A stretch of DNA of 47,595 nt from Planctomycetota bacterium (lineage in GTDB: Bacteria; Planctomycetota; B15-G4). The translations under genes and the position numbers were made by a program. This document shows positions 1 to 47,595 of the stretch, piece by piece (the first letter of the stretch is position 1; each line of letters begins with the position of its first letter). The stretch is from the NCBI GenBank assembly GCA_029259725.1, contig JAJDER010000016.1, forward strand, positions 1 to 47,595, written 5' to 3'. The notes beneath the pieces are model-generated. The model saw only the letters and a program-made list of their open reading frames with translations. It had not been told where the DNA came from and did no database searches.

Positions 1-207
1 CCGCTCCCGATCCTGGAGGACCTGGACCTCGCTCGACGGCTGGCGGCGCGCCGACCGCTCGCGCGCATCGACACGCCGGTCAAGGTCTCGGGCCGGCGCA
101 TCCAGCAGCAACCCCTGCGTTCGGCGCTGCTGATGCGGATCATCCCGCCGCTGTACCGCCTGGGCGTCCCGCCGGACGTGCTCGCGCGGATGTACCGCAA
201 CCGCTGA
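1..207 (+). CDS. Family 2 glycosyltransferase, C-terminal fragment
   Basis: The window opens inside this gene. Frame 1 reads 68 codons to a TGA at 205-207. The fragment has the pattern P-L-x-I-L-E-D-L-D-L-A-R-R-L, then a K-V-S-G-R-R turn and an ending with Y-R-L-G-V-P-P-D-V-L-A-R-M-Y. This is the usual tail of small GT2 transferases of the TIGR04283 type: an 'ED' motif followed by an S-x-R-R loop, then a hydrophobic helix and 'LGvsPxxLAxxY'. The catalytic GT-A core lies outside the window, so the donor and acceptor cannot be judged. The gene converges on the CRTAC1 gene, with only 12 bases between the two stops. The family assignment rests on motif memory over a short fragment. Confidence 0.6.
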   Translation, partial: PLPILEDLDLARRLAARRPLARIDTPVKVSGRRIQQQPLRSALLMRIIPPLYRLGVPPDVLARMYRNR

Positions 208-219
208 CGGCGGCGCGCG

Positions 220-2013
220 TCAGAGGTCCCCGCGGACGATCGGCACGATCCCGGAACGGGGCAGCTCCACCCGATCCACGCGCCCGTCGCGCCAGCGCAC
301 GACCGCCGTCGGGCCCTCGTGCTCCTCGTCGCCGGCCGGCACGCCGACGTGCACGCGCGCGTCCTCGGCGCACAGGAACGACGAGCCCGCGCGCACCTCG
401 GCCACCACGACCCGCTCGCCGCAGGTGATCTCGACCCGCGCGCCGATGGCGGCCGCGCGCGGGCGCAGATCCAACAGCAGCGCGGTCCCCGCCGCCTCCG
501 AGGTGTTGATCAGGAAACTCGGCGCCGCGTCCAGATGGACGACGACCAGGTCCATGTCCCCGTCCCCGTCGAGGTCCCCCGCCGCCGAACCCCGGCTCGA
601 GAGTTGCTCGGCGAGACCCGGCCCGGCGGCCTCGGTGCCATCGGAGAAGCGCCCGGGGGCGTCCTGCACCAGCAGCCGGTTGCACTGCGCGAAGGTGGTC
701 TTGGTGATCTCGCAGTCGTCGACGTGCGGATACACGTGCCCGTTCGCGACGAACAGGTCCAGGTCGCCGTCGAGTTCGACGTCGAACAGCGACGCGCCCC
801 AGCCCAGGTCGAAGTAGCTGGGCCAGCCGATGCCCGTGGTGCCGCTCTCGTCGAAGAACAGCAGCCCCTGGCGCTCTCCGCTCTCGTTGTGGAACAGGGC
901 GTTCTGCTCCTGGCTGAAGTTGGTCAGCACCAGGTCCTGCCGGCCATCCCCGTCCACGTCGCCCACGGCCACACCCATGCCGGCCTGCTCCTTGCCGGTG
1001 TCAGACAGCGCGACGCCGGCCATCAGGCCGACCTCGGTGAAGTGCACCAGGCCGTCGTCACCCGGGCCGTCGTTGCGCCAGAGCTGGTTCGGCACCGAGT
1101 CCACCGCGACGAAGAGGTCCGGGTCCCCGTCGGCGTCGAAGTCGCCGAACACGGGCTGGAACGAGAAGCCGGCCGGGGCCTCGCGCAGCCCCGCGCCCTC
1201 GGACACGTCGAGGAACCGGCCCGCGCCGTCGTTCAGGTAGAGCCGATCCACCTGGGGCGTCAGTCCGCGCGGACCGCAGGGCACGTCGCAACCGACCCAC
1301 CGGCACGGGCGCGACGACGACAGCATCGGATGCTCGAGGTCGTGCGCCAGGTAGTTGGTCACGGCGACATCGAGGTCGCCATCGCCGTCCACGTCCGCGA
1401 AGGCCGCGCCCATGGTCCAGTCGTCCGGCCCGCCGATGAGCCCGCCGGCGTCCGGCGCGCGGGTGAAACGGCCCTTGCCGTCGTTGAGCAGCAGGTCGTT
1501 GGGACCGAGGTGGGAGACGAACAGGTCCAGGTCGTCGTCACCGTCCACGTCCGCCGCGGCCACGCCGAAGCCGAAGCCGGCCGCCAGTTCGCCGTCCGCC
1601 GGGCCCGGGCTGAAGTGCCCCGCGCCGTCGTTGAGGTAGAGCGCGTCGCGGGAGGACGCGTCGATCAACGGCCGACCGCTCGCGTCGAGCGCACCGCCCT
1701 GCACCAGGTACAGGTCGAGGTCACCGTCGTCGTCCACGTCGATCAGGCCGACTCCCGTGCCCACGCACTCGACCATGAAACGCTTCGCCGTGCCCGCGGC
1801 GCCCGAGCGATGCACGAAATCGACACCGACATCGGCCGCCGCGCGCAGGCCGAAGCGAGGCGCGCTGCGTTCGTCGTCGCCGACCTGCGGCCCGGCGCCG
1901 GCGGCAGGTGCCCACCCACCGACCGCGCAGACCACGGCCATCAGCCAAGGGACACCGAGCCCGGACCGCGCACGCACGCGGCCTGAACGCGAGATCCCCC
2001 CTGGATCTCTCAT
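220..2013 (-). CDS. Exported CRTAC1-family VCBS/FG-GAP propeller protein with UnbV domain
   Basis: This is a 597-residue protein. The N-terminus carries basic residues followed by the hydrophobic stretch MAVVCAVGGWAPAAGA, a likely signal peptide. Repeated calcium-type motifs follow, for example D-V-D-D-D-G-D-L-D-L, D-V-D-G-D-D-D-L-D-L, D-F-D-A-D-G-D-P-D-L and D-V-D-G-D-G-R-Q-D-L. These are FG-GAP/VCBS blades and predict an extracellular beta-propeller. The last 90 residues (GARVEI ... VVRWRDGRVDRVELP) match the ASPIC/UnbV domain that closes CRTAC1-family proteins. Unlike the larger CRTAC1 protein at 41082-44267, it has no thioredoxin domain and no internal stop. It has two Cys-containing loops (WVGCDVPCG and a DDCEITKTTFAQC stretch) that may form disulphides. 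It is transcribed divergently from the methyltransferase at 2183. Substrate or partner is unknown. Confidence 0.85.
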   Translation of the reverse strand: MRDPGGISRSGRVRARSGLGVPWLMAVVCAVGGWAPAAGAGPQVGDDERSAPRFGLRAAADVGVDFVHRSGAAGTAKRFMVECVGTGVGLIDVDDDGDLDLYLVQGGALDASGRPLIDASSRDALYLNDGAGHFSPGPADGELAAGFGFGVAAADVDGDDDLDLFVSHLGPNDLLLNDGKGRFTRAPDAGGLIGGPDDWTMGAAFADVDGDGDLDVAVTNYLAHDLEHPMLSSSRPCRWVGCDVPCGPRGLTPQVDRLYLNDGAGRFLDVSEGAGLREAPAGFSFQPVFGDFDADGDPDLFVAVDSVPNQLWRNDGPGDDGLVHFTEVGLMAGVALSDTGKEQAGMGVAVGDVDGDGRQDLVLTNFSQEQNALFHNESGERQGLLFFDESGTTGIGWPSYFDLGWGASLFDVELDGDLDLFVANGHVYPHVDDCEITKTTFAQCNRLLVQDAPGRFSDGTEAAGPGLAEQLSSRGSAAGDLDGDGDMDLVVVHLDAAPSFLINTSEAAGTALLLDLRPRAAAIGARVEITCGERVVVAEVRAGSSFLCAEDARVHVGVPAGDEEHEGPTAVVRWRDGRVDRVELPRSGIVPIVRGDL

Positions 2014-2182
2014 CAGTCATCGCCCGAGGGCGCGAGCGACCGCCCCGAAATGCGGTCGCCGGGGTCGCACCCGTCGTGGGGAGTGTAACCCAGCTCCCGA
2101 TGACCCGGGGTGCCTCACGCAAGCGGCCCGGACGTCGGCTGCCGCTGGACCTCTGGCCGCGCCGTCGTCATCCTCCGCCGCC

Positions 2183-3082
2183 ATGGAACCCCCGCGCCCG
2201 CGTGTCTTCCCACACCCGCCGCTGGACGGTTATGCCCTGCTCGACAGCGGGCACGGCGAGAAGCTGGAGCGGGTCGGCCCGTGGGTCCTCCGCCGGCCGG
2301 ATCCCCAGGCGATGTGGTCCCCGGGCCGCAGCGCCGCCGAATGGGACGCCGCGGACCTGATCTTCGAGCGCACCTCCGACCGCGGAGGGGACTGGAGGGC
2401 CCGGGGCGGCGTGCGCGTCCCGGCCTCGTGGGAACTCCCCGAGGGCGACGCGCGCTTCGTGATCCGCCCCACCCCGTTCAAGCACATCGGTCTGTTCCCC
2501 GAGCAGGCCAGCAACTGGGCCTGGACCGCGGAGCGCCTCGAGGCCCACCGCGCCGCGACCGGCCAGGACGAGCGCCCGGCCCTGCTCAACCTGTTCGCCT
2601 ACACCGGCGCGGCGACGGTCCTGGCCACCCAGGCCGGGGCCTTCGTGACCCACGTGGACTCCAGCCGCCCGGCACTCCGCTGGGCCCGCGAGAACGCCGA
2701 CCGCAGCGGCCTGCACCCCGACGCCGTGCGCTGGATCGAGGACGACGTGCCGCGCTTCATCGCCCGCGAGCGCCGCCGCGGCAAGCGCTACGCCGGCATC
2801 CTGCTCGACCCGCCGCCCTACGGTCGCGGCGCGCGGAACGAGAAGTGGGAGTTCGAGAGCGACATCGCGGGCCTGATCGAGTCCTGCCGGGACGTGCTTC
2901 ACGACGGCCCGACGTTCGTGGTGCTCTCGTGTTACGCGGTCGGCACCTCGCCGCTCGCCTTCCTGAACCTGCTCAGCGAACTGGGCGACGGTGAACTCGA
3001 GGCCGGCGAGCTCGCGCTCCCCGAGGAAGACGGCACGCGCTGGTTGCCGGCGGGACTGTGCGGGCGCTGGTGGCGGGCATGA
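2183..3082 (+). CDS. Class I SAM-dependent methyltransferase, RlmI-like
   Basis: The product has 299 residues when started at the ATG at 2183. The same frame is open far upstream, but that part lies antisense to the CRTAC1 gene and has no methyltransferase features. The SAM-binding motif I reads LLNLFAYTGAATVLATQAGA. The acidic end of beta-2 is seen in THVDSSRPAL. The catalytic-type motif is ILLDPPPYGRG, followed by VVLSCYAVGTS, whose Cys sits where RlmI-type m5C methyltransferases keep one. This resembles the PF10672 family (23S rRNA cytosine methyltransferases and relatives), which act on rRNA in the cytoplasm. The N-terminal 100 residues do not look like a full PUA domain, so the RNA target is uncertain. 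I see no clear Shine-Dalgarno before the ATG. Confidence 0.8.
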   Translation: MEPPRPRVFPHPPLDGYALLDSGHGEKLERVGPWVLRRPDPQAMWSPGRSAAEWDAADLIFERTSDRGGDWRARGGVRVPASWELPEGDARFVIRPTPFKHIGLFPEQASNWAWTAERLEAHRAATGQDERPALLNLFAYTGAATVLATQAGAFVTHVDSSRPALRWARENADRSGLHPDAVRWIEDDVPRFIARERRRGKRYAGILLDPPPYGRGARNEKWEFESDIAGLIESCRDVLHDGPTFVVLSCYAVGTSPLAFLNLLSELGDGELEAGELALPEEDGTRWLPAGLCGRWWRA

Positions 3083-3164
3083 AGCGCGCCTGAAGCGAGG
3101 GCGCCCCCGACCTCCGCGCGGGGCGGAGATCGGGGACGCGTCGAGCGTGCCGGAAGGAGCCGCT

Positions 3165-4832
3165 TCAGTTCACGAGGGCCAGGGGCGTGGTGCCCGAGAC
3201 ATCCTGGACCTTGCCGTTCTCGCGCAGACGGACCGCCAGGTGGTGCAGGCTCAGGCCCGCGAGTTCCGCCGGCAGCGCCGGCGGGATGACCACCGAGACC
3301 GTCGCCTGGCCGTTGCCGTCGAGCGTGCCGACCGCGCCGAGGATCGGCGCGCTCCCGGCCAGCACGAAGAACGAGTAGGCGTCGAACTGCATCGGCAGCA
3401 TCGTGCCGTTCACCGGCGTGCCCGGGAATCCCGGAGCGAACGTACCGAGCATGAGGTAGTCGCTCGCGTCGGGCACGCCGAAGTCGATGGCGAGGGTCTG
3501 CGTTCCGCCGTCCACGATGTCGATCTCGTGGCCGTCGCTGCTGAGCACCAGGGTCTCGAGCGAGTAGACGCGAGCCGCGCCGGTGCCCGGACCGTTGGCC
3601 GCGGCCAACGGAATGCCGACGATGAAATCGGCGCCGCGGTCGTTGTTGAGGTCACCCACTCCGCCCGCGACACAGAAGGCGAACTTCTGGCCGTCCTCGC
3701 CGGTCACCGTCGTGAGCACGGCACCGGTGGCTCCCGAGAACACCTGGGCGAACCCCTTGCCGGCGGACACGGGTCCGGACTTGGCGATCGCGAAGGGCGC
3801 GCCGACGATGTAGTCGTCGACATCGTCGCTGTCCACGTCGCCCAGCGTGCGGACCGCCTCGCCGAAGCCGCTGTTCTCGGTGCCGAAGTGGGTGCGGATG
3901 ATCTCACCCGTCAGCCCGTCGCGGACCTCGACCATCCCGACCACCAGGCCCGCCTCCTGGTGCTGCGGGGCGCCGATGAGCAGATCTCCGTAGCCGTTGT
4001 CGTTGAGATCGCCGAGGCCCTCGACCGAGGTGCCGTAGCGGTCGCCGATGACGGTGCCGTCGAAGCGATGGATGAGCGCGCCGTCCGCGCCCGAGTGGAC
4101 CTCCGCGAAGCCGGGCGGCGAGGGGTTCGCCGCGCTGTACTGCCGCGGACCGCCGATGAGCAGGTCGGGCACCAGGTCGTCGTCGAGATCCTCGGTGCCG
4201 GAGATGCCGTAGCCGAACAGCGCATACTCCTCGTTCGAGTAGACGCCCAGACCGATGCTCCCGTCCGCGCCGCTGACGATGTGCGCCGCCCCGCCCTTGG
4301 CGGCCAGGGTGTCGTCCCAGATCGCGCCTGCGAGCATGTCGGTGATGCCGTCACCGGTGAGGTCGCCCGCGGCGTCGATCCACAGGGCGAAACGTCCGTT
4401 CGCGAGCCAGCCGGGCACGTTGTAGAGCTCGCTGCCGTCGAGGCCGGAGTAGACGTGGATCATGCCCGCGTCGGGCACGAGTCCCTCGGCGCGGGGCGCG
4501 CCGACCGCGAAGTCCGGAACCGTGTCTCCGTTGACGTCGCCGAGGTCGGCGATGGTCATGCCGTAGCAACCCCCATCGAACAACTCGAACATGGTCGTGC
4601 CGTCGATCCCGCTGACCACCTCGACGTAACCGCCCTGGCGATAGCCTCCGGCGGCGAACTCGTTGAAGCCGTCCCCGTTCAGGTCGGAGAGCGCCTGGAC
4701 CGACCAGCCGTACTCGAGATTGTCGACGTAGCCGTCGTGGTGGTAGATGGTGTCCTGTGCCGTGGACGCCAGCGAGAACAGACCGACGGCGAGCGCCGTC
4801 GACAACGTGGACCCGAACATGGTGATCCCCAC
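3165..4832 (-). CDS. Secreted seven-repeat FG-GAP (integrin-alpha-like) protein
   Basis: The protein has 555 residues. The start is one of two nearby Met codons (MGIT or MFGS), and both precede the signal peptide TALAVGLFSLASTAQ. Seven FG-GAP blades can be counted by their calcium motifs: LSDLNGDGFNEFAAGG, IADLGDVNGDTVPDFAVGAP, AGDLTGDGITDMLAGA, TEDLDDDLVPDLLIGGP, LGDLNDNGYGDLLIGAP, LGDVDSDDVDDYIVGAP and VGDLNNDRGADFIVGIP. Seven repeats suit a complete integrin-alpha-type propeller. The last 110 residues form a separate beta-rich module ending LAGLSLHHLAVRLRENG ... TTPLALVN. It differs from the module shared by the array at 5407-24419. A binding or surface role is inferred; no catalytic residues are visible. 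Confidence 0.85.
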   Translation of the reverse strand: MGITMFGSTLSTALAVGLFSLASTAQDTIYHHDGYVDNLEYGWSVQALSDLNGDGFNEFAAGGYRQGGYVEVVSGIDGTTMFELFDGGCYGMTIADLGDVNGDTVPDFAVGAPRAEGLVPDAGMIHVYSGLDGSELYNVPGWLANGRFALWIDAAGDLTGDGITDMLAGAIWDDTLAAKGGAAHIVSGADGSIGLGVYSNEEYALFGYGISGTEDLDDDLVPDLLIGGPRQYSAANPSPPGFAEVHSGADGALIHRFDGTVIGDRYGTSVEGLGDLNDNGYGDLLIGAPQHQEAGLVVGMVEVRDGLTGEIIRTHFGTENSGFGEAVRTLGDVDSDDVDDYIVGAPFAIAKSGPVSAGKGFAQVFSGATGAVLTTVTGEDGQKFAFCVAGGVGDLNNDRGADFIVGIPLAAANGPGTGAARVYSLETLVLSSDGHEIDIVDGGTQTLAIDFGVPDASDYLMLGTFAPGFPGTPVNGTMLPMQFDAYSFFVLAGSAPILGAVGTLDGNGQATVSVVIPPALPAELAGLSLHHLAVRLRENGKVQDVSGTTPLALVN

Positions 4833-5094
4833 TCAAGTGATCCGCGCGACTCCGTGCGGACCGCAACCGACGCCGGCTGCTTGCCCGAGAGCCCGCGCCC
4901 ATCGCGCGGATCGCGTGTGACCTGCCCGAGCGACTCGCCTTGTCCGAGCGCGTGTTCGCTCACCACCCCTTGATCAAACCGTATGAATCGAGCGGCCTTC
5001 TCTGCGCCGACCGCACTATTGAAGCGTGAAATCCTTGTGTTCGGGAGTCCCGGGAGCCCAACTTTAAAAAAATGACTCGTGACTCATGTGTTCG

Positions 5095-5118
5095 GGGCCC
5101 CCCGCCTGGCGGGGGCCC
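5095..5118. repeat. GC-rich inverted repeat (8-bp arms, 8-nt loop)
   Basis: The arms gggccccc (5095-5102) and gggggccc (5111-5118) are perfectly complementary around the loop cgcctggc. No T-tract follows on either strand. It sits between two divergent genes, where a terminator is not expected, so an operator or a chance GC palindrome are both possible. Confidence 0.35.
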
Positions 5119-5365
5119 TCGGTCCCGGGTCCCGGTCTTCCTTCACAACGGCCTCGCGCCCCGCGGCGGCGCGGGCGCGCCGAGCGGGTCTCCCGCTCCT
5201 CCCGCGCACGCCCGGCCACTTCGGACGCGACCACCTGCGCTGAGGAGAAGGCGGCGCGGTGTCGATCCGCTCGTCGAGCGCAGACCCGGCGGGGATCGAC
5301 CTTGCTCGAACATCAGCTCACGGGGTGAGCCGTTGGTGCCGTCCCCCACCCGGCGGCGTTTGGCC

Positions 5366-5371
5366 TATGCT
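5366..5371 (+). promoter_or_regulatory. Possible -10 element of the sulfatase gene
   Basis: TATGCT fits the pattern TAnnnT and lies 35 bases before the ATG at 5407, in an otherwise GC-rich stretch. No clear -35 hexamer is found 16-18 bp upstream. Similar hexamers precede the VCBS gene at 7301 (TAGACT, 7238-7243) and the PKD gene at 21816 (TACGCT, 21754-21759). Confidence 0.3.
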
Positions 5372-5406
5372 GAAGGCGTCGCCAGCCTCCATCCGATGAG
5401 TGTTCC

Positions 5407-7155
5407 ATGGTCTCCCCGACCCACCGCTCCCGCTCCCGCTCTGCGCGCGTCGCCGCCCTGCTCGTCGCCGCCGTCGCGTTCGGCTCCGCGAGCGCCGGCG
5501 CGCAGATCGACAACATCATGCTCGTCATCCTCGACGACGTGGGGGTGGACCTGATCGCTGCCTACGGAGCCGGCGACCCCGCGAACACCCCGGTGATCGA
5601 CGGACTGGCCGCGAACGGCATGCGCTTCGAGAACGCCTGGGCCACGCCGGTGTGCTCCCCGGCCCGCGCCGCCATGCTCACGGGCCGCCACGGCTTCCGC
5701 ACCGGCGTCGGCCGCGGCATCGGCTGGTTCACCGCCGAGTTCGAGCTGTCGGTGGACGAGGTCACGATCGCCGACCTGATCGCGCCGACACACGCCAGCT
5801 TCGCGGCGGGCAAGTGGCACCTGTCCGCCAAGGACATCAGCGACGGCTTCCACCCGCTGCTGCTCGGCTTCGAGCACCACCGGGGATCGCTCCCCAACCT
5901 CGGCCCGCTCTTCGGCGACGGCTACTTCGACTACACCCGCTCCGTCGACGGCATCCCCTTCCCGTCCACCAACTACGCCACCACGGACACCGTCGACGAC
6001 GCCCTGACGCTCATCGCGACGACGCCGGAGCCGTGGTTCGCCTGGGTCTCGTTCAACGCGCCACACGGTCCGTTCCACGTGCCGCCGGCGGAGCTGCACA
6101 CCTATGCGCTGCCGCCGGAGCTGACCATCGACACGGTGCCGATCCATGGGCGCGCCATGCTCGAGGCGCTCGACACCGAGCTCGGCCGCTTGCTGACGAG
6201 CATGGATCCCGCCGTGCTGGCCGACACGACGATCATCGTGGTCGGCGACAACGGCACGGGCATCCAGGTCGTCACCGAGCCGCATGACCCGGCGAAGGCG
6301 AAGGAGACGGTCTACCAGGGCGGCGTGCACGTGCCGCTGATCGTCTCGGGACCGGGCGTGGTGCCGGGCAGCAGCTGCGACGCGCTGGTCAACGTGACCG
6401 ACATCCACGAGACCGTCGTCGAGCTGGCCGGGCACACGAGCAGCGCCGAGGACTCGTTCAGCTTCGTGCCGTTCCTGAGCGACCCGGACCTGCCCACGCT
6501 GCGCACGCGCAACTACACCGAGAACTTCAGCCCCAACGGCTTCGGCCCGTTCGACGAGTGGCAGCGCGCCGCCCGCGACCCGCGCTTCAAGCTGATCCAG
6601 TTCCACGACAACGGTTCGCTGATCCCGTTCGCCGAGGAGTTCTACGACCTCGAGAACGATCCGCTGGAGCTCGTCGATCTGCTCGCGGCCGGCCCCTTGT
6701 CCCCGCAGGCCGCGGCCTCACGCGCGGCGCTGACCGGCTACTTCTCGAACCTGCTGAAGACCTGGGCGACCGCCCCGGATGGTCCCTACGTCGATCTCGG
6801 CCAGGCCATGGTCGGCACCGCGGGCACGCCGCAGCTCGCGGGCGACGGCGACCTGATCGACAACGCGCCGATCACCTTCACGCTCACCGACGCGCTGCCG
6901 AGCGCCGCGATGCTGCTGACCCTCGGTCTCGACATGGCGCCGACGGGCCTGAAGGGCGGCGTGCTCGTGCCGAGCCTCGCACCGCCGGGACTGGTGGTGT
7001 CGCTCGTCGTCGGTCCCACGGGCACCGCCGTGCTGCCGAGCACCTGGCCGGCCGGCTGGCCCCCGGGCGTCGGCTTGTTCCTGCAGGCGTGGATCCTCGA
7101 CCCCGCCGGTCCGAAGAACCTGGTCAGCAGCAACGCCTTGATGGCGAAGCCGTAA
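5407..7155 (+). CDS. Exported type I sulfatase fused to the array's C-terminal module
   Basis: The protein has 582 residues. A signal peptide is seen at about 14-32 (VAALLVAAVAFGSASAGAQ). The sulfatase core follows: metal-binding D43-D44 in VILDDVG, and the formylglycine motif C83-S84-P85-A86-R87 in TPVCSPARAAMLTGR. K135 and H137 sit in AAGKWHLS, and D281-N282 in VVGDNGTG. These are the standard active-site elements of Cys-type sulfatases, which hydrolyse sulfate esters after maturation of the Cys. No maturase gene (FGE or anSME) is nearby. From about residue 470 the sequence changes into the module shared with the downstream propeller proteins (DLGQAMVGTAGTPQLAG ... GGVLVP ... LQAWILDPAG ... 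SSNALMAKP). The natural substrate, probably a sulfated polysaccharide, cannot be told from the sequence. It reads in the same direction as the array that follows. Confidence 0.9.
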   Translation: MVSPTHRSRSRSARVAALLVAAVAFGSASAGAQIDNIMLVILDDVGVDLIAAYGAGDPANTPVIDGLAANGMRFENAWATPVCSPARAAMLTGRHGFRTGVGRGIGWFTAEFELSVDEVTIADLIAPTHASFAAGKWHLSAKDISDGFHPLLLGFEHHRGSLPNLGPLFGDGYFDYTRSVDGIPFPSTNYATTDTVDDALTLIATTPEPWFAWVSFNAPHGPFHVPPAELHTYALPPELTIDTVPIHGRAMLEALDTELGRLLTSMDPAVLADTTIIVVGDNGTGIQVVTEPHDPAKAKETVYQGGVHVPLIVSGPGVVPGSSCDALVNVTDIHETVVELAGHTSSAEDSFSFVPFLSDPDLPTLRTRNYTENFSPNGFGPFDEWQRAARDPRFKLIQFHDNGSLIPFAEEFYDLENDPLELVDLLAAGPLSPQAAASRAALTGYFSNLLKTWATAPDGPYVDLGQAMVGTAGTPQLAGDGDLIDNAPITFTLTDALPSAAMLLTLGLDMAPTGLKGGVLVPSLAPPGLVVSLVVGPTGTAVLPSTWPAGWPPGVGLFLQAWILDPAGPKNLVSSNALMAKP

Positions 7156-7164
7156 CCCGCGAGC

Positions 7165-7191
7165 CGACCTCGACGACCTCGACGACCTCGA
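7165..7191. repeat. Three tandem copies of CGACCTCGA
   Basis: The 9-bp unit occurs three times without change just after the sulfatase stop, followed by a partial fourth copy. It is a short tandem repeat in a 145-bp spacer. No function can be assigned. Confidence 0.8.
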
Positions 7192-7300
7192 CGGCACCAC
7201 GCTGGAGCGCGCCACGGCCCGACGCGCGGAAGTGCCGTAGACTGGGGCGGGCCGGCCCACCCTCCCGGCGCCACCCCGCCGGCCCCATCGAGGTGCCCAC

Positions 7301-8458
7301 ATGAAGCCCTTCCCGTTGCGCATGCTGGCGCTCGTCGCCGCCGGCCTCGGCGCCTGGTCCGGTACCGGCCCGCCCCCCGCGCCCGCTCCCTCCGGCGGCC
7401 CGCTGGTCTTCGCGATCAGCGACGTGACCCTGCCCGCCGCGCCCCGCCTGCTCCGCGCGCTGGACGCCGACGGCGATGGCGCGCTCGACATCGCCGTGCT
7501 GGGCAGCAGCTTCGGCCAGCTCGAAGGCCAGATCAGCGTGCTCGACAACGACGGCAGCGGGGTCTTCACTCTCGGCTGGACCCGCCCGCACCCCGACAAC
7601 GCGTACGCACTCAGCCCTGCCTGGCTCGACGCCACGGACGTCGACCTGGACGGCGACATCGACGTGTCGATCACGCCCAGTGGGCTCGATCACAGCATCC
7701 GGCTCAACAACGGCGACGGCGCCCTCGACATGTTCAAGTCGAGCAACTGGTTCGGCGGCTACGCCGGGCCCGGCCGCTTCGGCGACCTCACCGCGGACGG
7801 CCTGCCGGACCTCGCGCATTTCACCGACGACATCGGCGGGACCTACATCGACGTCGGCGAGGGCCTGGGTGACGGACTCTTCCCCAGCTGGAGCTTCTGG
7901 ACCGGCAACCCCAACGACGGCGAGACCCTGATCCAGTTCGCGGACATCTTCGAGACCGGCACGCTCAGCCCGGTCCTGTCGACGCAGCAGGGGCTCTTCC
8001 AGCCGCCACCGAGCGGCTTCCAGTGGTTCGAGATCGTCGACGGCGCCTTCCGCGGACACGAGGTGGTCGACCTCGACGGGGACCTCCACCTCGACATCGT
8101 GTTCGCCGAGCCCGACGCCGATCGCCTGGGCGTGGTGCTCGGGAACGGCGACGGGACCTGGTCGGCGCCGAGCTGGTTCGCCACCGGGCGCGAACCCGAC
8201 CAGATCGTCGTCACCGACGTGGACGGCGACGGTGAGCTCGACGTGGTCACCGGCAACATGGATCAGGGTTCCATCTCGATCCTGCTCGGCGACGGCGCCG
8301 GGGCGTTCGGCCCCAAGCAGGACATCCCCACCGGCCCCGGTCCCCTGGGCCTGACGGCCGGCGATTTCGACCTCGACGGCGACACCGACCTCGCCGTGGC
8401 CGACGCCGGCGCCACGACGGTCACGATCCTGCTGCAGCAGACGGGAGCCTCGCGATGA
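7301..8458 (+). CDS. Exported VCBS-repeat propeller protein (copy 1 of 3)
   Basis: The protein has 385 residues, with a short signal peptide (MLALVAAGLGAW region) and then a Pro-rich linker. The conserved opening is PLVFAISDVTLPAAPRLLRA. VCBS/FG-GAP calcium motifs follow: DADGDGALDIAVLG, DVDLDGDIDVSIT, DLDGDLHLDIVF, DVDGDGELDVVTGN and DFDLDGDTDLAVAD. The protein stops right after LAVADAGATTVTILLQQ and has no C-terminal module, unlike most of its neighbours. It is closely similar in length and order to the products at 10176 and 20531. Its last bases overlap the next start as ATGA (8455-8458), so translation of the two is probably coupled. A TAGACT hexamer 57 bases upstream (7238-7243) may be a -10 element. 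Likely an extracellular binding propeller; ligand unknown. Confidence 0.85.
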   Translation: MKPFPLRMLALVAAGLGAWSGTGPPPAPAPSGGPLVFAISDVTLPAAPRLLRALDADGDGALDIAVLGSSFGQLEGQISVLDNDGSGVFTLGWTRPHPDNAYALSPAWLDATDVDLDGDIDVSITPSGLDHSIRLNNGDGALDMFKSSNWFGGYAGPGRFGDLTADGLPDLAHFTDDIGGTYIDVGEGLGDGLFPSWSFWTGNPNDGETLIQFADIFETGTLSPVLSTQQGLFQPPPSGFQWFEIVDGAFRGHEVVDLDGDLHLDIVFAEPDADRLGVVLGNGDGTWSAPSWFATGREPDQIVVTDVDGDGELDVVTGNMDQGSISILLGDGAGAFGPKQDIPTGPGPLGLTAGDFDLDGDTDLAVADAGATTVTILLQQTGASR

Positions 8459-10167
8459 CGACGCCGACCGTGCACTCCCGCACCGCGCTCGTCGGGGCGG
8501 GCGTCAGCCTGCTCCTGTCGCTCGGACTCGCGCCGGCAACCGCCGCGCAGGTCACGCCCGGCACGATCACCAACGAACAGAAGGTCTCCGGTGACTCCGG
8601 CGGCTTCCTGGTGGACCTCGACCCGTCCGACGAGTTCGGTGGCAGCGTGTCGGTCATCGGCGACCTCGACGGCGACGGCCGCAGCGAGATCGCCGTGGGC
8701 GCGATCGGTGACGACGACGCCGGTGGCCACCGCGGCGCGATCTGGATCCTGCACCCCAAGGCCAGCGGAGCGCTGCAGTCCTGGAGCAAGATCACTACCG
8801 ACGATCCGGTCTTCGGCGGCGACGTCGCCAACTACGACGAGTTCGCCCACGACATCGACCTGATCGGCGACCTCGACGACGACGGCGTGCCCGACCTGAT
8901 CGTCGGCGCCCCCGCGGACGACGACGCCTGCTGCGACGATGGCGCCGCCTGGATCCTCTTCCTGAACGCCGACGGCACCGCCAAGCACGCGGCCAAGCTG
9001 AGCGACCGCACCCCCGGCCTGACCGGGATCCTCGGGCCGAGGGATCTGTTCGGGTCCAGCGTCACCGGCCTCGGCGACCTCGACGGCGACGGCGTCGAGG
9101 ACGTCGCCGTGGGCGCGCCGAGCCACAACGGGATCTTCTCCTGGAGCTTCGGCGGCGGCGACGCGGGCGCCATCTTCATCTTCCTGCTGAACACCGACGG
9201 ATCGATCAAGTCGCTGATCACGCTGACCAACACCACGCTGACCGGCATGGGCTTCCCCGGCGTGTTCCCCTTCGCGCTCGGCAACTCCCTGACCAGCCCC
9301 GGAGACATCGATGGGAACGGCGTCCCGGACCTCGTCGCAGGCGCCACCGGCGGCGACGGAAGCCTGCTGGTCCTGCTGCTGGAAGCGGACGGAAGCGTCA
9401 TCGGCGCGACGCCGATCTCCGAGGGCGTGGGCGGGTTCCTGGGCCCGACCGACTTCAACGACCAGTTCGCCGACGCGCTCACGGAGGTGGGTGACCTCGA
9501 CGGCAACGGCGTGCCCGACATCGCGGTCGGGGACGGCTTCAACGACGACGGCGAGAACGGCGCGGGCGCGATCTGGCTGCTGTTCCTCGAGGCCGACGGC
9601 AGCGTGCGGGGCGAGCAGAAGATCAGCGCGACCGCGGGCGGCTTCACCGGGCCACTGGGCGCCGGCGATCAGTTCGGCGCCGCGCTCACCGAGATCGGTG
9701 ACCTCGCCAACGACGGAACGCTGGAACTCGTCGTGGGCGTGCCCTTCGAGGACGACGACGGCAACGCCGGCGGCATCTGGGTCATCTCGATCGAGGTCGG
9801 GCCGTGGTTCAACGTCGGCTTCGGGCTGCTGGGCACGAACAACAAGCCGCGGCTGGAAGCCGAGGGCCTGCCGCTGGACGGCGAGCTGATCGAGCTGAAG
9901 CTGTCGCGCGGTCTCCCCGGCGCCACCGCCCACCTGGTCATCGGCGGCTCGGCGGTGTTCGCGCCGTTCAAGGGTGGCACGCTCGTGCCCGCGGTGACGC
10001 TGCTGATCCCCGCCACCGTGGACCCGCTGGGCAAGATCGACCTGCCCGCCCTCTGGCCGCCGGGCTTCCCGCCGGGCCTGGCGCTGTGGTTCCAGTGGTG
10101 GATCGCGGACCCGGTCGGCGTGCAGGGGTTCTCGGCCAGCAACGGGCTGCAGGTGTTGGTGCCCTAG
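8455..10167 (+). CDS. Exported FG-GAP propeller protein with the shared C-terminal module
   Basis: The protein has 570 residues and starts with the ATG inside the ATGA overlap. The signal peptide is about residues 14-33 (SLLLSLGLAPATAAQ). At least six FG-GAP blades can be counted: IGDLDGDGRSEIAVGA, IGDLDDDGVPDLIVGAP, LGDLDGDGVEDVAVGAP, PGDIDGNGVPDLVAGA, VGDLDGNGVPDIAVGD and IGDLANDGTLELVVGVP. The final module (from about residue 445) contains APFKGGTLVP, LPALWPPGFPPG, LWFQWWIADPVG and ends FSASNGLQVLVP. This is the only array member with an FG-GAP propeller plus module but no PKD domain. Expected outside the cytoplasm; function unknown. Confidence 0.85.
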   Translation: MTTPTVHSRTALVGAGVSLLLSLGLAPATAAQVTPGTITNEQKVSGDSGGFLVDLDPSDEFGGSVSVIGDLDGDGRSEIAVGAIGDDDAGGHRGAIWILHPKASGALQSWSKITTDDPVFGGDVANYDEFAHDIDLIGDLDDDGVPDLIVGAPADDDACCDDGAAWILFLNADGTAKHAAKLSDRTPGLTGILGPRDLFGSSVTGLGDLDGDGVEDVAVGAPSHNGIFSWSFGGGDAGAIFIFLLNTDGSIKSLITLTNTTLTGMGFPGVFPFALGNSLTSPGDIDGNGVPDLVAGATGGDGSLLVLLLEADGSVIGATPISEGVGGFLGPTDFNDQFADALTEVGDLDGNGVPDIAVGDGFNDDGENGAGAIWLLFLEADGSVRGEQKISATAGGFTGPLGAGDQFGAALTEIGDLANDGTLELVVGVPFEDDDGNAGGIWVISIEVGPWFNVGFGLLGTNNKPRLEAEGLPLDGELIELKLSRGLPGATAHLVIGGSAVFAPFKGGTLVPAVTLLIPATVDPLGKIDLPALWPPGFPPGLALWFQWWIADPVGVQGFSASNGLQVLVP

Positions 10168-10175
10168 CCGCCCCC

Positions 10176-11327
10176 GTGATCGCGCACCGACTCCCACCGC
10201 TCCTCGCACTGCTACTGCTCGCCGCGCACACCGGCGTCGCACGCCCCGTCGATCCTCCACCACCCCGTCCGCTCGGCGGCCCGCTCGTCTTCACCCTCGC
10301 CGACGTGACGCTGCCGGCGGCGCCGCGCCTGCTGCGCGCGTTCGACGCCGACGCCGACGGCGATCCCGACCTCGCGGTCGTCGGCAGCGGCTTCGCGCAG
10401 CTCGCTCATCAGGTCAGCGTGCTCGACAACGACGGCGCGGGCGGCTTCACGCTCGGTTGGTCGTCGCCCCACCCCCCGACCGAGTACGAGCTCGGCACGA
10501 CCCAGATCGCGGCGGCGGACCTCGACCTCGACGGCCAGCTGGACGTGACCATCACGCCCAGCGCGGACTTCTGGTCCACGCGCCTCGGCAACGGGCAGGG
10601 CGAGCTGTCGGCGTTCCTGCGCGGGACGCTGGCCGGTGGCTACGGTGTTCACGGCACCGTGGGGGACATCGACCAGGACGGGCTGCCCGACCTGGCGCAG
10701 TACAACGTCGACTTCGGCGGAACCTACATCGACGCGCGCCGCGGCACCGGCGACGGCCTCTTCGTCGGCTTCACCTGCTGGCAGGGCAACCTGCCCGATA
10801 CCGAGACGCTCGTGCTGCTCGCGGACCTGGACGAGGACGGCCAGCCCGAGCCGGTGGTCTCGACGCAGCAAGGCCTGTTCCGCGCGCCGCCCGCGGGTTC
10901 CAGCTTCATCCAGATCCTGGCCGGCGCCTTCCGCGGGTTCGCGATCCTGGACCTCGACGACGACGACGAACTCGACATCGTGTTCACGGAGCCGCTCGGC
11001 GATCGCTTCGGCGTGCTGCTCGGCACGGGCGGCGGGAGCTACGGGGCACCGAGCTGGTTCGCGACCGGCGACGGTCCCGATCAGCTCGAGGTCGCCGACG
11101 TGGACGGCGACGGCGAGTTCGACGTGATCACCGGCAACGTGCTGGCCGGCACGATCTCGATCCTGCTGGGCGACGGCGCCGGATCGTTCGGCGGCAAGCA
11201 GGACATCGCGACGGGCTCGGGACCGCTGGGGATCGCCGCGGCGGACTTCGATCTCGACGGCGACACCGACGTGGCGGTCGCGGACGCCGGCGCGACGACG
11301 GTCACGATCCTGCTCCAGCAACCGTAG
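10176..11327 (+). CDS. Exported VCBS-repeat propeller protein (copy 2 of 3)
   Basis: I place the start at the GTG at 10176, eight bases after the preceding stop. It gives a 383-residue protein that begins with a proper signal peptide (IAHRLPPLLALLLLAAHTGVA) and has almost the same length as copy 1. The frame is open further upstream, but that part only shadows the previous gene. The conserved opening PLVFTLADVTLPAAPRLLRA and VCBS motifs (DADADGDPDLAVVG, DLDLDGQLDVTIT, DVDGDGEFDVITGN, DFDLDGDTDVAVAD) match copies 1 and 3. It ends ATTVTILLQQP without the C-terminal module. It lies in the same run as 7301 and 8455 and is probably cotranscribed with them. Confidence 0.85.
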   Translation: MIAHRLPPLLALLLLAAHTGVARPVDPPPPRPLGGPLVFTLADVTLPAAPRLLRAFDADADGDPDLAVVGSGFAQLAHQVSVLDNDGAGGFTLGWSSPHPPTEYELGTTQIAAADLDLDGQLDVTITPSADFWSTRLGNGQGELSAFLRGTLAGGYGVHGTVGDIDQDGLPDLAQYNVDFGGTYIDARRGTGDGLFVGFTCWQGNLPDTETLVLLADLDEDGQPEPVVSTQQGLFRAPPAGSSFIQILAGAFRGFAILDLDDDDELDIVFTEPLGDRFGVLLGTGGGSYGAPSWFATGDGPDQLEVADVDGDGEFDVITGNVLAGTISILLGDGAGSFGGKQDIATGSGPLGIAAADFDLDGDTDVAVADAGATTVTILLQQP

Positions 11328-11448
11328 AACGACGCGGCGAGCGTGACGCCCCTCGGGGACGGACGACGGTGACGCAGGCTCGGCGCTGCACCACGCCCTG
11401 GGCAGGTGCGGTACCTTAGGAGGTCCACACATCGACGGAAGCCCCTGC

Positions 11449-11517
11449 ATGACGTTTGACACGAGCGGGCCCGCGGGCTTCGCGGCCAGCAACGGACTGC
11501 GAGCGATGACACCATGA
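11449..11517 (+). pseudogene. 22-codon 3' remnant of a lost PKD/FG-GAP array gene
   Basis: The frame ATG(11449)-TGA(11515-11517) encodes 22 residues whose last 17 are SGPAGFAASNGLRAMTP. That is the exact style of ending of the full-length array proteins; the gene at 16660-18468 ends GPAGFTASNGLRAMTP. The DNA of the last 40 bases is nearly the same in both. Its stop overlaps the next ATG as ATGA, exactly as at the intact 18465-18468 junction. I infer that an entire array gene was deleted and only its tail and its overlap with the next gene remain. An AGGAGGT sequence at 11418-11424 precedes it, so the remnant might still be translated and deliver ribosomes to the gene at 11514. Confidence 0.7.
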
Positions 11518-14093
11518 GGGGCGCGCGCATCCTCGCCGCCCTGCTCGCGCTGGCGCTGCCGGCGGGGGGCCAGCTCGACGCGGACTTCAAGGCGAGCCCG
11601 CTCTCGGGCACCAATCCGCTCACGGTGGATTTCACCGATCTCACGACCCCCGACACGCCCAGCTCGTGGCTCTGGCAGTTCGGCGACGGAGGCAACGCCT
11701 CGGTGCCGAACCCCAGCCACACCTACACGACGCCCGGCACCTACGACGTCACACTCACCGTGTTCGACGGCCCCTTCGTGTTCGACATGGAGACCAAGAC
11801 GGCGCTCATCACCGTGGATGCCGCGCCGCTCGTGCCGGACTTCACCGCCACGCCGACCTCGGGAACCAATCCGCTCCCGGTGGACTTCACCGACACCTCC
11901 ACCGGCGCGACCGTCACCGCCTGGTCCTGGGACTTCGGCGACGGACAGACCTCGACCGGCGCGAATCCGACCCACATCTACGGCACTCCGGGCCTGCACA
12001 GCGTCTCGCTCACGGTGTTCGTCGGCGGACAGGGCGAAACCGTCAGCAAGACCGACCTCATCGACGTGGCGCCGGCCCCGCTGGTCCCCGCCTTCAGCGC
12101 GGCCCCGACCACGGGCGTCAACCCGCTCACCGTCCGGTTCACGGACGAGACGACCGGCACGCCCCCCACCGCCTGGCTGTGGGACTTCGGCGACGGCGCC
12201 AGCTCCACCGAGCAGCACCCGAGCCACACCTACGCCGGGGACACCAGCTACAGCGTCTCGCTGACCGCGTTCGTCGGTGCGCAGTCGGCCACGGTGGCCG
12301 AACCCGACCTGATCACGGTCGACCCGGCGCCGCTCGTCGCGGCGTTCACGACCGACACGTTCATCGGGCAGTTGCCGCTCACGGTGACCTTCACCGACAC
12401 GTCGACCGGCGCCGAACCCACCGGCTGGACCTGGTTCCCTTCCTCGGGCGGGACGGGCATCGAGGCCGGACCCGAGTACACCCACATCTACACCGCTCCG
12501 GGAACCTTCTCGGTGACCCTGGGTGCATCGCTCGGAACGCAGCACGAGTTCGTCACGAGCCCGGACCTCGTCACCGTACTGCCCCTGCCGAAGGCGACCG
12601 AGTCGCTGGGCTTGAGCGCCGGCAGGTCGATCACCTCCGACCGCTTCGGCGAGTCCGTGGCCTGCTCCGGGTCCCGGATCCTGTCGGGTGCGCCGAACGC
12701 CTTCTCGTTCCCCGGCGTCCAGGGTGGCGCCGCCTACCTGCACGACGCCGCGACCGGCGCCCTGGTCCTGAAACTGATCCAGCCGACGGCGGGAACCGAC
12801 GCCTTCGGGACAGCCGTCGCCCTCGACGGCGACCTCGCCCTCGTCGGAGCGCCCCAGGACGACGACCTCGCCCCGGACTCGGGCGCGGCCTACCTGATCG
12901 ACGCCGCGACCGGCGCAGTGCTCTCCAAGCTGCTCTCGCCGGGAGGCGATCTGAACGACGAGTTCGGCTCCTCCGTCGCACTCGACGGAGACCTCGCGCT
13001 GGTGGGCGCCCCGCTGGACACCGTGGCGGGGACCGAGGGAGCCGGCTCGGCAACGCTCTTCGACGTCAGCGATCCGACCTTGCCGGTCGTCCTCGCGCAG
13101 CTCACCTCGAACGAGTCGTTCTGGCCCCAACACTTCGGGACGGCGGTGGCCCTCGACGGCTCGCGAGCCCTGGTCTCGGCACCGTTGCGCAACGTCGACG
13201 GCGAGCAGATGGCCGGCCGGGCCACCCTCTACGACATCTCGAGCCCCTCCCAGCCCACCGTCGTGGCCCAGCTCAAGGACTCCGACCCCGCCTACAACGC
13301 GAGGTTCGGGACCGACGTGGCCCTGGCCGACGGCTACGTCGTCGTGGGTGTTCCCGGTGGCACGGCCTCATCCGCCGTCGAGGCCGCCCAGGTCTTCGAC
13401 GGCGACGACGGGACGTGGCTGGCCACACTGCAGGCCCCGGACTCTTCGTTGGGCGCGCAGTTCGGCTCCGGCGTGGCGGTCAGCGGATCGCTCGCGGTCG
13501 TGGGTGCGCCAGGGTTCGAGAACTCACCGGGCGTGGCCTACCTCTTCGAGTTGCCGTCGGGTGCGTTCCGCGCGCGGCTCGAGTGGTCCGGCGCCCAGGG
13601 GGCCGACGACCTGGGCTGGGCCGCCGCGCTCGAGGGTGACCGGGCTGTGATCGGAGCTCCGGGAACGGCCACCAGCGGGAGCCCCTTCTCCGGCTCCACG
13701 TTCCTCTTCGACGTCGCGCTGGGCAGCTGGTCCGATCTGGGCCAGGCCCTGCCGGCGTCGACGGGCGCACCGGCGCTGGTGGGATCGGGCCCGCTCACCC
13801 CCGGCGCCGACCTCGTGCTCGGGCTCACGGGAGGAGCGCCTTGGAGTGCGGCTTTCCTCGTCGTCGGATTCTCCGAGCTCTCCGCGCCGTTCAAGAGCGG
13901 CGTGCTCGTGCCCGCGCCCGACGTCGTGGTCGGCACCCTGCCCCTCGATGCGGCGGGTGACCTCTGGATCCCCGACACGCTGCCCGAAGGCCTGCCGCCG
14001 GCGGCAACGCTGCTGTTCCAGTCCTGGATCCTCGACGCGACGGGCCCGTCGGGCTTCAGTGCGAGCAACGCGGTGAAGGCGAGGATGCCGTGA
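11514..14093 (+). CDS. Exported four-PKD, FG-GAP propeller protein with shared C-terminal module
   Basis: The protein has 859 residues. Signal peptide: RILAALLALALPAGGQ. Four PKD domains of about 85 residues follow (about 20-350), recognisable by L-T-V-D-F-T-D-L-T-T, W-x-W-x-F-G-D-G and H-T-Y-T-T-P-G-T-Y-D-V. The fourth is degenerate: FGDG is replaced by WFPSSGGTG. Residues about 360-735 are FG-GAP-like blades of the type FGTAVALDGDLALVGAP with AAYLIDAATGA. The module from about residue 738 begins SWSDLGQALPASTGAP and ends FSASNAVKARMP. Domain order signal-PKD-propeller-module suggests a surface or secreted adhesin-like protein; the ligand is unknown. The start ATG overlaps the stop of the 22-codon remnant, and its own stop overlaps the next GTG start. 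Confidence 0.88.
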   Translation: MRGARILAALLALALPAGGQLDADFKASPLSGTNPLTVDFTDLTTPDTPSSWLWQFGDGGNASVPNPSHTYTTPGTYDVTLTVFDGPFVFDMETKTALITVDAAPLVPDFTATPTSGTNPLPVDFTDTSTGATVTAWSWDFGDGQTSTGANPTHIYGTPGLHSVSLTVFVGGQGETVSKTDLIDVAPAPLVPAFSAAPTTGVNPLTVRFTDETTGTPPTAWLWDFGDGASSTEQHPSHTYAGDTSYSVSLTAFVGAQSATVAEPDLITVDPAPLVAAFTTDTFIGQLPLTVTFTDTSTGAEPTGWTWFPSSGGTGIEAGPEYTHIYTAPGTFSVTLGASLGTQHEFVTSPDLVTVLPLPKATESLGLSAGRSITSDRFGESVACSGSRILSGAPNAFSFPGVQGGAAYLHDAATGALVLKLIQPTAGTDAFGTAVALDGDLALVGAPQDDDLAPDSGAAYLIDAATGAVLSKLLSPGGDLNDEFGSSVALDGDLALVGAPLDTVAGTEGAGSATLFDVSDPTLPVVLAQLTSNESFWPQHFGTAVALDGSRALVSAPLRNVDGEQMAGRATLYDISSPSQPTVVAQLKDSDPAYNARFGTDVALADGYVVVGVPGGTASSAVEAAQVFDGDDGTWLATLQAPDSSLGAQFGSGVAVSGSLAVVGAPGFENSPGVAYLFELPSGAFRARLEWSGAQGADDLGWAAALEGDRAVIGAPGTATSGSPFSGSTFLFDVALGSWSDLGQALPASTGAPALVGSGPLTPGADLVLGLTGGAPWSAAFLVVGFSELSAPFKSGVLVPAPDVVVGTLPLDAAGDLWIPDTLPEGLPPAATLLFQSWILDATGPSGFSASNAVKARMP

Positions 14094-16663
14094 GCCGCAA
14101 CCGCGCCGTCCTGGCAATCACCCTCGCCGTGCTGGCCCTGGCCCTTCCGACCGCGGCGCAGCTCGACGCGGACTTCACGGCGACACCGCTCTCGGGCACC
14201 AATCCGCTCACGGTGGACTTCAGCGACCTCACCACCGGCGGCCCGCCCACCGTCCAGGTCTGGTACTTCGGAGACGGCACGACCTCCACCGAGGCGAACC
14301 CGACCCACACCTACACGACGCCCGGCACCTACACCGTCTCGCTCACGGTCGTCTCGGGCCTCCTCATCGACACCGAGACCAAGACCGACCTGATCGAGAT
14401 CGCCCCGGCCCCGCTCGTCCCGAGCTTCAGCGCCACGCCCACCAGCGGCGACAACCCGCTGATCGTCGCCTTCGCGGACACCTCCACCGGCGCCGTCGTC
14501 ACCGAGTGGGCCTGGGACTTCGGCGACGGCAGCTTCCCGTTCCCGTCCACCTCCGCCGAACCGGCGCCGTCGCACACCTACACCGCGCCCGGGACCTACA
14601 CCGTGTCCCTCACCGCGTCCGTCGGCGGGCAGGACGCGACCGTCACCAAGACCGACCTGATCACGGTGGACCCCGCCCCGCTCGTGCCCGATTTCACGGC
14701 CACGCCGACGAGCGGCATCAACCCGCTCACCGTCTCCTTCACAGACCTCACCACGGGCACGACCCCCACGGCGTGGCTCTGGGACTTCGGCGACGGCGCG
14801 GGCTCCTCCGAGCAGCACCCCCAGCACATCTTCACCGGCGACTTCTCCTACGACGTCTCGCTGACCGTCTTCGTCGGGCAGCAGTCGGCGACGATCGGCA
14901 AGCCGGACCTGATCCAGCCGGACCCGGCGCCGCTCGTCCCGACCTTCGACGTCGACACGCTGACCGGCCCGCCGCCGCTGACCGTCTCCTTCACGGGCTT
15001 CACGACCGGTGTCGAGCCGACCAACTGGACGTGGGGCTTCGGTGACGGGACGCTCGGTCCCCACGCGCCGGAGGCCGAGCACACCTACACCGTGCCGGGG
15101 ACGTACGACGTCTTCTTCGCCGCGTTCTTCGGCCAGCAGCAGGAGACCGCGTGGGCGCCGGACCTGATCACCGTCCTGCCTCTCCCGAGCCTCGATGAGC
15201 GCTTCACGCTCGTGCCGGTGGACGGCTGGGAGTACGACGAGTTCGGATCCGCGGTGGCCGTGAGCGGGCACCGCGCGCTGGTCGGAGCCCCCCAGGCCCA
15301 GGGGTTCGGGAACTCGGGCGCCGCCTACGTCTTCGATCTCGATACGGGCGCGCAGCTCCACGAACTCGTGCCCGACGACGCCCTCCCCGGCATCCGATTC
15401 GGCGCCAGCGTGGCGCTGGAAGGATCCCTCGTGCTCGTGGGCGCGCGCGGCGATGACACCCTGGGCAACCAGGCGGGAGCCGCCTACCTGTTCGACGCGG
15501 TGAGCGGCGCGCAGCTCGCCAAGCTCCATCCCACGGGCCTGGAGGCGTCGGACGCCTTCGGCGAACGCGTCGCCCTCGACTCGGACCTGGCCCTCATCAG
15601 CGCCCCGGGTGACGACGACGAGGCCCCGAGCGCCGGTGCCGCGTACTTGTTCGACGTCTCGGTTCCCACGGCCCCGGTGCAGATCGCCAAGCTGACCGCC
15701 GGCGACGGCGAGTACGGCGACCGCTTCGGCAGCAGCGTGGCCCTGCACGGCGATCGCGCCCTCGTCGGCGAGCACGACGATGACGAGCAGGCCATCGATG
15801 CCGGTGCGGCCTACCTGTTCGACATCTCCGTCCCCGGCCAGCCGGTGCTGGTCGCCAAGCTCACCGACCCGGAGGGCTCGCTGAGCGACGGGCTGGGCAC
15901 GGACGTGGCGCTCACCGCGGACTTCGCCCTGGCCGGCGCCCCGTCCAAGCCCAGCGTCCTGTGGGACGCCGGCGCGGTGCTCGTCTTCGACAGCGCGACC
16001 GGCGAGCTGCTCACGGAGCTCGTCGCGCCGGACGCGAGGATCGGCCAGGGGTTCGGACTCGCCGTGGCGGCCTCGGGGTCGGTGGCCGTCGTCGGTGCGC
16101 CCGCGTCCGACCCGGAGGACTCGGGGATCTCCCTCTTCGACCTGCCCTCCGGAGAGCTGCGCGCCCAGCTCGCGACGGATGGCGAGGACCTGTTCGGCCG
16201 CCACGTGGCCCTCGATGGGGACCGCGCGGTGATCGGGACCCAGCCCGTCGCCTACGACTTCACCGGCTCGGCCGTCGTCTACGACGTCCCGCTCGGCGCG
16301 TGGTCCGATCTCGGCCAGGGCCTGGCCGGCGTCGACGGGGAGCCACGGCTGACCGGCCTCGGACCCGCCACGAGCGCCGGGCCGCTGCTGCTCGGCCTCA
16401 CGGGCACCGCGCCGGAAGCCGTCACGTTTCTCGTCGTCGGCCTGAGCGAGCTGGGAACGCCCTTCCTGGGCGGCGTGCTCGTGCCCTCACCGGATGTCGT
16501 GATCAGCCTCGCCACGGACGCGGTCGGTGACCTCTGGATCGAGGACGCCCTGCCGCCGGGACTGCCCGCCGGCACCGCGTGGACGCTCCAGCACTGGATC
16601 GTTGACGCTGCCGGGCCGAGCGGCTTCGCGGCCAGCAACGGGCTGCGAGCGACGACGCCGTGA
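14090..16663 (+). CDS. Exported four-PKD, FG-GAP propeller protein with shared C-terminal module
   Basis: The protein has 857 residues and starts with GTG in a GTGA overlap with the previous stop. Signal peptide: AVLAITLAVLALALPTAAQ. It has four PKD domains. The second carries a short insertion, so FGDGSFPFPSTSAEPAPSH replaces the usual FGDG-to-HTY spacing. Propeller blades occupy about 365-735 (DEFGSAVAVSGHRALVGAP, ASVALEGSLVLVGARGDD, DRFGSSVALHGDRALVGE). The module starts AWSDLGQGLAGVDGEPRLTG and ends GFAASNGLRATTP. Around 70 bases of the first PKD coding region are almost identical to the start of the gene at 11514, a sign of recent duplication or gene conversion. Secreted; function unknown. 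Confidence 0.88.
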   Translation: MSRNRAVLAITLAVLALALPTAAQLDADFTATPLSGTNPLTVDFSDLTTGGPPTVQVWYFGDGTTSTEANPTHTYTTPGTYTVSLTVVSGLLIDTETKTDLIEIAPAPLVPSFSATPTSGDNPLIVAFADTSTGAVVTEWAWDFGDGSFPFPSTSAEPAPSHTYTAPGTYTVSLTASVGGQDATVTKTDLITVDPAPLVPDFTATPTSGINPLTVSFTDLTTGTTPTAWLWDFGDGAGSSEQHPQHIFTGDFSYDVSLTVFVGQQSATIGKPDLIQPDPAPLVPTFDVDTLTGPPPLTVSFTGFTTGVEPTNWTWGFGDGTLGPHAPEAEHTYTVPGTYDVFFAAFFGQQQETAWAPDLITVLPLPSLDERFTLVPVDGWEYDEFGSAVAVSGHRALVGAPQAQGFGNSGAAYVFDLDTGAQLHELVPDDALPGIRFGASVALEGSLVLVGARGDDTLGNQAGAAYLFDAVSGAQLAKLHPTGLEASDAFGERVALDSDLALISAPGDDDEAPSAGAAYLFDVSVPTAPVQIAKLTAGDGEYGDRFGSSVALHGDRALVGEHDDDEQAIDAGAAYLFDISVPGQPVLVAKLTDPEGSLSDGLGTDVALTADFALAGAPSKPSVLWDAGAVLVFDSATGELLTELVAPDARIGQGFGLAVAASGSVAVVGAPASDPEDSGISLFDLPSGELRAQLATDGEDLFGRHVALDGDRAVIGTQPVAYDFTGSAVVYDVPLGAWSDLGQGLAGVDGEPRLTGLGPATSAGPLLLGLTGTAPEAVTFLVVGLSELGTPFLGGVLVPSPDVVISLATDAVGDLWIEDALPPGLPAGTAWTLQHWIVDAAGPSGFAASNGLRATTP

Positions 16664-18468
16664 GAGGCGCACGCGCCGCCGCCGTGCTGCTCGCGCTGGC
16701 CCTCCCGGCCGCCGCGCAGCTCGACGCGGACTTCACCGCCACGCCGCTGTCCGGCACCAACCCGCTGACCGTCACCCTCACCGACACGACCACCGGCGGC
16801 GAGGTGCACTTCTGGGACTGGAAATACGGCGACGGCAGCGGCTCCTTCGAGCAGCACCCCGTCCACGTCTTCACCCAGCCGGGTCCGCACACGGTCAGGC
16901 TGATGGTGTTCACCGCCGTCGGCTTCGACATCGAGCAGAAGCTGGACCTGATCGACGTGGACCCGGCGCCGCTCGTGCCCGGTTTCAGTGCCGACGTGAC
17001 CAGCGGGCCCATGGCGCTCAGCGTCTCCTTCACCGACACCACGACCGGCAGCGCCCCCACCGACTGGCTCGGCTCGGCCGTGGCGCTCGACGGAACGAGC
17101 GCGCTCGTTGGCGCGCCCCGGACCGACGGGAACGCCACGTCCACCGGCGCCGCCTACCTGTTCGACGTCGTAACTGGCGCGCCCGGCCCCGTGCTGACCC
17201 GCGCCGACGCCCAGGGCGGCGACTCGCTCGGCAAAGCCGTCGCGCTGGCCGGCGACCTCGCGCTGGTCGGCGCTCCGGTCGACGACTCGGCATCGCTCTT
17301 CGACGCCGTCACCGGGCAGGAACTCCACCGGCTGGCTCCGGTCTCGACCATGTCGGGTGTGGAGGTCGGAGCCTCCGTGGTCCTCGACGGCGACCGGGCG
17401 GTCGTCGGCGGCCCCGATCACCACCAGGCCGCGCGCGGGGCCGTCCACGTCTTCGACGTCGCCACCGGCGCGCAGCTGGACCGCCTGCTCGATCCCGAGG
17501 GCGCCCCCGGCGACGGCTTCGGCCGGTCGCTCGCCGCCGACGACGGCCTGCTCGTCGTGGGTGCGCCTGATGACGACGACCAGGGCGCGAACTCCGGCTC
17601 GGCCTCGCTCTTCGACCTCGCGACGGGGACCTGGTTGATGCGGCTGCTGCCCGCGGACGGCGCGCCGTACGACTACTTCGGGGGCGCCGTCGCGATCGAC
17701 GACGGGCTCGTCGTGGTCGGTGCGCCCGGGTACGATGACGGCGCGGACAGCACCGGCGCGGTGTACGTCTTCGACGCCGCAACGGGCGAGCAGCTCGACA
17801 AGCTCTCCCTGGGCCCGGCCAACGCCCTGCACTTCCTGGGCTGGGACGTGGCGCTCGCCGGCACGACGCTGTTGGCCTCGTCCACCACCTACATGCACCA
17901 GCCGAGCGGGAGCCGTGCCGTGCTGTTCGACATCGTGTCGGGCCAGCACCTCGCGACGCTGCGCTCCTCCGACCTCGCGCCGCACCACTTCTTCGCGTCG
18001 AGCGTGGCCCTCTCGGAGGAGCACGCCGTGATCGGCGCGGTGCGCGCGGACGGCGCCGTGCCCGAGTCCGGTGCCGCCTACGTGTTCGATGCCGCCATCG
18101 GCACCTGGACCGATCTCGGGGACGCCCTGCCGGGCTCGGCCGGCGCGCCGATCCTGTCCGGCGGCGGACCGCTGCTGGGCGGCTGCGCGGTCGAGCTGCT
18201 GCTCGAGCATGCGGCGGCCGACGCACCGGTCCTGCTCGTGGTCGGCTTCGGAGCACTCGGACTGCCACTGCAGGGCGGCGTGCTCGTGCCCACGCCGGAC
18301 CTGCTCGTTGCGCTCGGCACCGACGGGAACGGCGCGCTGCTCCTCGTCGAGACCTGGCCGCACCACCTGCCGGGCGGCGCGTCGCTTTGGTTCCAGGCCT
18401 GGATCGTAGACGCCGCCGGCCCGGCGGGATTCACGGCCAGCAACGGATTGCGAGCGATGACACCATGA
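16660..18468 (+). CDS. Shortened PKD/FG-GAP propeller protein with an internal PKD-propeller junction
   Basis: The protein has 602 residues, with a GTG start in a GTGA overlap. Signal peptide: AAAVLLALALPAAAQ. Only one full PKD domain is present (about 20-105). The second begins normally (FSADVTSGPMALSVSFTD) but at the codon for Trp (17065-17067, in TTTGSAPTDW) it runs straight into a blade (LGSAVALDGTSALVGAP). Compared with the neighbours, about 70 residues from mid-PKD to mid-blade are missing, along with two whole PKD domains. The reading frame is kept. The rest is ordinary: blades to about residue 480, and the module ending GFTASNGLRAMTP. I infer an in-frame deletion; whether the protein folds is uncertain. 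Confidence 0.85.
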   Translation: MRGARAAAVLLALALPAAAQLDADFTATPLSGTNPLTVTLTDTTTGGEVHFWDWKYGDGSGSFEQHPVHVFTQPGPHTVRLMVFTAVGFDIEQKLDLIDVDPAPLVPGFSADVTSGPMALSVSFTDTTTGSAPTDWLGSAVALDGTSALVGAPRTDGNATSTGAAYLFDVVTGAPGPVLTRADAQGGDSLGKAVALAGDLALVGAPVDDSASLFDAVTGQELHRLAPVSTMSGVEVGASVVLDGDRAVVGGPDHHQAARGAVHVFDVATGAQLDRLLDPEGAPGDGFGRSLAADDGLLVVGAPDDDDQGANSGSASLFDLATGTWLMRLLPADGAPYDYFGGAVAIDDGLVVVGAPGYDDGADSTGAVYVFDAATGEQLDKLSLGPANALHFLGWDVALAGTTLLASSTTYMHQPSGSRAVLFDIVSGQHLATLRSSDLAPHHFFASSVALSEEHAVIGAVRADGAVPESGAAYVFDAAIGTWTDLGDALPGSAGAPILSGGGPLLGGCAVELLLEHAAADAPVLLVVGFGALGLPLQGGVLVPTPDLLVALGTDGNGALLLVETWPHHLPGGASLWFQAWIVDAAGPAGFTASNGLRAMTP

Positions 18469-20534
18469 GACTCTCGGCACCGAAGCCGCTGAAGGCGCTG
18501 CTCGCCGTGGCCTTGCTGGCCCTCGCGGTCACCGCACCGACCGCCCCACCCCTCGCCGCCGGGCCCGTCTCCGACACCGATGACCTGGTGGTCGACTTCG
18601 CCGCCGACACGACCTCCGGCATCAACCCGGTCACGGTCTCCTTCACCAACCTCACCACCGGCGGCCCACCCACCGTCTTGTTCTGGCACTTCGGCGACGG
18701 CGTCACGTCGACGGTCGAGAACCCGACGCACACCTACACGACGCCCGGTCTCTACACGGTCTCGCTCACGGCGTACCTCGGCCTGGAGATCGCGTCCATC
18801 GACAAGGTCGACCTCATCCTGGTGGAGCCGGCGACGTTCGTTCCGGACTTCACGGCCACGCCGACCGCCGGGCCCGCCCCCCTGACCGTCACGTTCACCG
18901 GGACGACCGAGGGCGCCGAGCCCGACTGGTGGGACTGGGACTTCGCCGGCTCTCCCGGCTTCGTCAACGGCCCCGTGGCGGAGCACACCTTCGTCGAGCC
19001 CGGGGTCTACGCGGCGACCCTCACCACGGGCTTCGGCGGCCAGACGGCGTCCGTGACCAAGACGTCGTTCATCACCGTCGGCGAGTTCCCCGTCTGCGTG
19101 GCCAAGCAGAAGTGGCTGGCGGCCGACGCCGTCGCGGGCGATCACTTCGGCGCAAGCGTCGCCATCGAGGGGGACCTGGCCGTGGTCGGGGCGCCGAGCT
19201 GGTTCCCGAGCATCAAGGGGTTCGCCGAGGTCTTCGAGGTCACGACCGGGGAACGGATCGTGACGCTGGCGGCTCCAGGAGAACTCAGCAACGACGAGTT
19301 CGGGCAGAGCGTGGACCTCGACGGCGACCTGATCGCGGTCGGGGCCATGCTCTCCAACGAGGTCCACCTCTTCGACGTGCAAGGCACCCACCTGGCGACC
19401 ATCGAGGGGCCGTCCCCCGGGTTGTTCGGGCACGCGATCGCGCTCGACGGCAGCCGGCTCGTGGTCGGCGCGCGCAACGACTCCGAGCTCGGCGAGCTCG
19501 CCGGCGCCGCCTACGTGTATGACGTCGGCGACCCCACCGAGCCGGTGCTGATCGACAAGCTCCTGGCCGAGGACGGGAAGGCCTACGACGTCTTCGGCCA
19601 CGACGTCGCGATCTCGGGCGATCGAATCCTGATCGGCGCCTTCGGGCACCTGAACGACGCCCCCAGCGCGGCCTACCTGTTCGAGCTGCCGGAGGTTGGC
19701 CCACCGCTGCCGGCCGGCAAGCTGCAACTTCTCGGTGGCAACGCCTACGACCAGTTCGGCATGACGGTCGCTCTGTCGGGCGACCTCGCCCTCGTCGGCG
19801 CTCCCTTCGCCTCAGGGTCCTTCGGGGGCGGCATCGTGGCGGTGTTCGACGTCGCCACCGGCGGGCAGATCGCGATCCTCGCTCCGCCCGACCTCCCCGG
19901 CGCGTCGGACTTCGGGAGCAGCCTCGCCTTCGACGGGACGACCGTGCTCGTCGGAGCGCCCTACGGCAACGAGGCCTTCCACTTCGACCTCTCCGATCCG
20001 ACGGCGCCCGAGCTGGTCGTGCGCCTCGTGCCGCAGGACCCCGGGTCGAACGACGAATTCGGCATGTCGGCAGCCTTCGACGGGGAGACCGCCATCATCG
20101 GAGCGTGGGAGCACGACGACGGCGGCGTCAACGCGGGCGCGGCCTACGTCTTCTCGCTCGGGCTCGGCACGTGGACGGACCTGGGGCAGGGTCTTGCCGG
20201 TGCCGCCGGCGTTCCGACCCTGTCGGGCACGGGCACGCTCACCGGAGCGTGCACCCTGAACCTGCTGCTGACCGGAGCGGCCGAGACGGCGCCGACGTTC
20301 CTGGTCGTGGGCTTCACGGAGCTGTCGACGCCGTTGCTGGGAGGCGTGCTGGTGCCGTCCCCCGACCTCGTCGTGCCCGGCCTCACCGACAGCTCGGGCG
20401 ACGTGCTGCTCGGCGCGACACTCCCCAACGGTCTCCCTGCCGGCACGTCGTTGATCCTCCAGCACTGGATCGTGGACGCCGACGGCCCGGCGGGCTTCGC
20501 GGCCAGCAACGGACTGCGGGCGACGACGCCGTGA
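18465..20534 (+). CDS. Exported two-PKD, FG-GAP propeller protein with shared C-terminal module
   Basis: The protein has 689 residues when started at the ATG in the ATGA overlap (18465). The frame is open 78 bases further up, but only the ATG gives the signal peptide (KALLAVALLALAVTAPTAPPLAAG). There are two PKD domains (about 38-205). The second is degenerate: WDWDFAGSPGFVNGP replaces the FGDG motif. Blades follow (DHFGASVAIEGDLAVVGAP, DEFGQSVDLDGDLIAVGA, DVFGHDVAISGDRILIGA, DQFGMTVALSGDLALVGAP). The module starts TWTDLGQGLAGAAGVPTLSG and ends GFAASNGLRATTP. The stop overlaps the next start as GTGA. Confidence 0.88.
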   Translation: MRLSAPKPLKALLAVALLALAVTAPTAPPLAAGPVSDTDDLVVDFAADTTSGINPVTVSFTNLTTGGPPTVLFWHFGDGVTSTVENPTHTYTTPGLYTVSLTAYLGLEIASIDKVDLILVEPATFVPDFTATPTAGPAPLTVTFTGTTEGAEPDWWDWDFAGSPGFVNGPVAEHTFVEPGVYAATLTTGFGGQTASVTKTSFITVGEFPVCVAKQKWLAADAVAGDHFGASVAIEGDLAVVGAPSWFPSIKGFAEVFEVTTGERIVTLAAPGELSNDEFGQSVDLDGDLIAVGAMLSNEVHLFDVQGTHLATIEGPSPGLFGHAIALDGSRLVVGARNDSELGELAGAAYVYDVGDPTEPVLIDKLLAEDGKAYDVFGHDVAISGDRILIGAFGHLNDAPSAAYLFELPEVGPPLPAGKLQLLGGNAYDQFGMTVALSGDLALVGAPFASGSFGGGIVAVFDVATGGQIAILAPPDLPGASDFGSSLAFDGTTVLVGAPYGNEAFHFDLSDPTAPELVVRLVPQDPGSNDEFGMSAAFDGETAIIGAWEHDDGGVNAGAAYVFSLGLGTWTDLGQGLAGAAGVPTLSGTGTLTGACTLNLLLTGAAETAPTFLVVGFTELSTPLLGGVLVPSPDLVVPGLTDSSGDVLLGATLPNGLPAGTSLILQHWIVDADGPAGFAASNGLRATTP

Positions 20535-21682
20535 GCATGGACCCGACGCCCCGCCTGCTGGCCACGCTCGTCATCGGAGTCATCCTGGCCGGCGGACTCC
20601 CCGCCCGCGAAGCGCCGATGCGGCTTCCGCCCGCCGTCGGCGTTCCCCTCACTTTCACGCTCACCGACGTGGTCCTCCCCGCCGCCCCGCGTCAGGTCGC
20701 GGCCTTCGATGTCGACGGCGACGGCGCCCCCGAACTCGTCGTGCTCGGCAGTCCGGTCGCGGAACTCGAGGGCCAGGTCACGGTGCTCGACAACGACGGC
20801 CAGGGCGGCTTCTCGATCGGCTGGACCACGGCGCACCCCGGTACCGAGTTCGCCTTCGCCCCGATGTGGATGGACCAGGCCGACGTGGACCTCGACGGCG
20901 ACCTCGACCTGTCGATCACACCGGCTGCCGACGATCACTCGATCCGCCTCAACGACGGGCTGGGGACGCTGTCGGCATTCCTCCACGGCACCTGGTTCGG
21001 CGGCTTCGCAGGCGCCGGCTCCTTCGTGGAGGTCGATGGTGACGGCCTGCCCGACCTGGCGCACTTCACCGACGACCGCGGCCCGTTCCTCGACGCAGGC
21101 CTGGGCCAGGGAGACGGCCGCTTCGTCGGGTTCGCCGCGTGGATCGCGCCGCCCTACGACCAAACGATGATCGTGCACTTCGCCGACCTCGATGAAGACG
21201 GTGACAACGAACCCGTCGTGTCGTCGATCCAGGGCCTGCACACCTCGCACGACTTCGGAGTCTGGACCGAGCTGCTCGACGGCGCGTTCGAGAGTCTGCG
21301 GGTGCTCGACCTCGACGACGACCGGCACCTCGACCTCGTCTTCACCGATCCCGAGAACGATCGCCTCGGCGTGCTGCTCGGCGACGGGAGCGGGGCCTTC
21401 GGTCCGCCGATCTGGTTCGAGACCGGACGCGAGCCGACGCTGCTGGTCCTGGCCGACATGGACGGCGACGGCCAGCTCGACGCGATCACCAGCAACGCCG
21501 ACGCCGGGTCGATCTCGATCCTGCGGGGCAACGGCGCGGGAAGCTTCGGGACGAAGCAGGACGTCGCCACCGGCCCCGATCCGCTGGGACTGGCGGCCGC
21601 GGACTTCGACCTCGACGGCGACACCGACCTGGCCGTGGCCGACACGGGCGCCACGACGATCACGGTGCTGTTGCAGCAGTGA
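20531..21682 (+). CDS. Exported VCBS-repeat propeller protein (copy 3 of 3)
   Basis: I start at the GTG (20531), which overlaps the previous stop as GTGA like the neighbouring junctions. This gives 383 residues, equal to copy 2. An ATG two codons later (20537) is an alternative. Signal peptide: LLATLVIGVILAGGLPA. The opening PLTFTLTDVVLPAAPRQVAA and motifs DVDGDGAPELVVLG, DVDLDGDLDLSIT, DMDGDGQLDAITSN and DFDLDGDTDLAVAD follow the same plan as copies 1 and 2. It ends TGATTITVLLQQ and has no C-terminal module. The copies at 7301 and 20531 share more of the central text (for example WFGG, DHSIRLN) than either shares with 10176. Confidence 0.85.
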   Translation: MSMDPTPRLLATLVIGVILAGGLPAREAPMRLPPAVGVPLTFTLTDVVLPAAPRQVAAFDVDGDGAPELVVLGSPVAELEGQVTVLDNDGQGGFSIGWTTAHPGTEFAFAPMWMDQADVDLDGDLDLSITPAADDHSIRLNDGLGTLSAFLHGTWFGGFAGAGSFVEVDGDGLPDLAHFTDDRGPFLDAGLGQGDGRFVGFAAWIAPPYDQTMIVHFADLDEDGDNEPVVSSIQGLHTSHDFGVWTELLDGAFESLRVLDLDDDRHLDLVFTDPENDRLGVLLGDGSGAFGPPIWFETGREPTLLVLADMDGDGQLDAITSNADAGSISILRGNGAGSFGTKQDVATGPDPLGLAAADFDLDGDTDLAVADTGATTITVLLQQ

Positions 21683-21815
21683 CGGGGCAGCCGTCGCACG
21701 TCGGTCTCGCGCCCCTTCGTCATGAGTCACTGGCCGCCACCACCGAGCCGCCGTACGCTGGTGACGGGGAATCGGGAGCACGCCGTCCACGTCGCTCCCA
21801 CCCGGGAGAGGCGCC

Positions 21816-24419
21816 ATGCCGTCGTTCCGTCGTCTTGCTGCGCATGCACTCCTGCTCGGTCTCCTGACCTGCGCCGCCGCGGCGCAGTTGCAGCCCGACT
21901 TCACCGCCGCGCCGCTCTCGGGCAGCAGTCCGCTCACCGTGTCGTTCACCGACGCGACGACGGGCGCGACCACGCAGCTCTACCACTCCTGGAACTTCGG
22001 TGACGGCGGATTCTCCTCGTCGCCGGACACGACCCACACCTACACGGCGCCCGGTACCTACACCGTCACCCTGTCGGTGCTCTCCGGCTTCACGCTGTAC
22101 TCGGTCACCAAGGTCGACCTGATCGAAGTCGGTCCCACCGAGCTGGTGCCCGACTTCACCGCCACGCCGACGACGGGCATCAACCCGCTGACGGTGGCGT
22201 TCGCCGACGCCTCGACCGGCGCCCAGGCCACGAACTGGAGCTGGTTGTTCGGCGCGCAAGGCGGCTATGCCTCCGGCGAGCCCACGGCAACGCACACCTA
22301 CACGGCGCCGGGGACCTACAGCGTCACCTTCACCGCGTTCGTCGGCCCGGAAGGCAAGTCGATCACCAAGACCGACCTGATCGAAGTCACCCCCGCCCTG
22401 TTGACGCCCGGCTTCACCGCGACACCGACGGGCGGCATCAACCCCGTCACCGTCTCCTTCACCAACACGACGACGGGCCCCGCCGAGCCGACCGCCTGGA
22501 AGTGGGTCTTCGGCGACGGCTCGCTCTCCTCCGCCGAACAGCACCCGACGCACGTCTACACGCTGCCCGGGGACCACGACGTGACGCTGACGGCCTGGGT
22601 CGGCCAGCAACCCATCCAGCTCACCGCGCTCGATCTGGTGCACGTGGAGCCGGCGCCGCTGTTCCCCGACTTCAGCGCGGATGTGTTGGCGGGCGCCATG
22701 CCGCTCACCGTCTCGTTCACCGATCTCACGACGGGCACCGCTCCGACCGGGTGGAGCTGGAACTTCGGCGACAGCAGCAGCTCGTCCGAGCAGGACCCCG
22801 TGCACACCTTCCACGTGCCGGGCACCTACGACATCCGGCTGACCGCGAAGTTCGGGGCGCAGACCGCGTCCCTCACGCTCCCCGACCTGATCACCGTGGT
22901 CGTCCCGCCGACCTGCGAGGCGACGGACAAGCTGCTCGCTGCGAGCGGCACGGGCCTTTCGTCCTTCTTCCACTCGGTGGTGATCGAGGGCCAGACCGCG
23001 CTGATCAGCAAGTTGCTCGACGAATTCGCCGGCCTCGAGAACGTGGGTGCGATCTCGGTCGTCGATCTCGCCACCGGCACCGAGCGGCTCGAGCTCGTCC
23101 CGGATACGCCCGAGCTCGGCGGGATCGGCGGCGCCATGGACATCGACGGAAACCTGGCCCTGGTCGCCTCGACCGGCAACGACACGCTCGGCCCCGGCCT
23201 GGGCGCGGCCTTCCTCTTCGACCTGACCACCGGCGCGCAACTCGGCACGCTGCTCCCCTCGGGCGACCCGCTGTACAGCTGGTACGGCAACGCCGTCGCG
23301 CTCGACGGAGACCTGGCCCTGGTCGGCGCCCGCTTCGACGACGCGGCCGGCTACCAGCACGGCGCGGTCTACCTGTACGACGTGAGCGACCCGACCCAAC
23401 CCCTGCTGATCACCAAGTTCCTGGGCGAGGGCCTCGGCATCTCGGAGGGCTTCGGGACCTCGATCGCGCTGTATGAGGACACGGCCCTGATCGGACAGGT
23501 CCCCTTCGGCTGGCTGGCCAAGTCGGTCCCGGGCCGCGCCTTCCTCTTCGACGTCAGCGATCCGAGCCAGCCCGCGCACATCGCCACGCTGCATGCCGGC
23601 GGCGGCTACTCGAACGAGTACTTCGGCCAGTGGCTCGCGCTCGGCAAGAAGCACGCCGTGATCGGCTCGCCGTTCGACAACGAGGGCACCGCCGCGGGCT
23701 CCGTCTACGTCTTCGACGCGAACACGGGCGCCACGCTCGGCCGGCTGCTCCCGCTCGACGATGTGATCGGCAAGGCCTTCGGGACGGCGGTGGCGCTCGA
23801 CGGGAAGACCCTCGTGGTCGGGGATAGCGACGACGACGCCGCGGGCTCGTCGTCGGGGGCGGCCTACGTCTTCGACGTCGAGAGCCTGACTCAGCTCGCG
23901 CGCTTCACCGCAAGCGACGCGACGGCCAACATGCTCTTCGGTGCCGACGTCGCGATCGGCGGCGGCAGGATCCTCGTCACCACCCCGTTCGACGACGAGC
24001 TCGGGGAAGACTCCGGCGCGTCCTACCTGATCGACGTGCCCGCCGGGACCTCCTGGACGGACCTCGGGCAGGCGCTCCCGGGCGGCGCCGGCCCGCCGGC
24101 GCTCACCGCCGCGGGGGCGGTGTTCCCTCCGTGCACGGTGCAGTTCACCCTCACGAACGCGGTGCCCTCGGCGCCGGTGTTCCTCGTCGCCGGCTTCAAC
24201 GCGATCGACGCCCCGTTCAAGGGCGGCGTGCTGTTGCCGTCGCCGGACGTGGTCGTCGCGGGCCTCGGCACCGACGTCGTCGGCCGCCTGTTCCTCGTCG
24301 AGAGCCTGCCCGCCGGCTTCCCGCCCGGTCTGCCGCTCGTCTTCCAGGCCTGGATCGTGGACGCCGCGGGCCCCTCGGGCTTCTCGGCCAGCAACGGACT
24401 GAGCGCCACGACGCCGTGA
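21816..24419 (+). CDS. Exported four-PKD, FG-GAP propeller protein with shared C-terminal module
   Basis: The protein has 867 residues. It is separated from the preceding gene by 133 bp with a TACGCT hexamer at 21754-21759, and so may have its own promoter. A GGGAGAGG sequence lies just before the ATG. Signal peptide: LLLGLLTCAAAAQ. There are four PKD domains: in the second the FGDG motif has become LFGAQGG, and in the fourth FGDSSSSSEQ. Propeller blades follow (NAVALDGDLALVGARFDD, FGTAVALDGKTLVVGDSDDD). The module starts SWTDLGQALPGGAGPPALTA and ends GFSASNGLSATTP. It is the last member of the array; an inverted repeat just after the stop may terminate transcription. Confidence 0.88.
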   Translation: MPSFRRLAAHALLLGLLTCAAAAQLQPDFTAAPLSGSSPLTVSFTDATTGATTQLYHSWNFGDGGFSSSPDTTHTYTAPGTYTVTLSVLSGFTLYSVTKVDLIEVGPTELVPDFTATPTTGINPLTVAFADASTGAQATNWSWLFGAQGGYASGEPTATHTYTAPGTYSVTFTAFVGPEGKSITKTDLIEVTPALLTPGFTATPTGGINPVTVSFTNTTTGPAEPTAWKWVFGDGSLSSAEQHPTHVYTLPGDHDVTLTAWVGQQPIQLTALDLVHVEPAPLFPDFSADVLAGAMPLTVSFTDLTTGTAPTGWSWNFGDSSSSSEQDPVHTFHVPGTYDIRLTAKFGAQTASLTLPDLITVVVPPTCEATDKLLAASGTGLSSFFHSVVIEGQTALISKLLDEFAGLENVGAISVVDLATGTERLELVPDTPELGGIGGAMDIDGNLALVASTGNDTLGPGLGAAFLFDLTTGAQLGTLLPSGDPLYSWYGNAVALDGDLALVGARFDDAAGYQHGAVYLYDVSDPTQPLLITKFLGEGLGISEGFGTSIALYEDTALIGQVPFGWLAKSVPGRAFLFDVSDPSQPAHIATLHAGGGYSNEYFGQWLALGKKHAVIGSPFDNEGTAAGSVYVFDANTGATLGRLLPLDDVIGKAFGTAVALDGKTLVVGDSDDDAAGSSSGAAYVFDVESLTQLARFTASDATANMLFGADVAIGGGRILVTTPFDDELGEDSGASYLIDVPAGTSWTDLGQALPGGAGPPALTAAGAVFPPCTVQFTLTNAVPSAPVFLVAGFNAIDAPFKGGVLLPSPDVVVAGLGTDVVGRLFLVESLPAGFPPGLPLVFQAWIVDAAGPSGFSASNGLSATTP

Positions 24420-24427
24420 TGCCGCCA

Positions 24428-24464
24428 ACCCGGGCGTGACCGCGCGGGCGCCATGGGCCCGGGT
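24428..24464 (+). terminator. Possible terminator hairpin after the PKD array
   Basis: Perfect arms acccgggc (24428-24435) and gcccgggt (24457-24464) flank a 21-nt loop nine bases after the last array stop codon. No T-tract follows, so it is not a textbook intrinsic terminator. Its place between the array and the convergent tRNA-Met gene fits a bidirectional stop. Confidence 0.4.
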
Positions 24465-24486
24465 CACGTCCGAGGACGATGCGAGG

Positions 24487-24563
24487 TGGTAGCGGAGGAG
24501 GGACTCGAACCCCCGACACGCGGATTATGATTCCGCTGCTCTAACCAGCTGAGCTACTCCGCC
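24487..24563 (-). tRNA. tRNA-Met (CAT anticodon), probably elongator
   Basis: Read on the minus strand, the 77 nt fold as a full cloverleaf. The acceptor GGCGGAG pairs with CTCCGCT (G1-U72 wobble). The D-arm has GCTCAGCTGGTTAGAGC. The anticodon stem GCGGA/TCCGC encloses the loop ATCATAA with CAT, and the T-loop is TTCGAGT. The encoded CCA end is present. The paired first acceptor base argues against an initiator tRNA. A lysidine-modified tRNA-Ile(CAU) cannot be excluded from the sequence alone. Confidence 0.92.
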
Positions 24564-25292
24564 ACGGTCCGCGAGGGCCACACCTTCGACCCGCCAGCGG
24601 GCCGCGCAGGATACCGACGGTCGCGCGCCGCTAGCAAGCTGGGTTGACCGCGCGGGCACCGAAGACGCACGGCGTGATGGCAGGTGCGATCGACGTGCGC
24701 CGGCCCGCGGCGTGCGCCCGCCCGCACCGGGTCCGGCTCCGGTGATGCGCATCGGCACGGCGGGCGTCGGGCAGCCGCTTGGTCGCCGCGATGAACGCGG
24801 CCCCCGTCACGGCGGGGCGAGGCACGGACGAGGCACGCTGGCCCGGGGCTCTCGGCGGTCGGCGACGCGCCCGGATCCAGCGGTGTTCCAGACTGATGGT
24901 TCCGAGATCCGGGCCCCGCGGACGCCCCTCTCCGGCCCGCCGAGGGGCCCTCCGTGGCTCGTGCATATGCAGGAAACTTGCATGACAACCCCGTCACCCT
25001 GGGGCCTCGCATCGAAGATATCGATGCGCAACATGCCCTTTCCGCACCCATGCCCACTACTGCCAGTCGCCGAGAATACCGTGTTAGAGAGCGTGCCCCA
25101 GCGCCCTCTATTCGCTATGTTCGTGGAGTGCCGGCTTTGGGCAGATCAGCCGGTTTCGCACTGCCCGGTGAAGCCGTAGCAGAGCTGCCCAACCCGAAGC
25201 TGGTATCTCCCTATCATTCAGCCAAGTTGCGCGACATTCGCGCGTAAAAACCTCCTCCCCCCTTTCCCGAAAATCCTTGGCTGGATGATTTT
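24564..25292. other. Gene-poor spacer between tRNA-Met and ruvC
   Basis: About 730 bp without a supportable gene. The GC content falls clearly from about 24960 onward, with patches such as tgcatatgcaggaaacttgcatgaca and a poly-T/poly-A patch (gattttttaa) next to the ruvC stop. Open frames exist on both strands, but none shows a signal, motif or good start. It could be a decayed region or hold an unrecognised small RNA. Confidence 0.5.
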
Positions 25293-25910
25293 TTAACCCC
25301 GCGCCCCGCCCGAGTTCCTGCTCGGCGCACGGTGCAGCGCGGCGATGGCCACGGCCAGGGCATCGGTGGCATCCCTCGACAACTTCGGGAGATCCAGCGC
25401 CGTCACGACCGCCTCGGGACGTCCGGTCCCCGCTTCGGTGCCCGAGCTCCCTGCGATCGCTCCGTCGGAGGCCACCCCCAGCGCGGACCGTGGCGAACGA
25501 CCGCCGCGGGACGCCGGGCCGAGGAGCAGGCCGACCATGTGGGCCACCTGGTCCTTGGTCGCCGCGCCCCGTCCGGTGACGGCCTTCTTCACCTCGGCCG
25601 GGGACAGCTCGCAGAGTGGGCAGGTGCCCGCGCCCACGGCAGCCATGAGCGCACCCCGCGCCTGGCCCAGGACCACCAGCGAACGCGTGTTCACGCCGTG
25701 GAAGACGGTCTCCATGGCGACCAGGTCCGGCGACCACTGCAACAGGACCTCGGTCAGGCGGCCGTGCAGGTGGTCCAGCCGTTCCGCCAGCGAGCCCCCC
25801 CGCTTGGGCGCGAGCACACCCGCGTCGAGCAGCCGCAATCGACTGCCTTCGCGGGCGATGCAACCGTAGCCCGTGCGCGACGAGCCGGGATCGATGCCCA
25901 GGACCAGCAT
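25293..25910 (-). CDS. ruvC: Holliday junction resolvase RuvC with an internal insertion
   Basis: The 205-residue protein cleaves four-way DNA junctions with RuvAB in recombinational repair. The N-terminus MLVLGIDPGSSRTGYG carries catalytic D7. E67 lies in LVAMETVFHGVN. The C-terminal acidic pair is D180/D183 in LSRDATDALAVAIAALH. The order matches E. coli RuvC (D7, E66, D138, D141), but the last pair is shifted by 42 residues. A Gly/Ser/Ala-rich insertion sits between MVGLLLG and LDLPKLSRD. Total length (205) therefore exceeds the usual 160-180. The gene is divergent from ispD. The minus-strand hexamer TAGGAT ends six bases before the ATG, suggesting a leaderless or near-leaderless transcript. 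ruvA and ruvB are not in the window. Confidence 0.92.
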   Translation of the reverse strand: MLVLGIDPGSSRTGYGCIAREGSRLRLLDAGVLAPKRGGSLAERLDHLHGRLTEVLLQWSPDLVAMETVFHGVNTRSLVVLGQARGALMAAVGAGTCPLCELSPAEVKKAVTGRGAATKDQVAHMVGLLLGPASRGGRSPRSALGVASDGAIAGSSGTEAGTGRPEAVVTALDLPKLSRDATDALAVAIAALHRAPSRNSGGARG

Positions 25911-25916
25911 GTCGCC

Positions 25917-25922
25917 ATCCTA
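25917..25922 (-). promoter_or_regulatory. Possible leaderless-type -10 element of ruvC
   Basis: TAGGAT on the minus strand ends six bases before the ruvC ATG (25910). A TAnnnT hexamer at this distance is the known signature of leaderless promoters in several high-GC bacteria. No Shine-Dalgarno sequence is apparent in the gap. Confidence 0.4.
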
Positions 25923-25967
25923 GGTCGTGCGAGGGGCCGATCCGAGCACGGGTTCGAGAGGTCCTGC

Positions 25968-25973
25968 TAGAGT
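25968..25973 (+). promoter_or_regulatory. Possible leaderless-type -10 element of ispD-ispF
   Basis: TAGAGT ends eight bases before the ispD ATG (25982). The intervening gcgccgcc is no ribosome-binding site. It faces the ruvC element within the same 71-bp divergent spacer. Confidence 0.4.
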
Positions 25974-25981
25974 GCGCCGCC

Positions 25982-26728
25982 ATGAGTCGTCGCGCCGCTC
26001 TCGTCGTCGTCGCCGCCGGAACCGGAGACCGCCTGGGCGCTCCCCGGCACAAGGCACTGGTCGAACTCGGCGGCCGCCCGCTCGTGGAGCAGACGCTGCT
26101 CAGGCTCCTGGCCGAGACCTGGCTGGACCCGGTGGTCCTGGTCGGCCACCCGGAGGACCTGCCGGCGTTGAAGCAGCTCGCCCTGGGGTGGCCGCGCGCG
26201 GTCACGGTCGTGGCCGGCGGCGCGCGCCGCCAGGACTCGGTCGCGGCCGGCTTGTTCACCCTGATCACGCAGGCCGACCCGCCCGACGTGGTCCTGGTCC
26301 ACGACGCCGCGCGCCCCTTCCCACCCTGTGAAGCGCTCGGGCGACTGACCGATGCCGCCGCCGCCCACGGCGCCGCGCTGCTCGCACTCCCCGTCGCCGA
26401 CACGCTCAAGCAGCAGACCGAGGCGACCGTCGCCGGGACGAACGGAAGCGCGAGCCCGGCCGACGCCCTCGTCCAGGCCACGGTCCCGCGCGCCGGACTC
26501 TGGGCCGCACAGACCCCGCAGGCCTTCCGACGCACCGAGCTGCTCGACCGCCTCGCCCTGGCCGAGGCCGAGGGCCGCACGGTCACCGACGAAGCCGCGC
26601 TCTTCGAGGAGCAGGGCCAGGTGGCCCTCGTCCGTGGCTCGTCCCACAACTTCAAGATCACTACGATGGACGATCTTCGGCTCGCCGAAGCCCTGCTCCC
26701 TCTGCACCCGCGAGAATCCTCTCCATGA
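25982..26728 (+). CDS. ispD: 2-C-methyl-D-erythritol 4-phosphate cytidylyltransferase
   Basis: The 248-residue enzyme transfers CMP from CTP to MEP, the third step of the non-mevalonate isoprenoid pathway. The CTP-binding loop reads VVVAAGTGDRLGAPRHKALVEL, with R17 and K24 equivalent to the E. coli R20/K27 pair. Downstream motifs VLVHDAARPF, AQTPQAFRR, TDEAALFE and the closing SSHNFKITTMDDLRLAEALL are all typical. The loop between L-P-V-A-D-T-L-K and V-P-R is longer than usual (EATVAGTNGSASPADALVQ). Its stop overlaps the ispF start as ATGA, so the two are translationally coupled, a common arrangement for these two genes. Confidence 0.95.
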   Translation: MSRRAALVVVAAGTGDRLGAPRHKALVELGGRPLVEQTLLRLLAETWLDPVVLVGHPEDLPALKQLALGWPRAVTVVAGGARRQDSVAAGLFTLITQADPPDVVLVHDAARPFPPCEALGRLTDAAAAHGAALLALPVADTLKQQTEATVAGTNGSASPADALVQATVPRAGLWAAQTPQAFRRTELLDRLALAEAEGRTVTDEAALFEEQGQVALVRGSSHNFKITTMDDLRLAEALLPLHPRESSP

Positions 26729-27222
26729 GTCTCGAGAACATCGGCATCGGCCTCGGCGTCGACGCGCACAAGTTCAAGCCGGGGGGGCCGCTCATCCTCG
26801 GTGGCGTGACGATCCCGTTCGATCGCGGGCTCGAGGCCCACTCCGACGGCGACGTGCTCATGCATGCCGTGATCGATGCCGTGCTCAGCGCCGCCGACCT
26901 CCCCGACCTCGGAGAGCTCTTCCCGGCGACGGACGAGAACCGCGGCCGCTCGTCGGTGGACATGGCGCGCGAGGTGGCCCGGCAGCTCAACGTGGCCGGT
27001 GCGCGCATCCTCAGCATCGACGCCGTCGTGCTGACCCAGAAGCCTCGCATCTCGCCGCTGCGCGGACAGTTGCGCGAGTCCGTCGCGGCGTGTTTCGACC
27101 TGAAGGTGCGCCAGGTGAACGTGAAGGGCAAGACCTTCGACCACATGGGACCCATCGGGCGCGAGGAGGGCATCGAGTCCCGTGTCGTCGCCCTGGTGGA
27201 GCGCGGCTACACCACCAGCTGA
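26725..27222 (+). CDS. ispF: 2-C-methyl-D-erythritol 2,4-cyclodiphosphate synthase
   Basis: The 165-residue enzyme cyclises CDP-ME 2-phosphate to MEcPP in isoprenoid synthesis. Zinc ligands are visible as D13 and H15 (GVDAHKF) and H47 in AHSDGDVLMHAVIDA. The signature continues DLPDLGELFP and the C-terminal GPIGREEGIESRVVALVE; family members more often read G-F-x-G-R-x-E-G-I-A at the end. Length fits the family. It is coupled to ispD through a four-base overlap. Confidence 0.95.
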   Translation: MSLENIGIGLGVDAHKFKPGGPLILGGVTIPFDRGLEAHSDGDVLMHAVIDAVLSAADLPDLGELFPATDENRGRSSVDMAREVARQLNVAGARILSIDAVVLTQKPRISPLRGQLRESVAACFDLKVRQVNVKGKTFDHMGPIGREEGIESRVVALVERGYTTS

Positions 27223-27256
27223 TCCCGCCCGAGCCCGGATCGAAGCCGAGCCGGGG

Positions 27257-28459
27257 TCAGCGCGAAGCCGCGCCCGCCGGTCCGGTGCGCGCGGCCTCGA
27301 TCACCGTGCCGTAGAACGCCGTGGTCGCCGCGGCCTGGGAGTCGATGTCGAAGCGCCGCCGTGCCGCGTCCGCGGCGCCCTGGCCCATGCGCGCACGCAG
27401 ATCGGGCTCGGCCACCATGCGCTCGAGGCCCGCCGCGAGTCCGTCGGCGGACTCCTCCACGACGAGTCCGGAACTGCCCTCCTCCACGATGTCGGGCAGC
27501 GGCGCTCGCGGCGTCACGATCGACGGGAGGCCCATCGCCATCTGCTCGCGGAGGGCGCGACAGGTTCCATCCGAACCCGGCACGAGGAAGAGCGAGGCGT
27601 CGAGGCCGGCGAGGGCGCTGGGGTACTCGTCGTGCTTGAGGTAGCCGGTGGAGATGACGCTTCCGGCCAGGCCCATGCGCTCGATCGGGTCGAGCAGCAG
27701 CGCCTTGATGTGCGTGCCGCGCCCGATGACGACCAGCTTCAGCTGCGGGTGCCGGCGCACGATGCGGGCGTGGGCCTCGAGCAGGATCTCGAAGCGGCGG
27801 TGTCCCTGCACGCGGGCCACGATGCCGATGCCCACGTCGTCGGGAGCGAGTCCGATGCGCTCCCGGCCCGCCGTGCGATCGAAGCGGCGCGAGTCGAACC
27901 GGACCAGGTCCACGCCGCCCTCGATCAGGGTCATCGGCCGCGGGATGCCACCGACCGAGACCGAGCTGGCGGAACCGCCGTACTGGTGCAGCGTCGTGTC
28001 GAACGCCGTGCGCGAGTTCACGATCAGGCCGTCCATCGCCCGGCGCGCCACGCGACGCGTCCGGAAGCCACCCGACAGGCCGCGCGCGTCGTAGGCCGTG
28101 CGCACCAGATGGCCGATGCCCGTCCGCGCCACGGCCATGGAGGCGATCCGATGGTCGTTGTCCATGTGGGCGTGGACGATCTCGGGTCGGAACTCCTCGA
28201 GCAGTCCCGCGAGCCGGCGGGCGTCCTCGCGATTGGCCCGGAATCGCGCGTGCTTGCCGAGCAGGAAGCCGGCCCGGTGCGGCACGCCGCGCGACTCGGC
28301 CTCGGGCACGATGCGCGACTGCGCCCCCTCGGAGGGCTCGCCGGACAGGAACAGCACCTCGTGGTCGGCGCACTGCCTCCAGGCCACGTTGAGCGCAGGC
28401 TCGGCCGGGCCGGTCCACTTCCAGTTGCTGAACAGGTGCAAGATACGCAAGGAAGGCAC
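27257..28459 (-). CDS. Family 4 glycosyltransferase
   Basis: I start at GTG (28459), giving 400 residues beginning PSLRILHLFSNWKWTGPAEP, a normal GT-B opening. The frame is open to 28636, but the added residues are Arg-rich and without structure. A TTG four codons past my start (28450) would give the even more canonical MRILHLF. The GT4 core is seen in VVIGRGTHIKALLL, VISTGYLKHDEYPSALAGLD, LFLVPGSDGT and REQMAMGLPSIVTPRAPLPDIVEEGSSGLVV, the region of the donor-binding E-x7-E motif. It would transfer a nucleotide-activated sugar in the cytoplasm, probably for a surface glycan or glycolipid. The acceptor is unknown. It ends 34 bases from the end of ispF (convergent) and is divergent from the gene at 28650. 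Confidence 0.85.
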   Translation of the reverse strand: MPSLRILHLFSNWKWTGPAEPALNVAWRQCADHEVLFLSGEPSEGAQSRIVPEAESRGVPHRAGFLLGKHARFRANREDARRLAGLLEEFRPEIVHAHMDNDHRIASMAVARTGIGHLVRTAYDARGLSGGFRTRRVARRAMDGLIVNSRTAFDTTLHQYGGSASSVSVGGIPRPMTLIEGGVDLVRFDSRRFDRTAGRERIGLAPDDVGIGIVARVQGHRRFEILLEAHARIVRRHPQLKLVVIGRGTHIKALLLDPIERMGLAGSVISTGYLKHDEYPSALAGLDASLFLVPGSDGTCRALREQMAMGLPSIVTPRAPLPDIVEEGSSGLVVEESADGLAAGLERMVAEPDLRARMGQGAADAARRRFDIDSQAAATTAFYGTVIEAARTGPAGAASR

Positions 28460-28649
28460 TCTATCGGCGCGGTCGTCCCCTCTCAACGACACGTTGCCCG
28501 GACGGCGCCGTGCGACGATCATGGATCCTGGCGTGCACGCCCCGCGCTCGGCGGGCCCCCTGTTGCCAAGGGCCGGTGGGTTCCTAGTCCGCTGTCGTCC
28601 CCCTTCGAGCCCAGACCATGTCTCGACGTGACGCACCCGACCGGCCCGG

Positions 28650-31556
28650 ATGGCCCGCGTGAGCCGGCCACCGCGACGTCGTGGTTGCTCCCGGGGGAGC
28701 CTGCTTCCGGTCGTGGCCGTGATCCTGGCCGGCGTGGTGGCCTACGGGACACGCGAGGGCGCGTGGATGGACAAGCTCGCCGGCCGGGACCGAGACCCGG
28801 GCGGGGTGATCAGCGGCGTGGCCGAGACCGACGGCGTGGCCGGTGCCGGAGCGTCCGTCGAGGAGTCGCGGCCAAGCGACTCGGTCGACACCTTCGATCC
28901 GCGGGCGCCCTTCCTCGTGCCCGGCCAGGCCGAAGCCGCGGGCGTCGCCGCGCCCTCGGCCCCATCGGGCACCCCGGGCAGCGACACGACTCCCGCGGAT
29001 GAAGCCGACGACGGCGAACACGGCGGCGCCGAACACGACGACGCCGAACACACCGTCACCGAGGGCACCACCGACCGCGGCCTGCGCCGCTTCGGCGTGG
29101 ACGGCGCGCCTCGAGCCGCCCCGGGGGCGGTCACGATCCCCGTGGTCTCCTGGGACGCGGGCACTCCGGCCGACAGCAGCGAGGAGATGGCGGGTTTCCG
29201 CGTCCGACTCGAGCTGCACCCGACGGACGGCGAGGCGCTCTCCGGCCTGGTCGAGGCGCTGGTGGCCGAGGATCGCGTCGACGAGGGCCTCGAGCAGGTG
29301 GCGCGCTTCGCCTCCGCGGGCGGGGATCGAGAACGGGCGCGGGCCTGGATCGAGCGGCTGGACCCGTTTCGCGACGCGCGGCGGGCGTCGGTCGATGACG
29401 CCGTGACGCGCCTGATCGCACGGGCCGAGTGGTGCGAGGAGCGCAAGCTCCGGCTGAACCAGGCCGCGTTCCTCGACGCCGCCGCCGCACTCGACGCCAG
29501 CCTGGTCCGCGCCGGCGACGGCGCCGCCGAGATCCTCGCGGTCCTGCGCGACAAGCTGCTCTCCGATCGCGACGCCCTCGCCTCGCTGGCCCGGGCGGGG
29601 ATGCCGCTGGGCGCCGACTTCGATCGCCACCCGGACAAGGACGACGCCCAGCTGAAGCGGATCGACGAGCGCCTGCGCGAGCGGGGCGAAGCCAACGAGG
29701 TCACGACGCGCCACTTCGTCGTGAGCACCGAGGGCGGCGAGCTGCTCGCCTGGCGGGCCGCCGACCTGCTCGAACAGGTGCACGGCGAGCTGCAGCATCG
29801 CTTCGATCTCCCGCGCTTCGGTCGCCGCGGCAAGCACGCTGTCGTCGTGCACGTGACCGAGGCCGCCTACAACACCGCTCGGCTCCAACAGGAGACGCCG
29901 CCGGCCGAGTGGACGCTCGGTTTCTTGACCGACGACGGCGACCTGGTCGCCCTCGACCCGCGCGTGCGCGGCGGATCGGTGGAGCAACTCTGGGGCGTCC
30001 TCGCCCGCGAGACGGCGCGACGGTTCGTGCGCGAGCTCACCGCACCCACCAGGCCGCCCCTGTGGATCGAGTTGGGCCTCGCGGCGACGGTCGAGGGCGC
30101 GACCCGCCTCGCGGACGGCTCGGTGGACCTGTCGCGTGACCCCCCTCGGCGCCGCCGCGACGTGGGGCTTTCGCTCGCCGGCCAGGGCGAGCGCCCCTAC
30201 GCCGTGGACCAGGTGGTGCGCTTCCGGCCCGAGGATCCCGGGGCCACGACCTGGGCCTGGGCGCTCGTCCGCTACCTGCGCGATGCCGAGGACGAGACCG
30301 GGCGGACCCTGTTCCGGGACCGCTGGGAGGCGCTCGTCGACCGGTACCGCACCGACCCACCGAGCATCGAGGGTCTCGATCGCGACGAGATCGCCGAGGG
30401 GGACTTCCGCCTGGTGCGTCGCCTCGTGGTCACCGACGACGACCCGCGCGGCGAGATCGACTCGGCCCTCGCGCTGCAGCGCGCCTTCCACGGCTGGTGG
30501 CGCGACGAGACGGCCCTCGATCGGCACGAGGCGGGCGCGGTGGGCGCGGCGCTGGAACGCTCGCGCACGCTGACCCAGGCGCGCCGCCACGACGAGGCCG
30601 CCGCGGTGTTGCGGCGCGCGCTCGCCGCGGGCGCGGGTGATGTCGAGGCCTGGCGCCTGCTGGTGGATGTCGAGGACGCACGCCGCGACGACGACCGCGC
30701 CTTGCTCGCCGCACGTCAGGTGGTCGCGCTCACCGATCCGCGCGAACCGTCCCGCTGGCTGCCCGTGGACGCGATCAAGTCCAACCTGGCCACCGACCTG
30801 GCCGAAGACGACGCGACGCTGCGCACCGCGGTGATCTCGCTCGTCGATGGCTACGTGCAGGCGGGCCTGCCGCGCGCCGCGCGCCGCGTCCTGGACACCC
30901 TGCTCGCCGCCTGGCCGCTCGACGTCGGCTACCGTGCCCAGCGCGCGACGCTCACCGAGCAGCTCTCCGGCGGCGAACTCTGGCAGCGCGATCGACTGGG
31001 CCTGGTCGAGGACATCTCGCCCTTCCACGGCGACGCCACGCTGTTCCAGGCCAACGGCACGTCGCTCGACGTGCGCTGCGCGGACCGCGTGCGCCCCGCG
31101 ACCCTGCGCGGCCTGGCGCACCTGCGGCCGCCGTGCCGGCTGCGCATGCACATCGCCTTCCGCGACTCCTCGGCGCGCACCGGCAAGGACCGTCGCACGC
31201 ACTACGTCGGCTTCACCTTCGGCGCCGAGCTCCCCGAGGAGCCCGGCGAGTGGGGCCTCTTCGTCACGCCCGCGGGGCGCATCGAGCTGGCCACGCAGGG
31301 CAACCTGGAATGGCCCTCGTACGCCATCGGCCAGGGCCCGCCCGAGGCCCTGGAGCTGGAGATCCGACTCGACGAGCGCAGCTTCGAGGTGCTCACCTCC
31401 GGCAAGAGCCTGGGCGTCCAGCCCCTCGACACCCGCCGCGCCGAGGGCTGGCTGGGCCTGTACGCACGGCACACCGACGCGCGGCTGACCGAGTTGATCG
31501 TGGAGCGGCCGGAGATCCCGGATCCCGCCCGAGCCTGGTGGGCGTCGGGGCGGTAG
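28650..31556 (+). CDS. Membrane-anchored protein with a degenerate gluzincin-like peptidase domain and a C-terminal lectin-like domain
   Basis: The protein has 968 residues. One N-terminal membrane segment (LLPVVAVILAGVVAYG, about 18-33) is followed by an acidic, low-complexity linker (about 35-165). A helical stretch rich in Arg and Glu comes next. Residues about 355-490 resemble the peptidase MA/DUF1570 layout: TTRHFVVST, HAVVVHVTEAAYNTARL, then LARETARRFV and PPLWIELGLAATVEG. In active members these last two read HExxH and WxxEG; here the site is R-E-T-A-R, so metal binding is probably lost. A TPR-like helical segment (about 640-770) and a beta-rich C-terminal part (about 800-955) follow, the latter with LFQANGTSLDVRC and LEIRLDERSFEVL, reminiscent of concanavalin-like domains. 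Likely periplasmic. Domain calls are by eye and tentative. Confidence 0.7.
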   Translation: MARVSRPPRRRGCSRGSLLPVVAVILAGVVAYGTREGAWMDKLAGRDRDPGGVISGVAETDGVAGAGASVEESRPSDSVDTFDPRAPFLVPGQAEAAGVAAPSAPSGTPGSDTTPADEADDGEHGGAEHDDAEHTVTEGTTDRGLRRFGVDGAPRAAPGAVTIPVVSWDAGTPADSSEEMAGFRVRLELHPTDGEALSGLVEALVAEDRVDEGLEQVARFASAGGDRERARAWIERLDPFRDARRASVDDAVTRLIARAEWCEERKLRLNQAAFLDAAAALDASLVRAGDGAAEILAVLRDKLLSDRDALASLARAGMPLGADFDRHPDKDDAQLKRIDERLRERGEANEVTTRHFVVSTEGGELLAWRAADLLEQVHGELQHRFDLPRFGRRGKHAVVVHVTEAAYNTARLQQETPPAEWTLGFLTDDGDLVALDPRVRGGSVEQLWGVLARETARRFVRELTAPTRPPLWIELGLAATVEGATRLADGSVDLSRDPPRRRRDVGLSLAGQGERPYAVDQVVRFRPEDPGATTWAWALVRYLRDAEDETGRTLFRDRWEALVDRYRTDPPSIEGLDRDEIAEGDFRLVRRLVVTDDDPRGEIDSALALQRAFHGWWRDETALDRHEAGAVGAALERSRTLTQARRHDEAAAVLRRALAAGAGDVEAWRLLVDVEDARRDDDRALLAARQVVALTDPREPSRWLPVDAIKSNLATDLAEDDATLRTAVISLVDGYVQAGLPRAARRVLDTLLAAWPLDVGYRAQRATLTEQLSGGELWQRDRLGLVEDISPFHGDATLFQANGTSLDVRCADRVRPATLRGLAHLRPPCRLRMHIAFRDSSARTGKDRRTHYVGFTFGAELPEEPGEWGLFVTPAGRIELATQGNLEWPSYAIGQGPPEALELEIRLDERSFEVLTSGKSLGVQPLDTRRAEGWLGLYARHTDARLTELIVERPEIPDPARAWWASGR

Positions 31557-31751
31557 CGGGAGGCGCGCTCGGCGTCGGTGGCACGGGCGCCTTCGGCCGG
31601 CACGGGCGTCCGACATCGCGGCCGGGCCGGCGGCGGTCGCCTCTGGCTGGCGGCACCCTTGGCCTCTTGCGCGAAGCCCGGGGCATCGATCACCATGTCG
31701 TCTCGCGCGGAGCGACGAGGCGCTGCACCACGGGCCTCGTCGGTGCACCCG

Positions 31752-31827
31752 GGCGGGCGTAACTCAGTTGGTAGAGTGTCAGCTTCCCAAGCTGAATGTC
31801 GCCGGTTCGAACCCGGTCGCCCGCTCC
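31752..31827 (+). tRNA. tRNA-Gly (CCC anticodon)
   Basis: The 76 nt fold completely. The acceptor GCGGGCG pairs with CGCCCGC, and the D-stem ACTC with GAGT. The anticodon stem TCAGC/GCTGA carries the loop TTCCCAA (CCC). The T-stem GCCGG/CCGGT has loop TTCGAAC, the discriminator is T, and CCA is encoded. The lower-GC island begins directly after it. Confidence 0.95.
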
Positions 31828-32547
31828 ATGAGTATGCTGCAAATTGCCTCTGAAGAGGATCTGGGCGGTCTCGGCAACGGTAACTAAGCGACGACGGGGA
31901 GTAGCGGGTCCGCGGGGTGCTCGTCCCTTCGCGGACTCGATGGTGCAACGTTGTGGGCGCAGTAGAAGTCACACGTGCCACTCTTGCCTCCCGACGAATC
32001 GGCCACCCTTGATACGGTTGCGGCTGAACGATGCACTCGGCCAGAAGACCCAGCGACACTTGCCGGAGACCTCACGGCCGCATTGCCCACTGTCACACCA
32101 TGGCTTGCTCCCGTCCGCCCAACAGCGTGTCCTCTCAGTGCGCTGGCCTCGCTACCCCTAGCGCTCCGGCCGACAGCCGTGCCACTGCCCTCGGCGAACA
32201 CTTAGTCGTGGCTCTACAATCGAGGTGACCACGCCCCACTCTCGGTCTTTCGCTATCATTGGTATCCGTCCTCGGAGGGGAAGAAGATGACGACGAGCAG
32301 GGAAGAGGCGCAAGCGACGACGCGGCCTGCACGAAGGCCACTCCCCACTGACGCGCGCAACTGGCCGAAGACGAGATAGGGCCACAGTCGGGTTGGGCTC
32401 CGTTGGCCAAGGGCACCAGTCGGCATCACTAACGCAACGTCATGGACAGCTCCCTCTATTAAGGAGAGGTGAGCGGAAAGGTGACGGCGCCGCGGAAGCA
32501 AGCAGCGAGAGCGCTTCCTGCGCCGACGTCCGTAGGGGAGGAACAAC
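31828..32547. other. Island segment without a recognised gene
   Basis: About 720 bp between tRNA-Gly and the 900-residue protein gene. Small frames are open on both strands, for example a minus-strand frame of about 105 codons covering 31884-32201. None carries a motif or a credible start signal I recognise. It may be a decayed gene. A good ribosome-binding site for the next gene (aggggagg) lies at its right end. Confidence 0.5.
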
Positions 32548-35250
32548 TTGCATACCGGAAACACACGTCCGCGAGTCAGGCGGAGCTTTCTTCCGACACC
32601 CGAGTTCCTTCTGCCAATGGCCCTGGCCGTAGCGCTCGCAGTAACGCAGAGGGTTGATGGGCTCGTCTGTGTCGTCTTCGCACTCGTCGGGACCATCGTA
32701 TCGCTCGACGTGACCGGCCTGACGCTGAGCCAAGCTCACAGGTTTGCCGGCGATCCGACCCAGATACGCAAGTGGGCGCGTACCAATGCGATCTGGCACA
32801 GCGGCCTGCTGAGCGTCTACATCGCAGTCATCTCGGGACTCTTCTCATTCAGCCTGGGCGTCCTCGACGAACTGAAACGGCTCGCCGAGATGATCCTTGC
32901 GTGGTTTTCGCTGCCCCAGCTACTCACCGACATCACGATGCAAGCCTTGGAGATGATATCCGAGCACACAATGCTCCTTTTCGGTGTCGTGACGCTCTTC
33001 ATCGTCTGGCACACCTACTCGGCAAAGATCATTAGTCGACCAGAGCTCGGTGATCACACATCTCTTCCACCTCTTGCCAAGGCCGTCTACGACCTCCTTG
33101 AACTGGTTCTCCGGTTCTGGGAACGCTGGAAGCGTGGGAATTGGAATGCGCAACCACTGGGAAGTGCAGAGGAGGACGCCAAGATCGCGGGCTTGGCCCA
33201 AGCACTCACGTTCCACGCACAAGCTGCTCTCGTCGCAGTAGACATGCTCGCGCTCGCTGCCTTGATGAAGTTCCTTGGCTACTTGGACACTGGCTCGAAC
33301 CAAGTCTCACTAGTCTCCCTCGTGTTCGGAATCGTTTTTGCCTTCGCCTTCGTCGCAGCGAAAAGGGGAGGGCGTCTGTATGGCCGCATTGCAGCGGAGG
33401 CGGGAGAGACCGGGCAGATGGGCGAGTGGATGGCCGACGAGACGACGCCCCCCAAGAGCGCAACAAGTACTTACCAGTGGCTTATCGTCGCCCTCAGGCT
33501 CATCGAGCCTCTGATGATCTTCTATTTCGTATGCGAGTTGATTGGCTTCCTGATCTTCGACGAGCGAATACACACCGTAGGCTTCGTCTTCGGTGCCCTT
33601 GTGCTCCTGCTCGGCCTCATTAACAAGTATCGCCTCTGGAGAATTGTCAACCGTGCATTGAGCCTGGGCGAGTCCGACGGCATTCGAGACGAAGAGGCGA
33701 GCGACGAAGGCAGTTTCTGGAATCAGATCCGCGAAAGGCTGGGTCTCGTCTACACCAAGGATCAACTGGATGTGAAGCAAGCGCGCGAGGACGCCCAAAA
33801 GCCAGTACTGCGCCCCTTGCGTGTCGTAGCCGGAGACTTCCTAGAGCCAGTATGGCGGTTGCTTGTTGCCTCCTTGAAGGTGCTGGCTGTGATACTTGCG
33901 TCGATCCTGGTGATGTGGGCATCCCAGACATTCTTCCCTCGCACGAGGAACATTGACTCACTTGACACCTGGTTGAGCCTCCTGCTTGCAGTAACGTCAT
34001 TCCTGCTGTCGGCGAGCTTCGTGCGAGTCCCCTTCCTTGGCCCACTCCTAAGACTAGGGAAGTTCTTTGCGCACCGCACCTGTGACTACGTTCACAGCAA
34101 TCGAGGAGTTTTTCGCTTCGCATTCGGCGCCTTGGCCCTCGCCGCGATACTCCCAATTGCGGACGCGATGATGAGCGCGGTATTCGACACTTCGTCGAAT
34201 CTGACATTGAGCTGGACCGACAAACTCGCACTTATGGAGCTGACAGAGAACCACCTACACGCGAGCCAAGTCGCCGTCTTGTTCGTCTTTCTCACAGCCG
34301 TAGGTGAGCTATTTCATCGTGAGTACCTGAAGGCTGGAGGAACGGAGCCGCTAGCGCTGTCCGAAACGAAGATTAAAGACAGCCACTACAGCGCCATTCT
34401 CTTTGTATGCGCGATTGTACTGACAGGAATCGCCTTCTTGCAGCACGAGCTACGTGATGCAATGCTGCCTGCTGTCCGCGGCGCAGCAGTCTCGAATGGC
34501 AGAGTGAAGGCCGATCGCTTCAACGAACACCTACCGTCCGCGCTGCCCTTGCAGGGTCAGAGAATCGTCCTCTGGTACCTCCCGCATGAGCACAACTCGA
34601 CGCAGGGCTTCGGGAATGTCGCTGAGCTTCTGATCTACGCAGGTGCGGAAGTGCGCATTAGCTCGGCGGTAGATAGTGGCGCCCTTGCACGGGAGCTCAG
34701 TGAGGCACACGTCTTGGTCATTCCCGAGCAGGTGGGGGCGAGGGCAGTGGATGTTCCAATAGTAGGACAAGCAGAGCACGTTCCCTTTATCGTGAGCACC
34801 GTAGAGCGGTGCAAGAGCGCAATCGGCGACTTCGCCAAGAAGAGGTCTGATAGCCGCGTAGTCATACTCGAAGGAGACATCTATACAGCCCCCGGTGAGG
34901 CTGTCGTAGATACGCTTGAGTTTCTGACCATTGACACCGTCCCGGACTTCCACAAGACCAAGAGTGGACTTAACAAGCGTGAACTCACACTCTCAGCAAA
35001 GGCCGAGAACCACGCTCTCCTAAAGTACATATCCGAGATTGCGAGCGTGAATGGGTACCACGTATTCACGAGTACGAACGACCGAATTGTCCCGATCGTG
35101 ACCGACGAGACCGACAAGCGGATGGTGGCAGCGGCATTGGAGAATGTCGTGATCCTGGGCCTCGACTACCATCAGTTCCAGGCGTCTCACGTGCAACTTC
35201 TGGTCAACGCGTGTCGACCGTGGACGTCGAAAGACGGTTGGGGCGACTAG
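32548..35250 (+). CDS. Large multi-pass membrane protein of unknown family with a soluble Rossmann-like C-terminal domain
   Basis: I do not recognise this 900-residue protein. The start is TTG at 32548, preceded by aggggagg at good spacing. A later Met (residue 24) is possible. About 13 hydrophobic segments lie in residues 20-640, for example GLLSVYIAVISGLFSFSLGV, MLLFGVVTLFIVW, VFGIVFAFAFVAA, VGFVFGALVLLLGLI, LKVLAVILASILVMWA, FRFAFGALALAAIL and YSAILFVCAIVLTGIAF. A charged loop near residue 380 separates two halves. From about residue 667 a soluble alpha/beta part follows: QRIVLWYLP, GFGNVAELLIYAGAEVRI, LSEAHVLVIPEQVGA, SRVVILEGDIYTAPGE. This pattern (strand, 'G..L..lL..aGa.V', 'd.LViP') resembles GATase1-like or DUF4350-like sensor domains. 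Base composition marks it as an island gene. A role in transport, signalling or defence cannot be chosen from sequence. Confidence 0.75.
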   Translation: MHTGNTRPRVRRSFLPTPEFLLPMALAVALAVTQRVDGLVCVVFALVGTIVSLDVTGLTLSQAHRFAGDPTQIRKWARTNAIWHSGLLSVYIAVISGLFSFSLGVLDELKRLAEMILAWFSLPQLLTDITMQALEMISEHTMLLFGVVTLFIVWHTYSAKIISRPELGDHTSLPPLAKAVYDLLELVLRFWERWKRGNWNAQPLGSAEEDAKIAGLAQALTFHAQAALVAVDMLALAALMKFLGYLDTGSNQVSLVSLVFGIVFAFAFVAAKRGGRLYGRIAAEAGETGQMGEWMADETTPPKSATSTYQWLIVALRLIEPLMIFYFVCELIGFLIFDERIHTVGFVFGALVLLLGLINKYRLWRIVNRALSLGESDGIRDEEASDEGSFWNQIRERLGLVYTKDQLDVKQAREDAQKPVLRPLRVVAGDFLEPVWRLLVASLKVLAVILASILVMWASQTFFPRTRNIDSLDTWLSLLLAVTSFLLSASFVRVPFLGPLLRLGKFFAHRTCDYVHSNRGVFRFAFGALALAAILPIADAMMSAVFDTSSNLTLSWTDKLALMELTENHLHASQVAVLFVFLTAVGELFHREYLKAGGTEPLALSETKIKDSHYSAILFVCAIVLTGIAFLQHELRDAMLPAVRGAAVSNGRVKADRFNEHLPSALPLQGQRIVLWYLPHEHNSTQGFGNVAELLIYAGAEVRISSAVDSGALARELSEAHVLVIPEQVGARAVDVPIVGQAEHVPFIVSTVERCKSAIGDFAKKRSDSRVVILEGDIYTAPGEAVVDTLEFLTIDTVPDFHKTKSGLNKRELTLSAKAENHALLKYISEIASVNGYHVFTSTNDRIVPIVTDETDKRMVAAALENVVILGLDYHQFQASHVQLLVNACRPWTSKDGWGD

Positions 35251-35336
35251 GCTTCACCCCATGCAATCCCAGGAGCCAGCTCTGCCACTCCCTGACTGAG
35301 CGTCGGGGGGGAGAGTCGATTGTGGCGGCTCCGTGG

Positions 35337-36089
35337 TCAGGCCGATGCATCTCGGCGCCGACGGACACGGTAACTGAGCACGAGTCCTGTGACAACTACA
35401 AGTAGTGAGGTAATGGCCAATGAGCGCAGCAACGGGTTCTGAAAGTCACTCCGATCCTCATAGTCCATTGAGTGCAGCATGAACATGAAGTTGAACCAGC
35501 GCCAACTCGTCGTTCGGATTCTCTCTACCTTTCCGGTCATCGCATTGATGTAGACGCTCGTGCCGGCATCGTCCGCAAGGTCGACTCTCCAGGCAGGCAG
35601 ACGGCCTCCACGGTAGGTGAACCTTTCTGCTTCAACAGGCTGGCTGAGATAGGAGTAGCGCGCCCCCTGGACATCGACTCCAAGGTCCTTGGCCAGGTAC
35701 TCCTCTGCGTGCGCACGGCTCATCGTCTGGAGGGGAAGACCATCTTCTCCGACGTAGTGGATGGTGCCGTCTGCACCTTCAAGCACCCAACTCCATGCAC
35801 CGCGGACAATCTCAATGGACGCTCCAACGATCTCCGTCCCTTGCGTCGCGGCGAGTGCGTCCGCCAGGGGCAGTACCGTGTTTGCATCGATGTCGAACAC
35901 AGGACGGCTCACTTCCAAGTGCTCGCCGCGCACTTCCTCGATACTCGAGAAAGCGAAGTAGATGCCGCTCAGCACCCATGGCAGAAGTTGCAGGGATGCA
36001 ACGACTCCAAGCATCACGTGAACACGCCGCAGTCGTTCACCACGCATAGCAAGAACCTCTGTCCTCTTGAAGACGGTTGCCATCTGCAA
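35337..36089 (-). CDS. PepSY domain membrane protein
   Basis: The protein has 250 residues. Start at the first Met (MQMATVF) or at MRGERLRRVH, 14 residues later. One transmembrane helix lies near the N-terminus (VHVMLGVVASLQLLPWVLSGIYFAF) and another near the C-terminus (LAITSLLVVVTGLVLSY), with a soluble part of about 160 residues between. That part contains the PepSY-like stretch AWRVDLADDAGTSVYINAMTGKVERI. Just before the second helix comes WFNFMFMLHSMDYEDR-DFQNP, the motif seen in PepSY-associated TM proteins of marine bacteria. These proteins are often linked to iron-siderophore reduction or peptidase inhibition; which applies here is not known. It converges on the 900-residue protein gene and shares its lower GC content. 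Confidence 0.8.
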   Translation of the reverse strand: MQMATVFKRTEVLAMRGERLRRVHVMLGVVASLQLLPWVLSGIYFAFSSIEEVRGEHLEVSRPVFDIDANTVLPLADALAATQGTEIVGASIEIVRGAWSWVLEGADGTIHYVGEDGLPLQTMSRAHAEEYLAKDLGVDVQGARYSYLSQPVEAERFTYRGGRLPAWRVDLADDAGTSVYINAMTGKVERIRTTSWRWFNFMFMLHSMDYEDRSDFQNPLLRSLAITSLLVVVTGLVLSYRVRRRRDASA

Positions 36090-36111
36090 TACGCATACAG
36101 CTTGACGCTAA

Positions 36112-36132
36112 CATGCCTGAAGCGCAGGCATG
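36112..36132. repeat. Perfect hairpin at the right edge of the island
   Basis: Arms catgcctg (36112-36119) and caggcatg (36125-36132) enclose the 5-nt loop aagcg. It lies 23 bases upstream of the PepSY start and about 180 bases past the stop of the DUF1501 operon. It could act as the operon's terminator (no T-tract is seen) or as an operator for the PepSY gene. Confidence 0.4.
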
Positions 36133-36313
36133 GAGTGACAAGGCAGCGACGGCGGGGGGACTCCTGCAGCAAGATGCGGGCCGGCTCCTGCTGACGGGTT
36201 GGCCGAGTAACGGTCTACGTGGGGGAACCGACCACTTTGATCCCCCACCAGCCCACGGCCGTCAGCGCGAGGGCAACCGCGAGCAGGATCCTCGTTCCGC
36301 GCGCCGCCCCCCC

Positions 36314-37783
36314 TCACGCCAGCACCGCCCGCACCACCTCCCCGTGCACGTCCGTGATGCGGAAGTGCCGCCCCTGGTACTTGAACACCAGACGCTCGTG
36401 GTCGATCCCGAGCAGGTGCAGCAGCGTCGCGTTGAGATCGTGCACGTGGACCGGATCGGCGACGATGTTGTAGCCGAACGCGTCGGTCTCCCCGTAGGTG
36501 AAGCCGGGCTTCACGCCCGCGCCGGCCATCCACATGGTGAAACAACGCGGGTGGTGGTCGCGGCCGTAGTCGGTCGCGCTGAGCGGGCCCTGCGAGTAGT
36601 TGGTGCGGCCGAACTCACCGCCCCAGACGACCAGCGTGTCGTCCAGCAGCCCCCGGCGCTCCAGGTCCAGGACGAGCGCCGCGCTGGCCCGGTCCGTCTC
36701 ACGGCACTGCACGCGCAGTCCGTTGGGCAGGTCACCGTGCTGGTCCCAGCCCTTGTGGAAGAGCTGCACGAAGCGCACGTCGCGCTCCAGCAGCCGGCGC
36801 GCGAGCAGGCAGTTGGCCGCGTAGGTGCCGGGGTCGCGGGCGTCCTCGCCGTAGAGCCGGAACGTCTCGTCGGGTTCGTCCGAGAGATCGGTGACCTCGG
36901 GGATCGAGCGCTGCATGCGCCAGGCCAGCTCGGCGTGCACCCGACGCGTTTCGATCTCGGGGTCGCCCGTGCGTTGCAGCTGCAGCTCGTGCAACCGGTC
37001 GAGGGCGTCGAGGGAGCTACGCCGCAGGGCACGGGAGACGCCGGCGGGATCGGAGAGGAAGAGCACCGGGTCGGCGCCGGCCCGGAGCTGCACGCCCTGG
37101 TGGCTGGACGGCAGGAACCCGGCGCCCCAAAGCCGCGCGTAGAGCGGCTGGCCGCCCTTGTTCTTCGTGACCAGCACGCAGAAGTCGGGCAGGTCCGGGT
37201 TGAGGCTGCCGAGCCCGTGACTCAGCCACGCCCCCAGCGACGGCCGCCCCGCGATCTGCGACCCGGTGGTGAAGAAGGTGATCGCCGGGTCGTGGTTGAT
37301 GGCCTCGGTGTGCATCGAGCGGATGAAGCAGAGCTTGTCGACCATGCGCGCCGTGTTCGGCAGTAGCTCCGAGACCCAGGCGCCGCACTCGCCGTGCCGC
37401 TCGAAGTCGAACTGCGCCCCGGCGAGCGGCAACACGGACTGGTTGCCGGACATGCCCGTCAGGCGCTGCCCCTGCCGCACGCTGTCGGGCAGCTCGGTCC
37501 CGTTGCGCTCCTGCAGCAGCGGCTTGTGATCGAACAGGTCGATCTGCGAGGGCCCGCCGCTCTGGAACAGCGAGACGATGCGCTTCACGCGCGGCTGCAC
37601 GTGCGGCCCGGTGAGCACGCCGTTCCACCCCACGACTCGGGGCGCGTCCGGGGCGCCCACGAGAGGCAACAGCGATCCCGCCCACGTGGAGCCTCCGAGG
37701 GCGCCCCCCACCGCGGCCGCGGCGCCGGCGAGGAAGCCGCGGCGGCTCATCGGCAGGCGTCCGTGCTCGCTCGACCCGGTCAT
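36314..37783 (-). CDS. Tat-exported DUF1501 protein
   Basis: The protein has 489 residues from the ATG at 37783, which overlaps the upstream stop as ATGA. The frame is open 54 bases further up, but the overlap start gives the better N-terminus. A Tat signal is present: MSRRGFLAGAAAAVGGALGG (S-R-R-G-F-L). The body has the DUF1501 landmarks SLFQSGGPSQIDLFDHKP, CFIRSMHTEAINHDPA, LFHKGWDQHGDLPNGL, WGGEFGRTNYSQG, GRDHHPRCFTMWMAGAGVKPG, and a C-terminus with HVHDLNATLLHLLGIDHERLVFKYQGRHFRITDVHG. These proteins belong to the alkaline-phosphatase/sulfatase-like superfamily. In planctomycetes they almost always pair with PSCyt1/PSD1 proteins, as here. The reaction is not established. Confidence 0.92.
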   Translation of the reverse strand: MTGSSEHGRLPMSRRGFLAGAAAAVGGALGGSTWAGSLLPLVGAPDAPRVVGWNGVLTGPHVQPRVKRIVSLFQSGGPSQIDLFDHKPLLQERNGTELPDSVRQGQRLTGMSGNQSVLPLAGAQFDFERHGECGAWVSELLPNTARMVDKLCFIRSMHTEAINHDPAITFFTTGSQIAGRPSLGAWLSHGLGSLNPDLPDFCVLVTKNKGGQPLYARLWGAGFLPSSHQGVQLRAGADPVLFLSDPAGVSRALRRSSLDALDRLHELQLQRTGDPEIETRRVHAELAWRMQRSIPEVTDLSDEPDETFRLYGEDARDPGTYAANCLLARRLLERDVRFVQLFHKGWDQHGDLPNGLRVQCRETDRASAALVLDLERRGLLDDTLVVWGGEFGRTNYSQGPLSATDYGRDHHPRCFTMWMAGAGVKPGFTYGETDAFGYNIVADPVHVHDLNATLLHLLGIDHERLVFKYQGRHFRITDVHGEVVRAVLA

Positions 37784-40700
37784 CGCAGCGTCACCGCACC
37801 GTCGTACGACAGCAACACCTGGGCGACGACCGCCCACGCGGCGACCTCGACGGCGTCCTGGTCGTCCCGCTCGTCCCGCTCGAGAGCTGGCGCGGCGGCG
37901 CCCACGGCGAGCAACGCGCGGGCCTCGTCGGGAGCGGCCGTGAAGTCACCGCGGGCCGCCTCCAGGAGCTGCAGCAGGACGTCGCGTTCGTCAGCCGCGG
38001 GCCGACGACTCGTCACCAGGCGGAACGCGGTCTCGAGTCGCGACGCGTCGGAACCCCCGGCGAGACCCCGGACGCGCTCAGCGAGCACGCGCGCCGCCTC
38101 GACGAGTTGCGGGTCGTTCCAGAGCGCCAGGGCCTGGAGCGGCGAGCTCGTGGACTCGCGCCGCGCGACGCACACGTCCCGCTTGGCTGCGTCGAAGAGC
38201 ATCATGGACGGCGGCGGTGAGGTGCGCTTCCAGAACGTGTACAGGCTCCGCCGCCACAGGCCCTCGCCCGCGTCGGGCGTGTACACCAGGCCGCTCTTCT
38301 CCTCCCAGAGGCCCGGCGGCTGGTACGGTTTCACCGGAGGCCCGCCGAGGCGCTCGACGAGCAGCCCGCTCACGAACAACGCCTGATCCCGGATCATCTC
38401 GGCCGAGAGGCGGCGACGCGGCCCGTGTGCGAACAGCCGGTTCCCGGCGTTGCTGCCGGAGGGATCCACGACCGGGCCCGAGGACTGCCGGTAGGTCGAC
38501 GAGAGCACCAGCCGTTTCATCAGCGCCTTCACCGACCAGTCGTCTCCGCGCAGTTGCCGCGCGAGGTGATCGAGCAACTCGGCGTGCACCGGCGGGACGC
38601 CCTGGCTGCCGAAGTTCTCGGCCGTCGTGACCAGGCCCTCACCGAAAGCGAGGCGCCAGAAACGGTTGACGGCCACGCGCGCGAAGAGCGGGTTCTCCGG
38701 CGCGCTCAACCAGCGCGCGAGCCCCAGCCGATCGGGCTCGAGGTCCGCGGGGAACGGAGCCACCTCCGCCGGCGTGCCCGGCTCGACGCGCTCGGCCGGC
38801 GACAGGTACGAGCCCCGCTCCAGCCGGTACGTCGGCCGGGGCGTGTCGAGCTCGGACATGGTCATGATCTCGCGCAGACCGTCCATGAACCCGGAGAGCT
38901 CCGCGCGCGCCTCGCGCAGCGCGGCGCGGTGCTCGATCACGTTGCCGTCCGTCGTCTCGACCAGGTGGTCCCGGGCGGCCTCCGGCGAGGACAACAGGTC
39001 TCCGAGGGACGCGCCCGTCGCGAGATGGCGGATCTCGGCCGCGCCGAGTTCCCGGGCGAAGACGCGCAGCTCGTCCACGCGTCCGCCCGCGAGACCGACG
39101 TCGCGGAAGCGCTGCCCCAGCGTCAGGGTGGAGTCGGCAGCGACGATCGTGCGCGTCAGGTTGTCGCGGACCGTGCGCGTCTCGGCGCGCTCACCGTCGA
39201 TGTGCAGGCCCAGGCCCGCCGCGCGCGACGATCCGTCGTAGGTGACGGCGAGGTGCACCCAACGCCCCGTGGGCAGCGGCGCCAGCGTGCGGACCCGTAT
39301 CGCGTTGCCAGGCCAGAAGTGGATCAACGCCGCGGAGAGAGCGCCCTGCTCGATGAGCAGTTCATACCCGCGGCTGCCGGAGTCGGTCCAGGCGCGCGAG
39401 CGGTGCAGGACCACGGCGCGCTCCTTGGTGTCCGGGACAAGGAGCCACAGCGCGAGCGTGAAGGGGTCGTCCCGCGTGAACGCCCCGACGCCGGGGAAGT
39501 GGGCGTTGTTCTCGCCGTCGAGGAGCAGGCCGAGACCCGCGTGCCCCTGCGCGAGCTCGGCGAGGCCGCTCACCGCGCCGGGGTGCTCGGCGTCGGCGGC
39601 GTTGCCCAGCTTGCCGTCTTCGAGCGATTCGAAGTCGAACGCGCCGGTGCGATCCGCCGAGACTTCGGCTCCCTCCAACGCGTGGACTCCGGCTGAGTCA
39701 GCGCTGGCGCCCACGGTGGCGCCCGCGCCCGCGTCGGCGTCGGCGTCGGCCGGCGTGTCGGCGGCGGCGCGGCCGGCCGCCCGAGCGCGCTCGAGCGCTT
39801 CGCTTGCCGCGTCGACCCGCGCTCTGAGTGCCACGAGTTCCCGCTGCTCGTCCTCACTGGCCAGCAACAGCGTCGGCGTGGGCACGGCGTCGGTGAAGTG
39901 CGAGTAGAGACCACTCTCGTCGATGTTGTCGAAGAAGGCCGCCAGCCCGTAATACTCCGATTGCCGGATCGGATCGTACTTGTGGTCGTGACAGCGCGCG
40001 CACTCGAGGGTCAAGCCCAGGAAGGCCGTGCCGAAGGTGTGGACGCGGTCGGCGACGTACTCGACGCGATACTCCTCCTCCACACTCCCGCCCTCGTTCG
40101 TCTGGCGGTGCAGGCGGTTGAACGTCGTGGCCAGCCGCTGCTCGCGCGTCGCCTCGGGCAGCAGGTCCCCGGCGAGCTGCCAGGTGGCGAAGCGATCCCA
40201 GCCGAGATCCCGGTTGAACGCGTCGATGACCCAGTCGCGCCAGGGCCAGACGTCGCGGCCCACGTCGTTCTGGTAGCCGTAGCTGTCCGCGTAGCGCGCG
40301 GCGTCGAGCCAGTCGGAGGCCATCCGCTCGCCGTAGCGCGGCGAGGCGAGCAGGCGGTCGACCACTCGCTCATGAGCACCTTCGGACTCATCCGCGAGGA
40401 AGGCGTCGAGTTCTTCCAGGGTCGGCGGCAGGCCCGTGAGGTCGAAGCTGACGCGCCGGAGCCACGTCTCGCGGGACGCTTCGGGCGTCGGCTCGAGCCC
40501 CTCGGACTCGAGACGCGCGAGCACGAAGCCGTCGAAATCGTCGCGCGGCCAGCTCTCGCGGTGCACGGGCGGCACCTCGGGACGTCCCACGGGCTCGAAC
40601 GCCCAGTGCTTCGCGTATCGAGCGCCCTCGGCGATCCAGCGCTGCAGCGTCTCGATCTCGACCACCGAGAGCGAGAGCTTGGAGTCGACCGGCGGCATGC

Positions 40701-41025
40701 GCTCCCGCTCGAGCCCATGGCTCACGCGATGCAACAGCTCGCTCTCCTCGGGACTCCCGGGCACGATCGCCGCGTAGCCACCCAGGTCCGCGGTGGCGCC
40801 CTCGAAACTGTCGAGGCGCAGGTCACTCTGTCGCGCGAGCGCGTCGGGGCCGTGGCAGATGAAGCACCGGTCGGACAGGATCGGGCGGACATCGCGGACG
40901 AAGTCGACCGGCGCCACGCCCCGCCCGACGTTCGGCACCGCCGCGGCCGCGTCGGCCGGATGCCGCGCGAGCCACGGCGCCCCGGCGAGCACGGCGCAGA
41001 TCAGGAAGAGGGCCGGCCGCAACAT
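37780..41025 (-). CDS. PSCyt1-DUF1549-LamG-DUF1553 (PSD1) cytochrome-like protein
   Basis: The protein has 1081 residues when started at the ATG at 41025, which gives the signal peptide MLRPALFLICAVLAGAPWLA. The 20 residues upstream in frame do not. Planctomycete cytochrome C domain: CFICHG with C54, C57 and H58 as the heme site, closing RMPPVDSKLSLSVVEIETLQRWI. DUF1549 (about 145-360) includes SFDLTGLPPTLEELDAFL and ADSYGYQNDVGRDVWPWRDWVI, with a second CxxCH (CARCHDHK). A LamG/concanavalin-like insert follows at about 480-690 (DDPFTLALWLLVPDTKERAVV, GRWVHLAVTYDG). DUF1553 fills the C-terminus (NPLFARVAVNRFWRLAFGEGLV, LSSTYRQSS, RRLSAEMIRDQAL). The linker before LamG is an Ala/Asp-rich repeat (ADTPADADADAGAGA). 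A periplasmic electron-transfer role is commonly supposed; the substrate is unknown. Confidence 0.93.
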   Translation of the reverse strand: MLRPALFLICAVLAGAPWLARHPADAAAAVPNVGRGVAPVDFVRDVRPILSDRCFICHGPDALARQSDLRLDSFEGATADLGGYAAIVPGSPEESELLHRVSHGLERERMPPVDSKLSLSVVEIETLQRWIAEGARYAKHWAFEPVGRPEVPPVHRESWPRDDFDGFVLARLESEGLEPTPEASRETWLRRVSFDLTGLPPTLEELDAFLADESEGAHERVVDRLLASPRYGERMASDWLDAARYADSYGYQNDVGRDVWPWRDWVIDAFNRDLGWDRFATWQLAGDLLPEATREQRLATTFNRLHRQTNEGGSVEEEYRVEYVADRVHTFGTAFLGLTLECARCHDHKYDPIRQSEYYGLAAFFDNIDESGLYSHFTDAVPTPTLLLASEDEQRELVALRARVDAASEALERARAAGRAAADTPADADADAGAGATVGASADSAGVHALEGAEVSADRTGAFDFESLEDGKLGNAADAEHPGAVSGLAELAQGHAGLGLLLDGENNAHFPGVGAFTRDDPFTLALWLLVPDTKERAVVLHRSRAWTDSGSRGYELLIEQGALSAALIHFWPGNAIRVRTLAPLPTGRWVHLAVTYDGSSRAAGLGLHIDGERAETRTVRDNLTRTIVAADSTLTLGQRFRDVGLAGGRVDELRVFARELGAAEIRHLATGASLGDLLSSPEAARDHLVETTDGNVIEHRAALREARAELSGFMDGLREIMTMSELDTPRPTYRLERGSYLSPAERVEPGTPAEVAPFPADLEPDRLGLARWLSAPENPLFARVAVNRFWRLAFGEGLVTTAENFGSQGVPPVHAELLDHLARQLRGDDWSVKALMKRLVLSSTYRQSSGPVVDPSGSNAGNRLFAHGPRRRLSAEMIRDQALFVSGLLVERLGGPPVKPYQPPGLWEEKSGLVYTPDAGEGLWRRSLYTFWKRTSPPPSMMLFDAAKRDVCVARRESTSSPLQALALWNDPQLVEAARVLAERVRGLAGGSDASRLETAFRLVTSRRPAADERDVLLQLLEAARGDFTAAPDEARALLAVGAAAPALERDERDDQDAVEVAAWAVVAQVLLSYDGAVTLR

Positions 41026-41081
41026 GGCGCCAGGATACTCCGCACCGCCGACAGACGCCCACGCCCGGTCGGGCGCCTCCG

Positions 41082-44000
41082 TCACGGCGGGTCCAGGTAC
41101 CCCTTCTCGATCAGCCGCGCCTGCAACGCCTCGGGCGAGGCTCCCCGAGCCGCCTCCAACCAGCGGCCCGTGAACGGGGTCGCGCGCTCGCGCTGCGCCT
41201 CGACGTCGTCGCCCAGGTGGGCGAGGTCCCGGCGCACGGTGTCGAGGTCGACGCGCCCCTTGTAGATGGCCCCGACCGAACCGTCCGCATCGATCAGGAA
41301 GCTGGTGGGCAGGGGCAGCGGGCGACGGTTCAGGAACACCGTGTCGTGGTAGGTCTGCAACACGCCGATGATGCGCTCGTCGGCCATGCCCACGGGCAGG
41401 TCGAGGCCTCGCGAGTCGATGAACGCGCGCGCGGCCTCGGCGCCGTCCACCGCACCTGCGCCTCCCGCGCCGCCCTCACCGAGGCCGTCGACGCTCAGCG
41501 CCAGCACGGGAAAGTCCGCCCGCGCGAGGTCCGCGAGTTCGGCCCGGCACGGCACGCACCAGCTGGCCCAGAGATTCAGCAGGAAGGGCTCGCGCGACTG
41601 CGCACCCGACTGCGCACCCGACTCCGCGCCCGCTCCCACGACGTGCACCTCACCCGCGAGATCCCGGTACTGCATGCGCGGCAACGCCGCGGCCGAGCCC
41701 GGGATCAATCGCATCGCCTGGGTCGACGGCGCGATCACCGGCTCCGTCGGCCTGAAGTCGCGCGTGCGATCGGGCGGCGTCCACGCAGTCGGTACGCGGC
41801 CCTCGCCCTGCTCGAGCTCGAAGAAGTGACCCGCCTGGATGTCGCCGTAGACCTGCCGCGCACCGTCGGGCCAACGCACCTCGAGCGACTCGATCTCACC
41901 GGTCGCGCCCAGGCCGAAGTGCACCCACTTGCTGGACTGGGAGAGGAAGCCCTCGGCTGCCCTCAGCGTGCGGATCAGCTCGACGCCGTCGCCGTCACCG
42001 TCACCGTCACCGTCGCGGGCGACACCCTGCATGCGCAGCGTGAGACGCGCGCCGATGGCGTCGCGATTGCTGCTCGTCCCGTTGCCCGTGAGCCGGAAGG
42101 CGACGAATCGGTTGCCGGACTCGAGGTCATTGCGCAGGAAGCGCAGGCGTGGCGCGGTGCGATTGCTGATCCACAGGTCCACGTCGCCGTCGAAGTCCCA
42201 GTCGGTGGCGGCCAGGCCGCGGCCGTCGTCGGGGAAGTCCAGCCCGCTCCCGGCCGAGACGTTGGCGAAGTCGGCACCACCGGTGTTCAGGTAGACGCAA
42301 TGGCGCTCGCGCCCGCTCAGCGACATCCCGGCCAGCAGCCTCTCGTTCAGCTCGATCACCGCGTCGGCGTAGCGCTCCAGCGTCTCGCGCTCCCCGGCCT
42401 GCTCGACGGTCGCGGGAGATTGCGACAGGACCTGTCGCCAGAGGAAACTTCACAAGTCCCGCGAGTCCTCGTTCGTCAGGTTGCCGTTGGCGACGACGAG
42501 GTCCTGCAGCCGATCGTTGTCGAGGTCGACGAAGAGGCTGCTCCACGCCCAGCGACCCATGGTGACACCGGCGTCCACGCTCACGTCCTCGAACCCACCC
42601 GTGCCCGCGTTGCGGAACAGGGAGTTGCCGCGGGCATGCCGCTGGAACGCGGCGCGCTGGGTCCCGTCGGCGAGCGGGTTGAAGTTGCGCTGGTAGGTGA
42701 TGCGATTGCCGGCGGACGAGAACATGTTGCTGACGTAGAGGTCCATCCAGCCGTCGAGATCCGCGTCGCCGAAGGTGACCGACATGCCGGCCGAGATGTC
42801 TTCGACCCCGGCCTCGGGAGCCACGTCGCGAAAATGCCCGCCCTCGTTGAGGAACAGGTTGTTGCGGCCGTAGTCGTTGGCCACGTAGAGGTCCTGGTCC
42901 CCGTCGTTGTCGATGTCCTCCCAGGCCGCCGCGAAGCTGAAGCGCGTCCCGTTCTGATCCAGGCCGACGCTGTTGGTGATGTCGCGGAAGGCCCAGCCCC
43001 CGTCGTTGCGCCAGAGGATGTTGCGCGGACCGTTGTTCGCGTCGTGGTAGGGAATCGCCGCCTCGTTCGACGAGTAGCAGACGAACAGGTCGAGGTCGCC
43101 GTCCCGGTCGTGGTCCGCCGCCGCCATCGACGTCGGGATCGCCGGGCCGGGCAGGAGCATGCGCCCCTCGAAGTGGCCGGCGCCGTCGTTCTCGAGCAGC
43201 ATGGTCGGCGTCGAACCGAGCACCAGGTCCTGGTCACCGTCGTCGTCGAGATCCAGGAACAGCGCGCTCATGGTCGAGTCCATCCAGTCCACGCCGGACT
43301 CCGCCGCGCGCTCGTCGAAGCTGCCGTCGAGGTTCTGCACGTAGAGCTGGTTGGGGATCCCGCCGGAGTTGCAGAGATACACATCGTCGAGTCGATCGCC
43401 GTTGACGTCTCCGACGGCGAGCCCGTGGTAGCCCAGGGGGCTCTGCCCGAGATGGGCCGGAATCCGGACGTACCAGTGCGGCAGCCCGCGGCCGAGCAGG
43501 GCGTCGTCGGTCAGGGAGCGCTTCAACACGGCTTCGGTGCAGTCCGAGAAGAGCCGGCGCCCCGACGTCATCCGCGTCCGCTCGAGGGCCTCGGCGGTCA
43601 GCGCCAGCAGGCGCGGCACGGGCTCGCGGGTCCACGACGTGATCCAGGTCGCGTGCTCCTCCTCGGGCCCGTCGACGCCCGTGCCGGACACGGACACGAG
43701 CTGGTGCGTGCGGATCGTCTCGCCGACGTCCTCGAACCGCACGACCTTGAACTCCGCCCGCACGTCGGCCCCCTGGGCGAAGGGCCGGCGCCATGTCTGC
43801 AGCGCCTCGAGGAAACCCGCGCTGCCGCGGTACACGCTCCCCGCCGGCGGCGTGCTGGCACCGGGAAGCCCACGGTCGATGCGGACCGGCGGCTCGTCGC
43901 GGACGAGTTCCCAGTGCTCCGGCCGGATCGGCCCGGCCTCGAAGCTGTCGGCCGAGAGCGCCGCCAGCACGCCGGGGGCGACGCTCGCCGGGTCGCTCAT

Positions 44001-44267
44001 CCAGCGCTGGACCTGCTTCCACTGCGAGGCGACGGCGTCGCTGAGGACCTCGCTGTCCCAGCCGTCCAGGCCCGGGTCGTCGAAGGGCGTCGCCGCGGTG
44101 GGTATCGAGTCGAGCACCGTCGATGTCGCGATCAGGTCTTCGGCGAGTCGCGCCCGATCGCGCCACAGCGCGACCATCGCCGCGATCACCAGGCCGGCGA
44201 CTCCAGCCATCACGAGGACGCGGTAGCCTCCGCGACCTCTCTCGCCGTCTCGTCGGTTCGCGCGCAT
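41082..44267 (-). CDS. CRTAC1-UnbV-thioredoxin fusion read through an in-frame TGA: candidate selenoprotein
   Basis: This is one gene of 1062 codons counting the stop, start ATG 44267, with a single in-frame TGA at 42450-42452 (codon 606). Before it come a transmembrane anchor (VLVMAGVAGLVIAAMVALW, about 17-35), a domain of about 260 residues, and VCBS/FG-GAP blades (DVNGDRLDDVYL, DLDDDGDQDLVLGS, DHDRDGDLDLFV, DIDNDGDQDLYVAND, DADLDGWMDLYVSN). The reading frame then gives NGNLTNEDSRDL-TGA-SFLWRQVLSQSP and continues without a break. Next come one more blade (DWDFDGDVDLWISN), the ASPIC/UnbV domain (GARLTLRMQG ... LEVRWPDGARQVY) and a TlpA-like thioredoxin domain with WASWCVPCR. Protein similarity is continuous across the TGA, so a split into two genes is unlikely. 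A SECIS-like hairpin follows the TGA. Alternatives are a nonsense mutation or sequencing error. The gene follows the M23 peptidase gene by 8 bp. Confidence 0.75.
41596..41631. repeat. 12-bp tandem repeat in a linker of the CRTAC1-thioredoxin gene
   Basis: The unit gactgcgcaccc occurs twice exactly and a third time with changes. It encodes ESGAQSGAQS in the linker just before the thioredoxin domain. Such in-frame units can change copy number without breaking the gene. Confidence 0.75.
41985..42014. repeat. 6-bp tandem repeat (RCCGTC)5 encoding Asp-Gly pairs
   Basis: Five 6-bp units, two gccgtc and three accgtc, encode a run of Asp-Gly (DGDGDGDGDG) inside the UnbV domain of the CRTAC1-thioredoxin protein. 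It is probably an expanded loop. Confidence 0.8.
42422..42438 (-). promoter_or_regulatory. Candidate bacterial SECIS hairpin
   Basis: In the mRNA sense, the 30 nt after the UGA contain GCGACAG-GUC-CUGUCGC, a perfect 7-bp stem with a 3-nt loop. The loop starts at nucleotide 19 after the UGA, so 18 nt separate UGA and loop. The first loop base is G. The published bacterial SECIS model asks for a 3-14 nt loop with G in the first two positions, a 4-16 bp stem, and 16-37 nt between UGA and loop. All three conditions hold. The apex (CAGGUC) resembles that of the E. coli fdhF element. No bulged U is seen in the stem. Confidence 0.6.
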
Positions 44268-44275
44268 GGCCAGGA

Positions 44276-45361
44276 CTAGCGCCCGCTTGGATCGCGTTCG
44301 GGACCGGCACCTCGCGATCGCACCACCTGCCCCTTGACCGGCTCTCCGCGCGCCACCGCCTCCCCGTCCGCCTCGTAGTCGAGGAACTGCGCCGGCAAGC
44401 CGTCCCCGGCGAAGAGGTCCGGCGTGTCCTGCAGGTGGTAGTGGATGTGGGCCTCGGTCGTGTTGCCGCTGTTCCCGCACTGCCCCAGCAGGTCGCCGAG
44501 CGCCACCTCGTCCCCCACGGCCACCCTCAACGTGCCCTGCTTGAGATGCGCGAGGAACGAGTACTCGCCGTTGCCGTGGTCCAGGATCACGTGGTTGCCC
44601 AGGGCCTGCGCCGGGTTCATCTCGCCGGGGACGTTGTCGGCGATGTCCTTCGCCGCGGACACGACGCGCCCGCCGCCCGGCGCGAACACCGGCTTCCCGA
44701 AACAGTGGTAGTCCTCGTTGCGCGTGCCGTCGCCCGTATGCGAGGTACCGTCGCGCATGATCAGGATGTCGTAGGCGAAGCGCTGGTCGCGCGTGGACGT
44801 GTGGTAGTTCTGCTCGAGGGTGCGACCGCCCCAGAAGACGAACCAGGCGTCGCCGAACGGGAGCCGTAGCGGCGTCCTGGTCTGGTAGTCGAGGAACTCG
44901 GTGGGGGCCAGGCTCGGCGCGGGCCGGATCAGGAACCCAGTGATGCTCCCGCCGCCGTCGTAGCTGAAGATCACCTGCAGGACCTGCGGCGACTTCTCGA
45001 AGCGCGCCGTGCGCAGGTACGCCGGCGCGGCCGGGTCGCCCTCGACGGTCTCCGTGATGATCTCGGACTCGGCTCCGAACTGCTCCGCGACCTGATCCCT
45101 GAAAGTGATCAGCATGGCGGGTTGGTCGCCGAACGCCGCGCGCATCTCGGCGCCGATCGAGGCCCACAGGGCGTCGGACTCCCCGGCGTAGAACTGGGCG
45201 GTGTGCGTGCGACCGAGGGCGAGGACGTCGATCTCCGCGCCGCGCACGTCGCCCTCCGGCGTGGTGTCGGCCTGCGCGGCGAGCCCGGCGGGCAGGCCCA
45301 TCGCCATGGCGAACACGAACAGGGTGTGGGCAAACGCCTCGAAGCGAGGGCGGCGGTTCAT
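44276..45361 (-). CDS. Exported M23-family metallopeptidase with an N-terminal DUF3887-like domain
   Basis: The protein has 361 residues from the ATG at 45361, which has GGAG eight bases upstream and gives the signal peptide AHTLFVFAMAMGLPAGLAAQ. The frame is open 93 codons further up without protein-like content. Residues about 45-140 (TAQFYAGESDALWASI ... IITETVEGD) look like the DUF3887 domain. The M23/LytM region follows: QRFAYDILIMRDGT in place of the usual H-x-G-x-D-F start, then GNHVILDHGNGEYSFLAHL, VGDEVALGDLLGQCGNSGNTTEAHIHYHLQD with the H-x-H motif. The first zinc histidine (usually in HxGxD/HxxxD) is not obvious, so activity is uncertain. LytM proteins cut or regulate cutting of peptidoglycan in the periplasm. 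First gene of the four-gene operon. Confidence 0.85.
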   Translation of the reverse strand: MNRRPRFEAFAHTLFVFAMAMGLPAGLAAQADTTPEGDVRGAEIDVLALGRTHTAQFYAGESDALWASIGAEMRAAFGDQPAMLITFRDQVAEQFGAESEIITETVEGDPAAPAYLRTARFEKSPQVLQVIFSYDGGGSITGFLIRPAPSLAPTEFLDYQTRTPLRLPFGDAWFVFWGGRTLEQNYHTSTRDQRFAYDILIMRDGTSHTGDGTRNEDYHCFGKPVFAPGGGRVVSAAKDIADNVPGEMNPAQALGNHVILDHGNGEYSFLAHLKQGTLRVAVGDEVALGDLLGQCGNSGNTTEAHIHYHLQDTPDLFAGDGLPAQFLDYEADGEAVARGEPVKGQVVRSRGAGPERDPSGR

Positions 45362-45699
45362 CGGAAGCTCCAAGGCGACGGACGGGGCGGGGACGGGGCG
45401 GGCAGACGGGCGGAGCGGGGCGGGGCGGCAAGAGACGCTCCCCTCCCATCTTCCACACCCGGACGCCTCCTGGGGATGGAGCGTCCGTGGCGCTCCGGCA
45501 AAGGACGAGGTGGTCACCCTCCCGGCGGAGGCCGAGTTGCTGGCGGCAGGCCCGGACGGGGAGGTCGAGCGGGAACGGCTCGCTCCGAACTGGAAGGCGT
45601 CCGTGAGCGAGACCGATCGAGCCCGGCGCGTCCTCTTCAACTTCGCGCACGCCCGCCGGCACCGCTCCCTGCAGCGCCCGTCCGGATAGACTCGGAGGC
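45362..45699. other. Divergent spacer with G-rich tracts
   Basis: It lies between the M23 operon (minus) and the ECF sigma gene (plus). The plus strand from about 45375 to 45430 holds many GGG/GGGG runs (acggggcggggacggggcgg and more) with short gaps. The opposite strand, which becomes the 5' leader of the M23 operon, is C-rich. No gene is supported here. The TAGACT hexamer next to the sigma gene is listed separately. Confidence 0.5.
45687..45692 (+). promoter_or_regulatory. Possible leaderless-type -10 element of the ECF sigma gene
   Basis: TAGACT ends seven bases before the ATG at 45700. A ggagg sequence lies between them, but transcription from this -10 would start at or next to the ATG. 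No -35 hexamer is evident. Confidence 0.35.
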
Positions 45700-46485
45700 A
45701 TGACGGCTTCCGACTCGCTGCCGACGACGCCGGACACGCCCCGCTCGGGCGGCTTCGCCACCACGAGCTGGAGCCTCGTCGCCGTGGCCGGCGGCGACGA
45801 GACTCCGCAGAGCCGGCAAGCCCTCGAGACCCTGTGCCGCGCGTACTGGCGGCCGCTCCATGCCTACGTGCGGCGACGCGTCGCGGATGTGCACGAGGCC
45901 CAGGACCTCACCCAGGGATTCTTCACGCGCCTGCTCGAGCGCAACGACTTCGCGGCCGTGCGAGCGGACCGCGGGCGCTTTCGAGCGTGGCTGCTGACCG
46001 CGCTCAAGCATCACATGATCAACGAGGGGCACAAGGCCCGGGCCCAGAAGCGCGGCGGTGGGCGGGTCCCGCTGTCGCTCGACTTCGACGGGCACGACAG
46101 CGGCCTGCGCTGGGAGCCGGGCGACCCCACCACTCCCGAACAGGTCTACGAACGCGAGTGGGCCTCCACCGTCCTCGCCAGCGTGTTCGAGCACCTGCGG
46201 CGGGAGTCGCAGGGCCAACCTGACGGCGACTCCGACCGCGCCCGCCGCTTCGAACTCCTCACGCCGTTCCTCGCCGGCACCATGCCCCGGGGCGCCTACG
46301 CCGGCGCGGCCGAGCAACTCGGCATCTCGGAGGGCGCGGCGCGCATGGCCGTCCAACGCCTGCGCGAGCGCTACCGCGAACTCCTGCGCTCCGAGATCGC
46401 GCAGACCGTCCGCGATCCCGCCGAGGTCGACGACGAGATCGCGGCCCTGTTCGCCGCCGTCCGAGCTTCTCCGAGAATCCTGTGA
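45700..46485 (+). CDS. ECF-type RNA polymerase sigma factor
   Basis: The protein has 261 residues. The N-terminal FATTSWSLVAVAGGDE and LETLCRAYWRPLHAYVRRR are the hallmark of the large ECF group common in planctomycetes and acidobacteria. Sigma region 2 continues DVHEAQDLTQGFFTRLLERNDFAAV and GRFRAWLLTALKHHMINE. A long linker (about 115-185) follows. Region 4 includes GAYAGAAEQLGISEGAARMAVQRLRERYRELLRSEI, a helix-turn-helix for the -35 element. It directs core RNA polymerase to a regulon that cannot be told from the sequence. No anti-sigma factor gene is present. Instead a Ser/Thr kinase starts 56 bases later, a genomic link known for such ECF groups and suggesting control by phosphorylation. 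Confidence 0.92.
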   Translation: MTASDSLPTTPDTPRSGGFATTSWSLVAVAGGDETPQSRQALETLCRAYWRPLHAYVRRRVADVHEAQDLTQGFFTRLLERNDFAAVRADRGRFRAWLLTALKHHMINEGHKARAQKRGGGRVPLSLDFDGHDSGLRWEPGDPTTPEQVYEREWASTVLASVFEHLRRESQGQPDGDSDRARRFELLTPFLAGTMPRGAYAGAAEQLGISEGAARMAVQRLRERYRELLRSEIAQTVRDPAEVDDEIAALFAAVRASPRIL

Positions 46486-46541
46486 CGCAAGCCCTGTCTT
46501 GCTGCAAGGGAGGGTGACAAGCAGGCCCGCGGAGCGAAACG

Positions 46542-47595
46542 ATGGCTGAGAGCACACCCACGCAAGGCATCCTCGGCCAGGCCGGCCGTCCCGCCGACGC
46601 CTGCAAGTCCTGCGGCGCCCCCCTCGATGCCACCCCGGTCGAGGGCCTGTGTCCCGGCTGCCTGCTCCGCATCGGCCTGGAGCGCCCCGCCGAGGCCGCC
46701 GAGCTCGCGCGTCTGCTCCCGGCGTTCGCGATCCACGAGCTCATCGGCCGCGGCGGCATGGGCACGGTCCACCGCGCGCGCCAGCGCAGCCTCGATCGCG
46801 AGGTCGCCATCAAGCTGCTGTCCCCCGAGCTCGCCACCACGCCCGGGTTCACCGAGCGGTTCGAGCGCGAGGCACGCGCCCTCGCCCAGCTCAACCACCC
46901 GCACATCGTCACGATCCACGACTTCGGCTGCGTGGAGGGGCACTTCTACCTGGTCATGGAGTACGTCTCCGGCGTGAGCCTGCGGCAGCTCATGCAGCAG
47001 CGCCGGTTGTCGCCCGCCGAGGCCCTGGCGCTGGTCCCGCAGATCTGCGACGCACTCCAGTACGCGCACGAGCACGGCATCGTGCACCGCGACATCAAGC
47101 CCGAGAACATCCTGCTCGACGCGCGCGGACGCGTGAAGATCGCCGACTTCGGCCTGGCCAAGCTGACCGGTCTCGACGACGGCCGCTCCCTGCCCGCGAC
47201 CCTCACGGCACCTCGCCAGGTGATGGGCACACCGCGCTACATGGCGCCGGAGCAGGTCGAGGGCTCCCCCACCATCGACCACCGCGCCGACATCTACAGC
47301 CTCGGCCTGGTCTTCTACGAGATGCTCACGGGCGAGCTTCCCATGGGCCGCTTCGAACCTCCATCCGAAGTGGTCGAAGTCGACGTCCGCCTCGACGAGG
47401 TCGTGCTCAAGGCCCTCGCCAGGAGACCGGAACGGCGCTACCAGCAGGCGGGTGAGGTGCGCACCGCCGTCGAGCGGCTGGACCGACCGGCCGTGCCGGG
47501 AGCCGCCGCGGACCGGGACGCCGCCGGGGCCGGCCGGGAGCCCCGAGCGGGCGATGGGGAGGGTGCGCCGCCCTCCTCCGCCGGGGCCGTGGCTG
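46542..47595 (+). CDS. Ser/Thr protein kinase with N-terminal zinc ribbon (partial, runs off the window)
   Basis: The ATG at 46542 is preceded by ggag at proper spacing. The frame stays open to the window end (351 codons seen). A zinc ribbon comes first (C21-x2-C24 and C37-x2-C40 in CKSCGAP and GLCPGCLLR). The Hanks-type kinase domain follows: glycine loop IGRGGMGTVHRA, VAIKLL with the catalytic Lys, HGIVHRDIKPENILLD, IADFGLAKL, and GTPRYMAPEQVEG. All catalytic residues are present. After the kinase (about residue 310) a Pro/Ala/Gly-rich linker begins, probably leading to a membrane segment and a sensor outside the window. It most likely acts on the ECF sigma factor encoded just upstream; that is inference from gene order. 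Confidence 0.92.
   Translation, partial: MAESTPTQGILGQAGRPADACKSCGAPLDATPVEGLCPGCLLRIGLERPAEAAELARLLPAFAIHELIGRGGMGTVHRARQRSLDREVAIKLLSPELATTPGFTERFEREARALAQLNHPHIVTIHDFGCVEGHFYLVMEYVSGVSLRQLMQQRRLSPAEALALVPQICDALQYAHEHGIVHRDIKPENILLDARGRVKIADFGLAKLTGLDDGRSLPATLTAPRQVMGTPRYMAPEQVEGSPTIDHRADIYSLGLVFYEMLTGELPMGRFEPPSEVVEVDVRLDEVVLKALARRPERRYQQAGEVRTAVERLDRPAVPGAAADRDAAGAGREPRAGDGEGAPPSSAGAVA

Follow-up and report, generated by a model that had tools for sequence, protein, structure and literature searches.

An in-frame UGA in CRTAC1-like β-propeller proteins of Planctomycetota and other bacteria is probably decoded as selenocysteine

Introduction

Bacterial selenoproteins that depend on a bSECIS element were catalogued in PMC13188914 (2026), whose Table 1 comprises 119 families or subfamilies by its own count. 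The limits set out there for the element are a loop of 3–9 nt, a stem of 4–16 bp and a distance of 16–37 nt from the UGA, with a G among the first two loop positions and a minimum free energy of at most −7.5 kcal/mol. Section 10 of the same paper states that many bacterial selenoproteins are thought to derive from widespread cysteine homologues. Selenoproteins have also been reported in planctomycetes, with candidates in table S9 of PMC4807772.

Here we describe a gene in a 47,595-nt stretch of planctomycete DNA (the window, to which coordinates refer unless a locus or genome is named). The bSECIS selenoproteins of PMC13188914 and the present gene family have in common an in-frame UGA, a hairpin with G in its loop 16–37 nt downstream, the SelA, SelB and tRNA-Sec machinery and cysteine-containing homologues. 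We judge from comparative sequence data that the UGA, codon 606 of this gene, is very probably decoded as selenocysteine (Sec), with a probability of about 0.93.

A CRTAC1-like gene with a single in-frame UGA

The gene occupies 41082..44267 on the minus strand and was delineated by read-through translation, Pfam, an AlphaFold2 model and Foldseek. With the TGA kept open it has 1,062 codons, encoding 1,061 residues followed by a terminal TGA. An earlier, sequence-only reading of this DNA had described the frame 44267-41082 as open save for one TGA at codon 606, and a recount found this to be the sole internal TGA. The codon lies at 42450..42452 (minus strand), in a column at which homologues conserve TGA, and from it the sequence continues as TGAAGTTTCCTCTGGCGACAGGTCCTGTCGC. 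Coding sequence is conserved on both sides, as that reading had recognised: Ser607, Trp610, Arg611 and Val613, immediately after the UGA, are invariant in a 39-row alignment (A4). The start codon is a choice, as the frame stays open upstream to a GTG at 45764; the ATG at 44267 fits a predicted N-terminal helix at residues 15–48, where model confidence is low.

Immediately downstream, with a 4-nt overlap, Pfam identifies a PSCyt1/PSCyt2/PSD1 protein carrying a planctomycete cytochrome c domain (37780..41085, minus strand). Of 80 named loci, one has a PSCyt homologue close to the selenoprotein gene, and none has a homologue of the M23 gene or of the gene next to it, with flanks of at most 6 kb; given this conservation, we draw no functional link to the neighbours. 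Elsewhere in the window, a gene run at 11514-24419 encodes FG-GAP_2 and PKD-domain proteins, its first three genes overlapping by 4 nt, and at 220-2013 on the minus strand lies the gene for another FG-GAP/UnbV_ASPIC protein, shorter at 597 residues and free of internal stops.

Conservation of the UGA among homologues

The protein was matched in 46 of 58 genomes, its own included, and the eight best full-length relatives (42–63% identity) contain exactly one in-frame TGA apiece. A stop stands at the position of UGA 606 in 23 of the 30 loci fetched, and all 23 are TGA. Searching the phylum with a 23-row alignment of the UGA-bearing stretches gave matches in 110 of 294 genomes (E 1e-10); the stops inside them, among the matches listed, are likewise all TGA. 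From these, 20 of the 22 listed stop-free matches and 60 TGA-bearing ones were then sampled, and a named set was formed from the best 80 of 181 relatives. At the Sec column a core model counted 223 sites from 220 loci, namely 199 TGA, 7 TGC (6 different genes) and 17 other codons (one, ACC in L149, a mis-hit on another repeat), proportions that are biased because rows were picked by UGA-bearing models and that count some loci twice (L034 = L123; L027 = L116; SelA coordinates place L187 and L188 within G005 and G002); what counts is the bare absence of TAA and TAG, neither of which occurs among the 223 sites. Aligned across codon 606, the homologues combine a conserved TGA with Cys in a few, a pattern that the sequence-only reading had named in advance as support for selenocysteine.

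In the named set (best 80 of 181 relatives), TGA stands at 86 of 87 sites and TGC at one, in L213 from a Phycisphaerales bacterium; the column is invariant across alignment A4 save for Cys in the L213 row. Because one TGA-bearing named locus, L220, is a chromosome-level record, its UGA is not an assembly error. Another named locus, L264, is by its name probably from a single-cell genome. The record titles of the named loci span Planctomycetota, Verrucomicrobiota (Akkermansiaceae, Roseibacillus), Acidobacteriota, Terriglobia, Myxococcales, Proteobacteria and Lentisphaeria. Two loci, L204 and L234, are titled Akkermansia muciniphila isolate AH-24oct19-279 yet carry the family, and this label may be wrong.

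The family can be present in several copies. The genome under study has paralogues on contigs C32 and C52, each with a UGA within the motif and a CxxC domain, and the largest number of UGA-bearing matches in one genome, among the matches listed, is six (G152). Two Akkermansiaceae contigs (L239, L244) hold three UGA-bearing family genes in tandem within 12 kb. At L018:2521-2610 (G032:C78), two extra in-frame TGA codons follow 21 and 25 codons past the Sec codon and would reflect either further recoding or a broken frame.

Departures from UGA take two forms. In the cysteine gene L213, TGC replaces TGA (L213:6181-6183), all six stem pairs of the hairpin described below are retained and the genome has SelA, which looks like a recent Sec-to-Cys change; loss of the Sec system does not explain this cysteine, because SelA scores over its cut-off in that genome. 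At fifteen paralogue loci (L107–L121) the column is occupied by E, Q, A, N, H or R; most of these loci belong to genomes with SelA, and they show that Sec can apparently be dispensed with while the protein is kept.

Protein architecture and possible function

The protein consists of an FG-GAP β-propeller, a UnbV_ASPIC domain and a TlpA/ResA-like thioredoxin domain, in that order. Pfam assigns the first two with scores of 119.7 bits (FG-GAP, cut-off 26.9) and 59.8 bits (UnbV_ASPIC, PF07593, cut-off 23.4; residues 737–813, 41829..42059, minus strand), placing the protein among the CRTAC1/ASPIC-UnbV proteins. The thioredoxin domain (residues 893–999, 41271..41591, minus strand) was located by Pfam AhpC-TSA, at 20.5 bits and thus under the cut-off of 26, and by Foldseek matches to 4txo, 1jfu and 2f9s. 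The NCBIfam TlpA, ResA and DsbE models score far under their own cut-offs on this protein, and NCBIfam release 20 yields no match to it over a cut-off. A thioredoxin fold with a CxxC is nonetheless found by Foldseek and by alignment: Cys904 and Cys907 (41547..41558, minus strand) are both invariant in alignment A4, in which Pfam detects FG-GAP and UnbV_ASPIC in 39 of 39 rows and AhpC-TSA in 37. All 78 complete named downstream frames contain C-x-x-C, strictly as WC-x-x-C in 58 and in some other C-x-x-C form in 20. Sequence and a low-confidence model helix (15–48) further indicate a hydrophobic N-terminal helix at approximately residues 15–38 (44154..44225, minus strand), a probable membrane anchor, and the N terminus of the C32 paralogue resembles a lipoprotein signal.

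An AlphaFold2 model, built with Sec as Cys, has a mean pLDDT of 88.7. In it, residue 606 opens a helix (606–616) within a long insertion between propeller strands, whose motif is D-(L/T)-U-S-x-x-W-R. Foldseek matches the model to murine CRTAC1 (9etn; E 3.1e-25, target TM 0.68) as well as to TlpA and ResA, and the phmmer match to 9etn skips the Sec-bearing stretch, setting residues of about 523–671 against chain residues 347–364. The sequence-only reading had counted the thioredoxin fold as support for selenocysteine; the fold is there, but the argument fails in that Sec606 lies about 300 residues ahead of the CxxC at 904–907 and outside any thioredoxin (UxxC) motif.

We propose that the product is an extracytoplasmic, probably membrane-anchored CRTAC1-like propeller protein, a location suggested by its N-terminal helix, its lipoprotein-like paralogue and its TlpA/ResA kinship. 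The selenolate would carry out redox chemistry, and the CxxC further along the chain would reduce the oxidised Sec; the position of the two elements, their conservation and their co-occurrence point to these roles. We therefore favour an extracytoplasmic selenoenzyme in which the fused thioredoxin domain resets the Sec.

A possible, though rather doubtful, alternative is that Sec606, though inserted, binds metal or has a structural part to play, the thioredoxin domain then having a separate role. Asp-Asn-Gly repeats of the FG-GAP kind abound in the propeller, paralogues exist in which the column holds E, Q, N, A, H or R, and CRTAC1, the closest match by fold, is not an enzyme, going by its title, all of which would suit such a role. 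Against it, the CxxC is kept in every complete named frame, cysteine is the commonest single alternative at the column, and the model places Sec at a helix start. The broadest form of the selenoenzyme proposal stands at even odds in our estimate. It envisages a class of CRTAC1/integrin-like propeller selenoenzymes, mostly with Sec and in several copies per genome, in Planctomycetota, Verrucomicrobiota and neighbouring phyla, in which the propeller Sec and the fused TlpA-like domain would form a self-contained extracytoplasmic redox relay and which may be a main reason for which the Sec system is kept.

A covarying hairpin downstream of the UGA

A bacterial SECIS-type hairpin of 7 bp with the loop GUC lies at 42422..42438 on the minus strand, identified by fold energy, covariation and co-occurrence with the UGA. 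The stem-loop GCGACAG-GUC-CUGUCGC, reported by the sequence-only reading to begin its loop 18 nt past the UGA, matches exactly and is the minimum-energy fold of a 40-nt stretch (−10.6 kcal/mol). With a loop of 3 nt, a stem of 7 bp, G in first place and a spacing of 18 nt, it also falls, as had been claimed, within the published bSECIS limits. The further claim that such a hairpin is unlikely by chance does not hold for this single sequence: 18 of 200 dinucleotide shuffles fold equally well or better (z −1.43), which is not significant alone. The single hairpin is suggestive but weak evidence, and the comparison of homologues decides.

All 163 distinct UGA sites have the loop G, and 159 have a U after it, although the two bases are at the same time part of a conserved Val codon. 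In 145 of the 163, the Arg codon's third base forms a pair with base one of a codon further on (Ser, Ala, Thr or Pro), and six pair types occur. For covariation, 62 of these sites were hand-picked for spread; in them 96.2% of cells pair and 29 cells carry double changes, against 7.0 in shuffles. When the pairing partner is slid along the same 62 sites as a control, pairing falls to 17.5–70.7%. RNAalifold, unaided, predicts four inner pairs. A tree-based test of independent pairs points in the right direction but is underpowered, having too few independent pairs (18/28: 3.4 of 5 same, 0 opposite, p 0.25; 20/26: 1.8 of 3 same, 0 opposite).

The stem also tracks the UGA. Among sites with the WRx[VMI] motif, all six core pairs are present at 134 of 146 UGA sites versus 1 of 13 non-UGA sites; the full stem is absent from the other 12, three of which keep five pairs, and the lone exception is the cysteine gene L213. 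A family hairpin rule modelled on the published bSECIS limits, based on stem energy with a stem of at least 5 bp, is satisfied at −5 kcal/mol by 157 of 163 UGA sites; it is also satisfied by 8 of the 22 non-UGA sites and, elsewhere in these genes, by 643 of 3,256 codons. With the threshold at −7.5 kcal/mol the corresponding counts are 112 of 163, 6 of 22 and 298 of 3,256. Subfamilies lacking the WR motif (L029, L030, L174) have different hairpins with a spacing of 21, for example GAACGUC-GGUC-GACGUUC, and at four UGA sites (L150, L156, L157, L160) the rule finds no hairpin. Taken over the homologues, UGA and hairpin together give a signal far beyond chance, with a stem that covaries and follows the UGA.

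Selenocysteine machinery and the probable decoding of codon 606

The sequence-only reading had looked to the genome's own Sec machinery, and this expectation is borne out in part. SelB is encoded in the same genome (G000:C27; TIGR00475, 333.8 bits, cut-off 242.25), while neither a SelA match nor a tRNA-Sec was found in its assembly, which is 84.4% complete; a lack of the machinery was what that reading had listed as speaking against selenocysteine. Rfam gave 10 tRNA-Sec hits there (best 49.4 bits), of which ARAGORN types the top eight as tRNA-Ser (four), tRNA-Leu (two), tRNA-Tyr and tRNA-Gly. Each of the five other genomes in the organism's family has both SelA and tRNA-Sec, and the tRNA-Sec anticodon is UCA in all eight scanned sister loci that hold the gene. 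As to SelD, a probable Sec-type version was found in one sister genome, G005. There a block comprises recJ, selA, an AIR-synthase-type selD-like gene, folD and tRNA-Sec, and recJ, selA, folD and tRNA-Sec are also grouped in G002 and G001. An in-frame TGA flanked as NCAG-U-ASK precedes the selD-like frame of G005 (L286:4574-5566); this gene is thus itself probably a selenoprotein.

FolD and RecJ have no match in the assembly under study either, although the same searches detect FolD in 12 and RecJ in 13 of the 14 control genomes. Because these neighbours are absent too, the recJ-selA-folD-tRNA-Sec block is most likely missing from the assembly and not from the organism. Searching the assembly with the sister-block DNA recovered a TPR gene alone, which adjoins tRNA-Sec in the sisters; here it occupies G000:C116:34642-36084, and the contig runs on for 3.6 kb past it with no tRNA-Sec there, so the local order differs, and selA and tRNA-Sec may instead, less probably, have been lost.

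On a wider scale, a SelA match (E 1e-30) was obtained for 57 of the 63 genomes in which a UGA site is listed and for 135 of the 231 others (Fisher p 4e-7), the latter possibly including genomes with unlisted UGA sites. The six UGA genomes with no SelA match are all drafts, 67–91% complete. Each of the 11 genomes of named loci (two of which are, by their coordinates, G005 and G002 again) has a SelA match, ten of them scoring above the cut-off and the eleventh being a fragment at a contig edge. Among four genomes with the cysteine version, SelA is absent from G017, G178 and G232 and present in G086.

Conserved TGA, a covarying bSECIS-type hairpin, SelB here and SelA and tRNA-Sec in sister genomes together support the proposal, made originally from the single sequence, that codon 606 encodes selenocysteine. 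On meeting UGA 606 the ribosome would be supplied by SelB, bound with its Sec-tRNA to the downstream hairpin, and Sec would be inserted in place of termination.

Decoding of UGA 606 as another amino acid, either Cys through an opal tRNA-Cys or Trp through a recoded tRNA, is very improbable. UGA-reading tRNA-Cys is known elsewhere, and 7 of the 223 sites do have Cys, but these genes also use UGA for ordinary termination (TGA closes 37 of the 78 complete named frames), the in-frame UGA is bound to a covarying hairpin and to SelA, and the UCA-anticodon tRNAs in ten loci scanned are all typed as tRNA-Sec. That UGA 606 is a real stop, leaving a propeller and a re-initiated thioredoxin part or a decaying gene, is less credible still: SelA and tRNA-Sec escape detection in the assembly and a GTG-start ORF (42359-41082) exists inside the frame, but TAA and TAG occupy the column at none of the 223 sites, at least 369 further codons are open past the UGA in all 78 complete named frames, Ser607, Trp610, Arg611 and Val613 are invariant in the 39 rows, and the cysteine versions read through.

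Comparison with known selenoproteins and related folds

Decoding of selenocysteine at this UGA would follow the known bacterial mechanism, and the family is absent from the catalogue of PMC13188914 as far as its available text extends: the terms FG-GAP, VCBS, CRTAC, UnbV, propeller and Planctomyc do not occur there. The same family terms have no occurrence in the accessible texts of PMC12013277 and PMC9312934. We found no report of a CRTAC1, UnbV, FG-GAP or VCBS selenoprotein in the open literature, preprints aside, in the portions of it available; table S9 of PMC4807772 may hold one. Gene callers read UGA as a stop, and these proteins are therefore likely to be split in two in databases.

As far as seen, both the host fold and the domain combination are new to selenoproteins. 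Murine CRTAC1 (9etn) shares the FG-GAP propeller followed by UnbV_ASPIC, but the match covers neither the Sec-bearing stretch nor the thioredoxin domain. The TlpA/ResA oxidoreductases (4txo, 1jfu, 2f9s) resemble the C-terminal domain in fold and CxxC; here, by contrast, that domain is fused to a Sec-holding propeller, and its own CxxC consists of two cysteines and is Sec-free. A PF00578-like domain is common to this protein and to the Prx-like and Trx-like UxxC selenoproteins in Table 1 of PMC13188914, whereas Sec here precedes the thioredoxin domain by about 300 residues. Compared with the bSECIS selenoproteins of that paper more generally, Sec lies in a β-propeller insertion and not in a thioredoxin-like fold.

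A selenoprotein family with a propeller fold would widen the known selenoproteome of these bacteria, give a reason for their Sec machinery and suggest, for bacterial CRTAC1/UnbV proteins, a first biochemical role open to testing. Most of the sites seen have Sec and few have Cys, in contrast to the origin from cysteine homologues that PMC13188914 describes for many bacterial selenoproteins.
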